Assembly (NCBI RefSeq): GCF_003932955.1
Contig: NZ_QOVY01000008.1
Span: 333 to 64,332, forward strand
DNA length: 64,000 nucleotides
Direction: 5' to 3'
Source of the DNA: Chryseobacterium sp. SC28
Lineage (GTDB): Bacteria > Bacteroidota > Bacteroidia > Flavobacteriales > Weeksellaceae
A program made the position numbers and the translations under genes. The first letter of the stretch is position 1; each line of letters opens with the position of its first letter. The notes below the pieces were generated by a model that saw only the letters and a program-made list of their open reading frames with translations, made no database searches and was not told where the DNA came from. Of the stretch, positions 1 to 64,000 are shown one piece after another.

Positions 1-590
1 ATACATAATCCCTGATGGGTCAACCGCTACTCCAGTAGGATAGTTGAATTGTGCTGCCGTACCCGTTCCGTCAGCAAACCCTTGTGTGCTTCCAGCCAAA
101 GTAGTCACCATACCTGCGGGGTTTATTTTTCGTATTTTATTATTAAAAGAATCTGCAACATACACATTCCCAGGAGCATCAACAGCAACGCCGGTGGGAT
201 AACTAAACTGTGCTGCTGTCCCCATTCCGTCTGCATCACCTGCTGTACTTCCCGCCAATGTGGTCACCACGCCCGCTGGCGTTATTTTTCGGATTCTATT
301 ATTTCCATAATCTGCGACATACACATTCCCAGCGGCATCAACCGCTATTCCATAAGGATAATAAAACTTTGCTGCTGTGCCTATTCCGTCGGCATAGCCT
401 CCCGTGCTTCCTGCCAAAGTAGTAACTATGCCCGCCGGCGTTATTTTTCGTACTTTATTATTAAGAGTATCTGAAATATACAAATTCCCAGCGGCATCGG
501 TCGCTACTCCAAAGGGAAAATTAAACTGCGCTGCCGTACCAGTACCATCTAAATATCCTGGCGTGCTGCCAGCAAAGGTGCTGACGGTTA
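1..590 (-). repeat. Tandem coding repeat, 159-bp period
   Basis: The same block recurs every 159 bp inside the NHL-protein gene (for example gttatttttc at 281 and again at 440). It corresponds to 53-residue NHL units. The copies differ at many third-codon positions, so they are old protein repeats and not a recent DNA duplication. Confidence 0.85.
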
Positions 591-669
591 CTTGTGCAAA
601 AGAAAAACTGCTTATGAAAAGCATTGCAAACCACAAAGCTTGCTTTTTTAAAAATGTCATTGTTTTCAT
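1..669 (-). CDS. NHL-repeat secreted protein, partial (C-terminus beyond left edge)
   Basis: An open frame of 223 codons without a stop reads leftwards from an ATG at 669 and leaves the window. The product begins with a typical signal peptide (MKTM..., hydrophobic core, ending near SFSFAQ) and is followed by repeated blocks of about 53 residues with the pattern VTTLAGST[41 protein letters not shown]. This is the NHL beta-propeller repeat signature seen in secreted Bacteroidota proteins. At least four blocks are visible, so the propeller is probably completed outside the window. The role is likely protein or ligand binding at the cell surface; no catalytic motif is seen. A second in-frame ATG at 660 is possible. 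An IS30-type element ends only 43 bp upstream of the start, so the native promoter may have been replaced or broken. The family call is firm; the function is unknown. Confidence 0.88.
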
Positions 670-712
670 AATTCTGTTAATTTTTTAAAAGTTAAAAATA
701 TATTTGGATTTA

Positions 713-735
713 GATTCAAGTAATAAATGCAACTT
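713..735 (+). repeat. Left terminal inverted repeat of IS30 element
   Basis: It begins gattcaagt and ends aaatgcaactt. The right end read in reverse complement begins with the same nine bases and ends with the same eleven; only a three-base central stretch differs. Confidence 0.8.
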
Positions 736-844
736 ATGAGGATACTTAAATAAAACATATTTTTTCAAATGAAAGGGCAAAAGCCCTTCCATCCGAAAAG
801 GATAAATGTCTTTATTTTGTGTTCTCGACCAAAAGTTGCAAAAT

Positions 845-1811
845 ATGAGTCATTTAACCGTAGAACAAAGATACACAATTGAAAGAATGTTACAACAAGG
901 CTACAGGCAAAGTGAGATAGCCCAATGTATAGGAAAACACAAATCTGTGCTAAGTAGAGAACTAAAGCGAAATTGCGATAAACGTAGTGGCAAGTACGTC
1001 TCAGATTTAGCTCAAAGGAAATACAACCATAGAAACAAAACAAAACCCAAACGCATTGTTTTTGATGATGAAATGAAACGTAGAGGCTTTGTTAAAGGAA
1101 GATTACAGCCCAGAGCAAGTTTGTGGAAGCCTTAGAGAACAAGGAGAACAATGCGTGAGCCACGAGCGTATTTATCAATATATATGGCAAGATAAAAAGC
1201 AAGGCGGCACACTACACACGCACCTAAGAAACCAAGGCAGACGGTATAGAAAAAGAGGCGCAGCAAAGGATAAAAGAGGATTAATCGTAGGAAGGATTGA
1301 TATTGATAAACGCCCCAAAATAGTAGAAGCACGAAGTAGATTTGGTGATTTAGAGGTAGATTTAATCATTGGCAAAAATCATAAAAGTGCCATATTAACG
1401 ATAAACGACAGAGCCTCCGGAATGCTAAAAATGAGAAAGATAAAATCTAAAGAAGCTGGGGAAGTAAGCAACGCTATAGTTGGTGAGTTAGAAGACTGGA
1501 AACCCTACATTACAACAATTACGGCAGATAACGGAAAGGAGTTTGCCAACCATCAATACGTAGCAGAAGAGCTGCAAATAGATCATTATTTTGCTAAACC
1601 TTACCATTCCTGGGAAAGAGGTTCTAATGAGAATTTAAACGGTTTAGTAAGGCAATATTTTAAAAAGAAAGATGACTTTAACACCATCACAAATGAACAA
1701 ATCAAAGCCATCGAAAACAAAATAAATAACCGACCTAGAAAACGATTTAAATACAAAAAACCTATCTTCGTAATGGAAGAATTATTGTTTAATCAAAAGT
1801 TGCATTTGTAA
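845..1811 (+). pseudogene. IS30-family transposase, interrupted by a +1 frameshift
   Basis: The first frame starts at ATG 845 and gives an N-terminal helix-turn-helix (MSHLTVEQRYTIERML; IAQCIGKHKSVLSRELKRN), the IS30 DNA-binding region. It runs on to a stop at 1135. The rest of the transposase is in another frame: EALLKEDYSPEQVCG from about 1083, then the DDE core with VDLIIG, TADNGKEF and WERGSNENLNG supplying the three acidic residues, and a normal C-terminus ending at 1811. Skipping one base at about 1082 joins the two parts into an IS30-like protein. The frames overlap only from 1077 to 1135. This is probably a one-base insertion that inactivates the element; a programmed +1 frameshift cannot be excluded, but no classic slippery site was recognised. 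Confidence 0.82.
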
Positions 1812-1819
1812 CTTGAATC
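1797..1819 (-). repeat. Right terminal inverted repeat of IS30 element
   Basis: The sequence aagttgcattt...acttgaatc is the inverted partner of 713-735. It overlaps the last codons and the TAA stop (1809-1811) of the transposase frame. Confidence 0.8.
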
Positions 1820-1980
1820 CAGCGGAGTATAAAAAAATCATTCAAAAAAAAATGCAATTCATTTTTATTCAATTAAAATGAAGCTCAAAATTATCACATT
1901 TTTTCCGGAATTGTGGTTATTTTTAGATTTTTTTTTGTATATCTCATTATCCTTCAATTGTTTAGTATATATCTTTATTT

Positions 1981-3330
1981 TTAGGATAAATCTTCATTTT
2001 CTAAGCCTGAGGGAAGATTTTTTTTGGCTTTGATGCCCAAATTTTTCAGTTTCCGGGTTTGAGCGATCAGATTGTCGTTGCCGGAACTTAGCTGCTTGTA
2101 AGCATCCGTATACGAGTTTTTTGCCTGATCGATATTCTTCCCAATGCGTTCCAGATTTTCTACAAATCCAACAAACTTGTCATACAATTTTGCACCTCTG
2201 TCCGCAATTTCCATCGCATTCCGGTTTTGATGTTCGCGTTTCCACAAGTCCTGAATCAACTTCAAGGAAGTGATCAGATTGGTGGGACTGAGCAACAAAA
2301 TTCTTTTGTCGTAAGCAAAATTCCACAGGTTAGGATCCGTTTGCAAAGCCGCCATATACGCCGCTTCACTTGGGACGAACATCATCACGAAATCCAGAGA
2401 TTTATCAAAATCGTCATACGCTTTCTGGCTCAGCTGCATGATATGGTTTTTCACAGACTGTAGATGTTGACGCTGTTTGCCGGCGAACACCTCGGGATCC
2501 GACTCATCGGTCATTTCTACAAAAGCCGTGAGAGAAACTTTACTGTCGATGATGACGTTGCGGTTATCGGGATATTTCACAACCGCATCCGGCCGCATTT
2601 TTTTTCCGGAAAATTCAGAGAAGATGGCTTTGTTGTTCTCATCTCGCAACTCGTGCTCCATAAAATATTCCTGATTTTTCCGCAGACCAGATTTTTCCAG
2701 AATGCTTTCCAAAATCATTTCGCCCCAGTTTCCCTGCGTTTTGCTTTCGCCTTTCAAAGCTCGAGTCAGTTTCTTGGCATCTTCGGAAATTTGCTGGTTG
2801 AGGTCTTTCAGCTCACGTACTTTTTCGCCCAGTGAGAACCGTTCTTTGGATTCTTTGTCGTAAGTTTCGTTGACGGTATTTTTCAGTTCATTGATTTTTT
2901 CCTGAAAAGGTTCCAAGATCAGTTTGAGCTGATTTTGATTGAGTTGCGTGAATTTTTGCGATTTCTCATCCAAAATTTGATTCGCTGTGTTCTCAAATTG
3001 CAGACGCATAGTTTCCTGAAGTTTCAAGAAATCCTGTTTTTGTCTGTCGAGATTTTCCAGCAGATTGTTGTAATTGGCATTTAGTTCCGCATTGGTAGAG
3101 AGCAGTTCTTCTTTGTTTTTTTGGAGTTCTGAAATATCATTGCTAAATTCTTGATTCAATGTTTTCAAATCTTCGATTTTTTCCTGATAATTGCGTTCGT
3201 TTTCTTGCAGTCGGATCCAGTTTTCGTTGGCAATATCAAAGTTTTTCTTGCTGACAGTAGTGGCCTTCATTATTATGAAAACCAAAAATCCGCCAATTAA
3301 AATTCCGAGAAATAGATAAAGTCCGGTCAT
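1981..3330 (-). CDS. rmuC: DNA recombination protein RmuC
   Basis: This 449-residue protein has one N-terminal membrane helix (residues about 4-22). A long Glu/Lys/Gln-rich coiled coil follows to about residue 200. The C-terminal RmuC domain is nuclease-like and includes GNWGEMILESILEKSGL, MRPDAVVKYP and NVIIDSKVSLTAF. The last segment holds the D-x-K residues typical of the PD-(D/E)XK-like fold of this family. RmuC limits recombination-driven rearrangement at inverted repeats in E. coli; its biochemical activity is poorly defined. Length and domain order are normal. The gene is followed on the same strand by no close partner (IS30 downstream), and the PPK2 gene lies upstream with a 36-bp gap, so the two may be co-transcribed. 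Confidence 0.9.
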   Translation of the reverse strand: MTGLYLFLGILIGGFLVFIIMKATTVSKKNFDIANENWIRLQENERNYQEKIEDLKTLNQEFSNDISELQKNKEELLSTNAELNANYNNLLENLDRQKQDFLKLQETMRLQFENTANQILDEKSQKFTQLNQNQLKLILEPFQEKINELKNTVNETYDKESKERFSLGEKVRELKDLNQQISEDAKKLTRALKGESKTQGNWGEMILESILEKSGLRKNQEYFMEHELRDENNKAIFSEFSGKKMRPDAVVKYPDNRNVIIDSKVSLTAFVEMTDESDPEVFAGKQRQHLQSVKNHIMQLSQKAYDDFDKSLDFVMMFVPSEAAYMAALQTDPNLWNFAYDKRILLLSPTNLITSLKLIQDLWKREHQNRNAMEIADRGAKLYDKFVGFVENLERIGKNIDQAKNSYTDAYKQLSSGNDNLIAQTRKLKNLGIKAKKNLPSGLENEDLS

Positions 3331-3366
3331 TGTTTTAGTTTAAAGTTTATGATGCAGTTTTAAAAA

Positions 3367-4245
3367 TTATTTTTCGCTTTCCAATTTAACTTTGGATTCT
3401 TCCAAGGCACTTTTTTCCTTGTCGGAAAGTTTCGGAAACTGCGGATTCATTTCTTGCAATTTGTCTATTATAATTTGAATGGCTGCAACTCTGCAAAACC
3501 ATTTCTGGTCGGCCGGAATTACAAACCAAGGCGCATATTCGGTAGAGGTCTCATTGATAGCCTGCTCGTAAGCGTTCATGTAATCTTCCCAAAATCCTCG
3601 TTCAGCTACATCCTCCGGAGAGAACTTCCAGTTTTTGGTGTCCTCCTCTATGCGAGCGAGAAAGCGCCTTTTCTGCTCTTCTTTGGAGACATTCAGGAAT
3701 ATTTTAATGATGGTTGTGCCGTTGTTTGTAAGATGTTTTTCAAAGTTTCGGATGCTTTCGTATCGGTTTTCCCAAAATTTTTCGTCAAATTGCTTTACAT
3801 CTTTCCAGGTTTTTTCGCTTAGGTTATACTCCGGATGTACTTTGCAGACCAACACGCTTTCGTAATGAGAACGGTTGTAAATTCCAATCTTTCCTTTCGC
3901 CGGCAAGGCCAAAGAATGTCTCCAGAGAAAATCGTGGGAATATTCTTTTGAACTCGGCGTTTTGAAACTGGTGACTTCGCAACCTTGCGGATTCACGCCG
4001 CCGAAAACGTGCTCCACCAAGCTGTCTTTCCCCGCAGCATCCATCGCTTGGATGAGGATTAGCAAAGATTGGCTTCCTTCCGCATATAATTTCTCTTGCA
4101 ACAGGCGCAATTTATCTTTTTCGATGACCAGCAGTTGTGTCCCTTCGTCTTTGCTGAGGCTCCCGCTATATTTGGTATCGTAACTTTTGAGGTCGAATGT
4201 TGTATTTGTCTTAATTAAGAAATCGTCTGAGAAATTGTTATCCAT
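3367..4245 (-). CDS. PPK2-family polyphosphate kinase
   Basis: The 292-residue product carries the PPK2 core: a Walker A-like QAMDAAGKDSLVEHVF (about residues 85-100), VNPQGCEVTSFKTPS, HDFLWR, the lid segment IGIYNRSHYESVLV and the later EEQKRRFLARIEE. PPK2 enzymes transfer phosphate between polyphosphate and nucleotides; this short single-domain layout resembles polyphosphate:nucleotide phosphotransferases that phosphorylate AMP or ADP. The subclass cannot be fixed from the motifs alone. The ATG at 4245 is chosen; a TTG at 4254 would add three residues. It is soluble and cytoplasmic. A terminator for the upstream DUF1573 gene lies just before it. Confidence 0.9.
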   Translation of the reverse strand: MDNNFSDDFLIKTNTTFDLKSYDTKYSGSLSKDEGTQLLVIEKDKLRLLQEKLYAEGSQSLLILIQAMDAAGKDSLVEHVFGGVNPQGCEVTSFKTPSSKEYSHDFLWRHSLALPAKGKIGIYNRSHYESVLVCKVHPEYNLSEKTWKDVKQFDEKFWENRYESIRNFEKHLTNNGTTIIKIFLNVSKEEQKRRFLARIEEDTKNWKFSPEDVAERGFWEDYMNAYEQAINETSTEYAPWFVIPADQKWFCRVAAIQIIIDKLQEMNPQFPKLSDKEKSALEESKVKLESEK

Positions 4246-4263
4246 ACTTTTCAATTTTGTTTA

Positions 4264-4300
4264 AAAATAAAAAAACCGCTCCAATAAAGGAACGGTTTGT
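4264..4300 (-). terminator. Rho-independent terminator of the DUF1573 gene
   Basis: Read on the minus strand, a ten-base arm (AAACCGTTCC), a six-base loop and the partner arm GGAGCGGTTT are followed by a T-rich tract at about 4275-4262. It lies 22 bp after the DUF1573 stop codon. Confidence 0.88.
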
Positions 4301-4321
4301 TGATAATTCAAATGGTTTGGC

Positions 4322-4810
4322 TTATTTAGTCGCGGCTTCTGCCGTCTTAGCAGCCCTCTTAGCAGCAGCATTTTTACTGGTTGGTGCTGGCTGAGCTTTT
4401 GCTGTGGCCACAACCGCCGTTGTTGCTTGCTGTGCGGCAGGCGTTTCATCCACCACAGTCCCTTTGATGTAAAGCACAGATCTGTTGTTGGCCGGATCAT
4501 TGGAATATACTTCAATCAATTTGTTGAAAGCGCCCTTGATTCCCGTGTTGTAACCCACTTTGATTTGAGCCGTTTTTCCCGGTAAGATAGGATCTTTGCT
4601 CCATTCCGGTGTCGTACATCCGCAGGAAGGTTTTACTTCGCTGATGATCAGTGGTTTGTCACCCGTGTTTTTTACCGTGAAAAATCGGTGACCGTCTGAG
4701 CCGGCTTTTACAGTTCCGTAGTCGTAGGTGGTTTTGTCAAATGTGATCGTTTGAGCCGATGCAAAAGCGATAGCGCCTGTCATCAATAAGCCTGCAAGAA
4801 TCTTTTTCAT
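4322..4810 (-). CDS. DUF1573 domain periplasmic protein
   Basis: The 162-residue protein starts at ATG 4810 with a clear signal peptide (MKKILAGLLMTGAIAFASAQ). One DUF1573 beta-sandwich follows: ITFDKTTYDYGTVKAGS, FTVKNTGDKPLII, VKPSCGCTTPEW, then YSNDPANNRSVLYIKGTV. The C-terminal 35 residues are an Ala/Thr/Lys-rich tail of low complexity. The Ig-like fold suggests a structural or binding role in the envelope; no enzyme activity is known for the family. A longer reading from 4843 exists but places a charged stretch before the signal peptide, so it was rejected. It has its own promoter and terminator. Confidence 0.88.
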   Translation of the reverse strand: MKKILAGLLMTGAIAFASAQTITFDKTTYDYGTVKAGSDGHRFFTVKNTGDKPLIISEVKPSCGCTTPEWSKDPILPGKTAQIKVGYNTGIKGAFNKLIEVYSNDPANNRSVLYIKGTVVDETPAAQQATTAVVATAKAQPAPTSKNAAAKRAAKTAEAATK

Positions 4811-4840
4811 ATTTTTTTGTTTTAATTTAATTTTAAAGAA

Positions 4841-4848
4841 CAAAGTTA
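4841..4848 (-). promoter_or_regulatory. Probable -7 box (TAACTTTG) for the DUF1573 gene
   Basis: It matches the Bacteroidota -7 consensus TAnnTTTG, 30 bp upstream of the ATG at 4810. No convincing -33 TTG was seen. Confidence 0.5.
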
Positions 4849-4890
4849 TAAATAAATTGAATACGTGATGTTAATTTTTTCGCATTATCT

Positions 4891-4898
4891 TATTTTTG
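4891..4898 (+). promoter_or_regulatory. Probable -7 box (TATTTTTG) for valS
   Basis: It matches TAnnTTTG, 30 bp upstream of the valS ATG. The -33 region is AT-rich without a clear TTG. Confidence 0.5.
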
Positions 4899-4928
4899 CA
4901 AATTAAATGTCGAAAATAACATACAAAA

Positions 4929-7550
4929 ATGCAGATCGCAGACAAATATAGCCCACAAGCAACGGAACAGAAATGGTATCAATTCTGGTTGGACAACAAA
5001 TTTTTCCATTCGGAGCCAGACGACAGACCGCCGTACACCATTGTGATTCCGCCGCCAAATGTAACCGGAATTCTGCACATGGGACATATGCTCAACAACA
5101 CGATTCAGGATGTTTTGGTAAGAAGAGCCAGAATGCAGGGTTTCAATGCGTGCTGGGTTCCCGGGACGGATCACGCTTCCATTGCAACGGAAGCCAAAGT
5201 AGTCGCTAAACTAAAGGCAGAGGGCATCAGCAAAAAAGACATTACAAGAGAAGAATTCCTAAAGCACGCCTGGGAATGGAAAGAAAAATATGGCGGAACC
5301 ATCTTGGATCAACTGAAAAAATTGGGCTGCTCCTGCGATTGGGACAGAACGAGATTCACGATGGAGGAAAATCTTTCAAAGTCGGTCATCAAAGTTTTTG
5401 TGGATCTTTACAATAAAGGCCTGATTTATCGAGGCTACAAAGTGGTGAACTGGGATCCGGAAGCGCAAACCAATATTTCGGACGAAGAAGTGGTCTTCAA
5501 AGAGCAAAATGGAAAATTATACTTTCTGAAATATAAAATCGAAGGGACAGAGGAATTTATTACCGTGGCAACCACGCGTCCGGAAACCATATTCGGCGAT
5601 GTCGCAGTCTGCGTCAATCCCAACGACGAGCGATATCATTATCTGAAAGGTAAAAATGTCGTCGTCCCGATTGTCAACAGAGTCGTGCCTATTATCGAGG
5701 ACGATTATGTGGATATAGAATTTGGAACCGGCGCTTTGAAAATCACGCCGGCCCACGACATCAATGACTACGAAATCGGGCAAAAGCACAATCTGCCCAT
5801 CATCGATTCTATGGACAACGATGCCATTCTCAACGAGCACGGAATGCATTATCAGGGCAAAGACAGGTTCGCCGTAAGGAAAGAAATTGCGAAAGAACTG
5901 CAGGAAAAAGACCTGCTGCTAAAGGCGGAAGATTACGTCAACAAAGTGGGAACTTCCGAAAGAACGGGCGCCGTGATCGAACCAAAAATATCCGTCCAAT
6001 GGTTTCTCAAAATGTCGGAATTGGCAAAACCCGCTCTGGATGTTGTGTTGGATGATACCATTAAATTCCATCCGGACAAATTCAAAAATACCTATCGCCA
6101 CTGGATGGAGAACGTTCACGATTGGAATATCTCGCGCCAGCTCTGGTGGGGACAGCAGATTCCGGCTTTCTATTATGGAACGGGCGAAGATGAATTTGTT
6201 GTAGCTGAAAATATCGAAGAGGCGGTAAAATTAGCACGAGCAAAGACTTCCAATTCCCAACTGCAGGCTTCTGACCTAAAACAAGATGAAGACGTGCTGG
6301 ACACCTGGTTTTCATCTTGGCTGTGGCCCATCTCGGTTTTCGAAGGCATCCTCGAGCCCGAAAATAAAGACATCAATTATTATTATCCAACCTCGGATCT
6401 GGTTACCGGACCGGATATCATCTTTTTCTGGGTAGCCCGAATGATTATGGCAGGATTGGAATATCGCAAAGAAGTGCCTTTCAAAAATGTCTATTTTACA
6501 GGAATCGTGCGCGATAAGCAAAGACGGAAAATGTCCAAACAACTGGGAAACTCGCCAGATCCGATCGATTTGATTGAAAAATATGGTGCCGACGGCGTTC
6601 GGGTTGGTAGTTTGATGAGTTCGGCTGCAGGAAATGATCTTTTGTTTGACGAAGACTTGATGCTGCAAGGACGCAATTTTGCCACCAAAATTTGGAATGC
6701 CTACAAACTAATCCAAGGTTGGAACCGCGATGAATCTATCAAAGCGCAGAAACACGATATCGAAACCATCGAATGGTTCGGTGAACAACTGAACAAAACC
6801 ATTGCCGAAATAGAGGATCAGTTCTCGAAATTTAGGATTTCAGATGCTTTGCATTTGGTTTACAAACTCATCTGGGACGATTTTTGCGCTTGGTATTTGG
6901 AAGCGATAAAACCCAATTTTGGCGAAGCAATCAGCGAAGAGGTTTATCAAAAAACGATTACTTATTTTGAGGAATTGATGAAGCTGTTGCATCCATTTAT
7001 GCCTTTCCTGTCCGAGGAACTGTGGCAGTCGATTGCCGAAAGAAAGATTGATGAAGCGCTGATCATCACGCAACAAAAAAAATCTGAAAGTTATGATGAA
7101 CAAACCATCAAAGATTTCGATTTTGCTAAGGAAGTGATCTCTGGTGTTAGGAATTATCGTCAATCCAAAGGAATTTCGCCAAGAGAATCTGTAGAAGTTT
7201 TCACAAATGCAGCGTCACTCAAAGATGCCGAAGTCATTCGGAAATTAGCCCATATTTCCAACATTCATTTTGGACAGAAAACCGATCAACCCAGCTTCAC
7301 ATTCTTAGTTGGTTCCAACGAGTTCTCAATTCCGCTAAGCGAAAATCTTGACCTTGCCGATGAAAAAATCAAAACCGAAGAAGAAATTAAATATCTGAAA
7401 GGCTTTTTGATTTCGGTGGATAAAAAACTCTCGAACGAAAAATTTGTGGCCAATGCCAAACCGGAAGTCGTAGCCATCGAGCGCAAGAAACAAAAAGACG
7501 CTCAGGATAAAATTCTATTATTGGAAGAAAAACTGAAAAGTTTGTCATGA
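4929..7550 (+). CDS. valS: Valine--tRNA ligase
   Basis: This 873-residue class I aminoacyl-tRNA synthetase charges tRNA-Val with valine. The HIGH motif appears as HMGH at residues 50-53 within PPPNVTGILHMGH, and the KMSKS motif as KMSKQLGNSPDP at about residue 534. Between them lies the CP1 editing domain (TTRPETIFGDVAV, TGALKITPAHDINDYEIG), which hydrolyses mischarged Thr-tRNA. The anticodon-binding domain follows (for example FMPFLSEELWQ), with a C-terminal coiled-coil arm (LKGFLISVDKKLSNEKFVANAKPEVV). Length and order are normal for Bacteroidota ValS. The stop codon overlaps the next start by four bases (ATGA), which suggests translational coupling with the DUF4241 gene. Confidence 0.97.
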   Translation: MQIADKYSPQATEQKWYQFWLDNKFFHSEPDDRPPYTIVIPPPNVTGILHMGHMLNNTIQDVLVRRARMQGFNACWVPGTDHASIATEAKVVAKLKAEGISKKDITREEFLKHAWEWKEKYGGTILDQLKKLGCSCDWDRTRFTMEENLSKSVIKVFVDLYNKGLIYRGYKVVNWDPEAQTNISDEEVVFKEQNGKLYFLKYKIEGTEEFITVATTRPETIFGDVAVCVNPNDERYHYLKGKNVVVPIVNRVVPIIEDDYVDIEFGTGALKITPAHDINDYEIGQKHNLPIIDSMDNDAILNEHGMHYQGKDRFAVRKEIAKELQEKDLLLKAEDYVNKVGTSERTGAVIEPKISVQWFLKMSELAKPALDVVLDDTIKFHPDKFKNTYRHWMENVHDWNISRQLWWGQQIPAFYYGTGEDEFVVAENIEEAVKLARAKTSNSQLQASDLKQDEDVLDTWFSSWLWPISVFEGILEPENKDINYYYPTSDLVTGPDIIFFWVARMIMAGLEYRKEVPFKNVYFTGIVRDKQRRKMSKQLGNSPDPIDLIEKYGADGVRVGSLMSSAAGNDLLFDEDLMLQGRNFATKIWNAYKLIQGWNRDESIKAQKHDIETIEWFGEQLNKTIAEIEDQFSKFRISDALHLVYKLIWDDFCAWYLEAIKPNFGEAISEEVYQKTITYFEELMKLLHPFMPFLSEELWQSIAERKIDEALIITQQKKSESYDEQTIKDFDFAKEVISGVRNYRQSKGISPRESVEVFTNAASLKDAEVIRKLAHISNIHFGQKTDQPSFTFLVGSNEFSIPLSENLDLADEKIKTEEEIKYLKGFLISVDKKLSNEKFVANAKPEVVAIERKKQKDAQDKILLLEEKLKSLS

Positions 7551-8191
7551 CTCATATCGAAAACATCAAAAAGCTGTTCGCAAAGAATTTTGTAGATCAC
7601 CCGCTGTTGGAAACCTATGAAGCAGGAGAAATTCATATTTCTTCCGGTTTCATCGTAGCCAGCGACCCCTTGATCTCGCCCGATCAGCCGCCGTTTTCTC
7701 AGCAATTTCCCAAAGGCAATTTCCCTGTTCTAATGCACAAAGAAAGAGAATCCAATTGCATCGCATACGCAGAAATCGTTTTTGACAAGAATCAAATAGC
7801 AGAAAAGTGGGAATTGGCTCTGTGCGATGGTCAAAATTTGAAAGATTTAAAAGAAGGAGAGATCTTCGGGTATTTGGTAGAATCCGGGATGGGAAGTCTG
7901 ATGGATTGGGATGCTCAGAAAGCTTTGAATCAATTGGAACAAGAGCTTTTTCACAAGAAAGGCGCCGATTTTATGGGAATTTACGAAGCGTTTTTTCACG
8001 AGCATTTTTTTGATGATAATGGGGCAATAGACCAGTTTGCAATCCTAAAACCTTACGAGGACAAGCCGGAAAATCTAGTGGCTTTCGAGACGGGCTACGG
8101 CGAAGGATTTTATGCCAGCTACATCGGTTATTCCAAAGATAATCAGCCCGTTAAGTTGATTTCCGAATTCATAGAAATCGGTACAGATTAA
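7547..8191 (+). CDS. DUF4241 domain protein
   Basis: This 214-residue soluble protein is coupled to valS by an ATGA overlap. It has the DUF4241 pattern: an N-terminal LLETYEAGEIHISSGFIVASDPL, a central YAEIVFD..., GEIFGYLVESGMGSLMDW, and a C-terminal FETGYGEGFYASYIGYSKDNQPVKLISEF. The closing aromatic/glycine-rich segment, typical of this family, often belongs to immunity-like or regulatory proteins, but no function is established. The close link to valS may be historical. No signal peptide or membrane helix is present. Confidence 0.8.
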   Translation: MTHIENIKKLFAKNFVDHPLLETYEAGEIHISSGFIVASDPLISPDQPPFSQQFPKGNFPVLMHKERESNCIAYAEIVFDKNQIAEKWELALCDGQNLKDLKEGEIFGYLVESGMGSLMDWDAQKALNQLEQELFHKKGADFMGIYEAFFHEHFFDDNGAIDQFAILKPYEDKPENLVAFETGYGEGFYASYIGYSKDNQPVKLISEFIEIGTD

Positions 8192-8328
8192 TAAGATTTT
8201 CTCATAAAAAGTGAGAGGAACAACACTTTTTTGAAGACCTAAAGCATCAATTAATATCCTGTGCATATTAATCCCCAAATTAGCGGAACAAAATTTTCTA
8301 ATTTTACCGAAATTTAAACACGTTTTTA

Positions 8329-9180
8329 ATGCAAAGTATTGAGCTGATAACCGAAGACCAATATACCATCTCTGCCCATCTCTTCGAGCCGCAATCATCC
8401 AATGGCAAGTTGATTTTGATCAATTCGGCAACCGGCGTCAAGCAGCAACTTTATTTTTCTTTGGCCAAGTTTTTTGCAGAACACGGATTCACCGTCATTA
8501 CCTACGATTATCGGGGAATCGGGCTTTCCAAACCGAAGAAAATGAGCGGTTTCCAGGCCTCGATGAGAATCTGGGGAACGCAGGATTACAAAGCCGCAAC
8601 GCAGTTTGTCAAAACCAATTTTTCCGAGTATCAAAAGTTTTGTCTTGGCCATTCTCTTGGTGCATTGATATTGGGAATGAACGAAGACTCCGCGATCTTC
8701 GATGCGTTTGTTTTCATCGGAACGCAAAACGCTTATGCCGGCAATCTCAATTTCAAAACAAAAATTGAAGCTTATCTTGGTTTTGGAATCATGCAGCCTA
8801 TTTCAACCCTGATTTTGGGATATTTTCCCGCCCACTGGTTTGGACTTGGAGAAAGCCTACCCTCGGGAAGCGCTTTTGACTGGCGAACCTTGATTCTCAA
8901 CAAAAAATCGGTGAACAAATTGTTGGAAAAAGTTCCGGATTTTTCCAAAAATCTCACTCAACAAGTCTTGGTCCTTAGAGCGGAAGATGACGCTTGGCTC
9001 ACGGAAAAAGGCGTGAAATCTCTGATGCAGGAAACGTATCCGAATATGAAGCCCACTTACCGCCTCATCAAAACTTCGGAATCTGATAAAAACGAAATCG
9101 GCCACATCAATTTTTTCAGAAGCTACAACAAAAAACTCTGGCACATCATTCTCGATGAGTTGGGAGGAGAAAAATATTAA
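8329..9180 (+). CDS. Alpha/beta-fold hydrolase
   Basis: The 283-residue protein has the order of an alpha/beta hydrolase. An oxyanion-type strand (LILINSATGVKQQ) and TYDYRGIGLS are followed by the nucleophile elbow GHSLG with Ser109. A late acid (EDDAWLTEKG) and a final His in NEIGHINFF complete the set. This layout resembles serine-aminopeptidase-like hydrolases of unknown substrate. No signal peptide is present, so it is probably cytoplasmic. It overlaps the next gene by one base (TAATG), so the hydrolase and the HD protein are likely co-translated. The substrate cannot be inferred. Confidence 0.85.
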   Translation: MQSIELITEDQYTISAHLFEPQSSNGKLILINSATGVKQQLYFSLAKFFAEHGFTVITYDYRGIGLSKPKKMSGFQASMRIWGTQDYKAATQFVKTNFSEYQKFCLGHSLGALILGMNEDSAIFDAFVFIGTQNAYAGNLNFKTKIEAYLGFGIMQPISTLILGYFPAHWFGLGESLPSGSAFDWRTLILNKKSVNKLLEKVPDFSKNLTQQVLVLRAEDDAWLTEKGVKSLMQETYPNMKPTYRLIKTSESDKNEIGHINFFRSYNKKLWHIILDELGGEKY

Positions 9181-9830
9181 TGGAAATGAACATAATCAAC
9201 AACACCATACAATTCGTCAAAGAAAAACTCGACGGTGCAGAAGCTGGTCACGATTGGTTTCACATAGAACGCGTTTGGAAGCTCAGTCGGTATCTTCAAA
9301 AGAGAGAAGGCGGCGACCTGCTGGTGATAGAATTAGCCGCACTTTTGCACGATATTGCCGATCCCAAATTCCACGACGGCGACGAAACCGTCGCCACGAG
9401 AATCGCCACCGAATTTTTGAGTGAGCAAAAAGTAGAACAAGAAATACTGGAAAAAGTGATTTTCATCCTAAAAAATATGTCCTTCAAAAACCGAAACGAT
9501 GCTCCAAAAGATCTACCATTGGAGCTAAAAATTGTGCAGGATGCTGATAGGCTGGACGCCATTGGAGCCATTGGGATTGCAAGAACATTCAACTTTGGAG
9601 GTTACAAAAACAACTTGATGTATGATCCGGCAATCGAACCGCAACTTCATCAATCTAAGGAAGATTACAAAAAATCCAACGGAACTACGATCAACCATTT
9701 CTACGAAAAGCTGTTGCTTTTGAAAGATCTGCTTAATACTGGCGCAGCAAAAGAGATTGCGGAGCACAGGCATCAGTTTATGTTGCTGTTTTTGGCAGAA
9801 TTCTACAAAGAATGGAATGTGACTTTTTAA
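9180..9830 (+). CDS. HD-domain phosphohydrolase
   Basis: The 216-residue protein carries an N-terminal HD domain: HDWFHIERVWKLSRYL gives the first His, LAALLHDIADPKFHDG the HD doublet, and VQDADRLDAIGAIGIARTF the distal Asp. These residues bind metals in a fold that hydrolyses phosphate esters, often on nucleotides. The layout matches the YedJ/YpgQ-type group. Start choice: the ATG at 9180 overlaps the previous stop (TAATG), and a second ATG at 9186 is possible. It sits second in a two-gene unit with the alpha/beta hydrolase. The substrate is not known. Confidence 0.88.
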   Translation: MEMNIINNTIQFVKEKLDGAEAGHDWFHIERVWKLSRYLQKREGGDLLVIELAALLHDIADPKFHDGDETVATRIATEFLSEQKVEQEILEKVIFILKNMSFKNRNDAPKDLPLELKIVQDADRLDAIGAIGIARTFNFGGYKNNLMYDPAIEPQLHQSKEDYKKSNGTTINHFYEKLLLLKDLLNTGAAKEIAEHRHQFMLLFLAEFYKEWNVTF

Positions 9831-9858
9831 TTGGGCAGAAACCATTATCTTTGCTCTG

Positions 9859-10473
9859 ATGTTGATTATTCTAATCTTAATTTTCCTCATTTTCGCACTG
9901 ATTCTTTCCGGTTTCCGGGGAGGAAGATGGGCTTTTTGGAACATGCTGATTCGAACCGTGATCACCATTTCTGCGGCGGCTTATTTTACATTTTGGTTTG
10001 TAGAGAAGAGTGTTTCCAAGTTTTTGGAAGATTCTTTGGCCATTCAAATTATTAATTATTTGCCTCAACCCATTGATTTCTACATCATCCGAATTCAGGA
10101 TAAAGTGCCGGAAGAAGAGAAGTTCAGTTCCAAGCACGTGGGGCAAATCCGCCCGGAATATTTCCGCATAGAATATCTTAATATGCAGAAATCCAATGAG
10201 TTTTGGGTGGTGGGCTACATAGGGAAAGGCAATTTGGTTTATTTTTCTCAGGTGGCAGTTCCCAACATCAATGAAGACCAGATTATCGAGGTTCGCAATT
10301 ACATCAACCGCAGTTTGAAGCTGTCTGCCATAGCGTCGGAAAAAATAGAAGATCTTAAATACGAGAACATCAAACTCAGCATTTGGGTGACGCTGGATTT
10401 GCTGCTTATTTTCCTCAATTCTGTTTTGCTCTTCCGTGGTAAAAGAAAAAAAATAACGCGATTTGCAATTTAG
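9859..10473 (+). CDS. Conserved membrane protein of unknown function
   Basis: The 204-residue protein has a strong N-terminal membrane helix (LIILILIFLIFALIL) and a second hydrophobic stretch (LIRTVITISAAAYFTFWFV). A soluble middle region of about 110 residues follows, and then a C-terminal helix (WVTLDLLLIFLNSVLLFRG) with a Lys/Arg-rich tail that would stay cytoplasmic. No known domain was recognised. It begins 28 bp after the HD-hydrolase gene and may be the last gene of that unit. The start at 9859 puts the hydrophobic segment immediately at the N-terminus. Confidence 0.65.
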   Translation: MLIILILIFLIFALILSGFRGGRWAFWNMLIRTVITISAAAYFTFWFVEKSVSKFLEDSLAIQIINYLPQPIDFYIIRIQDKVPEEEKFSSKHVGQIRPEYFRIEYLNMQKSNEFWVVGYIGKGNLVYFSQVAVPNINEDQIIEVRNYINRSLKLSAIASEKIEDLKYENIKLSIWVTLDLLLIFLNSVLLFRGKRKKITRFAI

Positions 10474-10631
10474 CCGGGATTCCTCAATTAATATTTTGTA
10501 AATTTCTTCTTGAAGCTACTTTAAAAGCTCGCCATCCGGAACGCCTCTGTTTTTACTTTTCAACATTCAAGTCGGTGTGAAGTCAGTTGGTACAATTAAT
10601 GCAAGAAAAAAATCAAAATAAAATCTAAAAA

Positions 10632-11921
10632 ATGGATTTTGCAAAAAACATAAGTTCAGCACACAAAGCCTTTCGCAGCTGGCGTGAGGTTTCTTTTACA
10701 GAACGACAAAAATTGCTTTCAAAATTAGCCGATGTCTTAGACCAAAACAAAGAACATTTCGCAAAACGCATCACTACGGAAATGCACAAGCCCATTTCGC
10801 AATCCATCGCAGAAATAGAAAAATGTGCGGGAATGGTGCGGTATTACGCAAATGCCAATGATGTTCTGAAACCAGAAAAAATCAAAACAGAATTCAAGGT
10901 TTCCGAAGTTCATTACGAGGCATTAGGCGTCATTCTCGGCATTATGCCGTGGAATTTTCCGTTTTGGCAGGCCTTGCGATTTGCCATTCCTGCGATTCTC
11001 GCAGGCAACGTCGTCTTGCTGAAACACGCTTCTATCTGCTTTGGCAGTGGCGATGCGATAGAAAAAGCCTTTAAAGATGCAGGCTTCCCCAAATATATTT
11101 TTCAGAATCTGAAAATCGGTCACGCCGAGATCAAAGATATTCTCGAAAATCCCTTGGTGCGAGGCGTGAGTCTTACCGGAAGCGAAAAAGCCGGCGCCGA
11201 TGTAGCTTCTCTTGCCGGGAAAAATATTAAAAAATCGGTGCTGGAATTGGGTGGAAGCGATGCCTACATTGTTCTGGATGATGCCGACCTGGAAGCTGCG
11301 GCAAAAGAAGCACCGATGGCCAAGCTTCAAAATACAGGACAGGTTTGTAATGCGGCCAAACGCTTCATCGTTCATCAAAAAGCGGAAAAGGAATTTGTCC
11401 CCCGATTTATTGAAGAATATAATGCCTATCAGCCCGCGGATCCCTTTAAAATGGAGACGAAGCTGAGCAAAATGGCGCGGCCGGATCTTGCAGATGAACT
11501 CGAAAAGCAGTACAGAAAAGCGAAACGAAATGGGGCAGAAGTGGTGCTCCCGCTGGAGCGCATCTCCGAGAGTGAGTTTCGCCCGGGGATTATTTTGGTG
11601 AGAGAAGGAAATCCCATTTTATGGGAAGAACTTTTCGGACCGCTGGCGATTTTGATGATTGGAAAAAATGATGAGGAAATTTTGAAATTAGCCAATGATA
11701 TTCCTTTTGGTTTGGGCAATTCCGTTTGGACAAAGGATAAAAAACGCGCGCAATTCTTCATAGAAAATCTCGAATCGGGGACGGTCTCTATCAACAAATC
11801 TACGGCTTCTGATGCGCGCTTGCCGTTCGGCGGTGCCAAATCGTCGGGCTATGGTGTAGAACTCTCGCTACACGCGATCAAGGAATTTACGCAGATCAAA
11901 ACCGTGGTGGGGAATATTTGA
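10632..11921 (+). CDS. NAD(P)-dependent aldehyde dehydrogenase (succinate-semialdehyde type)
   Basis: The 429-residue protein is a compact aldehyde dehydrogenase. MPWNFPFWQALRFAIPAI forms part of the cofactor site. ELGGSDAYIVL carries the catalytic Glu (about E205), NTGQVCNAAKRFIVH the nucleophilic Cys (C239), and EELFGPLA the C-terminal signature. Its N-terminus is about 25-50 residues shorter than classical GabD, as in the short succinate-semialdehyde dehydrogenase subfamily common in Bacteroidota. It oxidises an aldehyde to an acid; the natural substrate is uncertain. It is transcribed alone, with 158 bp upstream and a convergent minus-strand gene downstream. Confidence 0.88.
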   Translation: MDFAKNISSAHKAFRSWREVSFTERQKLLSKLADVLDQNKEHFAKRITTEMHKPISQSIAEIEKCAGMVRYYANANDVLKPEKIKTEFKVSEVHYEALGVILGIMPWNFPFWQALRFAIPAILAGNVVLLKHASICFGSGDAIEKAFKDAGFPKYIFQNLKIGHAEIKDILENPLVRGVSLTGSEKAGADVASLAGKNIKKSVLELGGSDAYIVLDDADLEAAAKEAPMAKLQNTGQVCNAAKRFIVHQKAEKEFVPRFIEEYNAYQPADPFKMETKLSKMARPDLADELEKQYRKAKRNGAEVVLPLERISESEFRPGIILVREGNPILWEELFGPLAILMIGKNDEEILKLANDIPFGLGNSVWTKDKKRAQFFIENLESGTVSINKSTASDARLPFGGAKSSGYGVELSLHAIKEFTQIKTVVGNI

Positions 11922-12010
11922 GATTTTTACAAAAATTGAATAGTTATTGTTATTTGGAATGTTTTCCGCCGCTATAGTTGAATAATTTTTTGTTTTGATG
12001 TACAATCTCA

Positions 12011-12098
12011 TAGCCCCGATAGCAGCGGCATCCTTTTTTTTGCTGAGGGGAAAGGCTGGGGCAAAAAAAGATATAGCGGATAGCGGGAAATAGCTCCT
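12011..12098 (-). ncRNA. Structured intergenic element, copy 1 (Flavo-1-like candidate)
   Basis: On the minus strand this 88-bp element begins AGGAGCTATTTCCCGC, continues CCGCTATATCTTTTTTT, folds through GC-rich loop DNA, and ends AAAAGGATGCCGCTGC followed by ATCGGGGCTA. The arms TTTTTTTGC and GCAAAAAAA pair perfectly, and AGCTAT-like 5' bases can pair with the closing ATCGGGGCT. It starts 8 bp after the L,D-transpeptidase stop in the same direction. A second copy lies at 56968-57078. The shape recalls the Flavo-1 RNA motif of Flavobacteria, but that identity is from memory and unverified. Confidence 0.6.
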
Positions 12099-12105
12099 AA
12101 ACAAT

Positions 12106-13116
12106 TTAATTCATACTATCCGGTAGTTGAGTTGCCGCGGCTGAGTCTGCTTTGGCCTTTTTCTCCTCTTCGATTTGTTGGACGACTGTCTCTCTGTTTT
12201 CCTGCTCTTGCAGGATTTTTGCGAGGTGCGGTTCTATGATTCTGTTCATTTCTTCCTCGGGGATATTATTTGCGTCCGGGGAATCCAAAAGTTTTTTCCA
12301 CGGTTTTCTTTGTCCCCACAGATAATCACCATAAACGATCAGCGGTGTTCCTTTGGCGCGCTCGGTTTGTCCGCCTTTGTTGAGGATCCAGGTATCGACC
12401 CACGAGTACATCCATTTGGCGTCTTCTTCCAGCATCCGGAGGCAGGAATGCGAGGCCGGATAGCCCGGCATGGCGTACTGATGCCAGCCGATACCGTCGA
12501 AGTTGGCTACATTCACGTTCCATCTCAATATCCACTCGTCGCTTACGGTGGAGATAGCGACTTCTTTTTTCCAGTTCGCGAACATCAAGCCCCGCTTGGT
12601 TTGCTTTGATTTCCGGCCCATACTCGTGGGTCCCCATTTCACGAGATTCCCATATTCGTAAACGCCAAATGCCTGGATAGGATAGGAAAAGAAGACAAAC
12701 TTCTTCACGTTTTCCAGACTGCTGACGTGACCGGGAAATGGCGAATAGATCAGAAAATCGTCTTCTATTTTGGCGGGCACTACCAAAGTGTCGGCATTAC
12801 CGATGTGCGCTTTGTCCAGCCGATTGAGGGCAAGAATGGTGTAAAGTGCTTTTCCGGTAAATTCTTTTTTGTTTTTTACGGAAACGGAGTCGGTATTTTT
12901 ATAAACCCAAGGGTAGAATCCAAAATCCTTTCTCGGAATCACAACGTCGGGGACATTGGGTCTTTCTTCTTTTTTCTCTTCTGCTTTTTTGTCATTGGTC
13001 AAAATGTCGGTTGTCGGATGGTTTTCTTTTTGAGGCGGAAGATTTTCATCCTTCTTACACTGTATTAGAAAAAAAGCTGAGGCAATGAACGGGAGCAATA
13101 AATTTTTGACTTTCAT
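12106..13116 (-). CDS. L,D-transpeptidase (YkuD-type) lipoprotein
   Basis: The 336-residue protein starts with a lipoprotein signal peptide (FFLIQC, acylated Cys20) and a charged linker. A YkuD catalytic domain follows with TSMGRKSKQTKRGLMFANW and GIGWHQYAMPGYPASHSCLRM, which gives His212, His223 and catalytic Cys225. L,D-transpeptidases form 3-3 peptidoglycan cross-links or attach proteins to the wall; this one would act in the periplasm, anchored to a membrane. The last 60 residues are Glu/Gln/Lys-rich and probably coiled. The structured element at 12011-12098 follows the stop codon by 8 bp. Confidence 0.9.
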   Translation of the reverse strand: MKVKNLLLPFIASAFFLIQCKKDENLPPQKENHPTTDILTNDKKAEEKKEERPNVPDVVIPRKDFGFYPWVYKNTDSVSVKNKKEFTGKALYTILALNRLDKAHIGNADTLVVPAKIEDDFLIYSPFPGHVSSLENVKKFVFFSYPIQAFGVYEYGNLVKWGPTSMGRKSKQTKRGLMFANWKKEVAISTVSDEWILRWNVNVANFDGIGWHQYAMPGYPASHSCLRMLEEDAKWMYSWVDTWILNKGGQTERAKGTPLIVYGDYLWGQRKPWKKLLDSPDANNIPEEEMNRIIEPHLAKILQEQENRETVVQQIEEEKKAKADSAAATQLPDSMN

Positions 13117-13213
13117 GAAGGTGTTGTGTGTTTTTTTGTGAGTCTTAATATAAACAAAAAGAATTTTGTTTGCAAGAAGAATTTTGGATGCTTGGAAAAA
13201 GTTTAAATGATTA

Positions 13214-14191
13214 TCAAATATTGCTTACCGGCTGTTTATCGGCGATGTTTTTAATGATTTGTTTGGCGTGGATTCTGGAGTTCTCAATAAACCAGAGGTG
13301 TGTATCTTTCCCGCCGCAAACGACACCTGCGAGGTAGATTCCCGGGACGTTGCTTTCCATCGTTTCGGGATTGTATGTGGGATTGAGACACTCGTTATTC
13401 AAATCGATGCCGATTTTTTTTAGGAATTCGAAATCCGGCAAATAGCCTGTCATGGCGAGGACAAAGTCGTTTTTGATTTCGTTCTTTTCACCATTTTTTG
13501 TACGGAAAATTACAGAATCGGGAGTCACTTCCAAAAGTTCTGCACCAAAGAATGCCTTGATGCTTCCTTCCGCGATGCGGTTTTCTATGTCGGGTTTCAC
13601 CCAGTATTTAACGCTATTCGAGATTTCGTTTTTCCGAATAATCATGGTGACCCGACCGCCTTTTCGGTAGATTTCCAAAGCGGCATCTACGGCAGAATTG
13701 CTTGACCCAACGACCACCACATCTTGAAATGCGTAAGGGTAAGGCTCTGTATAATAATGTTTTACCTTTGACAAATCTTCTCCGGGGATATCCATCCAGT
13801 TCGGAATATCATAAAAGCCGGTTGCAATAATTACATTTTGGGACAAATAATTATGCTTGTTGGTTTCTATTTCAAAAAAGTCTGTTTTTTGGATGTTTAG
13901 GACTTTCTCGTATGATCTGATATTCAGTTTTTTTTGGCGCGCAATGCTCTGGTAGTATTCGAGCGCGTCTTGCCGGCCGGGTTTGGGTTTGGCTGTGATA
14001 AAAGGGATTTCGTCGATTTCCAGACGGTCTGCGGTGGAAAAAAAAGTCATGTACAAAGGGTAGTTGTAGATACTGTTCGCGACTGTACCTTTCTCGATAA
14101 TGACATATTTTAAGTTGTTTTTCTTTGCTTCCAGTGCAGCAGCCAATCCGATAGGGCCGCCACCCACGATAAGAACATCATATACTTCCAT
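13214..14191 (-). CDS. ypdA: YpdA-family putative bacillithiol disulfide reductase
   Basis: The 325-residue flavoprotein has an N-terminal FAD-binding GGGPIGLAAALEA and a second Rossmann motif VVVGSSNSAVDAALEIYRKG for NADPH. It also has SIYNYPLYMTFFSTAD and AGVVCGGKDTHLWFIENSR, both characteristic of the YpdA/Bdr group. It lacks the CxxC of thioredoxin reductase, as expected. YpdA regenerates reduced bacillithiol in Firmicutes and probably in Bacteroidota, which also make bacillithiol. It is separated from the downstream L,D-transpeptidase by 97 bp and from cbpM by 72 bp, so it could belong to either unit or stand alone. Confidence 0.9.
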   Translation of the reverse strand: MEVYDVLIVGGGPIGLAAALEAKKNNLKYVIIEKGTVANSIYNYPLYMTFFSTADRLEIDEIPFITAKPKPGRQDALEYYQSIARQKKLNIRSYEKVLNIQKTDFFEIETNKHNYLSQNVIIATGFYDIPNWMDIPGEDLSKVKHYYTEPYPYAFQDVVVVGSSNSAVDAALEIYRKGGRVTMIIRKNEISNSVKYWVKPDIENRIAEGSIKAFFGAELLEVTPDSVIFRTKNGEKNEIKNDFVLAMTGYLPDFEFLKKIGIDLNNECLNPTYNPETMESNVPGIYLAGVVCGGKDTHLWFIENSRIHAKQIIKNIADKQPVSNI

Positions 14192-14263
14192 CTCACAAAA
14201 TTAGTGGTTTTTGGGATACTTTTTTTTAATCTCTCCGTGTTCTCTCTGAATCGATTGAGCCGC

Positions 14264-14572
14264 TTAGAAGTCCGCCTCTTCCCAGTTTGTAAGCTTTTGG
14301 GAGATTTGGGACAGTCGGCGGTTTTCGTTTCTTAGTTCTTCGATTTGGCTCAGAAGTTTATGAATGATTTCGATGCCGGGAAGGTTGATTTCGAGATCAT
14401 AATGCCAATTGGTAAATCGCTCCAGATGTGGAAGTTCTTCGTACATTATATATTGGACACTGTTTTCAGTTTGCGGATGCAATAGTTCTGAAGCGATGAG
14501 TTCATGTACAAAATGATCGTCAATATTATAGATTTGTACGACTTTTTCTATGGATATACGCTCGCTCATCAT
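14264..14572 (-). CDS. cbpM: Chaperone modulator CbpM
   Basis: The 102-residue protein has a MerR-like N-terminal winged-helix (RISIEKVVQIYNIDDHFVHELIASELL) and a C-terminal helix rich in Glu/Arg (LLSQIEELRNENRRLSQIS). This is the CbpM layout. In E. coli CbpM binds the J-domain of CbpA and blocks its activity. The start codon overlaps the CbpA stop by one base (TAATG), so the two genes are translationally coupled. The partner enzyme lies immediately upstream in the operon. Confidence 0.85.
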   Translation of the reverse strand: MMSERISIEKVVQIYNIDDHFVHELIASELLHPQTENSVQYIMYEELPHLERFTNWHYDLEINLPGIEIIHKLLSQIEELRNENRRLSQISQKLTNWEEADF

Positions 14573-15471
14573 TACGAATTTTTAAGTTGTTGGAATAATT
14601 GTTTTTGTTTTTCTGTAAGATTAGTGGGAATTTTCACGTTGAAGGTCACGTACAAATCGCCAAATGCGCCTTCTTTTTTGTAAACGGGAAATCCCTTGCC
14701 TTTCAGTCGCACGGTTGTTCCGTTTTGTGTTTCGGGCTTCACTTTGAGTTTTACCGAGCTGTCGAGGGTTTTGATGTTCACTTCTCCGCCCAAAACTGCG
14801 GTATAAAGATCGATGTCTACCGTAGTCCTCAGGTCGTCGCCATCGCGTTTGAAGTCTTTGTCTTCTGCAATATTGAAGGTGATGTAAAGATCGCCGTTTG
14901 GACCGCCGTTAACGCCCGGATTTCCGTGACCTTTCAGTTTAATTTGCTGGCCGTCGTAGATTCCTGCAGGAATGGTGATGCGGACTTTTTTCCCATTGAT
15001 TTCGAAGGTCTGCTGATGGGTTTTTGCCGCATCTCTTAGGTTAAGATTGAGCTCTGCCGAGATGTCCTGCCCTTTAAATTTCCCGCTTGCACTCCCCCTC
15101 GAGCTTCTTCCGAAACCACTACCAAACATAGACTGGAAAAAGTCTGAGAAATCTTCGCCTTCCCCAAAATCTGCTCCTGAAAATCCGCTTGTAGAATACT
15201 GCTGTCTCTGTCTTTGCTGTTGTTGCGCCTGCTCGTACTGTTCGCCATGTCGCCAATGTTCGCCGTATTTGTCGTACTTTGCACGGTTTTCGGGGTTGCT
15301 CAGCACTTCGTTGGCCTCGTTGATCTCCTTGAATTTTTTCTCCGCTTCCTTGTCATTGGGGTTCATATCGGGATGATATTTTCTGGCGAGTTTCCGATAA
15401 GCTTTTTTGATCTCGTCTGCAGACGCTGTTTTGCTTATTCCCAGCGTTTTGTAATAGTCAATAAATGCCAT
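14572..15471 (-). CDS. cbpA: DnaJ-like co-chaperone CbpA
   Basis: The 299-residue protein has an N-terminal J-domain with the HPD motif at residues 33-35. A Gly/Ser/Gln-rich linker follows (residues about 75-125). The two DnaJ C-terminal beta domains come next ([41 protein letters not shown]). The zinc-finger domain of true DnaJ is absent, which fits the class II CbpA type. It stimulates DnaK ATPase and delivers substrates; CbpA can also bind DNA. It is upstream of and coupled to cbpM. Confidence 0.9.
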
Positions 15472-15567
15472 ATTTTCAACTGGTTTTTTATTTTAAAATT
15501 TCATTTTCCTTACAGCAATTTTGCGACCAAAAAATATGATTTCTTATCTAATTCCGGAAATGGCTTT

Positions 15568-15900
15568 TCAGGCTTCCGGGGCAAGCTCTATAATGAGACC
15601 TTCCAAAGCATCGGTAACGGGAATTTGGCATCCCAATCGGCTGTTTGGTTTCACGTTGGCCGCTTCATCCAGCATTGCTTTTTCATCCGGCTGCATCTCG
15701 GGCAGTGGCACGCCATCACTCAAAACATAACACTGGCAAGAGGCGCACATCGCCATTCCGCCGCAAATCCCGATCGTTCCCTCGGGTGCCAGTTCGTAGG
15801 CACGCACGATTTCCATCAGGCTCATGGCCATATCTGTGGGTGCGACTACGGAGTGCGAAGTCCCCTCGCGGTCTATGATGGTAATATTAACGTCTGACAT
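15568..15900 (-). CDS. 2Fe-2S ferredoxin, adrenodoxin type
   Basis: The 110-residue protein carries the adrenodoxin-type cluster motif C-x5-C-x2-C-x35-C (Cys46, Cys52, Cys55, Cys91) in GICGGMAMCASCQC and SRLGCQIPVT. It transfers electrons in the cytoplasm. A ferredoxin-NADP reductase gene lies 158 bp upstream on the same strand, which suggests they form one electron-transfer pair; the acceptor is unknown. No terminator was seen between them. The length is normal. Confidence 0.9.
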   Translation of the reverse strand: MSDVNITIIDREGTSHSVVAPTDMAMSLMEIVRAYELAPEGTIGICGGMAMCASCQCYVLSDGVPLPEMQPDEKAMLDEAANVKPNSRLGCQIPVTDALEGLIIELAPEA

Positions 15901-16058
15901 TTTTACAAAGATAAGAGATAGGTTGCTGACAATGGAAATTAGAAATCAATAAAATTTCATTAAGTTCAAAATTTCAATAAGTTCAAAAAAAGAGAAATTT
16001 AGGTTTTTCCAAATATTATAGAACAACAAATCTAATCTCAAATTTCTAACCCTTAGTT

Positions 16059-17111
16059 CTACTCGATAGATTTCACAACGGCTTTTTCGGCTTCTTTTCT
16101 GGTGCCATCGAAACCATCGACGCCGCTGACGGTGGTGTATTTCAAAACGTATTTTTTCCCCGGATTGATCCTGTTGTAGATGCCCTGAACCATTAGTGTA
16201 GCCTCGTGGAAACCACACAGAATCAGTTTCAGTTTTCCGGGATAGGTGTTGATATCTCCCACAGCGTAGATGCCCTCTATGTTGGTTTGATAATCGAGCG
16301 CGTTGTTGACTTTGATGGCATTTTTCTCGATGTCCAATCCCCACTCGGCCAGCGGTCCCAATTTAGGTGTCAATCCGAATAATGGAATCAGATAATCGGT
16401 TTGCAGAATAGATTTTTCGCCGTCTTTTTCAATTTCGATGCTTGTGAGTCTCTCGTCACCGATCAAGCCCGTCACTTCCGCCGGAGTGATGACGTTAATT
16501 TTTCCTTGCTGTTTGAGTTCAATTACTTTTTCTACAGAATCCAGAGCGCCGCGGAATTCGTTTCTCCTATGAATTAAAGTAACTTCCGAAGCGACATCGG
16601 CCAAGAATATAGACCAATCCAGCGCAGAATCTCCACCGCCGGCAATCACAATTTTCTTATTTCGAAACATCTCGGGATCTCTGACAAAATATTCGACACC
16701 GTTTTCTTCGAATCTTTCGATATTTTGCAACTCGGGTTTTCGTGGATCGAAGCTTCCGAGCCCTGCTGCAATGGCGATTGCTTTTCCTTTGACCTGCACG
16801 CCTCTGCTGGTGGTCACGATGAACTGTCCGTCATCGGTTTTTTGGTAGCTCACAGCTTTTTGAGCGAGCGAGAATTGAGGCTGGAACTGCTTGATCTGCT
16901 CCAAAAGGTTATTTACCAAAGCGCCCGCATCTACACTTGGAAATCCGGGAATATCGAAGATGGGTTTTTTGGGATAAAGTTCGGTCAATTGTCCGCCCGG
17001 TTGGGGCAAGGCATCGATGAGGTGGCATCGGAGCTTCAGCAATCCTGCTTCGAAAACCGTGAAAAGTCCTGCAGGACCTGATCCGATAACAATAATATCT
17101 GTTTCAAACAT
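16059..17111 (-). CDS. Ferredoxin--NADP reductase, thioredoxin-reductase-like (FNR2 type)
   Basis: The 350-residue flavoprotein has an FAD motif IGSGPAGLFTVFEAG and PQPGGQLTELYPKKPIFDIPGFP. It also has an NADP motif IAGGGDSALDWSIFLAD followed by HRRNEF, and GIYAVGDINTYPGKLKLI near the C-terminus. It lacks the redox CxxC of thioredoxin reductase and matches the YumC/FNR2 family, which reduces ferredoxin with NADPH or the reverse. The C-terminal extension (GFDGTRKEAEKAVVKSIE) is also typical. The neighbouring ferredoxin gene is the likely partner. Confidence 0.9.
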   Translation of the reverse strand: MFETDIIVIGSGPAGLFTVFEAGLLKLRCHLIDALPQPGGQLTELYPKKPIFDIPGFPSVDAGALVNNLLEQIKQFQPQFSLAQKAVSYQKTDDGQFIVTTSRGVQVKGKAIAIAAGLGSFDPRKPELQNIERFEENGVEYFVRDPEMFRNKKIVIAGGGDSALDWSIFLADVASEVTLIHRRNEFRGALDSVEKVIELKQQGKINVITPAEVTGLIGDERLTSIEIEKDGEKSILQTDYLIPLFGLTPKLGPLAEWGLDIEKNAIKVNNALDYQTNIEGIYAVGDINTYPGKLKLILCGFHEATLMVQGIYNRINPGKKYVLKYTTVSGVDGFDGTRKEAEKAVVKSIE

Positions 17112-17276
17112 GGAAATAAAAATTTTGGAAATGCAAATTTAGGGATTAAAAACCTTTTGAGAAGATTTGAAAATATGATCTTGATTATCAATTCGTTTTT
17201 CACAAATCTTAACATAGGATAAGATGCTGTATTTTTCTTTAAAGTAACTTTGAACTTTCATCATTTGTGTTTTTTT

Positions 17277-17308
17277 ATCCTGAACGATTTTTTATAAATG
17301 TTCAGGAT
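17277..17308 (+). terminator. Hairpin after the rRNA methyltransferase gene
   Basis: Perfect nine-base arms (ATCCTGAAC and GTTCAGGAT) enclose a 14-base loop. T-runs flank both sides on the plus strand, so the U-tract suits plus-strand termination, but the nearest gene end (stop at 17312) is on the minus strand. It may act as an mRNA 3'-end stabiliser for the methyltransferase. Confidence 0.45.
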
Positions 17309-17311
17309 TTT

Positions 17312-18517
17312 TTACGCATTGCGTTGAATGAGCGCCATATAGAATCCGTCGTAGCCTTCGCTTGGCATTATTTTCTGATCTTTCACGAGAGAAAAATCGG
17401 GATTGGTTTTCAAAAAAGTTTGCACCTGCTCGTTGTTTTCGGAAGGCAAAATAGAGCACGTAGCATAAATCATCTGTCCGCCTTTCTTCAGTATTTTGGA
17501 GTAATCCTGCAAGATCTGCTGTTGTTCGCCTTTGATTCTGTCTATAAATGCCTGATCGATTTTCCATTTGGAATCCGGGTTTCTTTTCAGTACACCTAGT
17601 CCCGAGCAAGGTGCGTCTATCAGCAACCTGTCGGCCGTGCCGTGCAGTCTTTTGATGACTTTGTTATCAGAAATCAGTCGGGTTTCTATGTTGTGCGCGC
17701 CGGCTCTTTTGGCACGTCTTTTCAGTTCTGCCAATTTCCATTCGTAGATATCGAGCGCAATGATTTGGCCTTTATTTTTCATCAGTGCCGCCAGATGAAG
17801 CGTTTTTCCGCCGGCTCCGGCACAGGCATCGACCACGCGCATACCTTCGTGCACATCCAGCAACTCCCCGATTTTTTGGGAACTCGCGTCCTGCACTTCG
17901 AACAATCCATCTTTGAAGGCGGTGGTCAAAAAGACGTTTTTCTTTTCTGCCAGTTGAATGGCGTCGGGATAATTTTTGATGGTGAAGGCTTCTATATTTT
18001 CATCATTGAGGTCGGCCAGCAGTTCTCTTGGCGTCGTTTTCAATGTGTTGGTGCGCAAAACAGTTGGTGCTTGTTCATTGAGAGCGAGCATTTCCTTTTC
18101 CCAATTTTTTCCTAATTCTTTTTCCAATGTTTCTGCCAGCCAATCCGGAATAGAGTATTCTATGGCTTTTGAGGGAACTGTTCCTTTTTTCAGTTTTGTG
18201 AGGATGTCTGCGACTTTGATGCCGTCGAACTCTTCAAATTTCTTGTAATGCGTTTTGCTCCACAGCAAGTAGGCGAGGATCATTTTATAGATATTAGTCG
18301 GCTTTGCGCTTTCGCCCATGTAATATTCCAAACGTTTTTTCCAGCGGATAATGTTGTAAAAGATTTCGGAAACCACTCGCCGGTCTTCGCTGCCCCATTT
18401 TCTGTGGGCTTTCAAAAGTCTTTCAATCACCTTGTCGGCATATTTTCTGTCTTCGAAGAATGTTTCCTGCAGGCAGTCGTGGATTCCGATTAAAAGGTTG
18501 CGGTGTATCAGTTCCAT
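17312..18517 (-). CDS. rRNA (cytosine-5) methyltransferase, RsmB/NOL1-NOP2-Sun family
   Basis: The 401-residue protein has an N-terminal helical NusB/RsmB-like domain (residues about 1-140) and a SAM-dependent methyltransferase domain. The latter has FEVQDASSQKIGELL, VVDACAGAGGKTLHLA (SAM site), motif IV DAPCSGLGVLKRNPDSKWK, and motif VI YATCSILPSENNEQV. The two cysteines are the catalytic and release residues for making m5C. The target is likely 16S rRNA, but the position is not certain from sequence. The gene is on its own, with a 270-bp divergent region shared with tetR. Confidence 0.88.
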   Translation of the reverse strand: MELIHRNLLIGIHDCLQETFFEDRKYADKVIERLLKAHRKWGSEDRRVVSEIFYNIIRWKKRLEYYMGESAKPTNIYKMILAYLLWSKTHYKKFEEFDGIKVADILTKLKKGTVPSKAIEYSIPDWLAETLEKELGKNWEKEMLALNEQAPTVLRTNTLKTTPRELLADLNDENIEAFTIKNYPDAIQLAEKKNVFLTTAFKDGLFEVQDASSQKIGELLDVHEGMRVVDACAGAGGKTLHLAALMKNKGQIIALDIYEWKLAELKRRAKRAGAHNIETRLISDNKVIKRLHGTADRLLIDAPCSGLGVLKRNPDSKWKIDQAFIDRIKGEQQQILQDYSKILKKGGQMIYATCSILPSENNEQVQTFLKTNPDFSLVKDQKIMPSEGYDGFYMALIQRNA

Positions 18518-18726
18518 TAATTTATAAGATATAATAACGCTTTAGAAATGTTTGCTTTATAAAAAATCAGGTTTATTTTCCGGATGAAAATTTCTGTTTT
18601 TTTCAGGTGGCAAAGTTAAGTATTTTAATTGAGAATGCGCTTTTGAATTGCATTGTTATGGGCGCGAGAAAGCCAATGATAATATGAATTTAATATTAAC
18701 TTTTTCAAAAATGTTTAATTATTATG

Positions 18727-18744
18727 TTTAACAATTTTGTTAAA
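18727..18744. promoter_or_regulatory. Palindromic operator candidate for TetR
   Basis: A perfect inverted repeat TTTAACA-ATTT-TGTTAAA overlaps the -33 element of the tetR promoter. An additional direct atgtttaa lies just upstream. The position is right for autorepression by the downstream TetR protein. Confidence 0.65.
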
Positions 18745-18767
18745 TAAGGTTTTTTGGTCTATTTTTG
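18736..18767 (+). promoter_or_regulatory. Promoter of the tetR-efflux operon
   Basis: A -33 TTTG (18736-18739), a 20-bp spacer and a -7 TATTTTTG (18760-18767) match the Bacteroidota promoter consensus. The tetR ATG is 21 bp downstream. Confidence 0.72.
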
Positions 18768-18787
18768 CACGCTAATTGTTGAATAAG

Positions 18788-19381
18788 ATGTCAAAACAAG
18801 AGAAAAAAGATCACACTCAGGAGCTCATCAAGGAAACCACGAAGAAATTATTCTTCGTCAAAGGAAAATTTGATGCCACCACTCAGGAGATAGCAGATGA
18901 AGCGCAGGTGAATAGGACGCTGATCAACTACTATTTTCGCTCGAGAGATAATCTGGTGCAAATTGTTTTTGATGAAGCGCATAAGGTAGAAAAGGAAAAA
19001 TCGGAAATCATCCTGCGATCGGACTTGCCATTCAAAGAAAAAATAATTCGATTTATTGAAGGCAGTCTGCAAACCAGTTTGCAATATCCCTATCTGGAAA
19101 CCTACATTGTGTCGCAAATTAATAAAGGTAACTGTCAGAAAAAAGACGTGGAAGCAGCGGATCTGAAAAAATTCTATAAAGACATAAAAAAAGAAATGGA
19201 ACTTGGCAATATCGATAAGATGGAACCTATCCAATTTATTTTCAACATGATATCTCTCTTGGTTTTCCCAAGTGCCATAAGGCCGTTGTTTATGGAGAAT
19301 ATGATGATTAGCGACAAGCAGTTTGACCGCCTGATCGCCGATCGGAAAGATATCATCCTCAAGATGCTTTTTAAGAAATAA
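18788..19381 (+). CDS. TetR/AcrR-family transcriptional regulator
   Basis: The 197-residue protein has an N-terminal helix-turn-helix (ATTQEIADEAQVNRTLINYYFRSRDNLVQIVF, residues about 27-58 as one domain), which is the TetR DNA-binding head. An all-helical ligand-binding C-terminus follows. The ATG at 18788 is preferred; a TTG at 18776 would add four residues. It is the first gene of a tetR-tolC-adaptor-RND run and has a palindrome over its promoter, so it probably represses the whole pump operon until an inducer binds. The inducer is unknown. Confidence 0.9.
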   Translation: MSKQEKKDHTQELIKETTKKLFFVKGKFDATTQEIADEAQVNRTLINYYFRSRDNLVQIVFDEAHKVEKEKSEIILRSDLPFKEKIIRFIEGSLQTSLQYPYLETYIVSQINKGNCQKKDVEAADLKKFYKDIKKEMELGNIDKMEPIQFIFNMISLLVFPSAIRPLFMENMMISDKQFDRLIADRKDIILKMLFKK

Positions 19382-19473
19382 GAATTTTTCAAGTATTTAT
19401 AAAAGCAGATCGTCCTCTCTGAATATAAAAGAAAAACGTCCAAAATTTAGAATAAAAGAAATCAATATAAATT

Positions 19474-20826
19474 ATGAATAGAAAACATATAAATGCAAGG
19501 AAGCTGAAGGTAAGCATCGCTGCAGCATTTATGATTTTCGGCTCTTCACCTCTGTTTGCACAGCAGCAAGTGTCTCTGCAAGAAGCCATCAAGCAGGCTT
19601 TGGAGAATAAAGCGGAAGCTAAGAAAGCGGCGCTTGAGATCAAAAGAGCCGAATCGCAAATAACAGAGGCCAGAGCCGGCGCGCTACCACAAATAAGTGC
19701 CAGTGCAGGTTTAACCTATAATCCTATCATTCAGGAGTCACTTTTGGAGTTCGAAGGGCAGCGGATCCGGGCGCAATTGGGCCAGCCGTGGATTTCCAGC
19801 GCCGTGGTGACTTTGAACCAAGCTATTTTTGACCAGCGGGTTTTTACCGGTCTGAAAGCAGCAAAGTCTACACGAGAATTCTATATTCTCAACGCCCAAC
19901 TTTCTAATGAACAAATCATCGAAAACGTCGCCACCGCCTATTATCAGGTCTTTGTGCAAGAAGAGAATCTTAAAACACTGAATGTAAGCTACGTTAATAC
20001 AGAAAAAATACGAAATATTATCAAAAGCTTGGTAGATAACGGATTGGCTAAGGGGATAGATCTGGATCGTACCAATGTGCAACTCACAAACATCAGCGCC
20101 AACAGGCAGCAATTGGTAAACGCCGTCGAACTTTCTAAAAATTCTTTGAAGTTTTATATGGGTATTCCTATTGAAAGACCGATCGAGTTGCAAGAACCAT
20201 CCATCGAGCCAAGACCCGAACTGGTGGCCGGAAATGTAAATCTTGATGAGCGCACCGAACTAAAAGTTTTGAATAAAAACAAAGAACTTCTGCAATATAA
20301 TTTGAAGGCCACCGAAGCCTATCTGTATCCGACTGTAGGTCTTACGGCCAATTATGGATGGGGAGGCCAAGGATCAAGATTTCCCCTGACAAATGGTTTA
20401 GAAAACGGAGTCCTTTGGAGCGATTATTCCGCGATCGGGCTGAATATCAAAATCCCAATATTTACCGGGGGTGCCACCAAATCTAAGATTGAACAGGCAG
20501 AGATTGATATCCAATCTTTAAATGAAGATATTCGGAACACGCAGCTAAGTCTCAATCTGGATTATGAAAATGCCGTCAGCAATATGGAGAATGCCATCAT
20601 TAATATCGAAAATATGAAAGGCAACGTGGAGTTGGCAGAAAAAGTACAAAAAGACACGCAAAGCAACTATCAATATGGCTTGGCAACGCTCACAGAAGTA
20701 CTTGATTCCGAGAATGCTTTGACCAGTGCGAAGCAAAATTACACCACCGCTCTATTAGATTACAAACAGGCCGAAATCCGATTGCTCAAAGCGAAAGGAC
20801 AACTCAGCACATTGCAAAACCCTTAA
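19474..20826 (+). CDS. TolC-family outer membrane efflux protein
   Basis: The 450-residue protein begins with a signal peptide ending near PLFAQQQ and then shows the duplicated long-helix pattern of OEP proteins (VSLQEAIKQALENKAEAKKA; LNLDYENAVSNMENAIINIENMK), with a conserved YQYGLATLTEVLDSENALTSAK near the end. It would form the trimeric outer-membrane channel of the efflux complex encoded here. It starts 92 bp after tetR and 48 bp before the adaptor gene. Confidence 0.93.
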   Translation: MNRKHINARKLKVSIAAAFMIFGSSPLFAQQQVSLQEAIKQALENKAEAKKAALEIKRAESQITEARAGALPQISASAGLTYNPIIQESLLEFEGQRIRAQLGQPWISSAVVTLNQAIFDQRVFTGLKAAKSTREFYILNAQLSNEQIIENVATAYYQVFVQEENLKTLNVSYVNTEKIRNIIKSLVDNGLAKGIDLDRTNVQLTNISANRQQLVNAVELSKNSLKFYMGIPIERPIELQEPSIEPRPELVAGNVNLDERTELKVLNKNKELLQYNLKATEAYLYPTVGLTANYGWGGQGSRFPLTNGLENGVLWSDYSAIGLNIKIPIFTGGATKSKIEQAEIDIQSLNEDIRNTQLSLNLDYENAVSNMENAIINIENMKGNVELAEKVQKDTQSNYQYGLATLTEVLDSENALTSAKQNYTTALLDYKQAEIRLLKAKGQLSTLQNP

Positions 20827-20874
20827 TTAACAGACTGAAAACTCCGTCAAAAACAAAAAATAAATAATTTTCAA

Positions 20875-21936
20875 ATGAAAAAGAATTTAATATATATCAT
20901 CATCGCGGCCGTACTCGTTGGATTAGCAGCTTATAAAATCATAGATAACAAAAATGATCAGGAAGCCGAAGTGAGAGAGGTGGCAAGGCAGGTAGATAAG
21001 ATCAACGTGAATGTGGTAACGGCTTCGCGATCCAATATTGAGACCGAATATACAGCGAACGGAACCTTCGTCCCGAAGCAAGAACTCAATCAGTCGGCAG
21101 ATATCGCCGGCAGGGTGGTGAAAGTCTTTGTTCAAGAAGGTTCCCGGGTAAGCGCTGGACAAGTGCTGGCAACCATCAAAAGAGATGCGATCGACGTTGA
21201 TGTGACCCAGGCTCAGAACAATCTCCAAAATGCAATTATTAACAATGAACGATACGAAAACGCCTATAAATCTGGCGGCGTCACCAAACAGCAATTGGAC
21301 AATTCGAGATTGCAACTCAAAAATGCCCAGGCCGCATTAAGGGCGCAGGGCGTAAGAGTAAATGACACGAGCGTACGGGCAGGAATCAGTGGCATCATCA
21401 ACAAAAAAATGGTGGAGCCCGGAGCCGTAGTAACCACGGGAACGCCATTATTCGAAATTGTAAATATCAGTACGCTGAAACTATTAGTTCTGGTGGATGA
21501 AAGCCAAGTCGGAAGAATCCAAGTAGGACAGACTGTAGACATCAATGTCAACGTTTTGCCGGATGAATCCTTCAGTGGTAGAATTACCTTCATTGCACCG
21601 AAAAGTGACGCTTCTCTCAATTTCCCGGTAGAAATAGAGGTGCAAAACAAAGGAAACCTCAAAGCCGGGATGTACGCAACGGCCATCTTCAGAACCAATC
21701 ATGGCGCAGCCACGCAAAATCTCCTGACAGTGCCGGCAGAAGCTTTCGTCAATGGTGTAAGTTCCGGCCAATTGTTCATCGTGCAAAACGGAACTGCAAG
21801 ACTAATCACCGTAAAAACAGGAAAAGTTTATGGAAACAAAGTTCAAATCCTCAGCGGTCTTAAAGGTGGGGAACAAGTAATTACAAGTGGACAAATCAAC
21901 CTTGATAATGGTTCAAAAATAAATATTGTAAAGTAA
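20875..21936 (+). CDS. RND efflux periplasmic adaptor (membrane fusion protein)
   Basis: The 353-residue protein has an N-terminal membrane anchor (LIYIIIAAVLVGLAAYKII). A lipoyl/barrel-sandwich half follows (ADIAGRVVKVFVQEGSRVSAGQVLATI), then a helical hairpin (AQNNLQNAIINNERYENAYKSGG) and the second lipoyl half (GISGIINKKMVEPGAVVTTG). The beta-barrel and membrane-proximal domains complete it. It links the inner-membrane pump to TolC. It is separated by only 7 bp from the pump gene. Confidence 0.93.
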   Translation: MKKNLIYIIIAAVLVGLAAYKIIDNKNDQEAEVREVARQVDKINVNVVTASRSNIETEYTANGTFVPKQELNQSADIAGRVVKVFVQEGSRVSAGQVLATIKRDAIDVDVTQAQNNLQNAIINNERYENAYKSGGVTKQQLDNSRLQLKNAQAALRAQGVRVNDTSVRAGISGIINKKMVEPGAVVTTGTPLFEIVNISTLKLLVLVDESQVGRIQVGQTVDINVNVLPDESFSGRITFIAPKSDASLNFPVEIEVQNKGNLKAGMYATAIFRTNHGAATQNLLTVPAEAFVNGVSSGQLFIVQNGTARLITVKTGKVYGNKVQILSGLKGGEQVITSGQINLDNGSKINIVK

Positions 21937-21943
21937 CAGAAGA

Positions 21944-24900
21944 ATGAAGATAGCAGAAATAGCCATTAAAAGGCCCTCCCTGGTGATCGTATTGTTCACG
22001 ATCCTCACGTTGGGAGGAATATTAAGTTACTCCTTGATGGGGTACGAATTGATTCCAAAGTTTGAAACCAATATGGTGACCATCTCCACCGTCTATCCCG
22101 GAGCTTCGCCTGCAGAGGTAGAAACATCCGTGACACGAAAGATTGAAGATGCCGTAGGTTCTTTGGAAAACGTGAAAAAAGTAGAATCAACATCCTATGA
22201 AAGCATATCGGTCATTAGAGTTGAGCTCAATGCGGGCGCCGATGTCAACTATGCATTAAACGATGCGCAACGCAAGGTGAATGCCATCTTGGCAGATTTG
22301 CCGGAAGATGCAGATCCGCCGGCTTTGCAAAAATTCTCTTTGGATGATCTGCCCATTATGACCCTCAGCGTTTCAAGTAGCCAACTGAATAATAAGGAGT
22401 TATATGATCTTTTAGATAAAAAAATCGAACCTATTTTTTCCCGGGTGAATGGGGTCGCACAAGTTGACCTTGTTGGCGGCCAAGAGCGAGAGATTCAGGT
22501 CAATTTGGATGAGAAGAAAATGCAGGGATACGGTCTTTCTATCGCCGACGTTCAGCAAGCCATTCTTTCTTCCAACTTAGATTTCCCAACCGGAGCCCTC
22601 AAAACAAGAACTACGAGAGCTACCATCAGACTTTCGGGGAAGTATAGAAGTGTAGAAGAGATGAATAATCTTGTCGTTTCCAATAAAAACGGAGCTCAGG
22701 TTCGGCTTTCCGATATCGCAACCGTTTTTGATACTCAGAAAGATGTGGAAAAAGTGGCGAGATTCAACCAAAGTCCCACGATTCTGATGCAGGTAAAGAA
22801 ACAGTCCGATGCCAATGCCGTGGCGGTATCGGAACTGGTTCACGAGACGATAGGTGAGGTTCAGGATAATTATAAAACACAAGACATCAAGATCGATATT
22901 GTAGATGACACTACAGATTTTACCTTAGATGCGGCCAATCACGTGATCTTCGATTTGTTTTTGGCGATTGTTCTGGTGGCAGTTGTGATGCTTTTGTTTT
23001 TGCACAACATTAGAAATGCTTTTATAGTAATGGTTTCGATACCTCTTTCCTTGATTTCGACGGTCATTGGGATGTATCTTATGGGTTATACCTTAAACTT
23101 GATGAGTTTATTGGGACTGTCACTCGTTGTAGGTATACTCGTAGATGACGCCATCGTGGTACTGGAGAATGTTTATCGTCATATGGAGATGGGCAAGAAT
23201 AGAATCCGTGCGGCTTATGATGGAGCTTCTGAAATTGGGTTTACCGTCACAGCGATTACGATGGTGATTGTGGTAGTATTCTTGCCAATAGCGATGAGTT
23301 CCGGCTTGGTTTCCAATATCTTGGCTCAGTTCTGCGTTACCGTAGTTATTGCAACCTTGTTCTCATTATTAGCGTCGTTTACGATTATCCCTTGGTTATC
23401 CTCAAGATTTGGAAAATTGGTTCACTTGACCGGTAAAAATCCTTTCGAGAAATTTATCCTTTGGTTTGAAAAGCAACTGGATGCATTTACACATTGGATA
23501 TCCGGCATCTTGGAATGGGCTTTAAGATCTCGCCTAAGAAGAATTATGGTAGTTGTCGTAACTTTTATGCTGCTGATCTCCTCATTTTTGTTGGTAGCAT
23601 TCGGGTTTATCGGTGGAGAGTTTTTTCCTCCGATGGATCGCGGCCAATTTCTTGTTCAGATGGAGTTGCCCAAAGATGCTTCGATAGAAAAGACAAACCA
23701 ATTGACTCTGAATGTGGAGAAATACCTCCGAAATGATAAAGATGTTGTAGATATGATCACCACCGTGGGTCAGCAGTCCACAGGATTTGGTGGTGCGCAG
23801 GCCACTTTGTATCAGTCCGAGATTCAAGTCAATTTGGTTGATAAATCTGAGCGTGACGAGAGCACCGATATCAAAGCGGCAAGAATCAAAAGAGCATTGG
23901 AAGAAAAATTCACAGGTGTCGAATTTAAGACAGCACCGATAGCCTTGATGGGTGCCGCAAGCGCGCCAATTGAAATGGTGGTGACCGCTCCGGACAATGC
24001 TACGGCCAATAAAGAAGCCACCAGAATCCTTGCATTGCTGAAGAAAGTGCCGGGAGCCGTAGATGCAGAGCTCTCCAGTGACACCGGAAGTCCGGAAGTC
24101 CAAGTCAGTATTGATAGAGACAAAATGGCCGCCTTGGGATTGAATCTTTCCGTAGTTGGCCAAACGATGCAGACCGCATTTAATGGAAATACAGATGGAA
24201 AATTCCGAGCCGGAGAATATGAATATGATATCAACATTCGTTTTGCCGATGCCAACAGAGAATCCATTGAGGATGTCAGAAATCTTATGTTTACAAATCC
24301 TCGGGGCGAGCAGATTCGCCTAAGCCAGTTTGCCGACGTTAGAATGGGCGCCGGACCTAGTTTACTAGAACGTAGAGATAAAACACCTTCCGTAAAAGTG
24401 AAAACTAAAGTGGTAGGGCGCCCCGTGGGCGACGTGGCCAACGAATGGGCCGATCAGTTTATAAACAACGAAAAAACGAAACCGCCCGGCGTCAACTACG
24501 TTTGGAGCGGCGATATGGAAAGACAAAACGAAGGTTTCGGTACGCTGGGTATCGCTCTGTTAGCGGCTGTAGTGCTTGTTTATCTCGTGATGGTTTCATT
24601 GTACGACTCGTTTGTCTATCCGTTTGTGGTGATGTTCTCCATTCCGATGGCGCTGATTGGGGTGATGCTAATTCTTGCCCTCACAGGTAATTCATTGAAT
24701 ATCTTTACGATGTTGGGGATGATTATGTTGATCGGTCTGGTCGCGAAGAATGCAATTATGATTGTCGATTTTACCAATATGCGAAAAGCAGCGGGAGCCA
24801 GTACGCACGACGCTCTTATCCAAGCCAACCATGCCCGTCTTCGTCCGATTCTTATGACGACGATTGCGATGATTTTCGGGATGCTGCCGATTGCACTTGC

Positions 24901-25132
24901 AACAGGCGCAGGCGCCGAGATGAACAACGGTTTGGCCTGGGTAATTATCGGCGGTTTGACCTCGTCATTATTCCTTACTTTGATTATCGTGCCGGTCGTT
25001 TATTCATTATTCGATTCACTTCTGGTCAGGATGGGTCATCACGAAAAAACAGATTACGAAGCTGAAATGAAGGCCGACTATGAGCACCGACAGCTAAGCG
25101 AAGACGGCTACACGCCGAAACATGTGGATTAA
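21944..25132 (+). CDS. RND multidrug efflux permease (AcrB-type)
   Basis: The 1062-residue inner-membrane transporter has the HAE1/AcrB layout. TM1 (LVIVLFTILTLGGILSY) precedes the first porter domain (PGASPAEVETSVTRKIEDAV). A cluster of helices follows with GLSLVVGILVDDAIVVLENV, holding the proton-relay Asp pair. The second porter repeat and the final helices (GMIMLIGLVAKNAIMIVDF, LRPILMTTIAMIFGMLPIAL) come after it. It exports compounds by proton antiport. The substrate range cannot be read from the sequence; the family covers drugs, dyes and bile-like amphiphiles. It ends the operon and is followed by a strong terminator. Confidence 0.95.
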   Translation: MKIAEIAIKRPSLVIVLFTILTLGGILSYSLMGYELIPKFETNMVTISTVYPGASPAEVETSVTRKIEDAVGSLENVKKVESTSYESISVIRVELNAGADVNYALNDAQRKVNAILADLPEDADPPALQKFSLDDLPIMTLSVSSSQLNNKELYDLLDKKIEPIFSRVNGVAQVDLVGGQEREIQVNLDEKKMQGYGLSIADVQQAILSSNLDFPTGALKTRTTRATIRLSGKYRSVEEMNNLVVSNKNGAQVRLSDIATVFDTQKDVEKVARFNQSPTILMQVKKQSDANAVAVSELVHETIGEVQDNYKTQDIKIDIVDDTTDFTLDAANHVIFDLFLAIVLVAVVMLLFLHNIRNAFIVMVSIPLSLISTVIGMYLMGYTLNLMSLLGLSLVVGILVDDAIVVLENVYRHMEMGKNRIRAAYDGASEIGFTVTAITMVIVVVFLPIAMSSGLVSNILAQFCVTVVIATLFSLLASFTIIPWLSSRFGKLVHLTGKNPFEKFILWFEKQLDAFTHWISGILEWALRSRLRRIMVVVVTFMLLISSFLLVAFGFIGGEFFPPMDRGQFLVQMELPKDASIEKTNQLTLNVEKYLRNDKDVVDMITTVGQQSTGFGGAQATLYQSEIQVNLVDKSERDESTDIKAARIKRALEEKFTGVEFKTAPIALMGAASAPIEMVVTAPDNATANKEATRILALLKKVPGAVDAELSSDTGSPEVQVSIDRDKMAALGLNLSVVGQTMQTAFNGNTDGKFRAGEYEYDINIRFADANRESIEDVRNLMFTNPRGEQIRLSQFADVRMGAGPSLLERRDKTPSVKVKTKVVGRPVGDVANEWADQFINNEKTKPPGVNYVWSGDMERQNEGFGTLGIALLAAVVLVYLVMVSLYDSFVYPFVVMFSIPMALIGVMLILALTGNSLNIFTMLGMIMLIGLVAKNAIMIVDFTNMRKAAGASTHDALIQANHARLRPILMTTIAMIFGMLPIALATGAGAEMNNGLAWVIIGGLTSSLFLTLIIVPVVYSLFDSLLVRMGHHEKTDYEAEMKADYEHRQLSEDGYTPKHVD

Positions 25133-25153
25133 TCAGTACGCAGAAGTTATTAT

Positions 25154-25188
25154 AAACCGTGTCAATATTTTATTGATGCGGTTTTTTT
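25154..25188 (+). terminator. Rho-independent terminator of the efflux operon
   Basis: A 12-bp stem (AAACCGTGTCAA paired with TTGATGCGGTTT, two G-T pairs) with a 7-base loop is followed by a T-run. It lies 21 bp after the permease stop. Confidence 0.92.
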
Positions 25189-25220
25189 GAAGATTTTTTT
25201 TAAATATTTTCCTATTATAG

Positions 25221-25251
25221 TTTGTCGTCCACTAAATTTGATATAAATTTG
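25221..25251 (+). promoter_or_regulatory. Promoter of the DNA cytosine methyltransferase gene
   Basis: A -33 TTTG (25221-25224), 19-bp spacer and -7 TAAATTTG (25244-25251) match the Bacteroidota consensus. The first ATG is only 13 bp downstream, so the mRNA leader is very short. Confidence 0.7.
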
Positions 25252-25264
25252 TAACCAATGTCCA

Positions 25265-26518
25265 ATGTTGTATAAGATGGTTACAAAAGAATATTATTCT
25301 ATTTCCGAAGCTGCAGAGCTTCTGAATAAAAGCACAAAAACGCTCAGAAGGTGGGATGATGAAGGAAAATTAGTAGCCGTACGAGAGCCCGTCAGCAATT
25401 ATCGTGTCTATCATAAATCGGATATTGAGAGTTTGTTTCCAAATTATTTAGCTGATATTGAAAATGATGTCAGCAATTATGTAAAGCCGGAAAATGATTA
25501 CAAAGTCTTAGAACTTTTCGCTGGAGCTGGTGGACTGGCTGTCGGGCTGGAAAAAGCTGGTTTGCAGTGTGAAGCACTTAATGAAATTGACAAATTTGCT
25601 TGCCAAACTTTAAGAAAGAACAGAGCACATTGGAGGATTCTGGAGGGTGATATTAAAGATTTTAGTTTCACAGAATTTAGAAGCAAAATTGATGTTGTTA
25701 CAGGCGGATTTCCTTGTCAGGCTTTTAGTTATGCAGGCAAAAGATTGGGCTTAGAAGATGCCAGAGGAACGCTTTTTTATGAATTTGCAAGAGCGGTACA
25801 AGAAGTTAATCCACCCATTTGTATCGGAGAAAATGTCAAAGGACTTTTAAGCCACGACAAAGGAAATACTTTGAAGGGAATGATTTCTATCTTAGACGAA
25901 ATAGGATACAATGTAGTTCCTATAGAGGTTTTAAAGGCTATTAATTATAAAGTTCCTCAAAAGAGAGAACGATTAATTTTAGTTGGAATTAGAAAAGATA
26001 TTAACATTCAATTTCATTATCCCAAGCCATTTAATAAAATTTATACTTTAAAAGATGCTTTGAAAGCGGGAGAATTATTTGATTCTGATGTACCGGTTTC
26101 TGCCGGTGCAACATATCCGCCAAGCAAAAAGAAGGTTTTGGATATGGTGCCTCCAAAAGGATATTGGAGAGATTTGCCCGTAGAAATCCAAAAAGAATAT
26201 ATGGGCGGTAGTTTCTTTCTAGGTGGCGGAAAAACGGGAATGGCACGAAGGATCGGATGGGATGAACCAAGTTTGACACTTACTTGCAGCCCGGCTCAGA
26301 AACAAACAGAACGATGCCACCCGGATGAAACTAGGCCTTTTACCGTCCGGGAATATGCGAGAATTCAAACTTTTCCCGATGATTGGGAATTTGCCGGATC
26401 GCTGGCGCAGCAATACAAGCAAATTGGAAATGCAGTCCCTGTGAATCTCGGTTGCGAAGTGGGATATTCTATTATAAAATTTTTAAATTCTTATTATAAT
26501 TTATCAAAACCCAAATAA
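25265..26518 (+). CDS. Type II DNA (cytosine-5) methyltransferase with N-terminal MerR-like HTH
   Basis: The 417-residue protein joins a MerR/excisionase-like helix-turn-helix (YYSISEAAELLNKSTKTLRRW to about residue 55) to a full C5 methyltransferase. The latter has VLELFAGAGGLAVGLEKAG (SAM site), GGFPCQAFSYAGKRLG with catalytic Cys151, ENVKGLLSHDKG (ENV motif), PQKRERLILVG, and the C-terminal QIGNAVPV. It methylates the cytosine in the host recognition site. The convergent Eco47II-like endonuclease gene shares its 3' end by 25 bp, so the pair forms a type II RM system, probably with a GGNCC-like site. The start could also be the ATG at 25277, four codons on. The HTH may let the enzyme regulate its own operon. 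Confidence 0.9.
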   Translation: MLYKMVTKEYYSISEAAELLNKSTKTLRRWDDEGKLVAVREPVSNYRVYHKSDIESLFPNYLADIENDVSNYVKPENDYKVLELFAGAGGLAVGLEKAGLQCEALNEIDKFACQTLRKNRAHWRILEGDIKDFSFTEFRSKIDVVTGGFPCQAFSYAGKRLGLEDARGTLFYEFARAVQEVNPPICIGENVKGLLSHDKGNTLKGMISILDEIGYNVVPIEVLKAINYKVPQKRERLILVGIRKDINIQFHYPKPFNKIYTLKDALKAGELFDSDVPVSAGATYPPSKKKVLDMVPPKGYWRDLPVEIQKEYMGGSFFLGGGKTGMARRIGWDEPSLTLTCSPAQKQTERCHPDETRPFTVREYARIQTFPDDWEFAGSLAQQYKQIGNAVPVNLGCEVGYSIIKFLNSYYNLSKPK

Positions 26519-27258
26519 TAACTGTAATTTTCAAAAGTTATTTGATCTAATATGCTTCTTTTGGATTTTTCAGTTTCAGAAGCGATTTCATCCAAAGCAG
26601 AATTTTCTTTTACTAATTTTTCGCTGTCAACCGATTTTAAATAATCTGAGATTGCGACTGGTAAAGCTTTGTACAATTGGAAAAATGCGTCTTCCTCGCC
26701 AGAAAGTAGAGCGTAAAATTTATCACCTGAGATTTTAAAAACTCTGCTGTGACCATATTCTTTCCCATTAATGTCCCCTTTCCAATTTTCTTCAAAACTA
26801 CCTTTTGCCAAAATTTGTACCCAATAGCACCTTGCGGTTTTATAATCGTCTGCATATCTAGCCAATTTTTGAAATAAAGATTCCGCAGCACTGCTATTCA
26901 TTGTGTTATGTTTATTTTTTATATCAGCAAATAGCTTGTTATCAGTAGATTTAATATCAAAACCACTCAAGTTTCCAATTTCAAAGCCGCTTATTCCACC
27001 TAAGATTTGTTCGTGGAAAATTCCGATAGAGTTATTTATAGATTTGTCTATTTGACGCAAAATTTCGGACTGAATTAAATCTTCTTCGCTAATATCATTA
27101 AATTTGGAGTCAAAAGTGAGCTTAACGGTATCCACTTTATTCGCATATAAGCTTCTTTTTGAGATATTATTTTTAGCTTTTAAATACGAATTATGAAGAT
27201 TTTTAATACAATTCAAAAAATGCTCGTCAGATACAAAATTTACATATTTATTTGCCAT
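26494..27258 (-). CDS. Type II restriction endonuclease, Eco47II-like
   Basis: The 254-residue protein matches the Eco47II endonuclease family: IGIFHEQILGGISGFEIGNL, SGFDIKSTDNKLFADIKNKH (Asp101 and Asp112-Ile-Lys114, a PD-(D/E)XK-like site) and NTMNSSAAESLFQKLA. Members cut GGNCC-like sites. It converges on the methyltransferase gene, and their 3' ends overlap by 25 bp, an arrangement that allows antisense interaction. The ATG at 27258 is preferred; TTG at 27279 would add seven residues. The gene is visibly AT-richer than the flanking housekeeping genes, which is common for RM genes acquired by transfer. The family is recognised from motifs; the exact site needs testing. Confidence 0.82.
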   Translation of the reverse strand: MANKYVNFVSDEHFLNCIKNLHNSYLKAKNNISKRSLYANKVDTVKLTFDSKFNDISEEDLIQSEILRQIDKSINNSIGIFHEQILGGISGFEIGNLSGFDIKSTDNKLFADIKNKHNTMNSSAAESLFQKLARYADDYKTARCYWVQILAKGSFEENWKGDINGKEYGHSRVFKISGDKFYALLSGEEDAFFQLYKALPVAISDYLKSVDSEKLVKENSALDEIASETEKSKRSILDQITFENYSYYLGFDKL

Positions 27259-27446
27259 ATTTCTTAGTTGTACTTTCAAAAATATAATTTTTATGGATCA
27301 TGATTACGTTAAAATTAAAAAACCATCAAAATCCCCAAAAAAACCTTCCATACTTTTTTAAATCATGAAGTAATCTATTAATTTGAATCCAAGCCACACA
27401 AATTCTTTTTAACGGATATCAGCCCTTCCAGTTCCAAAGAAAATCT

Positions 27447-27454
27447 TATCTTTG
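27447..27454 (+). promoter_or_regulatory. Probable -7 box (TATCTTTG) for the META-domain lipoprotein
   Basis: It matches TAnnTTTG, 18 bp upstream of the ATG at 27473. No clear -33 partner was identified. Confidence 0.5.
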
Positions 27455-27472
27455 GCTTATAATCTTTATCAA

Positions 27473-27877
27473 ATGAAAACTATTTTTTACGCCTTACTAT
27501 TGACTTTTGCAATGGTTTCCTGCACCAGCAGAGTGGGTAATGCAGCCAAAGTGGGGAAGAATCAGGCGCCAATTACCGGTACGCAATGGATCCTCGCAGA
27601 TGACATCGCCAACAGGCCGACGCTCATTATAGAACAAAACAGAATCTCGGGAAATGCCGGCTGCAACAATTATTTTTCCGATGCCGTCATAGACACATCC
27701 GCGGGTAACTTTTCCGCAAAAAATATCGGCTCTACCAGAAAAATCTGCGACAATATGACTTCCGAAACAAGCTACCTCAGCGTCTTGCAGGAAGTCAATA
27801 AATATGTGGTTACGGAATCTACACTGGAACTGTACAAAGACAATTTGTTATTATTAAAGTTCAATAAACAACAATAA
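27473..27877 (+). CDS. META/HslJ-domain lipoprotein
   Basis: The 134-residue protein starts with a lipoprotein signal (FAMVSC, Cys17) and then shows META/HslJ features: ITGTQWILAD, PTLIIEQNRISGNAGCNNYF, and DNMTSETSYLSVLQEVNKYVV. HslJ-type proteins are heat- or drug-linked envelope proteins of unclear function. The ATG at 27473 is chosen because it gives the signal peptide; a TTG at 27452 is rejected. It is a single-gene unit with a shared terminator downstream. Confidence 0.82.
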   Translation: MKTIFYALLLTFAMVSCTSRVGNAAKVGKNQAPITGTQWILADDIANRPTLIIEQNRISGNAGCNNYFSDAVIDTSAGNFSAKNIGSTRKICDNMTSETSYLSVLQEVNKYVVTESTLELYKDNLLLLKFNKQQ

Positions 27878-27891
27878 TCATCCAAAAACAT

Positions 27892-27925
27892 AAAAAAAGG
27901 AACTCACAATGGAGCTCCTTTTTTA
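27892..27925. terminator. Bidirectional terminator between convergent genes
   Basis: AAAAAAGGA...CTC and GAG...TCCTTTTTT form a stem with A- and T-runs at both ends, between the convergent META lipoprotein (+) and the acidic protein gene (-). Confidence 0.85.
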
Positions 27926-28183
27926 TTATTCTTCTTCTTCGTCGCCGTCCTCGTCGTCGTATTTTGCAAGTTCGTCATCGCACCACTTGAAAGCTTCCTC
28001 TACCACTTTGGTAGCCTCGGTTGCCACGGTTTCTTCGTCGTCATCACTGTCCGCCAAGTTATCCAGCCATTCTACCTCCTCTTCTTGAATACTGAGGATG
28101 AAACGCGGATACTCTGTGTGGACTACGAACAGATCTTCTGGAAAATCAGAGTTGTCGGCTAATAAAAACTTTGGTAATTTCAT
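27926..28183 (-). CDS. Small highly acidic conserved protein
   Basis: The 85-residue protein starts MKLPKFLLADNSDFPEDLFVVHTEYPRFIL and then becomes almost pure Asp/Glu in the second half (DSDDDEET; YDDEDGDEEEE). The N-terminal part resembles small proteins conserved in Flavobacteriia with no assigned function. The tail looks disordered. No signal or membrane helix is present. It is transcribed alone against the META gene and shares its terminator. Confidence 0.7.
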   Translation of the reverse strand: MKLPKFLLADNSDFPEDLFVVHTEYPRFILSIQEEEVEWLDNLADSDDDEETVATEATKVVEEAFKWCDDELAKYDDEDGDEEEE

Positions 28184-28286
28184 ATTTTAAAATTTATTGT
28201 TTTTCAAAGATCAAATGTTTTCGCTTTTTTTTTGCATGCGTCAGTTCCACTCGATGGTTCAAAGATAGAAAAATTCCCGAAACTAA

Positions 28287-29621
28287 TTATTGATAATTAT
28301 TTTTTTTGATTCGGATTCGGCTTTCGACCCGATATCTTGTCAAAACCTTCTTCTGCAGCGTATCTTCGGGTTTGAAGCTGATGTAGATTTTAGGATTGAC
28401 GGTGCTGATGAGTTCCGCCGTTTGGATGTCGTCGCCGGATTCTTCACTTTTCAGATAAAATGTTATGGTTTCGTACATCAGGTTTTCCTTTTCCAAAAAT
28501 TTGCTTATTTCTTTCCTGTTTTGTAGATAATTTCCTTTTGATAGCCAAGTAAATGCAAATCCCGTGAGCAGACTGCAAAATGCAACCGCATAAGTCAAAC
28601 TCTCAAAAATGTGAAATATTTTCTTAAAAAAAACCAACCAAATCCCAAAGGAAAATGGCGCCAGCAACCGATAATCCAGCGCGTTGACAGAATAAAAATA
28701 TTGGATGAAAAAAGAACAAATAATACCGACGCAAGAGGTGGTCAACATAAATTTTTCTGTTCCCGAAAGCCTCGTTTTCCGAAATAGAAAAAACATCGCG
28801 ACGATGGTCAAAATCCCAAGGCCGTAGATGCCGTAGTTGATCATTCCGCCGTTGGGATCGGCAATGTGAACAAAAGGATCGAAAGTGGTGGCCAATCCTT
28901 GGATCAACTCTATCAAAAGCTGAGAAGTGGGTTTCAAGCCAATTTCGAGAAAGGTGTTGAGGTAATTTTCATTAAAATAATCGATGAACAAAACTTTGTA
29001 CAATCCGTAAAATCCAATCCCCAAAATTCCGGATATGATAAAACTTTTTCCGTAGAATTTGTGGAAATTCATCAGACCAAAAATCAAACTTCCAAGACAG
29101 AGAAACAACGCGTTGTATCGGATATTGATCAGTAAAATTAATAATAAACTGAGAGATAAAATGCCCTTTGCCGTGCCGATTCTGTTTTTTAAAACCTGGC
29201 GAGCCACATAGAAAAGTAGGACGACAAAAGGCAGCGTCAAAGCCTCGCTCATCGTGTAGGAAAAAATGCTCACAAAGCTGAAAAGCGCCGATGTAATTAC
29301 GATTTCTTTAAAGAAAAATCGCTTTTTATACGCGAAAATCAGAATGAAACTGTAAGCCAGAATGCCGATCAATTTGCTGCTCCAAAATTCATCCAAACCA
29401 AAAAATGTAAAAAACTTAATAAACAACGGATAACCGAGCGGCGCCGTGGTGTTATCGATGATCGGGAAAATCGCCGACTGGCGCATATAACGGATGGAAT
29501 CTGGACTAGTGCGCCCTTTTTCGTTGAGCAGAAATCTAAGAACGATCATCGCATACGTTGAGACAATCAAAAAAGTCTGCAGAATTTTCTCGTATTTTGG
29601 ATTTAGTTTTATGGAGATCAT
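28287..29621 (-). CDS. Polytopic membrane protein, glycosyltransferase-C-like
   Basis: The 444-residue protein has about nine to eleven hydrophobic helices. An early loop carries acidic residues (RTSPDSIRYMRQSAIFP) after TM1, and the C-terminal 70 residues are soluble. That layout resembles GT-C polyprenyl-sugar glycosyltransferases of the ArnT/PMT type (first loop with Asp residues), but the match is only by topology. If so, it would move a sugar from a lipid carrier in the inner membrane. No neighbouring glycan genes support a specific product. It lies alone, on the minus strand. Confidence 0.55.
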   Translation of the reverse strand: MISIKLNPKYEKILQTFLIVSTYAMIVLRFLLNEKGRTSPDSIRYMRQSAIFPIIDNTTAPLGYPLFIKFFTFFGLDEFWSSKLIGILAYSFILIFAYKKRFFFKEIVITSALFSFVSIFSYTMSEALTLPFVVLLFYVARQVLKNRIGTAKGILSLSLLLILLINIRYNALFLCLGSLIFGLMNFHKFYGKSFIISGILGIGFYGLYKVLFIDYFNENYLNTFLEIGLKPTSQLLIELIQGLATTFDPFVHIADPNGGMINYGIYGLGILTIVAMFFLFRKTRLSGTEKFMLTTSCVGIICSFFIQYFYSVNALDYRLLAPFSFGIWLVFFKKIFHIFESLTYAVAFCSLLTGFAFTWLSKGNYLQNRKEISKFLEKENLMYETITFYLKSEESGDDIQTAELISTVNPKIYISFKPEDTLQKKVLTRYRVESRIRIKKNNYQ

Positions 29622-29632
29622 CGCTTTAAAAT

Positions 29633-29665
29633 AAAAAACTTTGTCGGCTCTATCCCGACAAAGTT
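29633..29665 (-). terminator. Rho-independent terminator of the 3-hydroxyacyl-CoA dehydrogenase gene
   Basis: Minus-strand arms AACTTTGTCGG and CCGACAAAGTT are followed by a T-rich run. It lies 31-63 bp after the stop codon at 29696. Confidence 0.88.
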
Positions 29666-29695
29666 ATATAATTGTGAGCCGCAATCTTCAAAAAT

Positions 29696-30589
29696 TTACT
29701 TCAAAAACATTTTCGAAACTTTCTCGGCCTTTTTGCTTTCGGAATAATCGTAGAATCCTTCGCCCGATTTTACGCCTTTTTTTCCGGCCATCACCATATT
29801 GACGAGCAGCGGATTGGGCGCATATTTCGGATTTTTGAAACCGTCGTACATCACATTCAGAATTGCGAGACAAACGTCTAGTCCGATGAAATCTGCGAGT
29901 TGCAAAGGTCCCATTGGATGTGCCATTCCGAGTTTCATCACGGTGTCGATTTCCTCCACGCCGGCAACGCCGTTGTAGAGCGTTTCGATGGCTTCGTTGA
30001 TCATCGGCATCAGGATTCTGTTCGCCACAAATCCCGGATAATCGTTCACTTCCACTGGCTCTTTTCCCAAGGTTTTGCTCAATTCAAAAATCGTGTCGAA
30101 AGTCTGTTTCGACGTCGAATAGCCTTTGATGATTTCCACCAGTTTCATCACCGGAACGGGATTCATAAAGTGCATTCCGATCACTTTTTCCGGGCGTTTG
30201 GTGGCAGCAGCAATTTGAGTAATGGAGATGGAGGAGGTGTTGGTCGCAAGGATGCAGTTTTCCGGAGCAAGTTCGTCCATCTGCGCAAATATTTTCAGTT
30301 TCAGGTCCAGATTCTCTGTGGCTGCTTCCACGATGAGATCGGCGTTGGCAACGGCATCTGTAAGGTTGGTAAAGGTTTTGATGTTCGCCAATGTTTCGTT
30401 TTTTTGCGCTTCTGTCAGATTTCCTTTGGCGATGATCCTGTCCAGATTGGTTGTGATGGTTTTCAGTGCTTTTTCGAGATTTTCCTTTTTTACATCTACC
30501 AAATTCACGGCAAAACCACTTTGAGCAAAAGTATGGGCAATCCCGTTTCCCATAGTTCCGGCGCCTATTACAACGATGTTTTTGTTCAT
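29696..30589 (-). CDS. 3-hydroxyacyl-CoA (3-hydroxybutyryl-CoA) dehydrogenase
   Basis: The 297-residue protein has an N-terminal NAD-binding motif VIGAGTMGNGIAHTFAQSG. The central catalytic region includes VIGMHFMNPVPVMKLVEIIKG with the active-site His, and the C-terminal dimerisation part includes GMAHPMGPLQLADFIGLDV. The size and motifs match short 3-hydroxybutyryl-CoA dehydrogenases, which oxidise (S)-3-hydroxyacyl-CoA in fatty acid or butyrate metabolism. It is a single gene with its own terminator. Confidence 0.93.
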   Translation of the reverse strand: MNKNIVVIGAGTMGNGIAHTFAQSGFAVNLVDVKKENLEKALKTITTNLDRIIAKGNLTEAQKNETLANIKTFTNLTDAVANADLIVEAATENLDLKLKIFAQMDELAPENCILATNTSSISITQIAAATKRPEKVIGMHFMNPVPVMKLVEIIKGYSTSKQTFDTIFELSKTLGKEPVEVNDYPGFVANRILMPMINEAIETLYNGVAGVEEIDTVMKLGMAHPMGPLQLADFIGLDVCLAILNVMYDGFKNPKYAPNPLLVNMVMAGKKGVKSGEGFYDYSESKKAEKVSKMFLK

Positions 30590-30691
30590 AATTTATTATT
30601 TTTATATGGAATTCACAAACCTTTAGGTTTCATATTTACTATTTTAAAAATTTTAATCTCAAATGCTACTCTAACTTCTAAAATCTAATTT

Positions 30692-31693
30692 CTACTCAGC
30701 TTTCTCAAGATAATAAAGAAACTCAGTCGTTTTCGAAGCTTTGTGATTTCGGTTGTCTTCCTTATCGGCTCGGAAACGCTGATACTCGGTTGTAAATATA
30801 TCATATTTCCCGAATTTGGAAAGTATCTTTTTGATATCGCTGTCCGCCATCAATCCTTCATTGTTGTAGCTGAGGAAAATATGCCTGAATTTTGCATTTT
30901 TGATAAGGTCTTCAAAGGTTTTCAGAACTTCCGGCTTGCTGCAGTATTTTGATTTTTGATAATCTCTGAGTCCTGTTTTTCCTTTCGGAGAGAAGTTGTC
31001 GTATTTTGCAATGGTGTTCAGAAGATGGTAGTTTGCGCCGTATTGGCGGGCGTTGTAGGGCGGATCGAGATAGAGAATATCGCCTGCAATTTTTTGGATT
31101 AATGAATTGCTGTCTTCATTATAAACGTCGTGTGAGTTTTCCGTAAATTCAAAAACGGAAGGAACAATTTCCAGTTTTTTCTGAGCAGATTTTTTAATTT
31201 GTTTTAAATATGCGCCATAAACCGAAGCCGTATTGGCCACTTTATCAGCAGCTTTCAAAAGCGAACAAAGCAGAAAATAGTATTGATCTTCAGTTATTTT
31301 TCCCGAAATTTTCCATTCTTCAATTTTTTGTCGGACAGCATCGATTTTTTTTCCATTTTCTTCTGAGAAATAAAGTCTTTCCGATTTCCCGTTTTCTGAA
31401 TATTCATCGCAGATAAAACCAGATTTCCCTTCGAGTGAATTCAATTCATTAATCAAATCTTCATAATCGAAATTTTGATGATTTCCGATATAATTTCGGT
31501 TCAGAACATAGCTGTAAAATTCAAAATCGTTGCTGATGACTTTCTTGGTTTCAGATTTGAAATGTCGTCCGACAATCCCGGTTCCTGCAAATAGATCGCA
31601 AAATGTTTTATTGGATAGATCTTTGTCAACAACTTCATAAACGGTTTGTTTGATGAAATCCGAAAGTTTGTTTTTGGAACCGATGTAATTCAT
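30692..31693 (-). CDS. D12-class DNA N6-adenine methyltransferase
   Basis: The 333-residue protein has the D12 order: MNYIGSKNKLSDFI at the N-terminus, then FAGTGIVG for SAM binding (residues 35-42), and the catalytic motif DPPYNARQY starting at Asp210. It methylates adenine in a short DNA site. The gene starts 3 bp after the stop of a small PD-(D/E)XK-like protein on the same strand, so the two are almost certainly a type II RM pair. The recognition site cannot be inferred. It differs in its early YIGSK motif from Dam-type housekeeping enzymes. Confidence 0.9.
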   Translation of the reverse strand: MNYIGSKNKLSDFIKQTVYEVVDKDLSNKTFCDLFAGTGIVGRHFKSETKKVISNDFEFYSYVLNRNYIGNHQNFDYEDLINELNSLEGKSGFICDEYSENGKSERLYFSEENGKKIDAVRQKIEEWKISGKITEDQYYFLLCSLLKAADKVANTASVYGAYLKQIKKSAQKKLEIVPSVFEFTENSHDVYNEDSNSLIQKIAGDILYLDPPYNARQYGANYHLLNTIAKYDNFSPKGKTGLRDYQKSKYCSKPEVLKTFEDLIKNAKFRHIFLSYNNEGLMADSDIKKILSKFGKYDIFTTEYQRFRADKEDNRNHKASKTTEFLYYLEKAE

Positions 31694-31696
31694 GGA

Positions 31697-32311
31697 TTAG
31701 GCTTTGATCCAAATCAAATCTGAAAGGATCTCGTGAGATTCCAAATTTAAGGAAACTAAATTATCTCCCGAAAAATTGCTGAGATAATCTGTGATTTTTT
31801 CTTGGATTAAAATCAGTTCGGTCTTCAGTTTCCAATGTTCTCCATTTTTCTCATCATAAAAAATAATGAAAAGTCGATTGGCGTGATGTTTTCTCCCTTG
31901 CTGGCTTTGATTGTTGTAAAGCCATTCAATCAATTCTTTTTTGTGATTAACAGCGTAATCGAAATTCTTTCCAAACTGTCTCGGAAAAACACTGCTTTTA
32001 TGATCAAACGGAATTCCTGAAATATAAAAATCCACCGTTTTGGAAAACTGATTTTCCTCTTTTTGGACCAAAGAATTCGAAGCGAAAATATCTTCAACAG
32101 CTTTCGCCGACCAGAAATTCAGCCAACGGTTGAAAGCGTAGTTTCTCAAACCTTCATCAAAATCTTTACATTGATTCGCCAGACTTTCAAAATCCTGAAC
32201 TTGATAGATGAATTTAGTTTTAAAATCCCAATCATCAGACTGCTTTCTTCCCCAATTGTAAGGGAAATCGAGGCGTTTTTTGAGTTCTGTTTCCAAAGAT
32301 GAAATATGCAT
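31697..32311 (-). CDS. Putative restriction endonuclease (PD-(D/E)XK-like)
   Basis: The 204-residue protein has no match I can name with certainty. It contains SKTVDFYISGIPFDHKSSVFP, where Asp94 and Asp103-His-Lys105 fit the PD-(D/E)XK nuclease pattern at the expected spacing. The flanking parts are mixed helical and basic, typical of small type II endonucleases. It precedes the D12 methyltransferase by 3 bp and follows the PIN toxin by 17 bp on the same strand, so all four are probably one operon. The nuclease role is inferred from the motif and from this neighbour. Confidence 0.68.
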   Translation of the reverse strand: MHISSLETELKKRLDFPYNWGRKQSDDWDFKTKFIYQVQDFESLANQCKDFDEGLRNYAFNRWLNFWSAKAVEDIFASNSLVQKEENQFSKTVDFYISGIPFDHKSSVFPRQFGKNFDYAVNHKKELIEWLYNNQSQQGRKHHANRLFIIFYDEKNGEHWKLKTELILIQEKITDYLSNFSGDNLVSLNLESHEILSDLIWIKA

Positions 32312-32328
32312 AACTTTAAATTGGCTTA

Positions 32329-32748
32329 TTAATTCAAAGTTTTTAGAAAAATTTCCGGAGTCATTATAGACAATTTACTAGTCTTGAAATCTTTAATATT
32401 TCGAGTAATTATCCTATTAATCCGATGGTCTTGTTGAGCAGAGAAATTTTGCAAAGCATCTTCAAAATCTTTAAAATCAGAATGGAGTGCTGCTAAAACT
32501 ACATCTTTATCTATATTCGAAATATCAATAATGGTCAGCAGCAATTTAAGACTGGCAACTACATTGACGTGATTTGCAGTTTTTTTTAGCAAATAATAAA
32601 CATTGCTGATAATGACCGAAGTTACAAAGCCTCGCACCTTACCCTTTTCGCACAAACTTAGGATTTCCGAAGCATCATCTGAGTAGGGTTTTCTATCAAA
32701 AAAGAAATCAAGGATGACGTCTGTATCAATTAAAATATGATCCATCAT
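32329..32748 (-). CDS. PIN-domain toxin (VapC-like)
   Basis: The 139-residue protein starts DHILIDTDVILDFFFDRKPY (acidic residues Asp8 and Asp10) and continues with a small alpha/beta fold. DFEDALQNFSAQ and RITRNIKDFKTSKLSIMTPEIFL hold further PIN acidic and Arg/Asn residues. PIN toxins are Mg2+-dependent ribonucleases. The start codon overlaps the antitoxin stop by four bases (ATGA), which fits a toxin-antitoxin pair, and the second gene of the pair is the toxin as usual. Confidence 0.88.
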   Translation of the reverse strand: MMDHILIDTDVILDFFFDRKPYSDDASEILSLCEKGKVRGFVTSVIISNVYYLLKKTANHVNVVASLKLLLTIIDISNIDKDVVLAALHSDFKDFEDALQNFSAQQDHRINRIITRNIKDFKTSKLSIMTPEIFLKTLN

Positions 32749-32996
32749 AGATATTTTTCCGACAGACGATCTGTTAATTCTTTTTTATAATCAAAATCTT
32801 TGGGAGCTTTGAAAGAACCTTTTAACGATTTTATAGTTGGAGACAATTCGTTCTCCGTTTTAGATTCTTCATCGTTTGTCAAAGTCTTTAGATAATTTTC
32901 GATCAGATCGGAGAGGCTGCGTTCCCTTTTTTTTGCATATTTTTTGGCTTTTTCAATAACAGATTGCTCTATTGTTAATGTTAATTTGGTATTCAT
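32745..32996 (-). CDS. Antitoxin of the PIN toxin (DUF6364-like)
   Basis: The 83-residue protein begins MNTKLTLTIEQSVIEKAKKYAKKRERSLSDLIENYL as separate short motifs of a ribbon-helix-helix head, followed by an acidic/basic tail (TIKSLKGSFKAP, SEKYL) that would wrap the toxin. The ATG at 32996 is preferred over the GTG at 32999. It overlaps the PIN toxin start by four bases. Two ACACGTGT palindromes lie upstream, at its promoter, and are candidate sites for autoregulation by this protein. Confidence 0.82.
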   Translation of the reverse strand: MNTKLTLTIEQSVIEKAKKYAKKRERSLSDLIENYLKTLTNDEESKTENELSPTIKSLKGSFKAPKDFDYKKELTDRLSEKYL

Positions 32997-33015
32997 CACC
33001 TTTCATTTTAAAAAA

Positions 33016-33023
33016 CAAAAATA
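33016..33023 (-). promoter_or_regulatory. Probable -7 box (TATTTTTG) of the PIN toxin/antitoxin operon
   Basis: It matches TAnnTTTG on the minus strand, 19 bp upstream of the antitoxin ATG at 32996. It lies 13 bp downstream of the first ACACGTGT palindrome. Confidence 0.6.
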
Positions 33024-33036
33024 AGGAATTATTTTC

Positions 33037-33068
33037 ACACGTGTTAATTTTATTTTTCAAACACGTGT
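33037..33068. promoter_or_regulatory. Paired ACACGTGT palindromes (operator candidates)
   Basis: Perfect 8-bp palindromes occur at 33037-33044 and 33061-33068, 24 bp apart. On the minus strand both are followed within 0-2 bp by GAAAA. They lie in and just upstream of the -33 to -7 region of the antitoxin promoter, which fits binding of two antitoxin dimers. Confidence 0.65.
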
Positions 33069-33075
33069 AATGGAA

Positions 33076-34041
33076 TTACTTCTGTATCAGCCTCATAATC
33101 TCCAGCGCAACCTTCAAAGCCTCCGTTCCGTCTTCCAAAGATACCTGAACGGGCAAATTATTTTCTATCGCATTGGCGAAACTTTCCAGTTCATCGAGGA
33201 TTGCATTATTCGGCTGAATGTTTGGATATTCGAAAAGAATCTGGTTTTTCTCACCGTCAGAATTTTCGATAATCATATCAAAATCAGACGGGTTTTCCGG
33301 CGCCGGTTTCATTCGGATCACTTCACATTTTTTGTCCAGAAAATCCACCGAAATATAAGCGTCTTGCTGGAAGAATCTAGATTTTCTCATTGCTTTCATC
33401 GATATTCTGGAAGTCGTGAGATTCGCCACGCAACCATTTTCAAACTCAATTCTGGCGTTGCAAATGTCCGGCGTTTTGCTCACAACCGAAACACCGCTTG
33501 CGTGAATTAATTTTACTTTTGACTTCACCAAACTCAATAAAATGTCCAAATCGTGAATCATCAAATCCAAAACCACCGAAACGTCCGTTCCTCTCGGATT
33601 AAATTCCGCCAGCCTGTGAATCTCGATGAACATTGGATTTTTAATATAATCTTTAGCCCCAATAAACGCCGGATTGTACCTTTCGACGTGTCCAACTTGC
33701 GCTTTGATCCCGAATTCTCTGCATTTGTAAAGGATTTCTTCGGCTTGTTCTAAGGTTTGCGTTACCGGTTTTTCTATAAAAAAATGAATGCCTTTTTGGA
33801 TGGCTTTGATCGCATAATCGTAGTGATACAAGGTTGGCGTTACGATATCCAACATTTCGATTTCGTTCAAAAGCTCATTGAAATTTTTAAAATATTTGTA
33901 GCCCAATTCCGCTTCTAGTTTTCTTGCATTTTCTTCGTCTTTATCGTGGAAACCAACGAGTTCGTATTTTTCAGATTGATTCAGTAATCGCAAATGGATT
34001 TTTCCCAAATGTCCCGCGCCCACAAGTCCGGCTTTTATCAT
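33076..34041 (-). CDS. Gfo/Idh/MocA-family oxidoreductase
   Basis: The 321-residue protein has a Rossmann motif IKAGLVGAGHLGKIHL and the conserved EKP motif (HFFIEKPVTQTLEQAEEIL). HVERYNPAFIGAK and LDLMIHDLDILLSLV follow in the C-terminal substrate domain. The HVERYNP pattern resembles the UDP-sugar 3-dehydrogenase type involved in lipid A or cell-envelope sugars. NAD(P) oxidises the substrate; the exact sugar is not fixed by the sequence. It is upstream of the toxin/antitoxin operator on the same strand. Confidence 0.85.
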   Translation of the reverse strand: MIKAGLVGAGHLGKIHLRLLNQSEKYELVGFHDKDEENARKLEAELGYKYFKNFNELLNEIEMLDIVTPTLYHYDYAIKAIQKGIHFFIEKPVTQTLEQAEEILYKCREFGIKAQVGHVERYNPAFIGAKDYIKNPMFIEIHRLAEFNPRGTDVSVVLDLMIHDLDILLSLVKSKVKLIHASGVSVVSKTPDICNARIEFENGCVANLTTSRISMKAMRKSRFFQQDAYISVDFLDKKCEVIRMKPAPENPSDFDMIIENSDGEKNQILFEYPNIQPNNAILDELESFANAIENNLPVQVSLEDGTEALKVALEIMRLIQK

Positions 34042-34088
34042 AGCTTAATTTTCTTAAGACGTAAATTTAAGAATTATCGCCAACCAAC

Positions 34089-34128
34089 ATAAAAAAAGAC
34101 CCGGAAATTTTAAACTTTCGTAGTCTTA
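34089..34128 (-). terminator. Terminator of the ParE-type toxin/antitoxin operon
   Basis: Minus-strand arms AAGAC and GTCTT with partial inner pairing are followed by a T-run. It lies 14 bp after the ParE stop codon. Confidence 0.65.
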
Positions 34129-34141
34129 TTATTTAATATCT

Positions 34142-34447
34142 TCAAGTGTAGTCGAAGTCTGTTTCATTTTCATCTCTTCTTGCATCCCAAATTGATAAAA
34201 TGATTAACTGCGTTTCAGTTGCTTCGTAGAAAATCAAGTAATTTCGAACAATGCTGATTCTGGTATTTTCATCAGTAGTCGTTCTTCCAATTTTTGGATG
34301 TTGAGATAGGAGATTGATAGCTTCGCTAATTAATATGCTAAGCTTTTTGCTGTATGCTTTGGATTTGGTTTTCTTTGTCCAATAAATTAGAATTTCTTTA
34401 AGTTCGAGTTTTGCAGAATTAATCCAGACTACTTTTCTTTTAGCCAT
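34142..34447 (-). CDS. RelE/ParE-family toxin
   Basis: The 101-residue protein has the ParE fold features: VVWINSAKLELKEILIYWTKK, SILISEAINLLSQHPKIGRTT, ISIVRNYLIFYEATETQLIILSIWDARRD. The RNYLIFYE and final I-x-x-IWDxRR pattern is standard for ParE/RelE toxins. These act on DNA gyrase or on ribosomal mRNA; the sequence favours ParE-like. The gene overlaps the upstream antitoxin by 19 bp. Confidence 0.88.
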   Translation of the reverse strand: MAKRKVVWINSAKLELKEILIYWTKKTKSKAYSKKLSILISEAINLLSQHPKIGRTTTDENTRISIVRNYLIFYEATETQLIILSIWDARRDENETDFDYT

Positions 34448-34671
34448 TGGTCGATTTCTTTATTTACTTCGTCGTCACTAGATATTTCTCCATTTTCATA
34501 CTCTCTTCGTGCATCTGCAATTCTGTTTTCTTGTTGTTTTGATAATACAAAAGCATTTTCATCCAGCTCAAAGTCCAACAGTTTCTTGATTTCTCGTATT
34601 ACCCGAATTTCTTTCAATTCGGTAATTTTATTGATAACCTCTAATTTTAATTCTAATTCGGCTGAACTCAT
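34429..34671 (-). CDS. Antitoxin of the ParE-type toxin
   Basis: The 80-residue acidic protein has two short helical blocks (ELELKLEVINKITEL; REIKKLLDFEL) and a DE-rich C-terminus (EISSDDEVNKEIDQWLKEK) that would cover the toxin. The early charged helices resemble antitoxins paired with ParE proteins in Bacteroidota. It overlaps the toxin gene by 19 bp, so translation is coupled. Confidence 0.8.
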   Translation of the reverse strand: MSSAELELKLEVINKITELKEIRVIREIKKLLDFELDENAFVLSKQQENRIADARREYENGEISSDDEVNKEIDQWLKEK

Positions 34672-34689
34672 TTTGAATTTTATTTATAT

Positions 34690-34697
34690 CAAATTTA
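34690..34697 (-). promoter_or_regulatory. Probable -7 box (TAAATTTG) of the ParE-type operon
   Basis: It matches TAnnTTTG on the minus strand, 18 bp upstream of the antitoxin ATG at 34671. It lies between the Gfo/Idh/MocA stop and the antitoxin start. Confidence 0.55.
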
Positions 34698-34715
34698 CAA
34701 AAAAAATAAACCTTT

Positions 34716-35747
34716 TCATCCTAAAGATATCACTTCTCCTTTTGCCGCGCTTTTCTGTGCCGCTTCAATCACTTTCATCGTATGGTACGCTTGCTTTGCA
34801 GTTGCAGGAACTTCCTTATCATTCACAATCGCATCATAAAGGTCATCGCAAAAGTCGAGATAGTTTCCTTGCAAAGTCGGGAAGTGCATCGCTCGGTCGT
34901 TGTAAACCAAAAGTCCGGTTTTTTCTTCCGGCTCCGTTCCCCAATTTTCACGATTCGGAATTTTTCCCAGTTTCAGTTCATCTTCCTGAACGTCGCCTCT
35001 GTGTTTTAGGAAACTTCCTTTTTTGCCGTGGAAAACATAGGCCGGCGTTGGTTCCTTCACAAAAAAACTGGATTTCAATCGCACGCGTTTGTCAGAATAA
35101 TAAAGCAAAATATCGAAATAATCATCAATTTGCGTATTCTCTCGCGTCCGCCTGATGTCGGCAAAAACTTTCTCTGGATATCCAAACAATGTCAAAGCCT
35201 GATCGATAATATGAGAACCCAGATCCATCAAAATGCTTGCGCCGGGATTGCCACTTTCTTTCCAAGCTTTCGGACTCAGCTGCGGATTGTAGCGTTCAAA
35301 ACGGATTTCAGCCTCCACGATTTCGCCAATATAATCTTCTTCCAAAACCTTTTTCGCGGTCCGGAAATCGCTGTCGTATCTTCGGTTTTGATAAACGCAG
35401 AGTTTCAGTTTTTTCTCTTTCGCAAGCTGATCAAGCTTTTTAGCTTCCTCGGAAGTGGTCGTAAAAGCTTTTTCTACCAAAGCATTTTTACCGGCTTCCA
35501 AAACTTTTTTTGTCAAATCAAAATGGGTGTCTATTGGCGTATTTACAACGATTAATTCCGCATCGCTTTCCAAAACTTCTTCCAAAGAATCGAAACTTCG
35601 GACTTCCGGATAATCTTTTTGAATCAATTTTTTGCTTCGTTCATAAGCGCCCAACAGTTCAAATCCTTCGTGAACTTCAAAAAACGGAGCGTGGAAAAGT
35701 TTCCCGGAACCGCCGTAAGCCAACAAAGCTGTTTTTATTTTTCTCAT
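34716..35747 (-). CDS. Gfo/Idh/MocA-family oxidoreductase
   Basis: The 343-residue protein has an N-terminal Rossmann region (KTALLAYGGSGKLFHAPFF), the EKP-type motif as VEKAFTTTSEEAKKL, and the C-terminal domain (YNPQLSPKAWKESGNPGASILMDLGSHIIDQAL as separate motifs). The SHIIDQAL segment with catalytic His is typical. It oxidises or reduces a sugar or inositol-like substrate with NAD(P). The glycine-rich AYGGSGKLFHAP variant is seen in the YvaA/YgjR-like group. It is a monocistronic gene upstream of the ParE operon. Confidence 0.87.
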   Translation of the reverse strand: MRKIKTALLAYGGSGKLFHAPFFEVHEGFELLGAYERSKKLIQKDYPEVRSFDSLEEVLESDAELIVVNTPIDTHFDLTKKVLEAGKNALVEKAFTTTSEEAKKLDQLAKEKKLKLCVYQNRRYDSDFRTAKKVLEEDYIGEIVEAEIRFERYNPQLSPKAWKESGNPGASILMDLGSHIIDQALTLFGYPEKVFADIRRTRENTQIDDYFDILLYYSDKRVRLKSSFFVKEPTPAYVFHGKKGSFLKHRGDVQEDELKLGKIPNRENWGTEPEEKTGLLVYNDRAMHFPTLQGNYLDFCDDLYDAIVNDKEVPATAKQAYHTMKVIEAAQKSAAKGEVISLG

Positions 35748-35804
35748 AAAATTTTACAATTAATTTGAAATAAATTCAACCCGAAAGTCGCAATAAATTT
35801 AATG

Positions 35805-35840
35805 ATAAAAAAAATTAAGCCACAAATCTGCGACTTAATT
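35805..35840 (-). terminator. Rho-independent terminator of the FabI-like gene
   Basis: Minus-strand arms AATTAAGTCGC and GTGGCTTAATT (one G-T pair, one mismatch-like step) with a short loop are followed by a run of T. It is 60 bp after the stop codon at 35900. Confidence 0.85.
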
Positions 35841-35899
35841 CAAAACATAAAAAATGATGTTCTAAAATCTAAAATTTATAATCTAAAATCTAATAGGCC

Positions 35900-36724
35900 T
35901 TATCCCATAATATGAAAACCACCGTCCACGTGGCGGATTTCACCTGTAATTCTGATGTCTTTTCGGAAAAGATGAACAATCTCGTTCGCTAAATCTTCCG
36001 GCAAAGCATTGCCCAGCGGACTGAGGCGGTTGGCTCTTTCGACATCTTCCACTTTCAATGTGGCATTCCCTGCTTTGCTTCCCATATAAGGCGAAAATCG
36101 GATGGCATTGGCTCGGATACCATAATTTTTTCCCAATTCATAAGCCATTTCGATGGTCAATCTTTCCAGCGCGGCTTTGGCAATACTCATATTGATGTAC
36201 GGAAAAAACGAGACTTTTTCTGCCGCAATGTAGCTCAACGAAACAATCGAAGAACCTCTTTGCAGAACGCCATTGGAAAGCAAAGCGTGGCACAACGAAA
36301 TCAAGGAAAACGCAGAAACATTCATCGTATCATTAAATTCCTCAGCCGTGACTTCCAGCATTGGTTTTACAGATTTGTTTCGGATGGTTTTGTCCATCGC
36401 AATCGCGTGCAGAAAGCCATTCAGCTGAATATTTTTATTTTTCAAATCTTCGGCAAGGAACTTTAAACTTTCCGGAAGCGTGACATCCAAAGGCGCGGTG
36501 TAAACGTCATCACCCAAAACTTTTTTGCAAGCCGACTCGAAATCCTCATAGTTTTTATTGAGAAATCCGGCTGCTTTTTCAGAAAGGTTGATGTGAAAAG
36601 GGGTGACGCCCAAACCGGTGCAAACGACTTTTCCGTTGTTTTCTAATATTTTTTCAGCCGTTTTCATCGCCAGCGAGTTTTCGTCGGCTATCCCAGTAAT
36701 CAGGAAAGTTTGATTTTCTAACAT
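35900..36724 (-). CDS. Enoyl-ACP reductase (FabI)-like short-chain dehydrogenase
   Basis: The 274-residue protein is an SDR with FabI-like traits: an N-terminal TFLITGIADENSLAMKTAE for cofactor binding, and the catalytic Y-x6-K as YINMSIAKAALE. MAYELGKNYGIRANAIRFSPY and GEIRHVDGGFHIMG at the end complete it. It reduces enoyl-ACP with NAD(P)H in fatty acid elongation, or a related substrate. The next gene upstream on the same strand is FabH, across a 150-bp tandem repeat, so both may serve one acyl pathway. The ATG at 36724 is preferred; the TTG at 36736 would add four residues. It is divergent from typical housekeeping FabI, so a paralogue role is possible. Confidence 0.78.
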   Translation of the reverse strand: MLENQTFLITGIADENSLAMKTAEKILENNGKVVCTGLGVTPFHINLSEKAAGFLNKNYEDFESACKKVLGDDVYTAPLDVTLPESLKFLAEDLKNKNIQLNGFLHAIAMDKTIRNKSVKPMLEVTAEEFNDTMNVSAFSLISLCHALLSNGVLQRGSSIVSLSYIAAEKVSFFPYINMSIAKAALERLTIEMAYELGKNYGIRANAIRFSPYMGSKAGNATLKVEDVERANRLSPLGNALPEDLANEIVHLFRKDIRITGEIRHVDGGFHIMG

Positions 36725-36746
36725 ATTGATTTTCAATTAATATTTT

Positions 36747-36872
36747 ACAATTAACAATTAACAATTAACAATTAACCATTAACCATTAACAATTAACAAT
36801 TACAATTAACAATTAACAATTAACCATTAACCATTAACCATTAACAATTAACAATTAACAATTAACAATTAA
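36747..36872. repeat. Tandem heptanucleotide array (ACAATTA/ACCATTA)
   Basis: About 18 units of 7 bp run between the fabI-like and fabH genes. Most units are ACAATTA; several consecutive ones are ACCATTA, and one unit is shortened by a base. The array ends one base before the fabH stop codon (36874-36876). Confidence 0.92.
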
Positions 36873-36873
36873 T

Positions 36874-37851
36874 TTAAGCTTTATAAAGCGCCGTTCCCCA
36901 AGTCCATCCCGAACCGACGGCTGCGAAAAGCAAGATATTTCCGGGTTTTATCTTTCCGCTTTTGTAAGTTTCGTCAAGCACGATGGGGATGGTTCCGCCA
37001 GAAGTGTTGGCGTATTTGTCCATATTCGTCATCACTTTTTCAAAAGGAATATTGGTTTTTCGAGCCGTTTCCTGAAGAATCCTGATGCTTGGCTGGTGCG
37101 GAATGACCCAATCGACATTGTCTGAAGTCATTTGGTTGGCTTCGAGGATTTCGTCAATTGTTTCCGGCAAAACTCTCGTTGCGGTTTCATAAACCTCTTT
37201 GCCATTCATTTGGAAATAATGAAGTTTCTGTTTCAAAGTTTCTTCTGAAGCCGGCATTTCCGAGCCACCGGCCGGAATATTGAAATGATATTTCCCAGTG
37301 CCATCTGCGTGCAATTTAAAATCGAAAAAGCCTTTGTCTTCAGTTGTGGCGGATAGCAAAATTGCGCCTGCGCCGTCTCCAAAAAACACCGAATCTTTTC
37401 TTTCCCAATCGGTAATCGTCGAAAATGTATCGGCACCGATTACCAAAACATTCTTGTACATTCCCGTTTCGATGAATTGGCTACCGATCGCAATTCCGTA
37501 AAGTCCGCCTGAGCAGACGGCCGAAATATCGAAAGCAACGGCTTTTGGCGCTTTCATTTTTTCTTGCACGAAGCACGCTGTGGACGGTGCTTGCCGGTCT
37601 GGCGTGGAGGTGGCAACGATGATCAGATCTACGTCTTCTGGCGCTACATCGGTGTTTTCCAAAGCTCTCAGTCCGGCTTTGTACGCCAAATCGCTGGTCA
37701 CTTCGCCTTCGGCAATTCGGCGTTCCCTGATTCCCAAGTTTTTAAAAATCCATTCGTCGGACGAACCTACTTTTTCGAAGAAAGCATTTTTTAAAATTTT
37801 TGGTGGAACGTAAGACCCGGTTCCTTTTATATAAGCTCTTATTTTCTGCAT
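36874..37851 (-). CDS. fabH: 3-oxoacyl-ACP synthase III (FabH)
   Basis: The 325-residue protein has the FabH catalytic triad: ISAVCSGG with Cys113, WVIPHQPS with His, and YANTSGGTIPI with Asn. Also present are GDGAGAILLSA and AAVGSGWTWGTALYKA at the C-terminus. It condenses an acyl-CoA primer with malonyl-ACP to begin fatty acid synthesis. The tandem repeat lies right behind it, and the FabI-like gene follows on the same strand. Confidence 0.93.
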   Translation of the reverse strand: MQKIRAYIKGTGSYVPPKILKNAFFEKVGSSDEWIFKNLGIRERRIAEGEVTSDLAYKAGLRALENTDVAPEDVDLIIVATSTPDRQAPSTACFVQEKMKAPKAVAFDISAVCSGGLYGIAIGSQFIETGMYKNVLVIGADTFSTITDWERKDSVFFGDGAGAILLSATTEDKGFFDFKLHADGTGKYHFNIPAGGSEMPASEETLKQKLHYFQMNGKEVYETATRVLPETIDEILEANQMTSDNVDWVIPHQPSIRILQETARKTNIPFEKVMTNMDKYANTSGGTIPIVLDETYKSGKIKPGNILLFAAVGSGWTWGTALYKA

Positions 37852-38048
37852 AAATCCGTTAGCGTTTTTAAATTTAAATTAAAATGAAATCAAACCATTT
37901 GTTTTAATAAAAAAACAATCAAATTTATAAAGTTTAATCGGAATGGGAGAGAGATATTTAATAAAAGTTGAAAATTATGATTCTTATTTGGATTTTAAAT
38001 TTATCCTTCGGAAATTGCACATTCTTTACCAAAGAACCAATAGCTATA

Positions 38049-38699
38049 ATGAGAGATACTTACGTTCATAAAGGCAAGAGAAAACAGTTGGTGGATTATC
38101 TTCACCAAAAAATTGGCATTGCCGACAGTTTGGTGTTGGCTGCAATGAACGAAGTTCCCAGACATCTCTTTATAGAAAGCGTTTTCGAGGATTATGCTTA
38201 TGAAGATCGCGCTTTCCCGATTGCGGCGAAACAGACCATTTCTCATCCGTCAACCGTTGCCGAGCAAACCGAATTGTTGGCAGTAAAGGAAGGCGAAAAA
38301 ATCTTGGAAATAGGAACGGGTTGCGGTTATCAGACGGCTGTTCTGGTCAAAATGAAAGCCTTGGTTTACACCATTGAACGCCAGAAAGATTTGTTCGATT
38401 TTTCTCATAAGATTTTCAAAGAATTGGATATTCGTCCCAAATTTCAGAGTTTTGGCGATGGATTTGCGGGGTTGCCAACGTTTGCGCCTTTTGACAAAGT
38501 CTTGGTAACTTGCGGTGCAGAAATGCTACCAACCGAATTATTGAAACAATTGAAAGTCGGAGGAAAAATGGTCATTCCACTCGGAAAAACCGATGAGCAG
38601 ATTCTTTACAGGTTTACGAAGATTTCGGATACGCAGTTTGAGAAAGAGGAATTTGGGGTTTACAAATTTGTTCCAATGTTGCAAAATAAGTCACACTGA
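38049..38699 (+). CDS. pcm: Protein-L-isoaspartate O-methyltransferase
   Basis: The 216-residue protein starts MRDTYVHKGKRKQLVDYL and has the PCMT signature ISHPSTVAEQTELL, SAM motif ILEIGTGCGYQTAVLV and the later FDKVLVTCGAEMLP. It repairs damaged Asp/Asn residues by methylating isoaspartate. The ATG at 38049 gives the family's standard N-terminus; longer starts add a hydrophobic leader that is not expected for a cytoplasmic enzyme. It is a single gene, opposite in strand to fabH. Confidence 0.92.
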   Translation: MRDTYVHKGKRKQLVDYLHQKIGIADSLVLAAMNEVPRHLFIESVFEDYAYEDRAFPIAAKQTISHPSTVAEQTELLAVKEGEKILEIGTGCGYQTAVLVKMKALVYTIERQKDLFDFSHKIFKELDIRPKFQSFGDGFAGLPTFAPFDKVLVTCGAEMLPTELLKQLKVGGKMVIPLGKTDEQILYRFTKISDTQFEKEEFGVYKFVPMLQNKSH

Positions 38700-38807
38700 T
38701 TTAGTTGATAGTTTATGGTTGACAGTTGTTGGAAATTGACTTGGAAAGACAAAGGTCAAAGTTACAAATGGATGTGGAAGGCGAAAAACTGCCCAAGAAA
38801 AATTAAT

Positions 38808-38845
38808 AATCAATTATCATTAATCAATTATCATTAATCAATTAT
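38808..38845. repeat. 14-bp tandem repeat at the mazG start
   Basis: The unit AATCAATTATCATT occurs at 38808-38821 and 38822-38835, and a partial third copy (AATCAATTAT, then G) runs into the mazG ATG at 38844. One base change (ATC to ATG) in the third unit creates the start codon. Confidence 0.85.
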
Positions 38846-39614
38846 GAACTCACGGCAGGAAAAAATGGAGGCATTTGGAAGGCTGCTCGACATTATGGAC
38901 GATCTGCGGGGAAAATGCCCGTGGGACAGGAAACAGACCTTGGAAAGTTTGCGCCATCTGACGTTGGAAGAAACTTACGAATTGTCCGATGCCATATTGA
39001 ACAATGACCTTTTGGAAGTCAAAAAAGAACTCGGCGATGTGCTTCTGCATTTGGTTTTTTATGCGAAAATCGGTTCTGAGAAAGAGAGTTTCGATATTGC
39101 TGACGTAATTAATTCTTTGAACGAAAAACTGATTTTCCGCCACCCGCATATTTATGGGAATGCCGTTGCAGAAGACGAAGAAGCGGTGAAGCAAAACTGG
39201 GAAAAACTGAAACTTAAGGAAGGCAATAAATCCGTTCTGGAAGGTGTTCCCAAGAGTTTACCGCCGATTATCAAAGCGTACAGAATTCAGGATAAAGTAA
39301 AAGGAATAGGTTTTGAATTTGATTCTGCGGAAGATGCTTGGGCGAAGGTGGAAGAGGAGCTGGAGGAATTTCACGCGGAAACTGATGTTGATAAGAAGGA
39401 AAACGAACTCGGCGACGTCTTTTTTTCTTTGATCAATTATGCCAGAATTTCCGGACTAAATGCTGATACAGCCTTAGAAAAAACCAATTCCAAATTCATC
39501 TCCAGATTCCAAAAAATGGAAGAACTTGCGAAATCACAAAATCTAAATCTCTCCGATTTGAACCTCGAAAAAATGGACAAACTGTGGGAAGAAGCCAAGC
39601 TTTTTGAAAAATAA
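38844..39614 (+). CDS. mazG: Nucleoside triphosphate pyrophosphohydrolase MazG
   Basis: The 256-residue protein has two MazG domains. The first includes CPWDRKQTLESLRHLTLEETYEL and KKELGDVLLHLVFYAKIG, and the second has EEELEEFHAE and ELGDVFFSLINYARISGL. The paired E-x2-E and D-x-x-x-D/N acidic residues bind Mg2+. It converts NTPs to NMP plus pyrophosphate and lowers ppGpp in E. coli. The start is set by the ATG inside the edge of a tandem repeat; no better start was found. Confidence 0.95.
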   Translation: MNSRQEKMEAFGRLLDIMDDLRGKCPWDRKQTLESLRHLTLEETYELSDAILNNDLLEVKKELGDVLLHLVFYAKIGSEKESFDIADVINSLNEKLIFRHPHIYGNAVAEDEEAVKQNWEKLKLKEGNKSVLEGVPKSLPPIIKAYRIQDKVKGIGFEFDSAEDAWAKVEEELEEFHAETDVDKKENELGDVFFSLINYARISGLNADTALEKTNSKFISRFQKMEELAKSQNLNLSDLNLEKMDKLWEEAKLFEK

Positions 39615-39637
39615 ATTCTTTGGATATATTTAATTTG

Positions 39638-39645
39638 TATATTTG
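39638..39645 (+). promoter_or_regulatory. Probable -7 box (TATATTTG) of the lemA-TPM operon
   Basis: It matches TAnnTTTG, 30 bp upstream of the lemA ATG. A TTTG lies 15 bp upstream of it, closer than the usual 19-20 bp, so the -33 box is uncertain. Confidence 0.55.
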
Positions 39646-39675
39646 GTTCGTTAACATTTAAAAAAACATAAAAAT

Positions 39676-40275
39676 ATGAAAGGTAAAGGTTGTTTGGTTG
39701 CCGGAGTCGTAGTACTAGTCGTGGCGGCAATCGTTTTCTTTTGGGGCAAGAACGCCTACAACAGTTTCACCGCAAGCGAGCAGGAGGTCATCTCCAAGTG
39801 GTCCAATGTGGAAACAGCGTATCAGAAAAGAGCCAATCTGATTCCAAATCTCGAAAGAACCGTGAAATCTTATGCAAAATTTGAAACCGAAACATTAACA
39901 CAAGTGGTGGAAGCAAGATCAAAAGCTACTTCTATCAACATCGATCCAACCAATATGACAGAAGCTGATATGGCGAAGTTTCAAGCAGCCCAAGGCGAAC
40001 TTAGCGGATCGCTCAGCCGATTGATGGCCGTTGTGGAAAGCTATCCCAACCTCAAGGCAGATCAGCAATACATCAATTTTCAAAGAGAATATACCGCGAT
40101 AGAAAACAGCATTCGTACAGAGACCGTCTATTACAACGATGCGGTCAGGAAATACAACACGAGCATCAAACAGTTTCCGGGAAATATCATTGCGAATTTT
40201 ACAAACTTCAAAGAAAAACCATACTTCAAATCTGAAGCGGGCGCAGAAAAAGCACCGAGCGTTTTCTCAGAATAA
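39676..40275 (+). CDS. lemA: LemA family protein
   Basis: The 199-residue protein has one N-terminal membrane helix (GCLVAGVVVLVVAAIVFFWG). The conserved LemA core follows: YNSFTASEQEVISKWSNVETAYQKR, ANLIPNLERTVKSYAKFE, YPNLKADQQYINFQREYTAIEN. Its C-terminus is soluble. The function is unclear; it often occurs with TPM-domain proteins, as here. It begins a three-gene run, with its stop overlapping the next start by one base (TAATG). Confidence 0.92.
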   Translation: MKGKGCLVAGVVVLVVAAIVFFWGKNAYNSFTASEQEVISKWSNVETAYQKRANLIPNLERTVKSYAKFETETLTQVVEARSKATSINIDPTNMTEADMAKFQAAQGELSGSLSRLMAVVESYPNLKADQQYINFQREYTAIENSIRTETVYYNDAVRKYNTSIKQFPGNIIANFTNFKEKPYFKSEAGAEKAPSVFSE

Positions 40276-40703
40276 TGAAGCATTATCTTACAGATCCAGA
40301 GATGGCTTCCCTCGTGGAGGCCATCAAACTCGCCGAGGATCACTCGTCGGGAGAGATCCGTGTGCATATCGATGAGACAGCGGAGACAGATTTTGCCAAG
40401 AAAGCCTTCGGCATCTTCCAATCCTTGGAAATGCACAAAACCAAAGAACGAAATGCCGTTTTGTTTTATGTGAATTTTGAACACCATTATCTCACCATCA
40501 TCGGCGACGAGGGCATTCACAAGAAAGTGCAACAAGAATTTTGGGACACGCTGCACGACGAAATCACCGCTGAATTTGCCAAAGGAAATTATTACCAAGG
40601 TCTCAAAAATGCCATCCTGAAAACCGGTTACGAACTTAAAAAATATTTCCCCGTGGGTACAGAAAATAGCAATGAACTATCCAATGATATCAGCTTCTCT
40701 TAA
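40275..40703 (+). CDS. TPM-domain protein, cytoplasmic type
   Basis: The 142-residue protein is a single TPM domain (SSGEIRVHIDETAETDFAKKAF, ERNAVLFYVNFEHHYLTIIGDEGIHKKV). There is no signal peptide and no membrane helix, so the domain would be on the cytoplasmic side. TPM domains are linked to photosystem II or membrane assembly in plants and to phosphatase-like folds in bacteria; the role is open. It overlaps the next gene by 32 bp. Confidence 0.85.
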   Translation: MKHYLTDPEMASLVEAIKLAEDHSSGEIRVHIDETAETDFAKKAFGIFQSLEMHKTKERNAVLFYVNFEHHYLTIIGDEGIHKKVQQEFWDTLHDEITAEFAKGNYYQGLKNAILKTGYELKKYFPVGTENSNELSNDISFS

Positions 40704-41478
40704 ACGGTCTGTGTTTGCCATATTTCTGATCTTTGGTTTCGCGATCAAGGCGCAGAATATTCCGGAAAAACCGGCCGTGCTTTATCCGGTTTATGACAAG
40801 GCCAATTTGCTATCGGAAAGCGAAGAACAGGCTCTCAATCAGAAACTTATCAAATTCTCGGACTCTACTTCTACAGAAATCGAAGTCATTATTCTGCCCA
40901 CAACAGGTGGCGAAGATGTGAACTATCTTGCAACAATGTATGGCGAAAAATGGGGAATTGGACAAAAAGGAGTAGATAACGGCGTCGTTTTCCTGATAGC
41001 GACAGAAGATCACACCATGGCCATCCAGCAAGGCCGCGCGGTAGAGCAATATTTGACGGCGGCCGTTGCGGGGCAGATTTTGGATTATCTCGTGGCGCCA
41101 AGCTTCAAAAAAGGCGAATGGTACAAAGGGATAGACCGCGGGACGTCTGCAATAATGGAGGCTGTGCAGGGGAAATTCAAACCGATTGTCAAGAAGCAGG
41201 ATAAAGGTAACGAAGTCAATTTTGGCGTTCTTTTTTTGATCATTTTGATCATTTTTATTTTTATCGGTTTTATCAACAAAAACGGTGGTGGCAACGGTGA
41301 CGGCGATGATTATACGCTTTCCAGACGAGGAAGACGAAGATACGGCGGCGGATTTTTCCCATTTCCGGGCAGTTTCGGTGGAGGAGGATTTGGTGGAGGC
41401 AGCAGTGGCAGCGGAGGTTTCGGCGGCTTTGGCGGCGGCGGCAGTTTCGGCGGCGGCGGCGCTTCTGGTGGATGGTAA
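40672..41478 (+). CDS. TPM-domain membrane protein with glycine-rich tail (YgcG-like)
   Basis: The 268-residue protein has a signal-like N-terminus (SVFAIFLIFGFAIKAQ) and a TPM domain (YDKANLLSESEEQALNQKL, EIEVIILPTTGGEDVNYLATMYGEKWGIG, KGVDNGVVFLIATEDHTMAIQQG). One membrane helix (FGVLFLIILIIFIFIGF) follows, then a cytosolic Arg-rich and Gly/Ser-rich tail ending GGGGASGGW. Glycine tails of this type are common in YgcG proteins and may be disordered. It is the last gene of the lemA operon. Confidence 0.88.
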   Translation: MNYPMISASLKRSVFAIFLIFGFAIKAQNIPEKPAVLYPVYDKANLLSESEEQALNQKLIKFSDSTSTEIEVIILPTTGGEDVNYLATMYGEKWGIGQKGVDNGVVFLIATEDHTMAIQQGRAVEQYLTAAVAGQILDYLVAPSFKKGEWYKGIDRGTSAIMEAVQGKFKPIVKKQDKGNEVNFGVLFLIILIIFIFIGFINKNGGGNGDGDDYTLSRRGRRRYGGGFFPFPGSFGGGGFGGGSSGSGGFGGFGGGGSFGGGGASGGW

Positions 41479-41498
41479 AAATCACTAATTCAAATATT

Positions 41499-41533
41499 AA
41501 GTCACAATTCATAAAAGGAATGGTGACTTTTTT
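41499..41533 (+). terminator. Rho-independent terminator of the lemA-TPM operon
   Basis: Arms AAGTCAC and GTGACTT enclose a 17-base loop and are followed by a T-run. It lies 21 bp after the last TPM stop codon. Confidence 0.82.
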
Positions 41534-41689
41534 ACTGAAATGCTGGTTGGTTAGATTTTATAAAAATTTTGGACACTCAACAACAATCAGGCTAAGCAAA
41601 TTACAAACTGCAAATAATTTTAATCTCGGATGGCTTAAGAATTTGATTTATTTCAAAAATTCGTTATATTTACGAAAATCGAGATTTCT

Positions 41690-42214
41690 TTGAAAAAAAC
41701 ACTGGTTCTTTTTGCGCATCCTTATTTAGAACATTCTACCACTAATGTAAGATTGTTGGATTGTTATGAAGATAGCGCCAACATTACTTTCCGCGACTTG
41801 TATGAGGATTATCCTGATTTTCACATTCATACTTTTCGGGAGCGCAAAAGGATTGTGGACTATGACCGGCTTGTTTTTCATTTCCCAATCATTTGGTTTG
41901 GGATGCCACCGTTGCTCAAACTTTGGATCGACGAGGTTTTCGATATGCGCTGGATCTCGGAAGGAGAATTCAATATCTTGTCGGGAAAAGATGCTTTGAT
42001 TGTCACAAGCGTTGGCGGTAGCCGGAGCAATTATAGCAAGGAAGGCAAATATAAAACCTGTGTCGAAGAGTTGCTCACGGGATTGCGTGTGGCGCTCGAT
42101 GTGAACAACATCGAGTTGAAAAAAACATTCATTGTTTATAATGCCGACACCCTGAATGAGAAGCAACTCGATGTGTATTGTGAAGAATTATCAGAAATTT
42201 TGAAAATAGAATGA
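41690..42214 (+). CDS. KefG-like NAD(P)H:quinone oxidoreductase (flavodoxin-like fold)
   Basis: The 174-residue protein begins KKTLVLFAHPYLEHSTTNVRLL and has FHFPIIWFGMPPLLKLWIDEVF and VTSVGGSRSNYS, which are FMN-binding features of the KefF/KefG/MdaB group. Such proteins bind and activate the Kef potassium efflux antiporter. The next gene, a Kef-type antiporter, overlaps it by four bases (ATGA). The start is TTG at 41690; no ATG gives the conserved N-terminus, so the rare start is real. Confidence 0.88.
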   Translation: MKKTLVLFAHPYLEHSTTNVRLLDCYEDSANITFRDLYEDYPDFHIHTFRERKRIVDYDRLVFHFPIIWFGMPPLLKLWIDEVFDMRWISEGEFNILSGKDALIVTSVGGSRSNYSKEGKYKTCVEELLTGLRVALDVNNIELKKTFIVYNADTLNEKQLDVYCEELSEILKIE

Positions 42215-44064
42215 CGGAAAATTCGATTGCAATGACGATTCTTATTTTCTTAGGCGTTGCCATTATTTTGGTGCCGCTTGGGAAAAAACTGGGTTTGAGC
42301 TCCGTGATTGGATATCTTTTAGGCGGCATTTTAATCGGTCCTTTTTGCTTACAATTGACGGGCGAAGACGCACAAGATATTATGCACGCTTCGGAATTGG
42401 GCGTGATTATGCTTTTGTTTTTGGTAGGTCTGGAGCTGGAACCGCAGAAACTCTGGCAAATCAGAAAAAGGATTCTAGGATTGGGATTGAGCCAAATGCT
42501 GCTGAGTATCGTCGGGATTTTAATTGTTTTTTATATCGCCGGTTTTGGGTTGCAAAAATCCATTATCATTGCGCTTTGTTTTGCAATGTCGTCCACAGCA
42601 ATCGTCTTGCAAACCTTAAAGGAGAAGAATCTTTTCCGAACCGTAAGTGGTGAATCATCCTTTTCTATCCTGCTTTTCCAAGACATTGCGGTCATTCCTA
42701 TTTTGGCACTTTTACCTTTTTTCTCAAAATCCAAAAATGCCTTGGCGCAGGCCGATCAAGAAAAAGTTTTGCTGCACTACATCCCGGAATGGCTGCAGCC
42801 TTATACCGTCATCGGTGCGATATTGATCTTAATTCTGCTCGGGCGGTATATCTTCGTTCCATTTCTCAGGTTTGTTTCAAAATCCGGCCTCAATGAACTC
42901 CTCACCGCGGCCTCATTATTCCTCGTCATCGGAGTTTCAGAACTGATGATCTCGATTGGATTGAGTCCGGCCTTGGGCGCTTTCATCGCAGGTGTGATGC
43001 TTGCCAACAGCGAGTTTCGGCACGAGTTGGAAAGCAATATAGATCCATTCAAAGGTTTGTTGCTGGCCGTTTTTTTTGTGAGCGTGGGCGCTACTATCAA
43101 TTTTGACGTCATTGCTTCCAAACCGTTTTTTATTTTTGCGGCAGCGTTTGTCGTTTTAGCAATCAAGGCCATCGTGTTATTTGGCATCGGAAAGTATTAT
43201 AAAATGAATACAGAGCAGAGTTTATTCCTCGCTTTTGCGCTGTCGCAAGTCGGAGAGTTTGCTTTTGTTTTGATAAATTTCTCTGCCAGCTTATATCTAA
43301 TAGATTATCAGGCCAATTCGGAATTGATGGCGATTGTGGCCATTACGATGTGCATCTCGCCATTGCTCTTGATCTTTAAAGAGAAAGTTCTGGACAAGCA
43401 TTTTATAAAAGATGATTCCGAGGAAGGAAAAGCAGAGTTGGGAATCATTAAGCAGCGCAAGATCATCATCGTCGGGTTCGGATATTTTGGCAGTACGGTG
43501 GGTAGATTGCTGAAATCCAACGGCGTACGGGCTACAGTTTTGGATAACGATCCCGAGCGTGTTGCCCTGTTGCGAGCCAACGGCTTCAATGTCTATTATG
43601 GCGATGCCACGAAGCCGGCATTGCTGCGTTCGGCCGGTATCGAGGATGCCGATCTGCTCGTTCTCTGTCTCGATGATCCGGAAAAAAATAAGCTGCTGGT
43701 GGATTACGTCAAAGAGAATTATCCTCATATCAAGATCTTTGTGCGAGCCAAAAACCGCATAGATGCCTACCAGTTTATCAAGAAAAATGTTGATAATATT
43801 TACCGCGAAACTCTGGGAACCGCCGTCGATATGGCAGTGGACGTGCTAGCAGAATCCGGAATGCGAAGATACACGGCCCGACGGATGGGCAAGCGTTTTA
43901 TGACGATCGATAAAGCAATGACCCGAAAACTTGCCAAAGAAAAAAAGGAAAATATGGTCACATTTACATTACGGGAAACGGTGGAACGAGAAGCAGAATT
44001 GCTGGCTCTCGACAGTATTTCCTTCGATGAAAACCATTGGAGCGGTGCCGAAGAAGACGATTAA
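42211..44064 (+). CDS. Kef-type monovalent cation:proton antiporter with TrkA-N domain
   Basis: The 617-residue protein has about 12 membrane helices of the CPA2 family, with GLSSVIGYLLGGILIGPF and LGVIMLLFLVGLELEP near the N-terminus. A cytosolic TrkA-N/RCK domain follows (KIIIVGFGYFGSTVGRLLKSNG, ATVLDNDPERVALL, FNVYYGDATKPALL) that binds NAD(H) or a similar ligand. It exports K+ (and perhaps other cations) in exchange for H+, protecting against electrophiles or alkaline shock. The upstream KefG-like protein is likely its partner. No glutathione-binding specificity can be shown; a bacillithiol-based control is possible. Confidence 0.92.
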   Translation: MTENSIAMTILIFLGVAIILVPLGKKLGLSSVIGYLLGGILIGPFCLQLTGEDAQDIMHASELGVIMLLFLVGLELEPQKLWQIRKRILGLGLSQMLLSIVGILIVFYIAGFGLQKSIIIALCFAMSSTAIVLQTLKEKNLFRTVSGESSFSILLFQDIAVIPILALLPFFSKSKNALAQADQEKVLLHYIPEWLQPYTVIGAILILILLGRYIFVPFLRFVSKSGLNELLTAASLFLVIGVSELMISIGLSPALGAFIAGVMLANSEFRHELESNIDPFKGLLLAVFFVSVGATINFDVIASKPFFIFAAAFVVLAIKAIVLFGIGKYYKMNTEQSLFLAFALSQVGEFAFVLINFSASLYLIDYQANSELMAIVAITMCISPLLLIFKEKVLDKHFIKDDSEEGKAELGIIKQRKIIIVGFGYFGSTVGRLLKSNGVRATVLDNDPERVALLRANGFNVYYGDATKPALLRSAGIEDADLLVLCLDDPEKNKLLVDYVKENYPHIKIFVRAKNRIDAYQFIKKNVDNIYRETLGTAVDMAVDVLAESGMRRYTARRMGKRFMTIDKAMTRKLAKEKKENMVTFTLRETVEREAELLALDSISFDENHWSGAEEDD

Positions 44065-44138
44065 TAGAACGGTTCTGGGTATATTTTGATTCTTTTCGCA
44101 ATCAGATCTATTGGATTCCGAGAACTTTCAGCATTTTT

Positions 44139-46070
44139 TTAGATTTCCAACTGAGTTCCCAAGAATTCCCATTCCTGCAAAGTGAGATCCAATTCTTCTT
44201 TCGTTTTATTGTACGATTCCAAAACCTGTTCCGAAGGATTTTCTTTGGTAAACGAACTTTCGAATGCCTCGATTTTCAGTTCCAGTTCCGAGATTTTTTC
44301 TTCTATTTTTTTGATTTTGTTTTGGATATTTTTTTGCTCTTTACTCACAATGATATTTGATTCTTGCCGCTTGATTTGCTCCGGAACTTTAACTTTTTTC
44401 GCTTCGGGAATTTCTTCCTGATGCAATTTGGCTTTCTCGGCAGAGATCTCTCGGATGCTTTCTTTTTGGCGGTATTCCAAATATTCGTCGATGGTTCCTA
44501 GGAATTCTTTCATCTTTCCGTCTCGGAATTCGAAAATCTTGTCCGTCAATCCTTGCAGAAACTCGCGGTCGTGCGAGATCACGATCAAGGTACCTTCGAA
44601 CTTCTGGAGAGCCAGCTTGATAATTTCCTTCGATTGGATGTCCAAGTGGTTCGTTGGCTCATCCATAATCAACGTGTTGAACGGGCGTAGCAACAGTTTA
44701 CAAAGCGCCAAGCGGTTCCTTTCGCCTCCGGAAAGGACTTTGGTTTTCTTCGTGACATCGTCGCCCGTGAAAAGGAAAGAGCCCAGCAAATCGCGCACGC
44801 GCGGTCTGGTTTCCTCTGTCGCGCTGTCTTCCGCTTCTTGCAAAACGGTTTTGTCCGGCGTCAAAACTTCTTCCTGATTCTGAGCAAAATAGCCGATGTT
44901 GACGTTGTGGCCCAAGTTCCAAGTGCCCGAATAATCGGTGATGTCCCCGGCGAGAATTTTGGCCAATGTGGTTTTTCCCTGCCCGTTTTGGCCCAGAAGT
45001 GCGATTCGGTCGCCACGTTCTACAAAGAAATCTACGTGATCAAAAATCTGCTTGTTACCATAAGCTTTCCCGAGATTTTGTGCTTCGAAAATCACTTTTC
45101 CCGGCGTAATACCAGGCTGAAAGCGAATATTGAATTTGGAAACATCTTCATTCTCCACTTCTATGCGTTCTACTTTGTCCAATTTTTTGATCAAGGATTG
45201 CGCAAACGAGGCTTTGGAAGCGCTCGCGCGGAATTTATTGATGAGTTCCTCGGTATGTTTGATCTCCGCATCCTGATTTTTTTTCGCTTGGATGAGTTTT
45301 TCCTTTCTGTCTTTTCTCAGTTCCAGATATTTGGAATAGTTGGCTTTGTAGTCGTCGATTTTTTTGTTGTTGATATCAAAAGTTCGGTTGCAAGTGGCGG
45401 TCATAAACTGCTTATCGTGGCTCACCAGCAACATTGATCCTTGATAATCCTTGAGAAAATCCTCCAGCCAGATGATGGATTCCATATCGAGGTGATTGGT
45501 CGGCTCATCCAGCAGCATCAAATCGTTTTGCTGAAGGAGTAGTTTGGCAAGTTCGATTCTCATCCTCCAGCCTCCCGAAAATTCGTCGGTTATTTTGTGA
45601 AAATCATCGGCTTTGAAACCCAATCCAAAGAGAATTTTCTCCACATCGCCTTCCAGATTATACGCATCGTGGTTCATCAAGAGGTCGTTGAGGTCCGTCA
45701 TCTTGTGAATGAGATCGCTGTAAGCATCACTTTCGTAATCGGTTCGGGTTGCCAGCTGATGGTTGACATCCTCCAATTCATTTTTCAATGCATTGATTTT
45801 TTCAAAAGCCTGCATCGTCTCGTCCCAGACGGTTCTTCCTTTTACGAAATCGAGATCTTGTTTTAGGAAACCGATGGTGATGTTGCCTTCGGGGATGACG
45901 GAACCTTCATAGAAAGCGATCTCTCCGGAAAGTATTTTTAGAAGTGTGGATTTTCCGGCTCCGTTTTTCCCCACCAATCCGATTTTGTCTCCTTTTTTGA
46001 TTGTAAAATTGGTGTCTTTGAAAAGATAATTTCCTGCGTGATGTAATCCTAATCCCTGAACCGAAAGCAT
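44139..46070 (-). CDS. ABC-F family ATP-binding protein
   Basis: The 643-residue protein has two ABC ATPase domains in one chain. Walker A motifs are GKNGAGKSTLLK and GQNGQGKTTLAK, signatures FSGGWRMRIELAK and LSGGERNRLALCK, and Walker B motifs LMLLDEPTNHLDM and TLIMDEPTNHLDI. The linker between them is charged, as in ABC-F proteins, and there is a C-terminal coiled coil (KIEEKISELELKIEAFESS). No membrane helices are present. ABC-F proteins act on the ribosome. The ATG at 46070 is chosen; the 31 residues before it are not family-like. Confidence 0.93.
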   Translation of the reverse strand: MLSVQGLGLHHAGNYLFKDTNFTIKKGDKIGLVGKNGAGKSTLLKILSGEIAFYEGSVIPEGNITIGFLKQDLDFVKGRTVWDETMQAFEKINALKNELEDVNHQLATRTDYESDAYSDLIHKMTDLNDLLMNHDAYNLEGDVEKILFGLGFKADDFHKITDEFSGGWRMRIELAKLLLQQNDLMLLDEPTNHLDMESIIWLEDFLKDYQGSMLLVSHDKQFMTATCNRTFDINNKKIDDYKANYSKYLELRKDRKEKLIQAKKNQDAEIKHTEELINKFRASASKASFAQSLIKKLDKVERIEVENEDVSKFNIRFQPGITPGKVIFEAQNLGKAYGNKQIFDHVDFFVERGDRIALLGQNGQGKTTLAKILAGDITDYSGTWNLGHNVNIGYFAQNQEEVLTPDKTVLQEAEDSATEETRPRVRDLLGSFLFTGDDVTKKTKVLSGGERNRLALCKLLLRPFNTLIMDEPTNHLDIQSKEIIKLALQKFEGTLIVISHDREFLQGLTDKIFEFRDGKMKEFLGTIDEYLEYRQKESIREISAEKAKLHQEEIPEAKKVKVPEQIKRQESNIIVSKEQKNIQNKIKKIEEKISELELKIEAFESSFTKENPSEQVLESYNKTKEELDLTLQEWEFLGTQLEI

Positions 46071-46222
46071 TTGTTGTCTGTATTTTATTTGAATGTGCAA
46101 AAGTAGTGAAATATGATGGAAGTTGGAAGTTGTATTTGGGCAATGGGAATGTGCTACACCCACAAACGCGGATATTTCGAAAAAGCCTTTGTCCTCGCCC
46201 TTCCATCATTGAAACAAATCCT

Positions 46223-46230
46223 TATCTTTG
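46223..46230 (+). promoter_or_regulatory. Probable -7 box (TATCTTTG) of the deoxyhypusine synthase-like gene
   Basis: It matches TAnnTTTG, 16 bp upstream of the ATG at 46247. No -33 TTG at normal distance was found. Confidence 0.5.
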
Positions 46231-46246
46231 CAGAAACTTAAAAATA

Positions 46247-47221
46247 ATGAGCAAACCGATTACTGAGTTCATAGAAAAATATTATCTGCACTTCAATGCT
46301 GCCACCTTGGTAGATGCTTCCAAAGCTTATGTAGCGCATTTGAAGGATGGCGGAAAAATGATGATCACGCTGGCCGGCGCTATGTCCACCGCAGAATTAG
46401 GAAAGATTCTGGCAGAGATAATTCGCCAAGGCAAAGTGGATTTCATTTCTTGCACCGGCGCCAACCTCGAGGAGGATTTGATGAATCTGGTAGCGCATTC
46501 TCACTACGAAAGGGTGCCGCATTACAGAGATCTGACGCCTCAGGAAGAGTGGGAATTGTTGGAAAAAGGACTAAATCGAGTGACTGATACCTGCATCCCG
46601 GAGGAAGAAGCCTTCCGAAGATTGCAGAAACATATCTACGAAATCTGGAAAGATGCTGATGAAAAAGGAGAACGATATTTTCCGCACGAGTATATGTACA
46701 AGATGGTTCTGTCCGGCGTTCTGGAACAATATTACGAGATCCCGCGAGAAAATTCTTGGATGATTGCTGCGGCAGAGAAAAATCTCCCAATCGTTGTTCC
46801 TGGATGGGAAGATTCTACGATGGGTAATATTTTCACATCCTATTGTATCAAAGGTGATTTGAAGTTTTCTACAATGAAATCGGGCATCGAATATATGGCC
46901 TATTTGGCGGATTGGTATCCAAAGAATTCCGGCGGCAAAGGCGTTGGATTTTTCCAAATTGGTGGCGGAATCGCGGGCGACTTTCCCATCTGCGTCGTTC
47001 CGATGCTGTATCAGGATATGGAGATGCACGATATTCCGTTTTGGAGTTATTTCTGTCAGATTTCCGATTCCACAACCTCGTATGGATCGTACTCCGGCGC
47101 AGTTCCAAACGAAAAAATAACTTGGGGGAAACTGGATGTCAAGACTCCGAAGTTCATTGTTGAAAGTGATGCAACCATCTGTGCGCCCTTGATGTTCAGC
47201 TATATTCTTGAAAATTCATAA
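46247..47221 (+). CDS. Deoxyhypusine synthase-like protein
   Basis: The 324-residue protein has the DHS fold: MMITLAGAMSTAELGKIL, FISCTGANLEEDLMNLVAH, FFQIGGGIAGDFPICVVP and ITWGKLDVKTPKF. Lys295 in ITWGK aligns with the catalytic Lys of eukaryotic DHS, and the NAD-site glycine-rich GGGIAGDF is intact. Bacteria lack eIF5A, so the substrate is probably a small polyamine; bacterial members have been linked to homospermidine synthesis. The ATG at 46247 is preferred over an upstream start at 46106, which would overlap the ABC-F gene. It is a single gene with a terminator. Confidence 0.85.
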   Translation: MSKPITEFIEKYYLHFNAATLVDASKAYVAHLKDGGKMMITLAGAMSTAELGKILAEIIRQGKVDFISCTGANLEEDLMNLVAHSHYERVPHYRDLTPQEEWELLEKGLNRVTDTCIPEEEAFRRLQKHIYEIWKDADEKGERYFPHEYMYKMVLSGVLEQYYEIPRENSWMIAAAEKNLPIVVPGWEDSTMGNIFTSYCIKGDLKFSTMKSGIEYMAYLADWYPKNSGGKGVGFFQIGGGIAGDFPICVVPMLYQDMEMHDIPFWSYFCQISDSTTSYGSYSGAVPNEKITWGKLDVKTPKFIVESDATICAPLMFSYILENS

Positions 47222-47232
47222 GCCGAGCTGCG

Positions 47233-47269
47233 AAAAAAAGGCGTCCAAGTGCGGAACGCCATTTTTTTT
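47233..47269 (+). terminator. Rho-independent terminator of the deoxyhypusine synthase-like gene
   Basis: Arms AAGGCGT and ACGCC(A) with a flanking A-run and a T-run form a stem. It begins 12 bp after the stop codon. Confidence 0.82.
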
Positions 47270-47280
47270 ATGTTCATTTG

Positions 47281-47322
47281 TCGCTCATCATTTATCGCTC
47301 ATCATTTATCGCTCATCAATTA
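47281..47322. repeat. 14-bp tandem repeat next to the DUF493 gene end
   Basis: Three 14-bp units begin TCGCTCATCA (47281, 47295, 47309); the third differs at one base (TCATCAATTA). The array ends 3 bp before the stop codon of the DUF493 gene (47326). Confidence 0.85.
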
Positions 47323-47325
47323 TAA

Positions 47326-47631
47326 TCAAAGCATCATCACATTTTCTATTTTGGCTACTTGCTGATAGATTTCTATCACGTGATCGGCATCCATCACGAA
47401 GCATTGGAATGAGACCGACGTGTAGGTTCCTTTCGAGCTTTCTCTATTGGATAAGGTGTATTTGAGACCGTCGAATATGCGTATAATTTCGGTAACTTTT
47501 TCAGAATCGCCCCGAACAATAAATTTGAAAAGGTACTCTTCGGGGAAATTATGTTGCTGTTCCAATTTTTCTTTCAGTGATTTGTAAAATTCTTCCGGGT
47601 TATCGTGGTTGCTTTCTATGATATTGGCCAT
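47326..47631 (-). CDS. DUF493 family protein
   Basis: The 101-residue protein begins MANIIESNHDNPEEFYKSLKEKLE and has the DUF493/YbeD core (EYLFKFIVRGDSEKVTEIIRIF, GTYTSVSFQCFVMDADHVIEIYQQVAKIE). The ferredoxin-like fold suggests regulatory binding, perhaps ACT-domain-like. Function is not known. It is a single cytoplasmic gene next to ferritin. Confidence 0.85.
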   Translation of the reverse strand: MANIIESNHDNPEEFYKSLKEKLEQQHNFPEEYLFKFIVRGDSEKVTEIIRIFDGLKYTLSNRESSKGTYTSVSFQCFVMDADHVIEIYQQVAKIENVMML

Positions 47632-47656
47632 TTTTCTTTTTAATATATTTGATTAA

Positions 47657-47690
47657 TGAAAAAAATCTCCGCAAAAAAACGGAGATCAAA
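47657..47690 (-). terminator. Rho-independent terminator of the ferritin gene
   Basis: On the minus strand ATCTCCG, a T-rich loop and CGGAGAT form a seven-base stem, followed by a T-run. It starts 27 bp after the ferritin stop. Confidence 0.88.
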
Positions 47691-47712
47691 GTTAGTGATA
47701 TTTATTTTATTC

Positions 47713-48267
47713 TTATGAGGGCTTATCCGCCGTCGCTTCTTGAGGCAAAGAGACGCTGTCGGGCGCTTCTTCCAGAGCTTTATCCAAAGCAAAAAGGGAT
47801 TCGTCTGTGGCATTGTCTCCTCCTGCAATTTTTAATTTATCGATCAATTCCAACGCCAGTTTTTCCTCCTCAATTTGTTCTTTTACGAACCATTGCATGA
47901 AATTCCACGTGGCCCAATCTTTTTCTTCTAAAGATAGATTGACTATTTCATAAATGGCAGTTGTGTTGTCTACTTCGTGTTCAAAAATTTTATTGAAAGC
48001 GTCTGTGAGATTTTGTGGATTTTGCGGTGGTGCGGGAATAGCTTCTATTGTCGGCACGCCTCCTCGGTCGAGGATATAGCGCATCAATTTGGTCATATGG
48101 TTTCGTTCTTCTTGCGCGTGTCGGTAGAGGAAATTGGCAATGCCGCCATAGCCTTCCCCATCGGCCCAGCAGCCATACGAAAGGAAAATTTGCGCCGCAT
48201 GCGCTTCTTTGGTCATTTGTTTAATGAGGGCTTGCTGCATTGGGTAGGATAGTCTGTTGGTATTCAT
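47713..48267 (-). CDS. ftnA: Non-haem ferritin
   Basis: The 184-residue protein is a four-helix ferritin: EAHAAQIFLSYGCWADGEGYGGIANFLYRHAQEERNH as separate segments gives the first iron-site Glu and the E-x2-H motif (EERNH). A second cluster includes WFVKEQIEEEKLALELIDKL with the E-x2-E of helix D. It stores iron as a 24-mer in the cytoplasm. The C-terminal tail of about 25 residues is acidic and probably disordered. The gene is transcribed alone and has its own terminator. Confidence 0.93.
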   Translation of the reverse strand: MNTNRLSYPMQQALIKQMTKEAHAAQIFLSYGCWADGEGYGGIANFLYRHAQEERNHMTKLMRYILDRGGVPTIEAIPAPPQNPQNLTDAFNKIFEHEVDNTTAIYEIVNLSLEEKDWATWNFMQWFVKEQIEEEKLALELIDKLKIAGGDNATDESLFALDKALEEAPDSVSLPQEATADKPS

Positions 48268-48519
48268 AATTCCACAATTTAATAAGGTATTTGGAGTTTT
48301 TTGAGAGCTGCCTCGCTCAATATTTTTTCAATTTTACTAAAAACGCAAATATTGCGCCAAAAATCGGGGAATCTTTAAGAAGCTATTTGCTGAATAATAA
48401 GTTAATAATGAAATTTTTCGGACTGATATTCAGTATATTAAACATTTGTTAATAAAAATTAACGCGATGTTAAAAAAATATATATATTTAGGACTACGAA
48501 AATAATACTTAAGAATATT

Positions 48520-51375
48520 ATGAGAAAAAATTATGTGAAATTACCATTGCTTATTGCTGCACTCTATTACGCTGGCAATTTGCATGCCCAATCCACACAG
48601 GACACCGTAACCCAAGAGCAAAAAATTGACGAGGTGGTTGTGATTGGATATGGATCTGCAAAAAAAGTAGATCTTACGAGCGCTATTACTACGGTAAAAG
48701 CTGCAGATATTGTGAAAACGCCTTCAGGACAAGCAACACAATCTTTGCAAGGCAAAGTAGCCGGTGTACAGATTGTTGCAAACGGGTCTCCGGGAGAATC
48801 GCCAAAGATGAATATTAGAGGTATTCACTCCTTGCAGGGAGATAATCAGCCTTTATACGTTGTAGATGGACTTTTTGTAAATAATATCGAATTCTTGAAT
48901 CCCAATGATATTCAGGATTTTACCATTTTAAAAGATGCCTCGGCGGCTTCAATTTATGGTGTTTTGGCTGCTAATGGGGTTGTGGTCATTACAACAAAAG
49001 GAGGCAACTACAACAGAAAGGCAAAAATTTCTTACGATACATATTATGGAGCGCAATATGCTAATAATGTAACAAAAATGGCTAATACAGAGCAATTTAC
49101 AAATTTTGCTCTGGAATCTGGTTCCCAGTTTGAAATTGATGCGATTGCAGCAGCTATTGCAAGATATGGCAGAAGCAGAACCAATCCCAATCTTCCCAAC
49201 GTCAATACCGATTGGTATGATGAGGCATTGAGAATCGCTCCCATCCAAAGTCATAGTCTGTCGGTAGATGGTGGTTCTGAAAAGGTTGCTTATTCATTAG
49301 GAGGTAACTTTTTTTCCCAAGATGGTATTCTAGATATGAAGAACGGCTATGAAAGATTTAATGTCAGAGCGAAAATTGATGCCAAAGCCACCGACTGGTT
49401 AAATGTTGGAGCGGTTATTAATTACACCCGGGGTGAAAAATATGATGACGAATCTTCGGCTTGGTCCCAAATCTATTATGCCGTTCCGGTAATGCCTGTC
49501 TTTGATCCCTTGTTTACGGAAGCCACCGTTCGCCCATACGCGGATGCTCAAATTTTAGGATACAGAGGTCACGATAACCCATTTGCTTTAATGGATAACG
49601 TGGATAAACTTGGTATTCAACGATCCACCAATTTTAATGCTTACGCAGAAGTTAGTTTACTGCCAAAGGAATTAATTTTTAAAACAACACTTTCTTATAA
49701 CAACAGAAATATAGATGAGCGTCTGATGGAGTTGCCATACTTTGTTAATAGTGAGAAAGGTTTCCAAAGAACATTAGATAACTCTACGATTACGCGTAAT
49801 AATGCCACTTACGAAGATTACATCTGGGATAATACACTTACTTGGAACCGATCTTTCGGGGAGCACGATATTACTGCAATGGCAGGAACATCTTTTGCTG
49901 ACCAATCTTTCAAGTATTTGACTATGAAAGGTAATTTCTTCGAGGGAAGTTTGTTTTCCCGAGATAATAAAAGCACTTGGTACATCAATAACACTGCTGA
50001 GGCCGGAAGGTTTACCTCGGAAGGTGCTCCATATAGATATTACAGAACCTCTTACTTTGGAAGATTATCATACAAATTTAAAGACCGATACATTGTTTAT
50101 GGAACACTTAGAAATGAGGGTTCAAATAAATTCCCAAATCAAAAAACTATTAACCTTCCTGCTGTGGGCGTGAGTTGGGTTCTTTCTGAAGAATCATTTT
50201 TGAAAAATGTAAGTTGGCTCAATCTTTTGAAAATTAGAGGTGGATGGGGTAAATTAGCTAATGACGGAATTAACGCAAGCAGACCAAGCACGGCATTCCC
50301 GGTTAATTCTGTATTTGCAGACACTTTCGTTCCGGCTTTTCAGTTTACCACTTATCAGGATGATGTGCGACGGGAATATACGGAAGAGACCAACATCGGC
50401 TTATCTACAGAATTTTTAAATAGACGATTGACCTTAGAGGGAGACTATTTCATAAAAGACACCAAAAGTTTGGTGATTCCCGTATTCCCGACAATAGGTA
50501 GCGAAGTAAGCTATAAAAATGTTGGAACCATGAGAAATAGAGGCTACGAAATTTCGGCCGGCTGGAGAGACAAAATAGGCGAAGATTGGGGTTACAGCAT
50601 CAGTGGGAATTTTAGCCATGTTGAAAATGAAATTACAGATTTGTACGGTCAGGCATTTATCGCAAGAGGATCGGGAGATTTTCCTCAGCGTTTAGTAGTC
50701 GGCCAGCCAATTGATGTGTTTTATGGCTATGAGCTCGATGGCGTTTATCAAAATCAAGCAGAAGTCAATGCAGATCCAACAGCAGTTTATGCCAACACCA
50801 ATCAGGGTGCAGGAACGGTAAAACCAGGTTATTTCAAATATAAAGATTTGAATGGAGATGGAAAGATTGATGATAGTGACAGAACATATCTTGGTGCTCC
50901 GGTTCCAACTTATTATTATGGAGGATCCATTGCCGTAAATTATAAAACGTGGGACCTTTCAGTAGCATTTTATGGGCAAGGAGGTAACGTAATTCTTAAT
51001 AGAGCCCGTGCAGAGGTTATCAGAACCACAGGAAGAAACGTGGACGCAGATTTTGCAATCAACCGTTGGCACGGAGAAGGAACTACCAATGAGTATGTTT
51101 CTTCCGAAGGTTACCGTCAAAGTTGGAACAATCAAAAACTTTCCGACTTCTGGTTGCAAAAAGGTGATTTCTTCAGGATCCAAAATATCCAGGTAGGTTA
51201 TACCTTGAAAACTGACGGCGTTCCAGAAATGAGATTTTCGCTCACAGCGGATAGACCGTATATGTGGACAAGAAGTAAAAACTTGATGAACCCAGAGGTT
51301 AATAATGATGGTGTTAATTTGGATCTTTATCCTACGCCGTCTGTAGTGTCTATCGGGTACAGCATAAAATTTTAA
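48520..51375 (+). CDS. SusC/RagA-family TonB-dependent outer membrane transporter
   Basis: The 951-residue protein starts with a signal peptide (MRKNYVKLPLLIAALYYAG). It has an early TonB box region (IDEVVVIGYGSAKK), the SusC plug (VKTPSGQATQSLQGKVAGVQIV, MNIRGIHSLQGDNQPLYVVDGL, DASAASIYGVLAANGVVVITTKGG) and a beta-barrel to the end (SVVSIGYSIKF). The N-terminal carboxypeptidase-like domain seen in many SusC is missing, so this is a compact form. It imports glycans cleaved at the surface, together with SusD and TonB. It begins the locus; the 230 bp in front holds no clear promoter. Confidence 0.95.
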   Translation: MRKNYVKLPLLIAALYYAGNLHAQSTQDTVTQEQKIDEVVVIGYGSAKKVDLTSAITTVKAADIVKTPSGQATQSLQGKVAGVQIVANGSPGESPKMNIRGIHSLQGDNQPLYVVDGLFVNNIEFLNPNDIQDFTILKDASAASIYGVLAANGVVVITTKGGNYNRKAKISYDTYYGAQYANNVTKMANTEQFTNFALESGSQFEIDAIAAAIARYGRSRTNPNLPNVNTDWYDEALRIAPIQSHSLSVDGGSEKVAYSLGGNFFSQDGILDMKNGYERFNVRAKIDAKATDWLNVGAVINYTRGEKYDDESSAWSQIYYAVPVMPVFDPLFTEATVRPYADAQILGYRGHDNPFALMDNVDKLGIQRSTNFNAYAEVSLLPKELIFKTTLSYNNRNIDERLMELPYFVNSEKGFQRTLDNSTITRNNATYEDYIWDNTLTWNRSFGEHDITAMAGTSFADQSFKYLTMKGNFFEGSLFSRDNKSTWYINNTAEAGRFTSEGAPYRYYRTSYFGRLSYKFKDRYIVYGTLRNEGSNKFPNQKTINLPAVGVSWVLSEESFLKNVSWLNLLKIRGGWGKLANDGINASRPSTAFPVNSVFADTFVPAFQFTTYQDDVRREYTEETNIGLSTEFLNRRLTLEGDYFIKDTKSLVIPVFPTIGSEVSYKNVGTMRNRGYEISAGWRDKIGEDWGYSISGNFSHVENEITDLYGQAFIARGSGDFPQRLVVGQPIDVFYGYELDGVYQNQAEVNADPTAVYANTNQGAGTVKPGYFKYKDLNGDGKIDDSDRTYLGAPVPTYYYGGSIAVNYKTWDLSVAFYGQGGNVILNRARAEVIRTTGRNVDADFAINRWHGEGTTNEYVSSEGYRQSWNNQKLSDFWLQKGDFFRIQNIQVGYTLKTDGVPEMRFSLTADRPYMWTRSKNLMNPEVNNDGVNLDLYPTPSVVSIGYSIKF

Positions 51376-51395
51376 CATATTTAAAATAAAAGACA

Positions 51396-52943
51396 ATGAA
51401 AAAATTAATATATATAAAAGCAATTTTGCTTGTTAGTATTATAGGTTTGACGGGATGCGACAGCAAACTGGATGAACCAATGGAACTTGATGCTGGTAAT
51501 AGTTATGACTACACCAGTGCAGAAGGTGCGAAAGGTGCTGTGATGGGTGCTTATGCAACTTTATCTGGTAAAAGAGCAGCTGACAACGGCGATACAGGCA
51601 TCGGCTGGGAACAGATTCCTTTGATCTCAGTACGAGGAGATGATGTTAATGCAGGTGGAAAAGGAGATCAAGCACCTTTTACCGACACTGATAATTATTC
51701 TTACGACCGCAGTTATTGGATGTACAACTCACTATGGGAAATTTGGTACCAAAGAATAGTACAAGTAACGGCTCAGATGAATGAATTGGAAAAATTCAGA
51801 GCGGGCGGGGTCAATTCGCAATTGATAGATCAATATATCTCAGAATGCAAAACCCTAAGAGCTTTCTATACCTTAGAAATTTCCAGGGTTTGGGGTAAAG
51901 TTATTGTCATGGAAGTTTTAGATCAAAGTCAATTGACCCTCCGGTCAAAAGATGATGTGATGAACTGGGTTTCTGCCCAAATGGATGAGGCAATACCCAA
52001 TCTGCCAGATATGAGGCCAAACCAGCGCACAGATATAAAAGGCGGTGTCACCAAATATACAGCTCTTGCCATAAAAGCTATGGCAAATCTGGAACTGAAA
52101 AACTATCAGGCCGTGGCAGACGCGACAGGTATAATTATCAATTCTAATAAGTTTTCGCTGACAGATGATTATTATAATTTGTTTAAAATACCCGGTAAAT
52201 TAGCCAATGAGAACTTGCTCGAGATTCAATATTCCGATTTTGGAGTGGGTACAGGAAATAACGTCAAACACCTGTGGGATTTTTATGGTCCTACAAGTTG
52301 GACACCTGCTGTTTCAGGAGCTAATGCAGGATGGGGATTCTATGAACCAAGCCTGAAATATATCAAATTCATGCTTGCCCGAAATGAGCAAAAACGTTTG
52401 GTAACCAGCGTGTTGTTTACGCCAGACGGCATTGCGAAGATAAAAGAAGATCCAAACTTTGCAACTTTACCATCATGGGTTTCCAATGTTACACCAAGTA
52501 ATGATGTGATTAATAATTCCGCAAGAGCATTATTCTTTAGTGGTAAGCATTATTTGCCTTCAAATCAGTTAATTCCTGGCCGAAATGATTATGGTTCTAA
52601 TAAAAATTACATTATAATGCGGTATTCAGAAATTTTATTGATGTATGCCGAAGCTGTCGCAAGAGGAGCTAATCCATCTGCAGGAACTGCTGTGGCTGCC
52701 GTAAATACCGTAAGAAATAGAGCAGGACTATCCAGCTTGGCATCGGTAACGGCTGATCAGGTAATGGACGAAAAATATGCAGAATTAGGATTGGAATGGG
52801 GTATTCGGTATTACGATATGGTAAGACTAGGTAATACTGCAGCATTGAGCTATGACGGCAGAACCTTCAGTATGGATAAACAATTCTTGCCTTATCCATT
52901 AGCTCAGATAGAAAAAATCCAAGCATTAGAAAGTAATCAATAG
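51396..52943 (+). CDS. SusD/RagB-family lipoprotein
   Basis: The 515-residue protein is a lipoprotein (IIGLTGC, Cys21) with SusD features: TSAEGAKGAVMGAYATLSG, the N-terminal TPR-like helices, and the C-terminal IIMRYSEILLMYAEAVARGANP and EWGIRYYDMVRLG. It binds glycan at the outer leaflet and acts as a lid on SusC, 20 bp upstream. It is followed by the LamG gene after 11 bp. Confidence 0.95.
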   Translation: MKKLIYIKAILLVSIIGLTGCDSKLDEPMELDAGNSYDYTSAEGAKGAVMGAYATLSGKRAADNGDTGIGWEQIPLISVRGDDVNAGGKGDQAPFTDTDNYSYDRSYWMYNSLWEIWYQRIVQVTAQMNELEKFRAGGVNSQLIDQYISECKTLRAFYTLEISRVWGKVIVMEVLDQSQLTLRSKDDVMNWVSAQMDEAIPNLPDMRPNQRTDIKGGVTKYTALAIKAMANLELKNYQAVADATGIIINSNKFSLTDDYYNLFKIPGKLANENLLEIQYSDFGVGTGNNVKHLWDFYGPTSWTPAVSGANAGWGFYEPSLKYIKFMLARNEQKRLVTSVLFTPDGIAKIKEDPNFATLPSWVSNVTPSNDVINNSARALFFSGKHYLPSNQLIPGRNDYGSNKNYIIMRYSEILLMYAEAVARGANPSAGTAVAAVNTVRNRAGLSSLASVTADQVMDEKYAELGLEWGIRYYDMVRLGNTAALSYDGRTFSMDKQFLPYPLAQIEKIQALESNQ

Positions 52944-52954
52944 ACATAAATACA

Positions 52955-54019
52955 ATGAAAAATATAATAAAATTAACTCTTGCTGCTGTTATTTTATTAA
53001 CAGTATCGATAGCTTGTTCAGACGGATATATCGATGATATTAGTCATGTCGCACCGGGAGAGGATGTGGCGGCGCCTGTTATCACCATAAATAGTCCAGC
53101 GGGAAATGTTACTATTCCTTTTACCGATGTCACTACAGATTTCAATTTTGATTTTAAAGTTTCTGATGATATTGAAATTGCTTATATTGAAATTCTTGTA
53201 GATGGCACATTTCAGAAATCCTATAATAGTTTTGTAGATTATAGAAACTATGCCGATATTTATACCAAAAACTTGGGTTTAGGTAATCACACCTTTACAG
53301 TCAATGCTAAAGATCTTACAGGTAAGACTTCCACAAAAACAGTAGCATTTAATATTGACAATAAATATACTGCTTTGTATGGCGAAAAATTTTATCTTCC
53401 TTTCTTCGCAGGCAACGTATTTACTGAGTTGTTAAGTGGGGCTAATCCTACAGTTGTTGGTAATCCATCGACTATTGCAGACGGTAAATCCGGTGCTGCT
53501 TACCAAGGTGCGACAGATTCATATCTTACGTTCCCACTTAGTGGATTATATAGTTCAGATGGAATAAGTTTTACTTTTTGGTATAAGATAAATGCTACAC
53601 CAGATCGGGCTGGTATTATTACTATCAATGATAACTCAGACAACACCGATGAGAACCGAAATGGAGGTCTTAGATTGTTCAGAGAAGGTAGTGCAAGTTC
53701 GCAAACCATCAAAATGAATGTTGGTACAGGCGGAGGCGAGTCTTGGAACGACGGGGGTAATTTACCTGTTGACGGCAATTGGGTACACGTGGGTGTTACT
53801 GTTTCGCCCACAGAATCTAAAATTTATTTCAACGGTGTACTGCAAAGAACTGCAACCTACACCACTTTTGATTTTTCTTCAAGTTCTACAATCACGATTG
53901 CTTCCGGAGCGCCTTCATTTACATACTGGAGTCACTTGTCAGACCTTAGTCTCATCGATGAATTGAGGATTTACGATAAAGCTCTGGACGCTGCAGAAAT
54001 AAGCGCCACTATGCAATAA
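52955..54019 (+). CDS. LamG/Concanavalin-like surface glycan-binding lipoprotein
   Basis: The 354-residue protein is a lipoprotein (VSIAC, Cys21). An Ig-like beta domain follows (residues about 45-145; VSDDIEIAYIEILVDG, GNHTFTVNAKDLTGKT). The C-terminal LamG/concanavalin domain comes next (DGISFTFWYKINATPD, GNWVHVGVTVSPTESKIYFNG, IDELRIYDKALDAAEI). The laminin-G-like fold binds sugars. The position right after SusD is that of a SusE/F-like surface binding protein, and the product is expected at the cell surface. It ends with a hairpin at 54046. Confidence 0.85.
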   Translation: MKNIIKLTLAAVILLTVSIACSDGYIDDISHVAPGEDVAAPVITINSPAGNVTIPFTDVTTDFNFDFKVSDDIEIAYIEILVDGTFQKSYNSFVDYRNYADIYTKNLGLGNHTFTVNAKDLTGKTSTKTVAFNIDNKYTALYGEKFYLPFFAGNVFTELLSGANPTVVGNPSTIADGKSGAAYQGATDSYLTFPLSGLYSSDGISFTFWYKINATPDRAGIITINDNSDNTDENRNGGLRLFREGSASSQTIKMNVGTGGGESWNDGGNLPVDGNWVHVGVTVSPTESKIYFNGVLQRTATYTTFDFSSSSTITIASGAPSFTYWSHLSDLSLIDELRIYDKALDAAEISATMQ

Positions 54020-54045
54020 TTAGTACCAATATTTAGTTAATAATG

Positions 54046-54079
54046 AAAACACTTTATGGCTTGTTCATAAAGTGTTTTT
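54046..54079 (+). terminator. Hairpin terminator or attenuator inside the PUL
   Basis: Arms AAAACACTTTATG and CATAAAGTGTTTT with a 7-base loop are followed by a short T-run. It lies between the LamG gene and the first GH144-type gene on the same strand, so it may lower expression of the downstream enzymes relative to SusCD. Confidence 0.78.
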
Positions 54080-54114
54080 CATAACATCCAAATCAATACA
54101 CAAAAGCAAGTATT

Positions 54115-55494
54115 TTGAAAAATATAATTTTAGCATCGGTTGTCTTCTTGTTATACAATTGTTCAAACGACAGCAATTGGGATCCAAATGATATTTTGGT
54201 AAATCCACCTGAGGAGCCGGCAACCGTTTACACAGACGCCCAGATCACCGAAATGGTGCAGAAAGATGCCCTCAAATACTTTTGGGACTTCGCACAAACC
54301 GATTCCAAACTTGCCCGAGAAAGATACCACACAGATGATCCTAATAATGATGCCAATACCGTCACCACAGGCGGCTCAGGCTTCGGATTGATGACCATTT
54401 TGGTGGGAATCAAGAACGGTTATGTTGCCCAGCCGGAAGCCGTTTCCAGATTGACGACCGCGCTTAATTTTTTACAAAATGCCAACCGATTTCACGGTGC
54501 CTGGCCACATTGGATGAATGGTACCAACGGCAACGTCATCCCATTCAGCACCAAAGATAACGGAGGAGATCTGGTAGAAACGGCTTTCCTGGCGCAAGGT
54601 CTAATCTGCGTGAGAGAGTTTTTCAAAAACTCCACCAACGCTTCAGAATTAGCATTAGCTCAAAAAGCTGACGAACTGTGGAAAGGCATAGAATGGAATT
54701 GGTACACACAAGGCCAGAATGTCTTGTACTGGCACTGGTCTCCTACCTACAATTTTGATATGAATATGAAATTGCAAGGCTTCGACGAAACCTTAATCAC
54801 TTATGTACTGGCCGCAGCATCTCCCAATTATTCAATTCCCAAATCGGTTTACCAAAATGGATGGGCAAGAAACGGAGGCATCAAATCGTCGGGTACGCAA
54901 TATGGTATTCCGCTCATCGTCAACCATAACGGTGCATCGGGAACGGTCGGTCCCATGTTTTGGTCGCATTATTCATTTCTTGGTCTCAACCCCAAAGGCC
55001 TTTATGACGACTATGTCAATTATGGCGACGTTACTACCAATCACGCCAAAATTATGTATCAATATTGTGTCACCAATCCAAAAGGATTCTCAGGCTATAA
55101 TGCCAAAAGTTGGGGTCTCACAGCCAGCTACTCCCGAAATGCAGATGGAACCACAGGTTATGCTGCCCATCAGCCCAATAACGATTTGGGCGTAATTTCG
55201 CCCACGGCAGCGATATCCGACATGCCCTACACACCAACGGAAAGTATGAATTTTCTGAGATTTCTTTACAATGAAAATTATTCCAAGTATATCGGTGTGG
55301 CCGGTCCTTACGACGCCTATTCCATTCAATACAATTGGGTGACGCCCAGATATTTGGCCATAGATCAAGGCACCATAGCACCAATGATCGAAAACGGTAA
55401 AACCCAATTTCTGTGGAATCTCTTTATGAATGCACCCGACGTAAGACAAGGTTTGGTAAAATTAGGATTCCATTCCTCAACATATGGCTTTTAA
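54115..55494 (+). CDS. GH144-type glycoamylase-domain lipoprotein 1
   Basis: The 459-residue protein starts at TTG 54115 with a lipoprotein signal (FLLYNC, Cys16). It then shows the glycoamylase-like fold of GH144: DALKYFWDFAQ, LARERYH, TTGGSGFGLMTILVG, NRFHGAWPHWMNG, GGDLVETAFLAQGLICVREFF, and the C-terminal AIDQGTIAPMIENGK. GH144 is the family of bacterial endo-beta-1,2-glucanases. It would cleave glucan at the surface or in the periplasm. No better start exists. The neighbours (SusC/SusD, GH3) fit a beta-1,2-glucan locus. Confidence 0.82.
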   Translation: MKNIILASVVFLLYNCSNDSNWDPNDILVNPPEEPATVYTDAQITEMVQKDALKYFWDFAQTDSKLARERYHTDDPNNDANTVTTGGSGFGLMTILVGIKNGYVAQPEAVSRLTTALNFLQNANRFHGAWPHWMNGTNGNVIPFSTKDNGGDLVETAFLAQGLICVREFFKNSTNASELALAQKADELWKGIEWNWYTQGQNVLYWHWSPTYNFDMNMKLQGFDETLITYVLAAASPNYSIPKSVYQNGWARNGGIKSSGTQYGIPLIVNHNGASGTVGPMFWSHYSFLGLNPKGLYDDYVNYGDVTTNHAKIMYQYCVTNPKGFSGYNAKSWGLTASYSRNADGTTGYAAHQPNNDLGVISPTAAISDMPYTPTESMNFLRFLYNENYSKYIGVAGPYDAYSIQYNWVTPRYLAIDQGTIAPMIENGKTQFLWNLFMNAPDVRQGLVKLGFHSSTYGF

Positions 55495-55511
55495 TTTAAC
55501 TTAAAAATTCT

Positions 55512-56903
55512 ATGAAAAATATTTTTAGACTATCGTTCATTGCTGTTAGCCTGTTAATTTCTTGCAAGAATTATCAAGGTTCGCAGCAAGCACAGAAAGA
55601 TTCTGAATCCACAACGAAAAAACTAACGGACACGCAACTGATGGACAAAGTCCAAAGCGACGCCCTCAAATACTTCTGGGACTTTGCAGAACTCCATTCA
55701 ATGCTGGGAAGAGAGCGCTATCACGAAGATAATATTTATCCGCAAAACGATAAGCACGTGGTTACCACGGGCGGATCGGGCTTTGGATTAATGACCATTC
55801 TGGTTGGGGTCGATAGGAAATTTATCCCCCGTGCCGAAGCAGTGAAAAGATTAAATCACATCGCCGATTTTCTTAGCAAAGCAGACCGTTTCCACGGTGC
55901 GTGGCCGCATTGGATGAATGGCGAAACCGGCAAAGTAGTCCCTTTTGGCAAGAAAGATAATGGCGGAGACCTCGTAGAAACTGCATTCCTTACCCAAGGA
56001 ATCATCTGCGTTCGAGAATATTTCAAAAACGGAAATGCCGAAGAAAAAGCACTCGCTGCCAAAATGGATCAACTTTGGAAAGGTGTCGAATGGAATTGGT
56101 ACACCAAAGGCGGACAAAAAGTGCTCTACTGGCATTGGTCGCCAACCTATGGCTGGGAAATGAATTTCCCGCTCGAAGGCTACAACGAATGCCTGATTAC
56201 CTACGTTCTGGCAGCCTCATCCCCAGATTATTCCATCGATTCCGAAACCTATAACAAAGGGTGGACACGAAATGGCACTTATACGACAGACAAAACCAAA
56301 TACGGATTGCCTCTTTACGTCAAACACAATTATGCAGAAGAATTTGGCGGTCCATTATTCTGGTCCCAATACTCATATTTAGGTTTAGATCCGCGTGGAC
56401 TTTCAGATCAATACGTGAAAAATTATTGGGATCTCAACCGAAATCAAGTCCTGATAGATTACAAATATTGTCTGGAAAATCCCTTCAAATACAAAGGATA
56501 TTCAGAAAAATATTGGGGACTTACAGCCGGCTACACGAGGAACAAAGATGGTTCCGTCGGTTATGCCGCTCACCAACCAATAAAAGAAGATTTGGGCGTG
56601 ATTGTGCCGACTGGCGCGCTCAGCTCTATGCCCTATACCCCAAAAGAATCGATGGCTTTCCTGAGATTTTTATACGAAGAAAAACCAAAATTTGTCGGAA
56701 GTGCAGGTCCTTATGATGCAACGTCTATCCATTTTGACGACTGGTTTACGCCACGCTATCTGGCTATCGATCAGGGAACTATCGCGCCGATGATCGAGAA
56801 TTATCGCACCGGACTGCTCTGGAATCTCTTCATGAATGCACCCGAAGTGAGAAACGGACTCAAAAAAATCGGGTTTAAGTCCACAGAACATCAGATTCAA
56901 TAA
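55512..56903 (+). CDS. GH144-type glycoamylase-domain lipoprotein 2
   Basis: The 463-residue protein is a lipoprotein (SLLISC, Cys18) and a paralogue of the previous product: DALKYFWDFAEL, GRERYHED, TTGGSGFGLMTILVG, DRFHGAWPHWMNG, GGDLVETAFLTQGIICVREYF, and AIDQGTIAPMIEN. The identity between the two is high along the catalytic core, with differing N-terminal linkers. It begins 17 bp after the first copy, so they are co-transcribed. The duplicates may differ in chain-length preference or location. It precedes the structured element at 56968. Confidence 0.82.
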   Translation: MKNIFRLSFIAVSLLISCKNYQGSQQAQKDSESTTKKLTDTQLMDKVQSDALKYFWDFAELHSMLGRERYHEDNIYPQNDKHVVTTGGSGFGLMTILVGVDRKFIPRAEAVKRLNHIADFLSKADRFHGAWPHWMNGETGKVVPFGKKDNGGDLVETAFLTQGIICVREYFKNGNAEEKALAAKMDQLWKGVEWNWYTKGGQKVLYWHWSPTYGWEMNFPLEGYNECLITYVLAASSPDYSIDSETYNKGWTRNGTYTTDKTKYGLPLYVKHNYAEEFGGPLFWSQYSYLGLDPRGLSDQYVKNYWDLNRNQVLIDYKYCLENPFKYKGYSEKYWGLTAGYTRNKDGSVGYAAHQPIKEDLGVIVPTGALSSMPYTPKESMAFLRFLYEEKPKFVGSAGPYDATSIHFDDWFTPRYLAIDQGTIAPMIENYRTGLLWNLFMNAPEVRNGLKKIGFKSTEHQIQ

Positions 56904-57222
56904 ACAAAAAGTATTATCTTTAAACACTAAATTTTATTGTTTCGTTTGGAGACTTTAATATTTTTTGGGAGCTTGATCCCGCTGTCCGCTATATCTTTTT
57001 TGTTTTTAGAACGTTTCTCAGTTCGATTGAAAGTTTAACACCAAAAAACAAAAAAGGATGCCGCTGCCATCGGGGCTATGGGTTGAGTCACAGAATGAAA
57101 TCCTCAACTGAAAAGAAGTAGCGCGCGTACGCCGGAGGAGCGCTCCGTAAAAAAAATTCAGACGATGCAACAAATAAACGCGTTAGAGAGTATTAGAAAA
57201 AACAAATCAAAAATCCAATAAA
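56904..57222 (+). other. 319-bp gap without a gene
   Basis: It holds the structured element at 56968-57078. After it comes a short GC-rich stretch with the palindrome GGAGCGCTCC (57137-57146), and then AT-rich DNA up to the esterase start. No plausible small gene or clear TAnnTTTG promoter was seen. Confidence 0.6.
56968..57078 (+). ncRNA. Structured intergenic element, copy 2 (Flavo-1-like candidate)
   Basis: On the plus strand this 111-bp element starts GGGAGCTTGATCCCGC and continues CCGCTATATCTTTTTTG. Its long A/T arms CTTTTTTGTTTTT and AAAAACAAAAAAG pair perfectly, and it ends AAAAGGATGCCGCTGCC with ATCGGGGCTA. It shares a 16-base run and the closing 25-odd bases (one difference) with the copy at 12011-12098, while the central loop differs. 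It is 64 bp after the GH144-2 stop, same strand. The conserved ends with a variable, length-changing stem suggest RNA structure. Confidence 0.62.
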
Positions 57223-57942
57223 ATGAATTTAAGACAGAAATTACTTGCTTTTTTACTTTTAATTTGCATTTTTCCTTTTGCCACAGCGCAGGAAATCAAA
57301 TCCGAGTTCAACAAAGAAGTAAAGATTCAAGCCAAATTATCCTATATCTTGGATATGCCGCCAAATGTTAAATCCAAAATACCGTTAATTGTATTTCTTC
57401 ACGGTTCGGGAGAAAGAGGCACTAATTTGGAAATGATTAAAGTTCACAGTCCTTTTACGTACAAAAGTTTGATCCCGGAACCCGTTGCCATCTTGGCGCC
57501 TCAATGTCCGGAAAACACTTGGTGGGATACCACTCAAATCTATTTTCTGATTAAGGAAATCTCGGAAAAGTACAAAATCGATAAAGCAAGAATCTACCTC
57601 ACAGGTCTGTCGATGGGCGGCTGGGGAACTTTGAAACTGGCAGGCGAGCATCCGGAAATGTTTGCCGCAGTTGCCGCAATCTGTGCTCCAACAGACCGCA
57701 TGATGCAGGCCACTATTCAGAATTACAAAGATCTCAATATCAAATTATTCCACGGCGGGATGGACGATGTTGTTCTTCCGGAAAATGCTTTCAACTTTTA
57801 TCAAAAACTGCATCCCATCAACCCCAAAGCAGAACTCACCATTTTCCCGAACGATAATCACAATTCTTGGGATTCCACTTACTCCGATCCCAAATTGTGG
57901 CAATGGATGCTGTCTCAATCGATCATTGAAGTTAAAAATTAA
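57223..57942 (+). CDS. Alpha/beta-hydrolase esterase-like protein, secreted
   Basis: The 239-residue protein has a signal peptide (LLAFLLLICIFPFATAQ) and the esterase fold: PLIVFLHGSGERG, the nucleophile elbow GLSMGG with Ser130, an acid at Asp181 or Asp182 (HGGMDDVVL) and His213 in NDNHNSWD. This is the polyhydroxybutyrate depolymerase/feruloyl-esterase-like group. In this PUL it may remove acyl groups from the glucan or be an unrelated esterase. It starts 320 bp after GH144-2 and 14 bp before the GH3 gene, and is probably co-expressed with it. Confidence 0.82.
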   Translation: MNLRQKLLAFLLLICIFPFATAQEIKSEFNKEVKIQAKLSYILDMPPNVKSKIPLIVFLHGSGERGTNLEMIKVHSPFTYKSLIPEPVAILAPQCPENTWWDTTQIYFLIKEISEKYKIDKARIYLTGLSMGGWGTLKLAGEHPEMFAAVAAICAPTDRMMQATIQNYKDLNIKLFHGGMDDVVLPENAFNFYQKLHPINPKAELTIFPNDNHNSWDSTYSDPKLWQWMLSQSIIEVKN

Positions 57943-57956
57943 AATATATAATTTAT

Positions 57957-60284
57957 ATGAAAAAATTTGCAATCCTGGCTGCATTGGCACTTTCGCCATT
58001 CTTTTTGGCGCAGAATATTATATCCAAACCTGCCCAGTCTTACCAGTCGGCTCCATATCAATCCAAGAAAAAAGCTTTTATCGACAATCTGATTTCCAAA
58101 ATGACTTTGGATGAGAAAATCGGACAGCTCAATCTGCCTTCTTCAGGCGATTTTACAACGGGGCAGGCACAGAGCTCCGACATCGGTAAAAAAGTGGAAC
58201 AAGGCTTGGTTGGCGGATTATTTAATATCAAAGGGGTTGATAAAATCCGCGAGGTTCAGAAAGTGGCAGTAGAAAAAAGCCGACTGAAGATTCCAATGAT
58301 TTTCGGAATGGACGTGATCCACGGCTATGAAACCTCATTTCCAATTCCGTTGGGCTTAGCCTCGTCTTGGGACACAGATTTGATCCAGCGCTCTGCTCAG
58401 ATTGCTGCTCAGGAAGCCACTGCCGACGGCATCAACTGGACCTTCTCGCCGATGGTCGATATTTCCAGAGATCCGCGGTGGGGCAGGGTTTCCGAAGGTG
58501 CCGGCGAAGATCCCTATTTGGGAAGCGAGATCGCAAAAGCGATGGTTTATGGCTATCAAGGGGACGATCTTGCCAAGAAAAACACTATGCTCGCTTGCGT
58601 AAAACATTTTGCGCTTTATGGTGCTGCGGAAGGTGGTAGAGATTATAATACGGTGGATATGAGTCATTTGCAAATGTACAACACCTATTTTCCACCTTAC
58701 AAAGCGGCTGTTGAAGCTGGCGCGGGCTCGGTGATGGCTTCGTTCAATGAGATAGACGGCATTCCGGCAACGGGAAACAAATGGCTGCTAACGGATGTTT
58801 TAAGAAAACAATGGAATTTCAAAGGTTTTGTGGTCACAGATTACACCGGGATCAATGAGATGATTGACCACGGAATGGGCGATTTGCAAGAAGTGTCTGC
58901 TTTAGCTATTAATGCCGGAGTCGATATGGATATGGTGGGCGAGGGTTTTTTGAAAACTTTGAAAAAATCGATTTCCGAAGGAAAAGTAACGGAACAAGCA
59001 GTGACCGATGCTGCAAGAAGAATTCTGGAAGCCAAATACGACCTCGGTCTTTTTGATGATCCTTATAAATATACCGATTCCAAAAGAGCCCAGAGAGAGG
59101 TTTTCAGTCCAAAAAATCTGGAGGCAGCCAAAACGATTTCTTCTCAATCCATGGTTCTTCTTAAAAATAACAAGCAGGTTCTTCCGTTGCAGAAATCCGG
59201 AACCGTGGCCGTCATCGGGCCTTTGGGCGACAATGCCGTGAACATGCCCGGTACTTGGAGCGTTGCCGCGAAGCACGCCAATTCTATTTCGCTGCTGAGA
59301 GGTCTTAAAGAATCTGTTGGAAAAAATGTGAAATTTCTGTATGCAAAAGGAAGCAACATCTACGAATCTGCAGAAATGGAAGAAAAAGTCTCGATGTTTG
59401 GCAAATCGGCGGGCAGAGATAATCGGCCGGCAGATCAGATAAGAAAAGAAGCGATAGCCATTGCCAACCAAGCAGACGTCGTCCTTCTTGCCATCGGAGA
59501 AAGTGCCGAAATGAGCGGCGAATCTAGTTCCAGAACCGATATCGGAATTCCGGAAACTCAAAAAGAATTGTTGAGAGAACTTAAAAAAACCGGCAAACCA
59601 ATCGTTATCGTTTTATTCACAGGTCGTCCGTTGGTTTTGACGGAAGAATCCCAGCTGGCAGATGCTATTCTGAATGTTTGGTTCCCGGGAAGCATGGCTG
59701 GTTACGCAATTTCGGACGTACTGTACGGAAAAGTAAATCCGTCCGGAAAGTTACCGATGACGTTCCCAAGAAGCGTGGGCCAAGTTCCGCTTTATTACAA
59801 TGCGAAAAATACCGGTCGCCCGTTGAGTTTGGAAAATACGGAAAAATGCAAGTTCGAGAAATTCCGTTCCAACTATCTGGACGAGTGCAACACACCGCTT
59901 TATCCTTTCGGATTTGGATTGAGTTATACGACCTTTGGATATTCTGATGTTTCGGTCAGCAATGCAAAACCGACAGGAAACACCGCGATCGAGGCCAGTG
60001 TCACGTTGACGAATAATGGAAAATACGACGGCGCTGAGGTGGTTCAGCTATACATCCGAGATTTGGTTGGCAGCATCACAAGACCTGTCAAAGAGCTGAA
60101 AGGTTTCCAAAAAGTATATTTGAAAGCAGGCGAAAGCAAAAAAGTAACTTTCAAAATTTCGCCCGAAGATCTTAAATTCTACAACAATCAATTGAAGTAC
60201 GATTGGGAAGCCGGCGATTTCGATATTATGATTGGCAGCAATTCTCACGATGTCAAAACAACAAGAGTGAACTGGAGCAAATAG
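57957..60284 (+). CDS. GH3 beta-glucosidase (BglX-type)
   Basis: The 775-residue protein has a signal peptide (ILAALALSPFFLAQ) and three GH3 parts. The TIM barrel has KHFALYGAAEGGRDYN and the nucleophile FVVTDYTGINEM with Asp295. The alpha/beta sandwich follows (AIGESAEMSGESSSR), and then the C-terminal fibronectin-like domain (EVVQLYIRDLVGSITRPVKEL). It releases glucose from beta-linked glucosides in the periplasm, probably from the oligomers of beta-1,2-glucan made by the GH144 enzymes. The linkage preference is not fixed by the motif. It ends the locus. Confidence 0.9.
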   Translation: MKKFAILAALALSPFFLAQNIISKPAQSYQSAPYQSKKKAFIDNLISKMTLDEKIGQLNLPSSGDFTTGQAQSSDIGKKVEQGLVGGLFNIKGVDKIREVQKVAVEKSRLKIPMIFGMDVIHGYETSFPIPLGLASSWDTDLIQRSAQIAAQEATADGINWTFSPMVDISRDPRWGRVSEGAGEDPYLGSEIAKAMVYGYQGDDLAKKNTMLACVKHFALYGAAEGGRDYNTVDMSHLQMYNTYFPPYKAAVEAGAGSVMASFNEIDGIPATGNKWLLTDVLRKQWNFKGFVVTDYTGINEMIDHGMGDLQEVSALAINAGVDMDMVGEGFLKTLKKSISEGKVTEQAVTDAARRILEAKYDLGLFDDPYKYTDSKRAQREVFSPKNLEAAKTISSQSMVLLKNNKQVLPLQKSGTVAVIGPLGDNAVNMPGTWSVAAKHANSISLLRGLKESVGKNVKFLYAKGSNIYESAEMEEKVSMFGKSAGRDNRPADQIRKEAIAIANQADVVLLAIGESAEMSGESSSRTDIGIPETQKELLRELKKTGKPIVIVLFTGRPLVLTEESQLADAILNVWFPGSMAGYAISDVLYGKVNPSGKLPMTFPRSVGQVPLYYNAKNTGRPLSLENTEKCKFEKFRSNYLDECNTPLYPFGFGLSYTTFGYSDVSVSNAKPTGNTAIEASVTLTNNGKYDGAEVVQLYIRDLVGSITRPVKELKGFQKVYLKAGESKKVTFKISPEDLKFYNNQLKYDWEAGDFDIMIGSNSHDVKTTRVNWSK

Positions 60285-60305
60285 AAATTTATTGAATAAT
60301 AAAAT

Positions 60306-60342
60306 AAAAGGCCTTTTGGATAATCTCTGGAAGGCCTTTTAA
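60306..60342 (+). terminator. Rho-independent terminator of the PUL
   Basis: Arms AAAAGGCCTT and AAGGCCTTTT with a 15-base loop, followed by T-rich DNA, lie 22 bp after the GH3 stop. Confidence 0.85.
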
Positions 60343-60461
60343 TGTGAATGGAACGGGGGAAATTTCACCACATTTTTTATTAAAGAAAGCATTTTAAAAT
60401 TAATCGAAGAGGAATAATACAGATTTCTCATTTTCAAATTCTTATTTCCGTGATAAATCGT

Positions 60462-60469
60462 TATATTTG
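60462..60469 (+). promoter_or_regulatory. Probable -7 box (TATATTTG) of secDF
   Basis: It matches TAnnTTTG, 29 bp upstream of the ATG. The -33 region has no clear TTG. Confidence 0.55.
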
Positions 60470-60498
60470 CCGACCTAATTTATATATATCGTAAGACA

Positions 60499-63408
60499 AT
60501 GCAAGGAAAAGGACTCGTTACATTAGTTGCCATCGTTCTTGGATTAATTTGCCTTAATGAGCTTCTGCCATCTTTCTATGCCAACAAAATAGAGAATGAA
60601 GCAAAGGCCATCGCAGGGGAAAATCCGGTGAAATACCAAGCTGAGCTCGCAAGACTTTCTAAGGACACTCTTAATCTCGGTTTTACAAAACTGGATTACA
60701 CGTCTGCAAAACAGAAAGAGATGAAACTCGGACTGGACTTGAAAGGTGGTATCAACGTACTATTGGAGATCAACCAAAGAGATTTGGTAAACGATCTTAG
60801 CAATTACTCTACAAATGCTACTCTGATAGAAGCGCTCAACAGAACCGACAAAGTGCAGAAAAACTCGAGCAAGCAGTACATCGAGGACTTCTTCATACAG
60901 TTTGAAGCCGTCAACAAAGAAAAAGGAACCAACCTGAAACTGGCAGATCCAGAAATATTTGGAAACACCAATCTCTCTGAGATCAAATTCAATACGCCGG
61001 ACGAGCAAGTCAAAAACATTGTCAGAAAAAAAATTGACGCCTCGGTCGGGACAGCTTACGAAGTTCTCAGAACCCGTATCGACAAAATGGGTGTGACGCA
61101 ACCCAACGTCCAGAGAGTTCCCGGCACCGGAAGGATTTTGGTGGAAATGCCCGGAATCAAAGATATAGATCGGGTAAAAAAAATGCTCCAGACTTCTGCA
61201 AAACTACAGTTTTGGGAAGTGCAGCTGGCGCAGGAAGTCGTTCCCTATTTCTCTCAACTCGATCAGCTGGTGAAAACCAAAGGCGATTCTATCGGCGTCG
61301 CAAAATCGACGAATCTGATGAACTTGATTCAGCTGAATTCCACACCCGGAAATGCCGTGGCGAATGTAAAATTGTCCGACACCGCCGTTGTGAATAAGTT
61401 GCTTAATTGTGAAATTGCCATCAAAGCAAGACCTATTAATTTAAAATATACCCAGTTTATGTGGGGCTACAAGCCCGAATCTACTTCTCCCAACAGCTTG
61501 GTTCTCTACGCCATTCGCGGAAACATTACGCAGAAAGCACCGGTGGACGGTGCCGTAGAATCGGCAAACATCAACTACGACCAGCTGGGGCGTATCGTGG
61601 TAGATATGCAGATGGACTCCCAAGGCGCGCGCGACTGGAAAGCCATGACGGAGAAAAATAAAGGAAAAGTGGTGGCGGTAACTTTGGACAACAGAGTTTA
61701 CACAGCTCCTACAGTAAACGAGGTGATTCCCAACGGAAGAACCCAAATCTCGGGAAATTTCACTCAGGAAGAAGCGAAGGACTTAGTGGACGTTCTGGGC
61801 GCCGGCAAATTACCCGCCGGGGCAAAAATCGTGCAGGCAGAGGTGGTGGGCCCGTCTTTGGGTGCCGAATCCATCAATGCCGGAATTACTTCTTTTCTCA
61901 TTGCTTTTGCCATCATCATCGTTTACATCGTTTTCTATTACGGCGGTGCCGGCATATTTGCCGTTATTGCGATGATTATCAACTTGTTCTATATCTTCGG
62001 AATTATGGATTCGCTGGACGCGACCTTGACGCTTCCCGGTATCGCAGGTATCGTATTATCGATGGCGCTGGCCGTAGATGCGAACGTTATTATTTACGAA
62101 AGAACCAAAGAAGAACTCTTCCGCGGAAAAAATATTCTGGACGCTTATAAAGATGGTTTCAAGCACGCAATTTCTGCCATCCTCGATGGTCACGCGACCA
62201 CTTTCATTACCGCTTTGATTCTTTATATCTTCGGTACGGGACCTATCAAAGGTTTTGCAGTGACGCTTATGATTGGTTTGATAATGACCTTATTCACCTC
62301 GGTTTTATTATCGAGAATAATGATTTTTAGCAGACTGAGTAAGGGTAAGTCACTTTCTGTCTGGACGGCACCGACTAAGAATCTCTTCCGCAATACTTGG
62401 ATCGATTTTATCGGAAAAAGAAAATATGCCTACTATTTTTCGGGAATTTTGATGGTCATTTCAATCGCTTCCATCGCTATCAACGGTTTCAAATACGGTA
62501 TCGATTTTACCGGCGGGCGCAACTACGTTGTCCGATTTGAAAAACCCGTGGATGCCAATAAGATAGAGGAGAATATTGCAAAACTGATGCAGACCAATGA
62601 TGGCAAAAACAACTCCATCGAAGCTAAAACTTTCGGGAATTCTTCGCAATTGAAAATCACCACAGACTATTTGGTTGATGACGAGTCTCTTGCAGCGGAT
62701 CAAACCGTGGAACGAAAAATTTACGAAGGGGTTAAATCCGAATTGCCCGCCGGGATGAGTCTGGCCGAGTTCAAATCTGCAGACAAAGGTAATGCCGGTA
62801 TTATTTCCTCAAGCAAAGTGGGGCCAACGGTGGCAGACGACATCCAGACGGGCGGTATGTTGGCCGTTGCCGCTTCTTTATTAGGAATTTTCATCTATAT
62901 CTTGTTGAGATTCGACAAGTGGCAATTCTCACTCGGAGCAGTTGCTGCGCTCTTCCACGATACGGTAGTAATCCTGGGGGTTTATTCGTTATTCTACAAG
63001 GTAATGCCTTTCAATATGGAGATCAATCAAGATTTCATTGCTGCGATACTTACGGTCATAGGATATTCCATCAACGATACGGTCATCATCTTCGACAGAA
63101 TCCGCGAATACCTTCGCGAGAAAAAAGCGTTGACACTGGCAGGATTGTTTGATGATTCCATTTCCAGCACGATTGGTAGAACCTTCAACACGTCTTTCAC
63201 CACGATTTTGGTCATCCTTGCGATTTTCATTTTCGGTGGCGACAATTTGAGAGGCTTTATGTTCTGTTTGTTGCTCGGCATCGGATTCGGAACCTATTCA
63301 TCGATTTTTATAGCCTCGGCTACGGCTTATGACTTCCTGCGAGGAAAGAAAAAAGAAGACAAAGTCACCGGAAAATCGTCATCTGAAAAGTTGGTGGCTG
63401 TCAAATAA
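60499..63408 (+). CDS. secDF: Protein translocase subunit SecDF (fused)
   Basis: The 969-residue protein is a SecD-SecF fusion with two RND-like sets of helices. The SecD part has an N-terminal helix (LVTLVAIVLGLICLNEL), the motif KLGLDLKGGINVLLEI, the large periplasmic P1 domain, and SMALAVDANVIIYERTKEE. The SecF part has FKYGIDFTGGRNYVVRF and VIGYSINDTVIIFDRIREYLREK. It uses proton flow to finish protein export through SecYEG. The fusion is normal in Bacteroidota. The gene lies between the PUL and tatA, with a terminator after it. Confidence 0.96.
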   Translation: MQGKGLVTLVAIVLGLICLNELLPSFYANKIENEAKAIAGENPVKYQAELARLSKDTLNLGFTKLDYTSAKQKEMKLGLDLKGGINVLLEINQRDLVNDLSNYSTNATLIEALNRTDKVQKNSSKQYIEDFFIQFEAVNKEKGTNLKLADPEIFGNTNLSEIKFNTPDEQVKNIVRKKIDASVGTAYEVLRTRIDKMGVTQPNVQRVPGTGRILVEMPGIKDIDRVKKMLQTSAKLQFWEVQLAQEVVPYFSQLDQLVKTKGDSIGVAKSTNLMNLIQLNSTPGNAVANVKLSDTAVVNKLLNCEIAIKARPINLKYTQFMWGYKPESTSPNSLVLYAIRGNITQKAPVDGAVESANINYDQLGRIVVDMQMDSQGARDWKAMTEKNKGKVVAVTLDNRVYTAPTVNEVIPNGRTQISGNFTQEEAKDLVDVLGAGKLPAGAKIVQAEVVGPSLGAESINAGITSFLIAFAIIIVYIVFYYGGAGIFAVIAMIINLFYIFGIMDSLDATLTLPGIAGIVLSMALAVDANVIIYERTKEELFRGKNILDAYKDGFKHAISAILDGHATTFITALILYIFGTGPIKGFAVTLMIGLIMTLFTSVLLSRIMIFSRLSKGKSLSVWTAPTKNLFRNTWIDFIGKRKYAYYFSGILMVISIASIAINGFKYGIDFTGGRNYVVRFEKPVDANKIEENIAKLMQTNDGKNNSIEAKTFGNSSQLKITTDYLVDDESLAADQTVERKIYEGVKSELPAGMSLAEFKSADKGNAGIISSSKVGPTVADDIQTGGMLAVAASLLGIFIYILLRFDKWQFSLGAVAALFHDTVVILGVYSLFYKVMPFNMEINQDFIAAILTVIGYSINDTVIIFDRIREYLREKKALTLAGLFDDSISSTIGRTFNTSFTTILVILAIFIFGGDNLRGFMFCLLLGIGFGTYSSIFIASATAYDFLRGKKKEDKVTGKSSSEKLVAVK

Positions 63409-63426
63409 AAAATATTTAAACTATGC

Positions 63427-63464
63427 AAAAGAGCTCTCAATTTTCATTGGGAGTTCTTTTTTTT
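63427..63464 (+). terminator. Rho-independent terminator of secDF
   Basis: AAAGAGCTCTCAA and TTGGGAGTTCTTT form a long stem (with a small mismatch and G-T pairs), followed by a T-run. It lies 19 bp after the secDF stop. Confidence 0.88.
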
Positions 63465-63629
63465 GGCAGACGCTTGACCGCTTGTCCGGACTTGAAACTT
63501 TATTATATTAACAAAACGATAATGGAGTAAAGTTTTTCTTAATCTTCAAAATCCTTTTGGTAATCTATTTATGATAAAATTATAGCAAGCAATGTCTGTT
63601 AGATTTATAAACTTTCTTAATTTTGTCAA

Positions 63630-63947
63630 ATGGAATTGAGTATTGGAGAAATGCTGATGATTGCCTTGGCAATCGTCGTTTTGTTCGGCCCCGATAAATT
63701 ACCCGAGATCGCAAGAGGTCTGGGCGAAGGGGTGCGCAAGATGCGAGGCGCGGTAGACGATATCAAAACCGAAATTATGAAAGAAGGCGACAATCCTCTT
63801 TCCGAAATCAAAAAAGAAATTGATAACGTCAAAAAGTCTGTGCAAGATTACAATCCGGTCGCCAATAAACCGCATTCCGCAGCCGATGAAAAGCCAAAAA
63901 TTGACCTTTCCGACGACGAAACACACCAAGGACCTGTAAGCCGATAG
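63630..63947 (+). CDS. tatA: Twin-arginine translocase subunit TatA
   Basis: The 105-residue protein has a short N-terminal helix (IGEMLMIALAIVVLF), the FGP hinge with GPDKLPEIARGLGEGVRKMRG as the amphipathic helix, and a charged tail (DNPLSEIKKEID, PKIDLSDDETHQ). This is the TatA/TatE pattern. It builds the size-fitting pore for export of folded proteins. It lies 3 bp before the next gene on the same strand, so they may be co-transcribed. No tatC is in the window. Confidence 0.9.
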   Translation: MELSIGEMLMIALAIVVLFGPDKLPEIARGLGEGVRKMRGAVDDIKTEIMKEGDNPLSEIKKEIDNVKKSVQDYNPVANKPHSAADEKPKIDLSDDETHQGPVSR

Positions 63948-63950
63948 AAT

Positions 63951-64000
63951 ATGAATGGATTGATTGAAAAAGACCAGCAACTTCTTCTTTTCCTCAACGG
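63951..64000 (+). CDS. Probable PAP2-family phosphatase, partial (3' end outside window)
   Basis: Only 16 codons are present: MNGLIEKDQQLLLFLN. The short stretch KDQQLLLFLNG is the characteristic start of Flavobacteriia PAP2 phosphatases (undecaprenyl-pyrophosphate- or lipid-phosphate-phosphatase type). It begins 3 bp after tatA. The identification is based on this short run and should be taken as tentative. Confidence 0.5.
   Translation, partial: MNGLIEKDQQLLLFLN

Follow-up and report, generated by a model that had tools for sequence, protein, structure and literature searches.

Composition of the locus

Does a run of import and glycan-cleaving genes in Chryseobacterium sp. SC28 serve the use of beta-1,2-glucan, and which of its parts are held constant among close relatives? 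The locus lies on contig C47 of a 2.74 Mb genome (99.98% complete), within a stretch of 64,000 nucleotides that was analyzed as a whole and is referred to as the window; relatives' loci and trees place the host nearest to Epilithonimonas. The initial annotation had described genes for SusC, SusD, a LamG protein, two GH144 proteins, an esterase and a GH3 enzyme as one run, and we found all seven intact and on the forward strand at 48520-60284. In order, they encode a SusC-type TonB-dependent importer of a lineage here called type I (48520-51375; TIGR04056, 672 bits), a SusD-like glycan-binding lipoprotein (51396-52943; PF07980), a LamG lipoprotein that is probably a surface glycan-binding protein (52955-54019; PF13385, with an additional Ig-like Pfam match below threshold), GH144A (54115-55494; PF10091, 220 bits; TTG start codon), GH144B (55512-56903; PF10091, 255 bits), a secreted alpha/beta-hydrolase that is a putative esterase on decorated glucan (57223-57942; PF00326/PF02230, best solved match the esterase 3doh) and a GH3 beta-glucosidase (57957-60284; BglX, 950 bits). 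Intergenic gaps from susC through the GH3 gene are 20, 11, 95, 17, 319 and 14 nt, and a dispersed repeat element with 26 matches in the genome precedes the esterase gene (56935-57130).

A susC-susD pair next to genes for glycan-active enzymes is the arrangement by which a polysaccharide utilization locus (PUL) is recognized. The grouping also recurs: a search based on GH144B returned 78 loci, and among the 72 having at least 4.5 kb downstream a GH3 gene was present in 71 and the esterase gene in 58, a linkage that excludes chance for the grouping of these genes. Pfam and NCBIfam searches identified a deoxyhypusine synthase family protein (46220-47221) and SecDF (60499-63408) as neighbors of the locus, and a 184-aa protein encoded on the opposite strand (47713-48267) is ferritin-like by reading of its sequence. 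In relatives, a glucose/sorbosone dehydrogenase-like gene (L006:14821-16179, reverse strand) lies between the GH3 and SecDF genes; the window does not have it. Elsewhere in the window, the reverse strand encodes a D12-class adenine DNA methyltransferase (30692-31693) and, near it at 28287-29621, a 444-aa protein that matched nothing in Pfam; the two, spanning 28287-31693, may be restriction-modification genes.

Two GH144 enzymes in tandem and a third elsewhere

In a search of solved structures, both tandem proteins matched CpSGL (5gzh/5gzk) far above any other function, GH144A with 486 bits and 54% identity and GH144B with 554 bits and 58% identity, in alignments spanning approximately 410-440 residues. 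In CpSGL, E211 is the general acid and E142 the most plausible base, and mutants of D135, D139 and E142 lose most of their activity (PMC12102758). All four acids are retained in GH144A, GH144B and GH144C, an unlinked third GH144 protein. The annotation would have failed had the two proteins fallen outside GH144; their similarity to CpSGL and the four acids place them inside it. A glucoamylase reading, suggested by the Pfam name "Glycoamylase", was rejected, as this name is a mere label and the solved relatives are beta-1,2-glucanases. CpSGL of Chitinophaga pinensis is the founder of GH144, and in comparison with it the locus has a tandem pair, differing predicted locations and a short insertion that CpSGL lacks.

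GH144C (730 aa; contig C8, L004:8312-10504 in G000) is encoded alone among housekeeping genes. Together with GH144A and GH144B it makes up the complete set of PF10091 proteins in the host genome. It aligns end to end, with 839 bits, to the exo-type BDI_3064 of Parabacteroides distasonis, which we take to be structure 5z06 (Shimizu et al. 2018), but it is unlinked to the locus. GH144C and BDI_3064 have in common an insertion of about 17 residues, and GH144A and GH144B are without it, so that the tandem pair is more likely endo-acting than exo-acting and both members are probable endo-beta-1,2-glucanases; exo action of either was disfavored on this ground. GH144C, on the other hand, may release sophorose units. 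A literature search on BDI_3064, with partial coverage, returned no match.

Predicted cell locations

Surface lipoproteins of Bacteroidota carry an acidic export signal right after the lipobox cysteine (PMC5080379). The window SusD has acidic residues past this cysteine, and the LamG protein carries CSDGYIDD after its lipobox. Among orthologs, the mean count of D and E at positions +2 to +8 is 3.1 for SusD (n = 54), 3.2 for LamG (n = 11), 1.1 for GH144A (n = 28) and 0.4 for GH144B (n = 45), with K frequent at +2 in the latter; the lipobox was found automatically, which failed for some rows, and the location calls rest on short N-terminal sequences. These counts suggest that SusD and LamG are probably on the surface, that GH144A, with a weak export signal, is possibly there as well, and that GH144B, without an acidic signal, probably faces the periplasm. 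Surface digestion had been considered plausible for both GH144 lipoproteins; it stays so for GH144A, on its weak signal, but GH144B looks periplasmic, and a surface location of both is disfavored by their N-termini. The esterase and the GH3 enzyme have apparent non-lipoprotein signal peptides, read by eye from the sequence.

A utilisome comprises SusC, SusD, a surface binding lipoprotein and a surface enzyme (PMC7618045). Candidates for these four roles are encoded together here, with GH144A, given its weak signal, as a possible surface enzyme, and the best solved match of the window SusC is 8aa4, from the dextran utilisome of the same work. The two B. thetaiotaomicron utilisomes described there, for levan and for dextran, have the same four roles but differ from the present set in glycan, binding-protein domain and enzyme family, and a complex of the four components here would be putative.

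Importer genes differ at a site with a constant enzyme core

We found at least four SusC/SusD lineages at this site among 23 genus genomes, in 7, 14, 1 and 1 of them, with the pieces from broken assemblies or frames (G002, G008, G014) assigned to types by judgement. Type I, the lineage of the window, is present in G000, G001, G003, G007, G009, G014 and G016, and type II in the group of 14. Two more SusCs, found in G019 and G004, are each approximately 33-35% identical to either main type. Both main types together occur in none of the 23. In G008, the type II susC is split into two overlapping frames (L086:3000-5812), reflecting a frameshift or an assembly error. Within Epilithonimonas, the GH144B-esterase-GH3 core is fixed at the same site while SusC varies. 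The LamG and GH144A genes come with type I and are absent from Epilithonimonas type II loci; G019 has GH144A and no LamG match, and G004 has neither. In the SusC tree type I forms one clade, with nearest relatives in Christiangramia, Mesonia, Salegentibacter and Fulvivirga.

Compared with type II loci, the upstream genes and promoter of the window are alike in DNA sequence, similarity is lost near 48667 (around susC codon 49) and it returns around the start of GH144B. The segment that appears to have been replaced between species thus covers susC from about codon 50, susD, LamG and GH144A (48667-55511, forward strand, edges approximate), and the promoter, an inverted repeat, the first ~49 codons of susC and the enzyme core are retained across types. 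The first ~49 SusC residues are common to the types, whereas the remainder is only ~35% identical. For susC nt 1-147, mean identity is 83.5% in pairs of type I with type II and 85.2% in pairs within type I; over the next 150 nt the values are 53% and 76%, respectively. One illustration is the pair formed by L012, of type I, and L040, of type II, which are 99% identical over susC nt 1-147 and 56% over the following 150 nt, 96% identical at the start of GH144B and 79% over the rest of it, and 84% identical in the upstream gene. In its 5' junction tract, L012 resembles L040 more than it does any of its type I relatives, and such near-identical junctions are what recombination would leave.

When type I is mapped onto the SecDF, GH3 and GH144B trees, 4-5 changes are required, and well-supported branches force at least three (SecDF), four (GH3) and two (GH144B) changes, although these event counts are not firm because the neighboring genes may have recombined themselves. 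The pattern suggests that the importer genes form a cassette exchanged among related species that keep the same switch and digestive enzymes. It is also conceivable that the SusC/SusD sets differ because old duplicates were retained or lost by lineage, and the patchy tree pattern, with its uncertain counts, could include losses. We consider this unlikely, given that no genome has both main types, that deeply different SusCs have common promoter DNA and first codons, and that identity between L012 and L040 falls so abruptly at both junctions.

For the exchanged cassette, we tentatively propose a specific course, as one possibility: Epilithonimonas would swap whole glycan-import modules at one site by homologous recombination, with one breakpoint inside the first ~49 susC codons and another where GH144B begins, and a single glucan would be used in different ways. 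The type I module (SusC, SusD, LamG and GH144A) would cut at the surface, and type II (SusC and SusD alone) would take in small or cyclic glucans whole and cut only in the periplasm. Breakpoints at these positions would hold the promoter, the candidate operator and the periplasmic enzymes constant. As the type I segment encodes candidates for all four utilisome roles, the moving part would be the outer-membrane apparatus and the constant part is probably periplasmic. With a degree of polymerization of about 17-25, cyclic beta-1,2-glucans are small, which makes type II import before cutting plausible. We found no direct published precedent for SusC/SusD exchange, in a partial coverage of the literature, outside which one may exist.

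Candidate regulatory elements

The inverted repeat TTAAC-N5-GTTAA (48459-48473), 46 nt before susC, is a candidate operator. Its exact pattern has a single copy in the host genome, compared with 23 for a reversed control pattern; once a single mismatch is tolerated, it is no longer rare within the window. With a variable center, it lies 44-48 nt upstream of susC in four SusC types, namely, among the matches listed, in those of G000 to G013 with an intact susC start and upstream DNA, and in G019. The contig ends at this site in G002 and G012, and one arm of the repeat is degenerate in L014. No regulator gene adjacent to the locus was found within the window, and a scan for the sigma-70 consensus was uninformative (45 sites, 33 expected). 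Folding predicted a terminator-like hairpin between the import genes and the enzymes, before GH144A (54043-54082, forward strand). Hairpins occur at the matching place in relatives, after LamG in type I and after susD in Epilithonimonas type II, and could yield more importer than enzyme.

Substrate and source of the glucan

The best solved relatives of the GH3 enzyme are 3u48 (JMB19063), 5tf0 and 5xxl/5xxn, among them GH3 structures with beta-1,2 activity, and 5xxn is a B. thetaiotaomicron enzyme (PMC8546341). Another counterpart is CsBGL, a GH3 enzyme of Chryseobacterium scophthalmum with 775 aa and a signal peptide of 18 residues, which acts on sophorose and laminaribiose and hardly on cellobiose or gentiobiose (PMC8546341). 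In a comparison by length and named active-site residues, as opposed to the full CsBGL sequence, the window enzyme is likewise 775 aa long and matches nine of ten site residues at a constant offset of +18, including the nucleophile D277 and the acid/base E504, so that CsBGL is probably its Chryseobacterium ortholog. The exception is H463, which is F in the window enzyme and H in Chryseobacterium and Kaistella GH3s adjoining GH144. This link supports the earlier suggestion that the GH3 enzyme finishes sophoro-oligosaccharides, yet it alone cannot fix the substrate, since CsBGL-type enzymes also cleave laminaribiose.

Overall, we consider it very probable that the locus is a Bacteroidota PUL for beta-1,2-glucan, which we infer to be its substrate in vivo. 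In the proposed pathway, SusD and the LamG lipoprotein would hold glucan at the surface, where GH144A would cut long chains, and SusC with SusD would import the pieces, driven by TonB. GH144B would cut further in the periplasm, where the esterase may strip ester groups from the glucan; the GH3 enzyme would free glucose there, and GH144C may contribute sophorose units.

The target might instead be another beta-glucan, laminarin for instance, or one of mixed type such as a beta-1,3/1,2-glucan, with GH144 activity being only a part. The laminaribiose activity of CsBGL would suit such a target, and some related GH144 loci add GH43, GH97 or sulfatase genes, from which it follows that not every GH144 locus faces plain glucan. 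However, the locus is without GH16, GH17, GH30 or another beta-1,3-glucanase and its two GH144 enzymes match CpSGL, and we give such a target no more than a slim chance.

For a beta-1,2-glucan target, the remaining question is the source. A genome search of the host found neither MdoG/OpgG nor GH94, the latter as in cyclic glucan synthases. The organism thus probably makes no beta-1,2-glucan by a known route, and the glucan is probably foreign and would come from other bacteria, in keeping with the initial annotation of a consumer of bacterial glucan. Recycling of the organism's own glucan is very improbable: a PF10091 protein is present in every genus genome searched (23/23), as housekeeping predicts, but the missing synthesis genes and the position of the enzymes inside a SusC/SusD import locus speak against it. 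In a partial coverage of the literature, we found no work on cyclic or osmoregulated glucans with PULs.

Relation to known systems

GH144 loci for beta-1,2-glucan count as one of the abundant kinds of PUL in Bacteroidetes, and their marine versions include a sulfatase (PMC6499787). A Salegentibacter GH144 locus in our set likewise encloses a sulfatase with a CGPSR motif (L076:13506-15152). An exonuclease/phosphatase-family protein (L043:17722-18561) and GH43 proteins (L063:12150-13955, L069:8222-9970), encoded in or beside GH144 loci, are a possible sign of decorated glucans. Published GH144 PULs (PMC6499787), including a Maribacter cluster (PMC8072126) and the B. thetaiotaomicron cluster with BT_3567, resemble the present locus in SusC/SusD, one or two GH144 enzymes, GH3 and the proposed beta-1,2-glucan target. 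In contrast to them, our locus has no sulfatase, has an esterase and a LamG lipoprotein, and varies in its import genes at one site between close relatives. Alternative SusC/SusD-like pairs at one locus are also known from the RagAB allele types of Porphyromonas gingivalis, within one species and with variation of up to ~30% (ragA) or ~48% (ragB) (PMC11817032). Here, identity between SusC types is only ~35%, and further genes travel with them. The GH144 PUL type is thus already published, and the unexpected part is evolutionary, namely the varying importer module.

Producers of beta-1,2-glucans include rhizobia, Brucella, Xanthomonas and further Proteobacteria, and widespread consumers therefore bear on what becomes, in soil and water, of these glucans with signaling and osmotic roles. 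A swapped import module against a fixed enzyme core amounts to a natural experiment, with at least four importers in one genus under one promoter and with one enzyme set. In such a system, the respective shares of importer and surface enzyme in the use of a single glycan could be tested directly.
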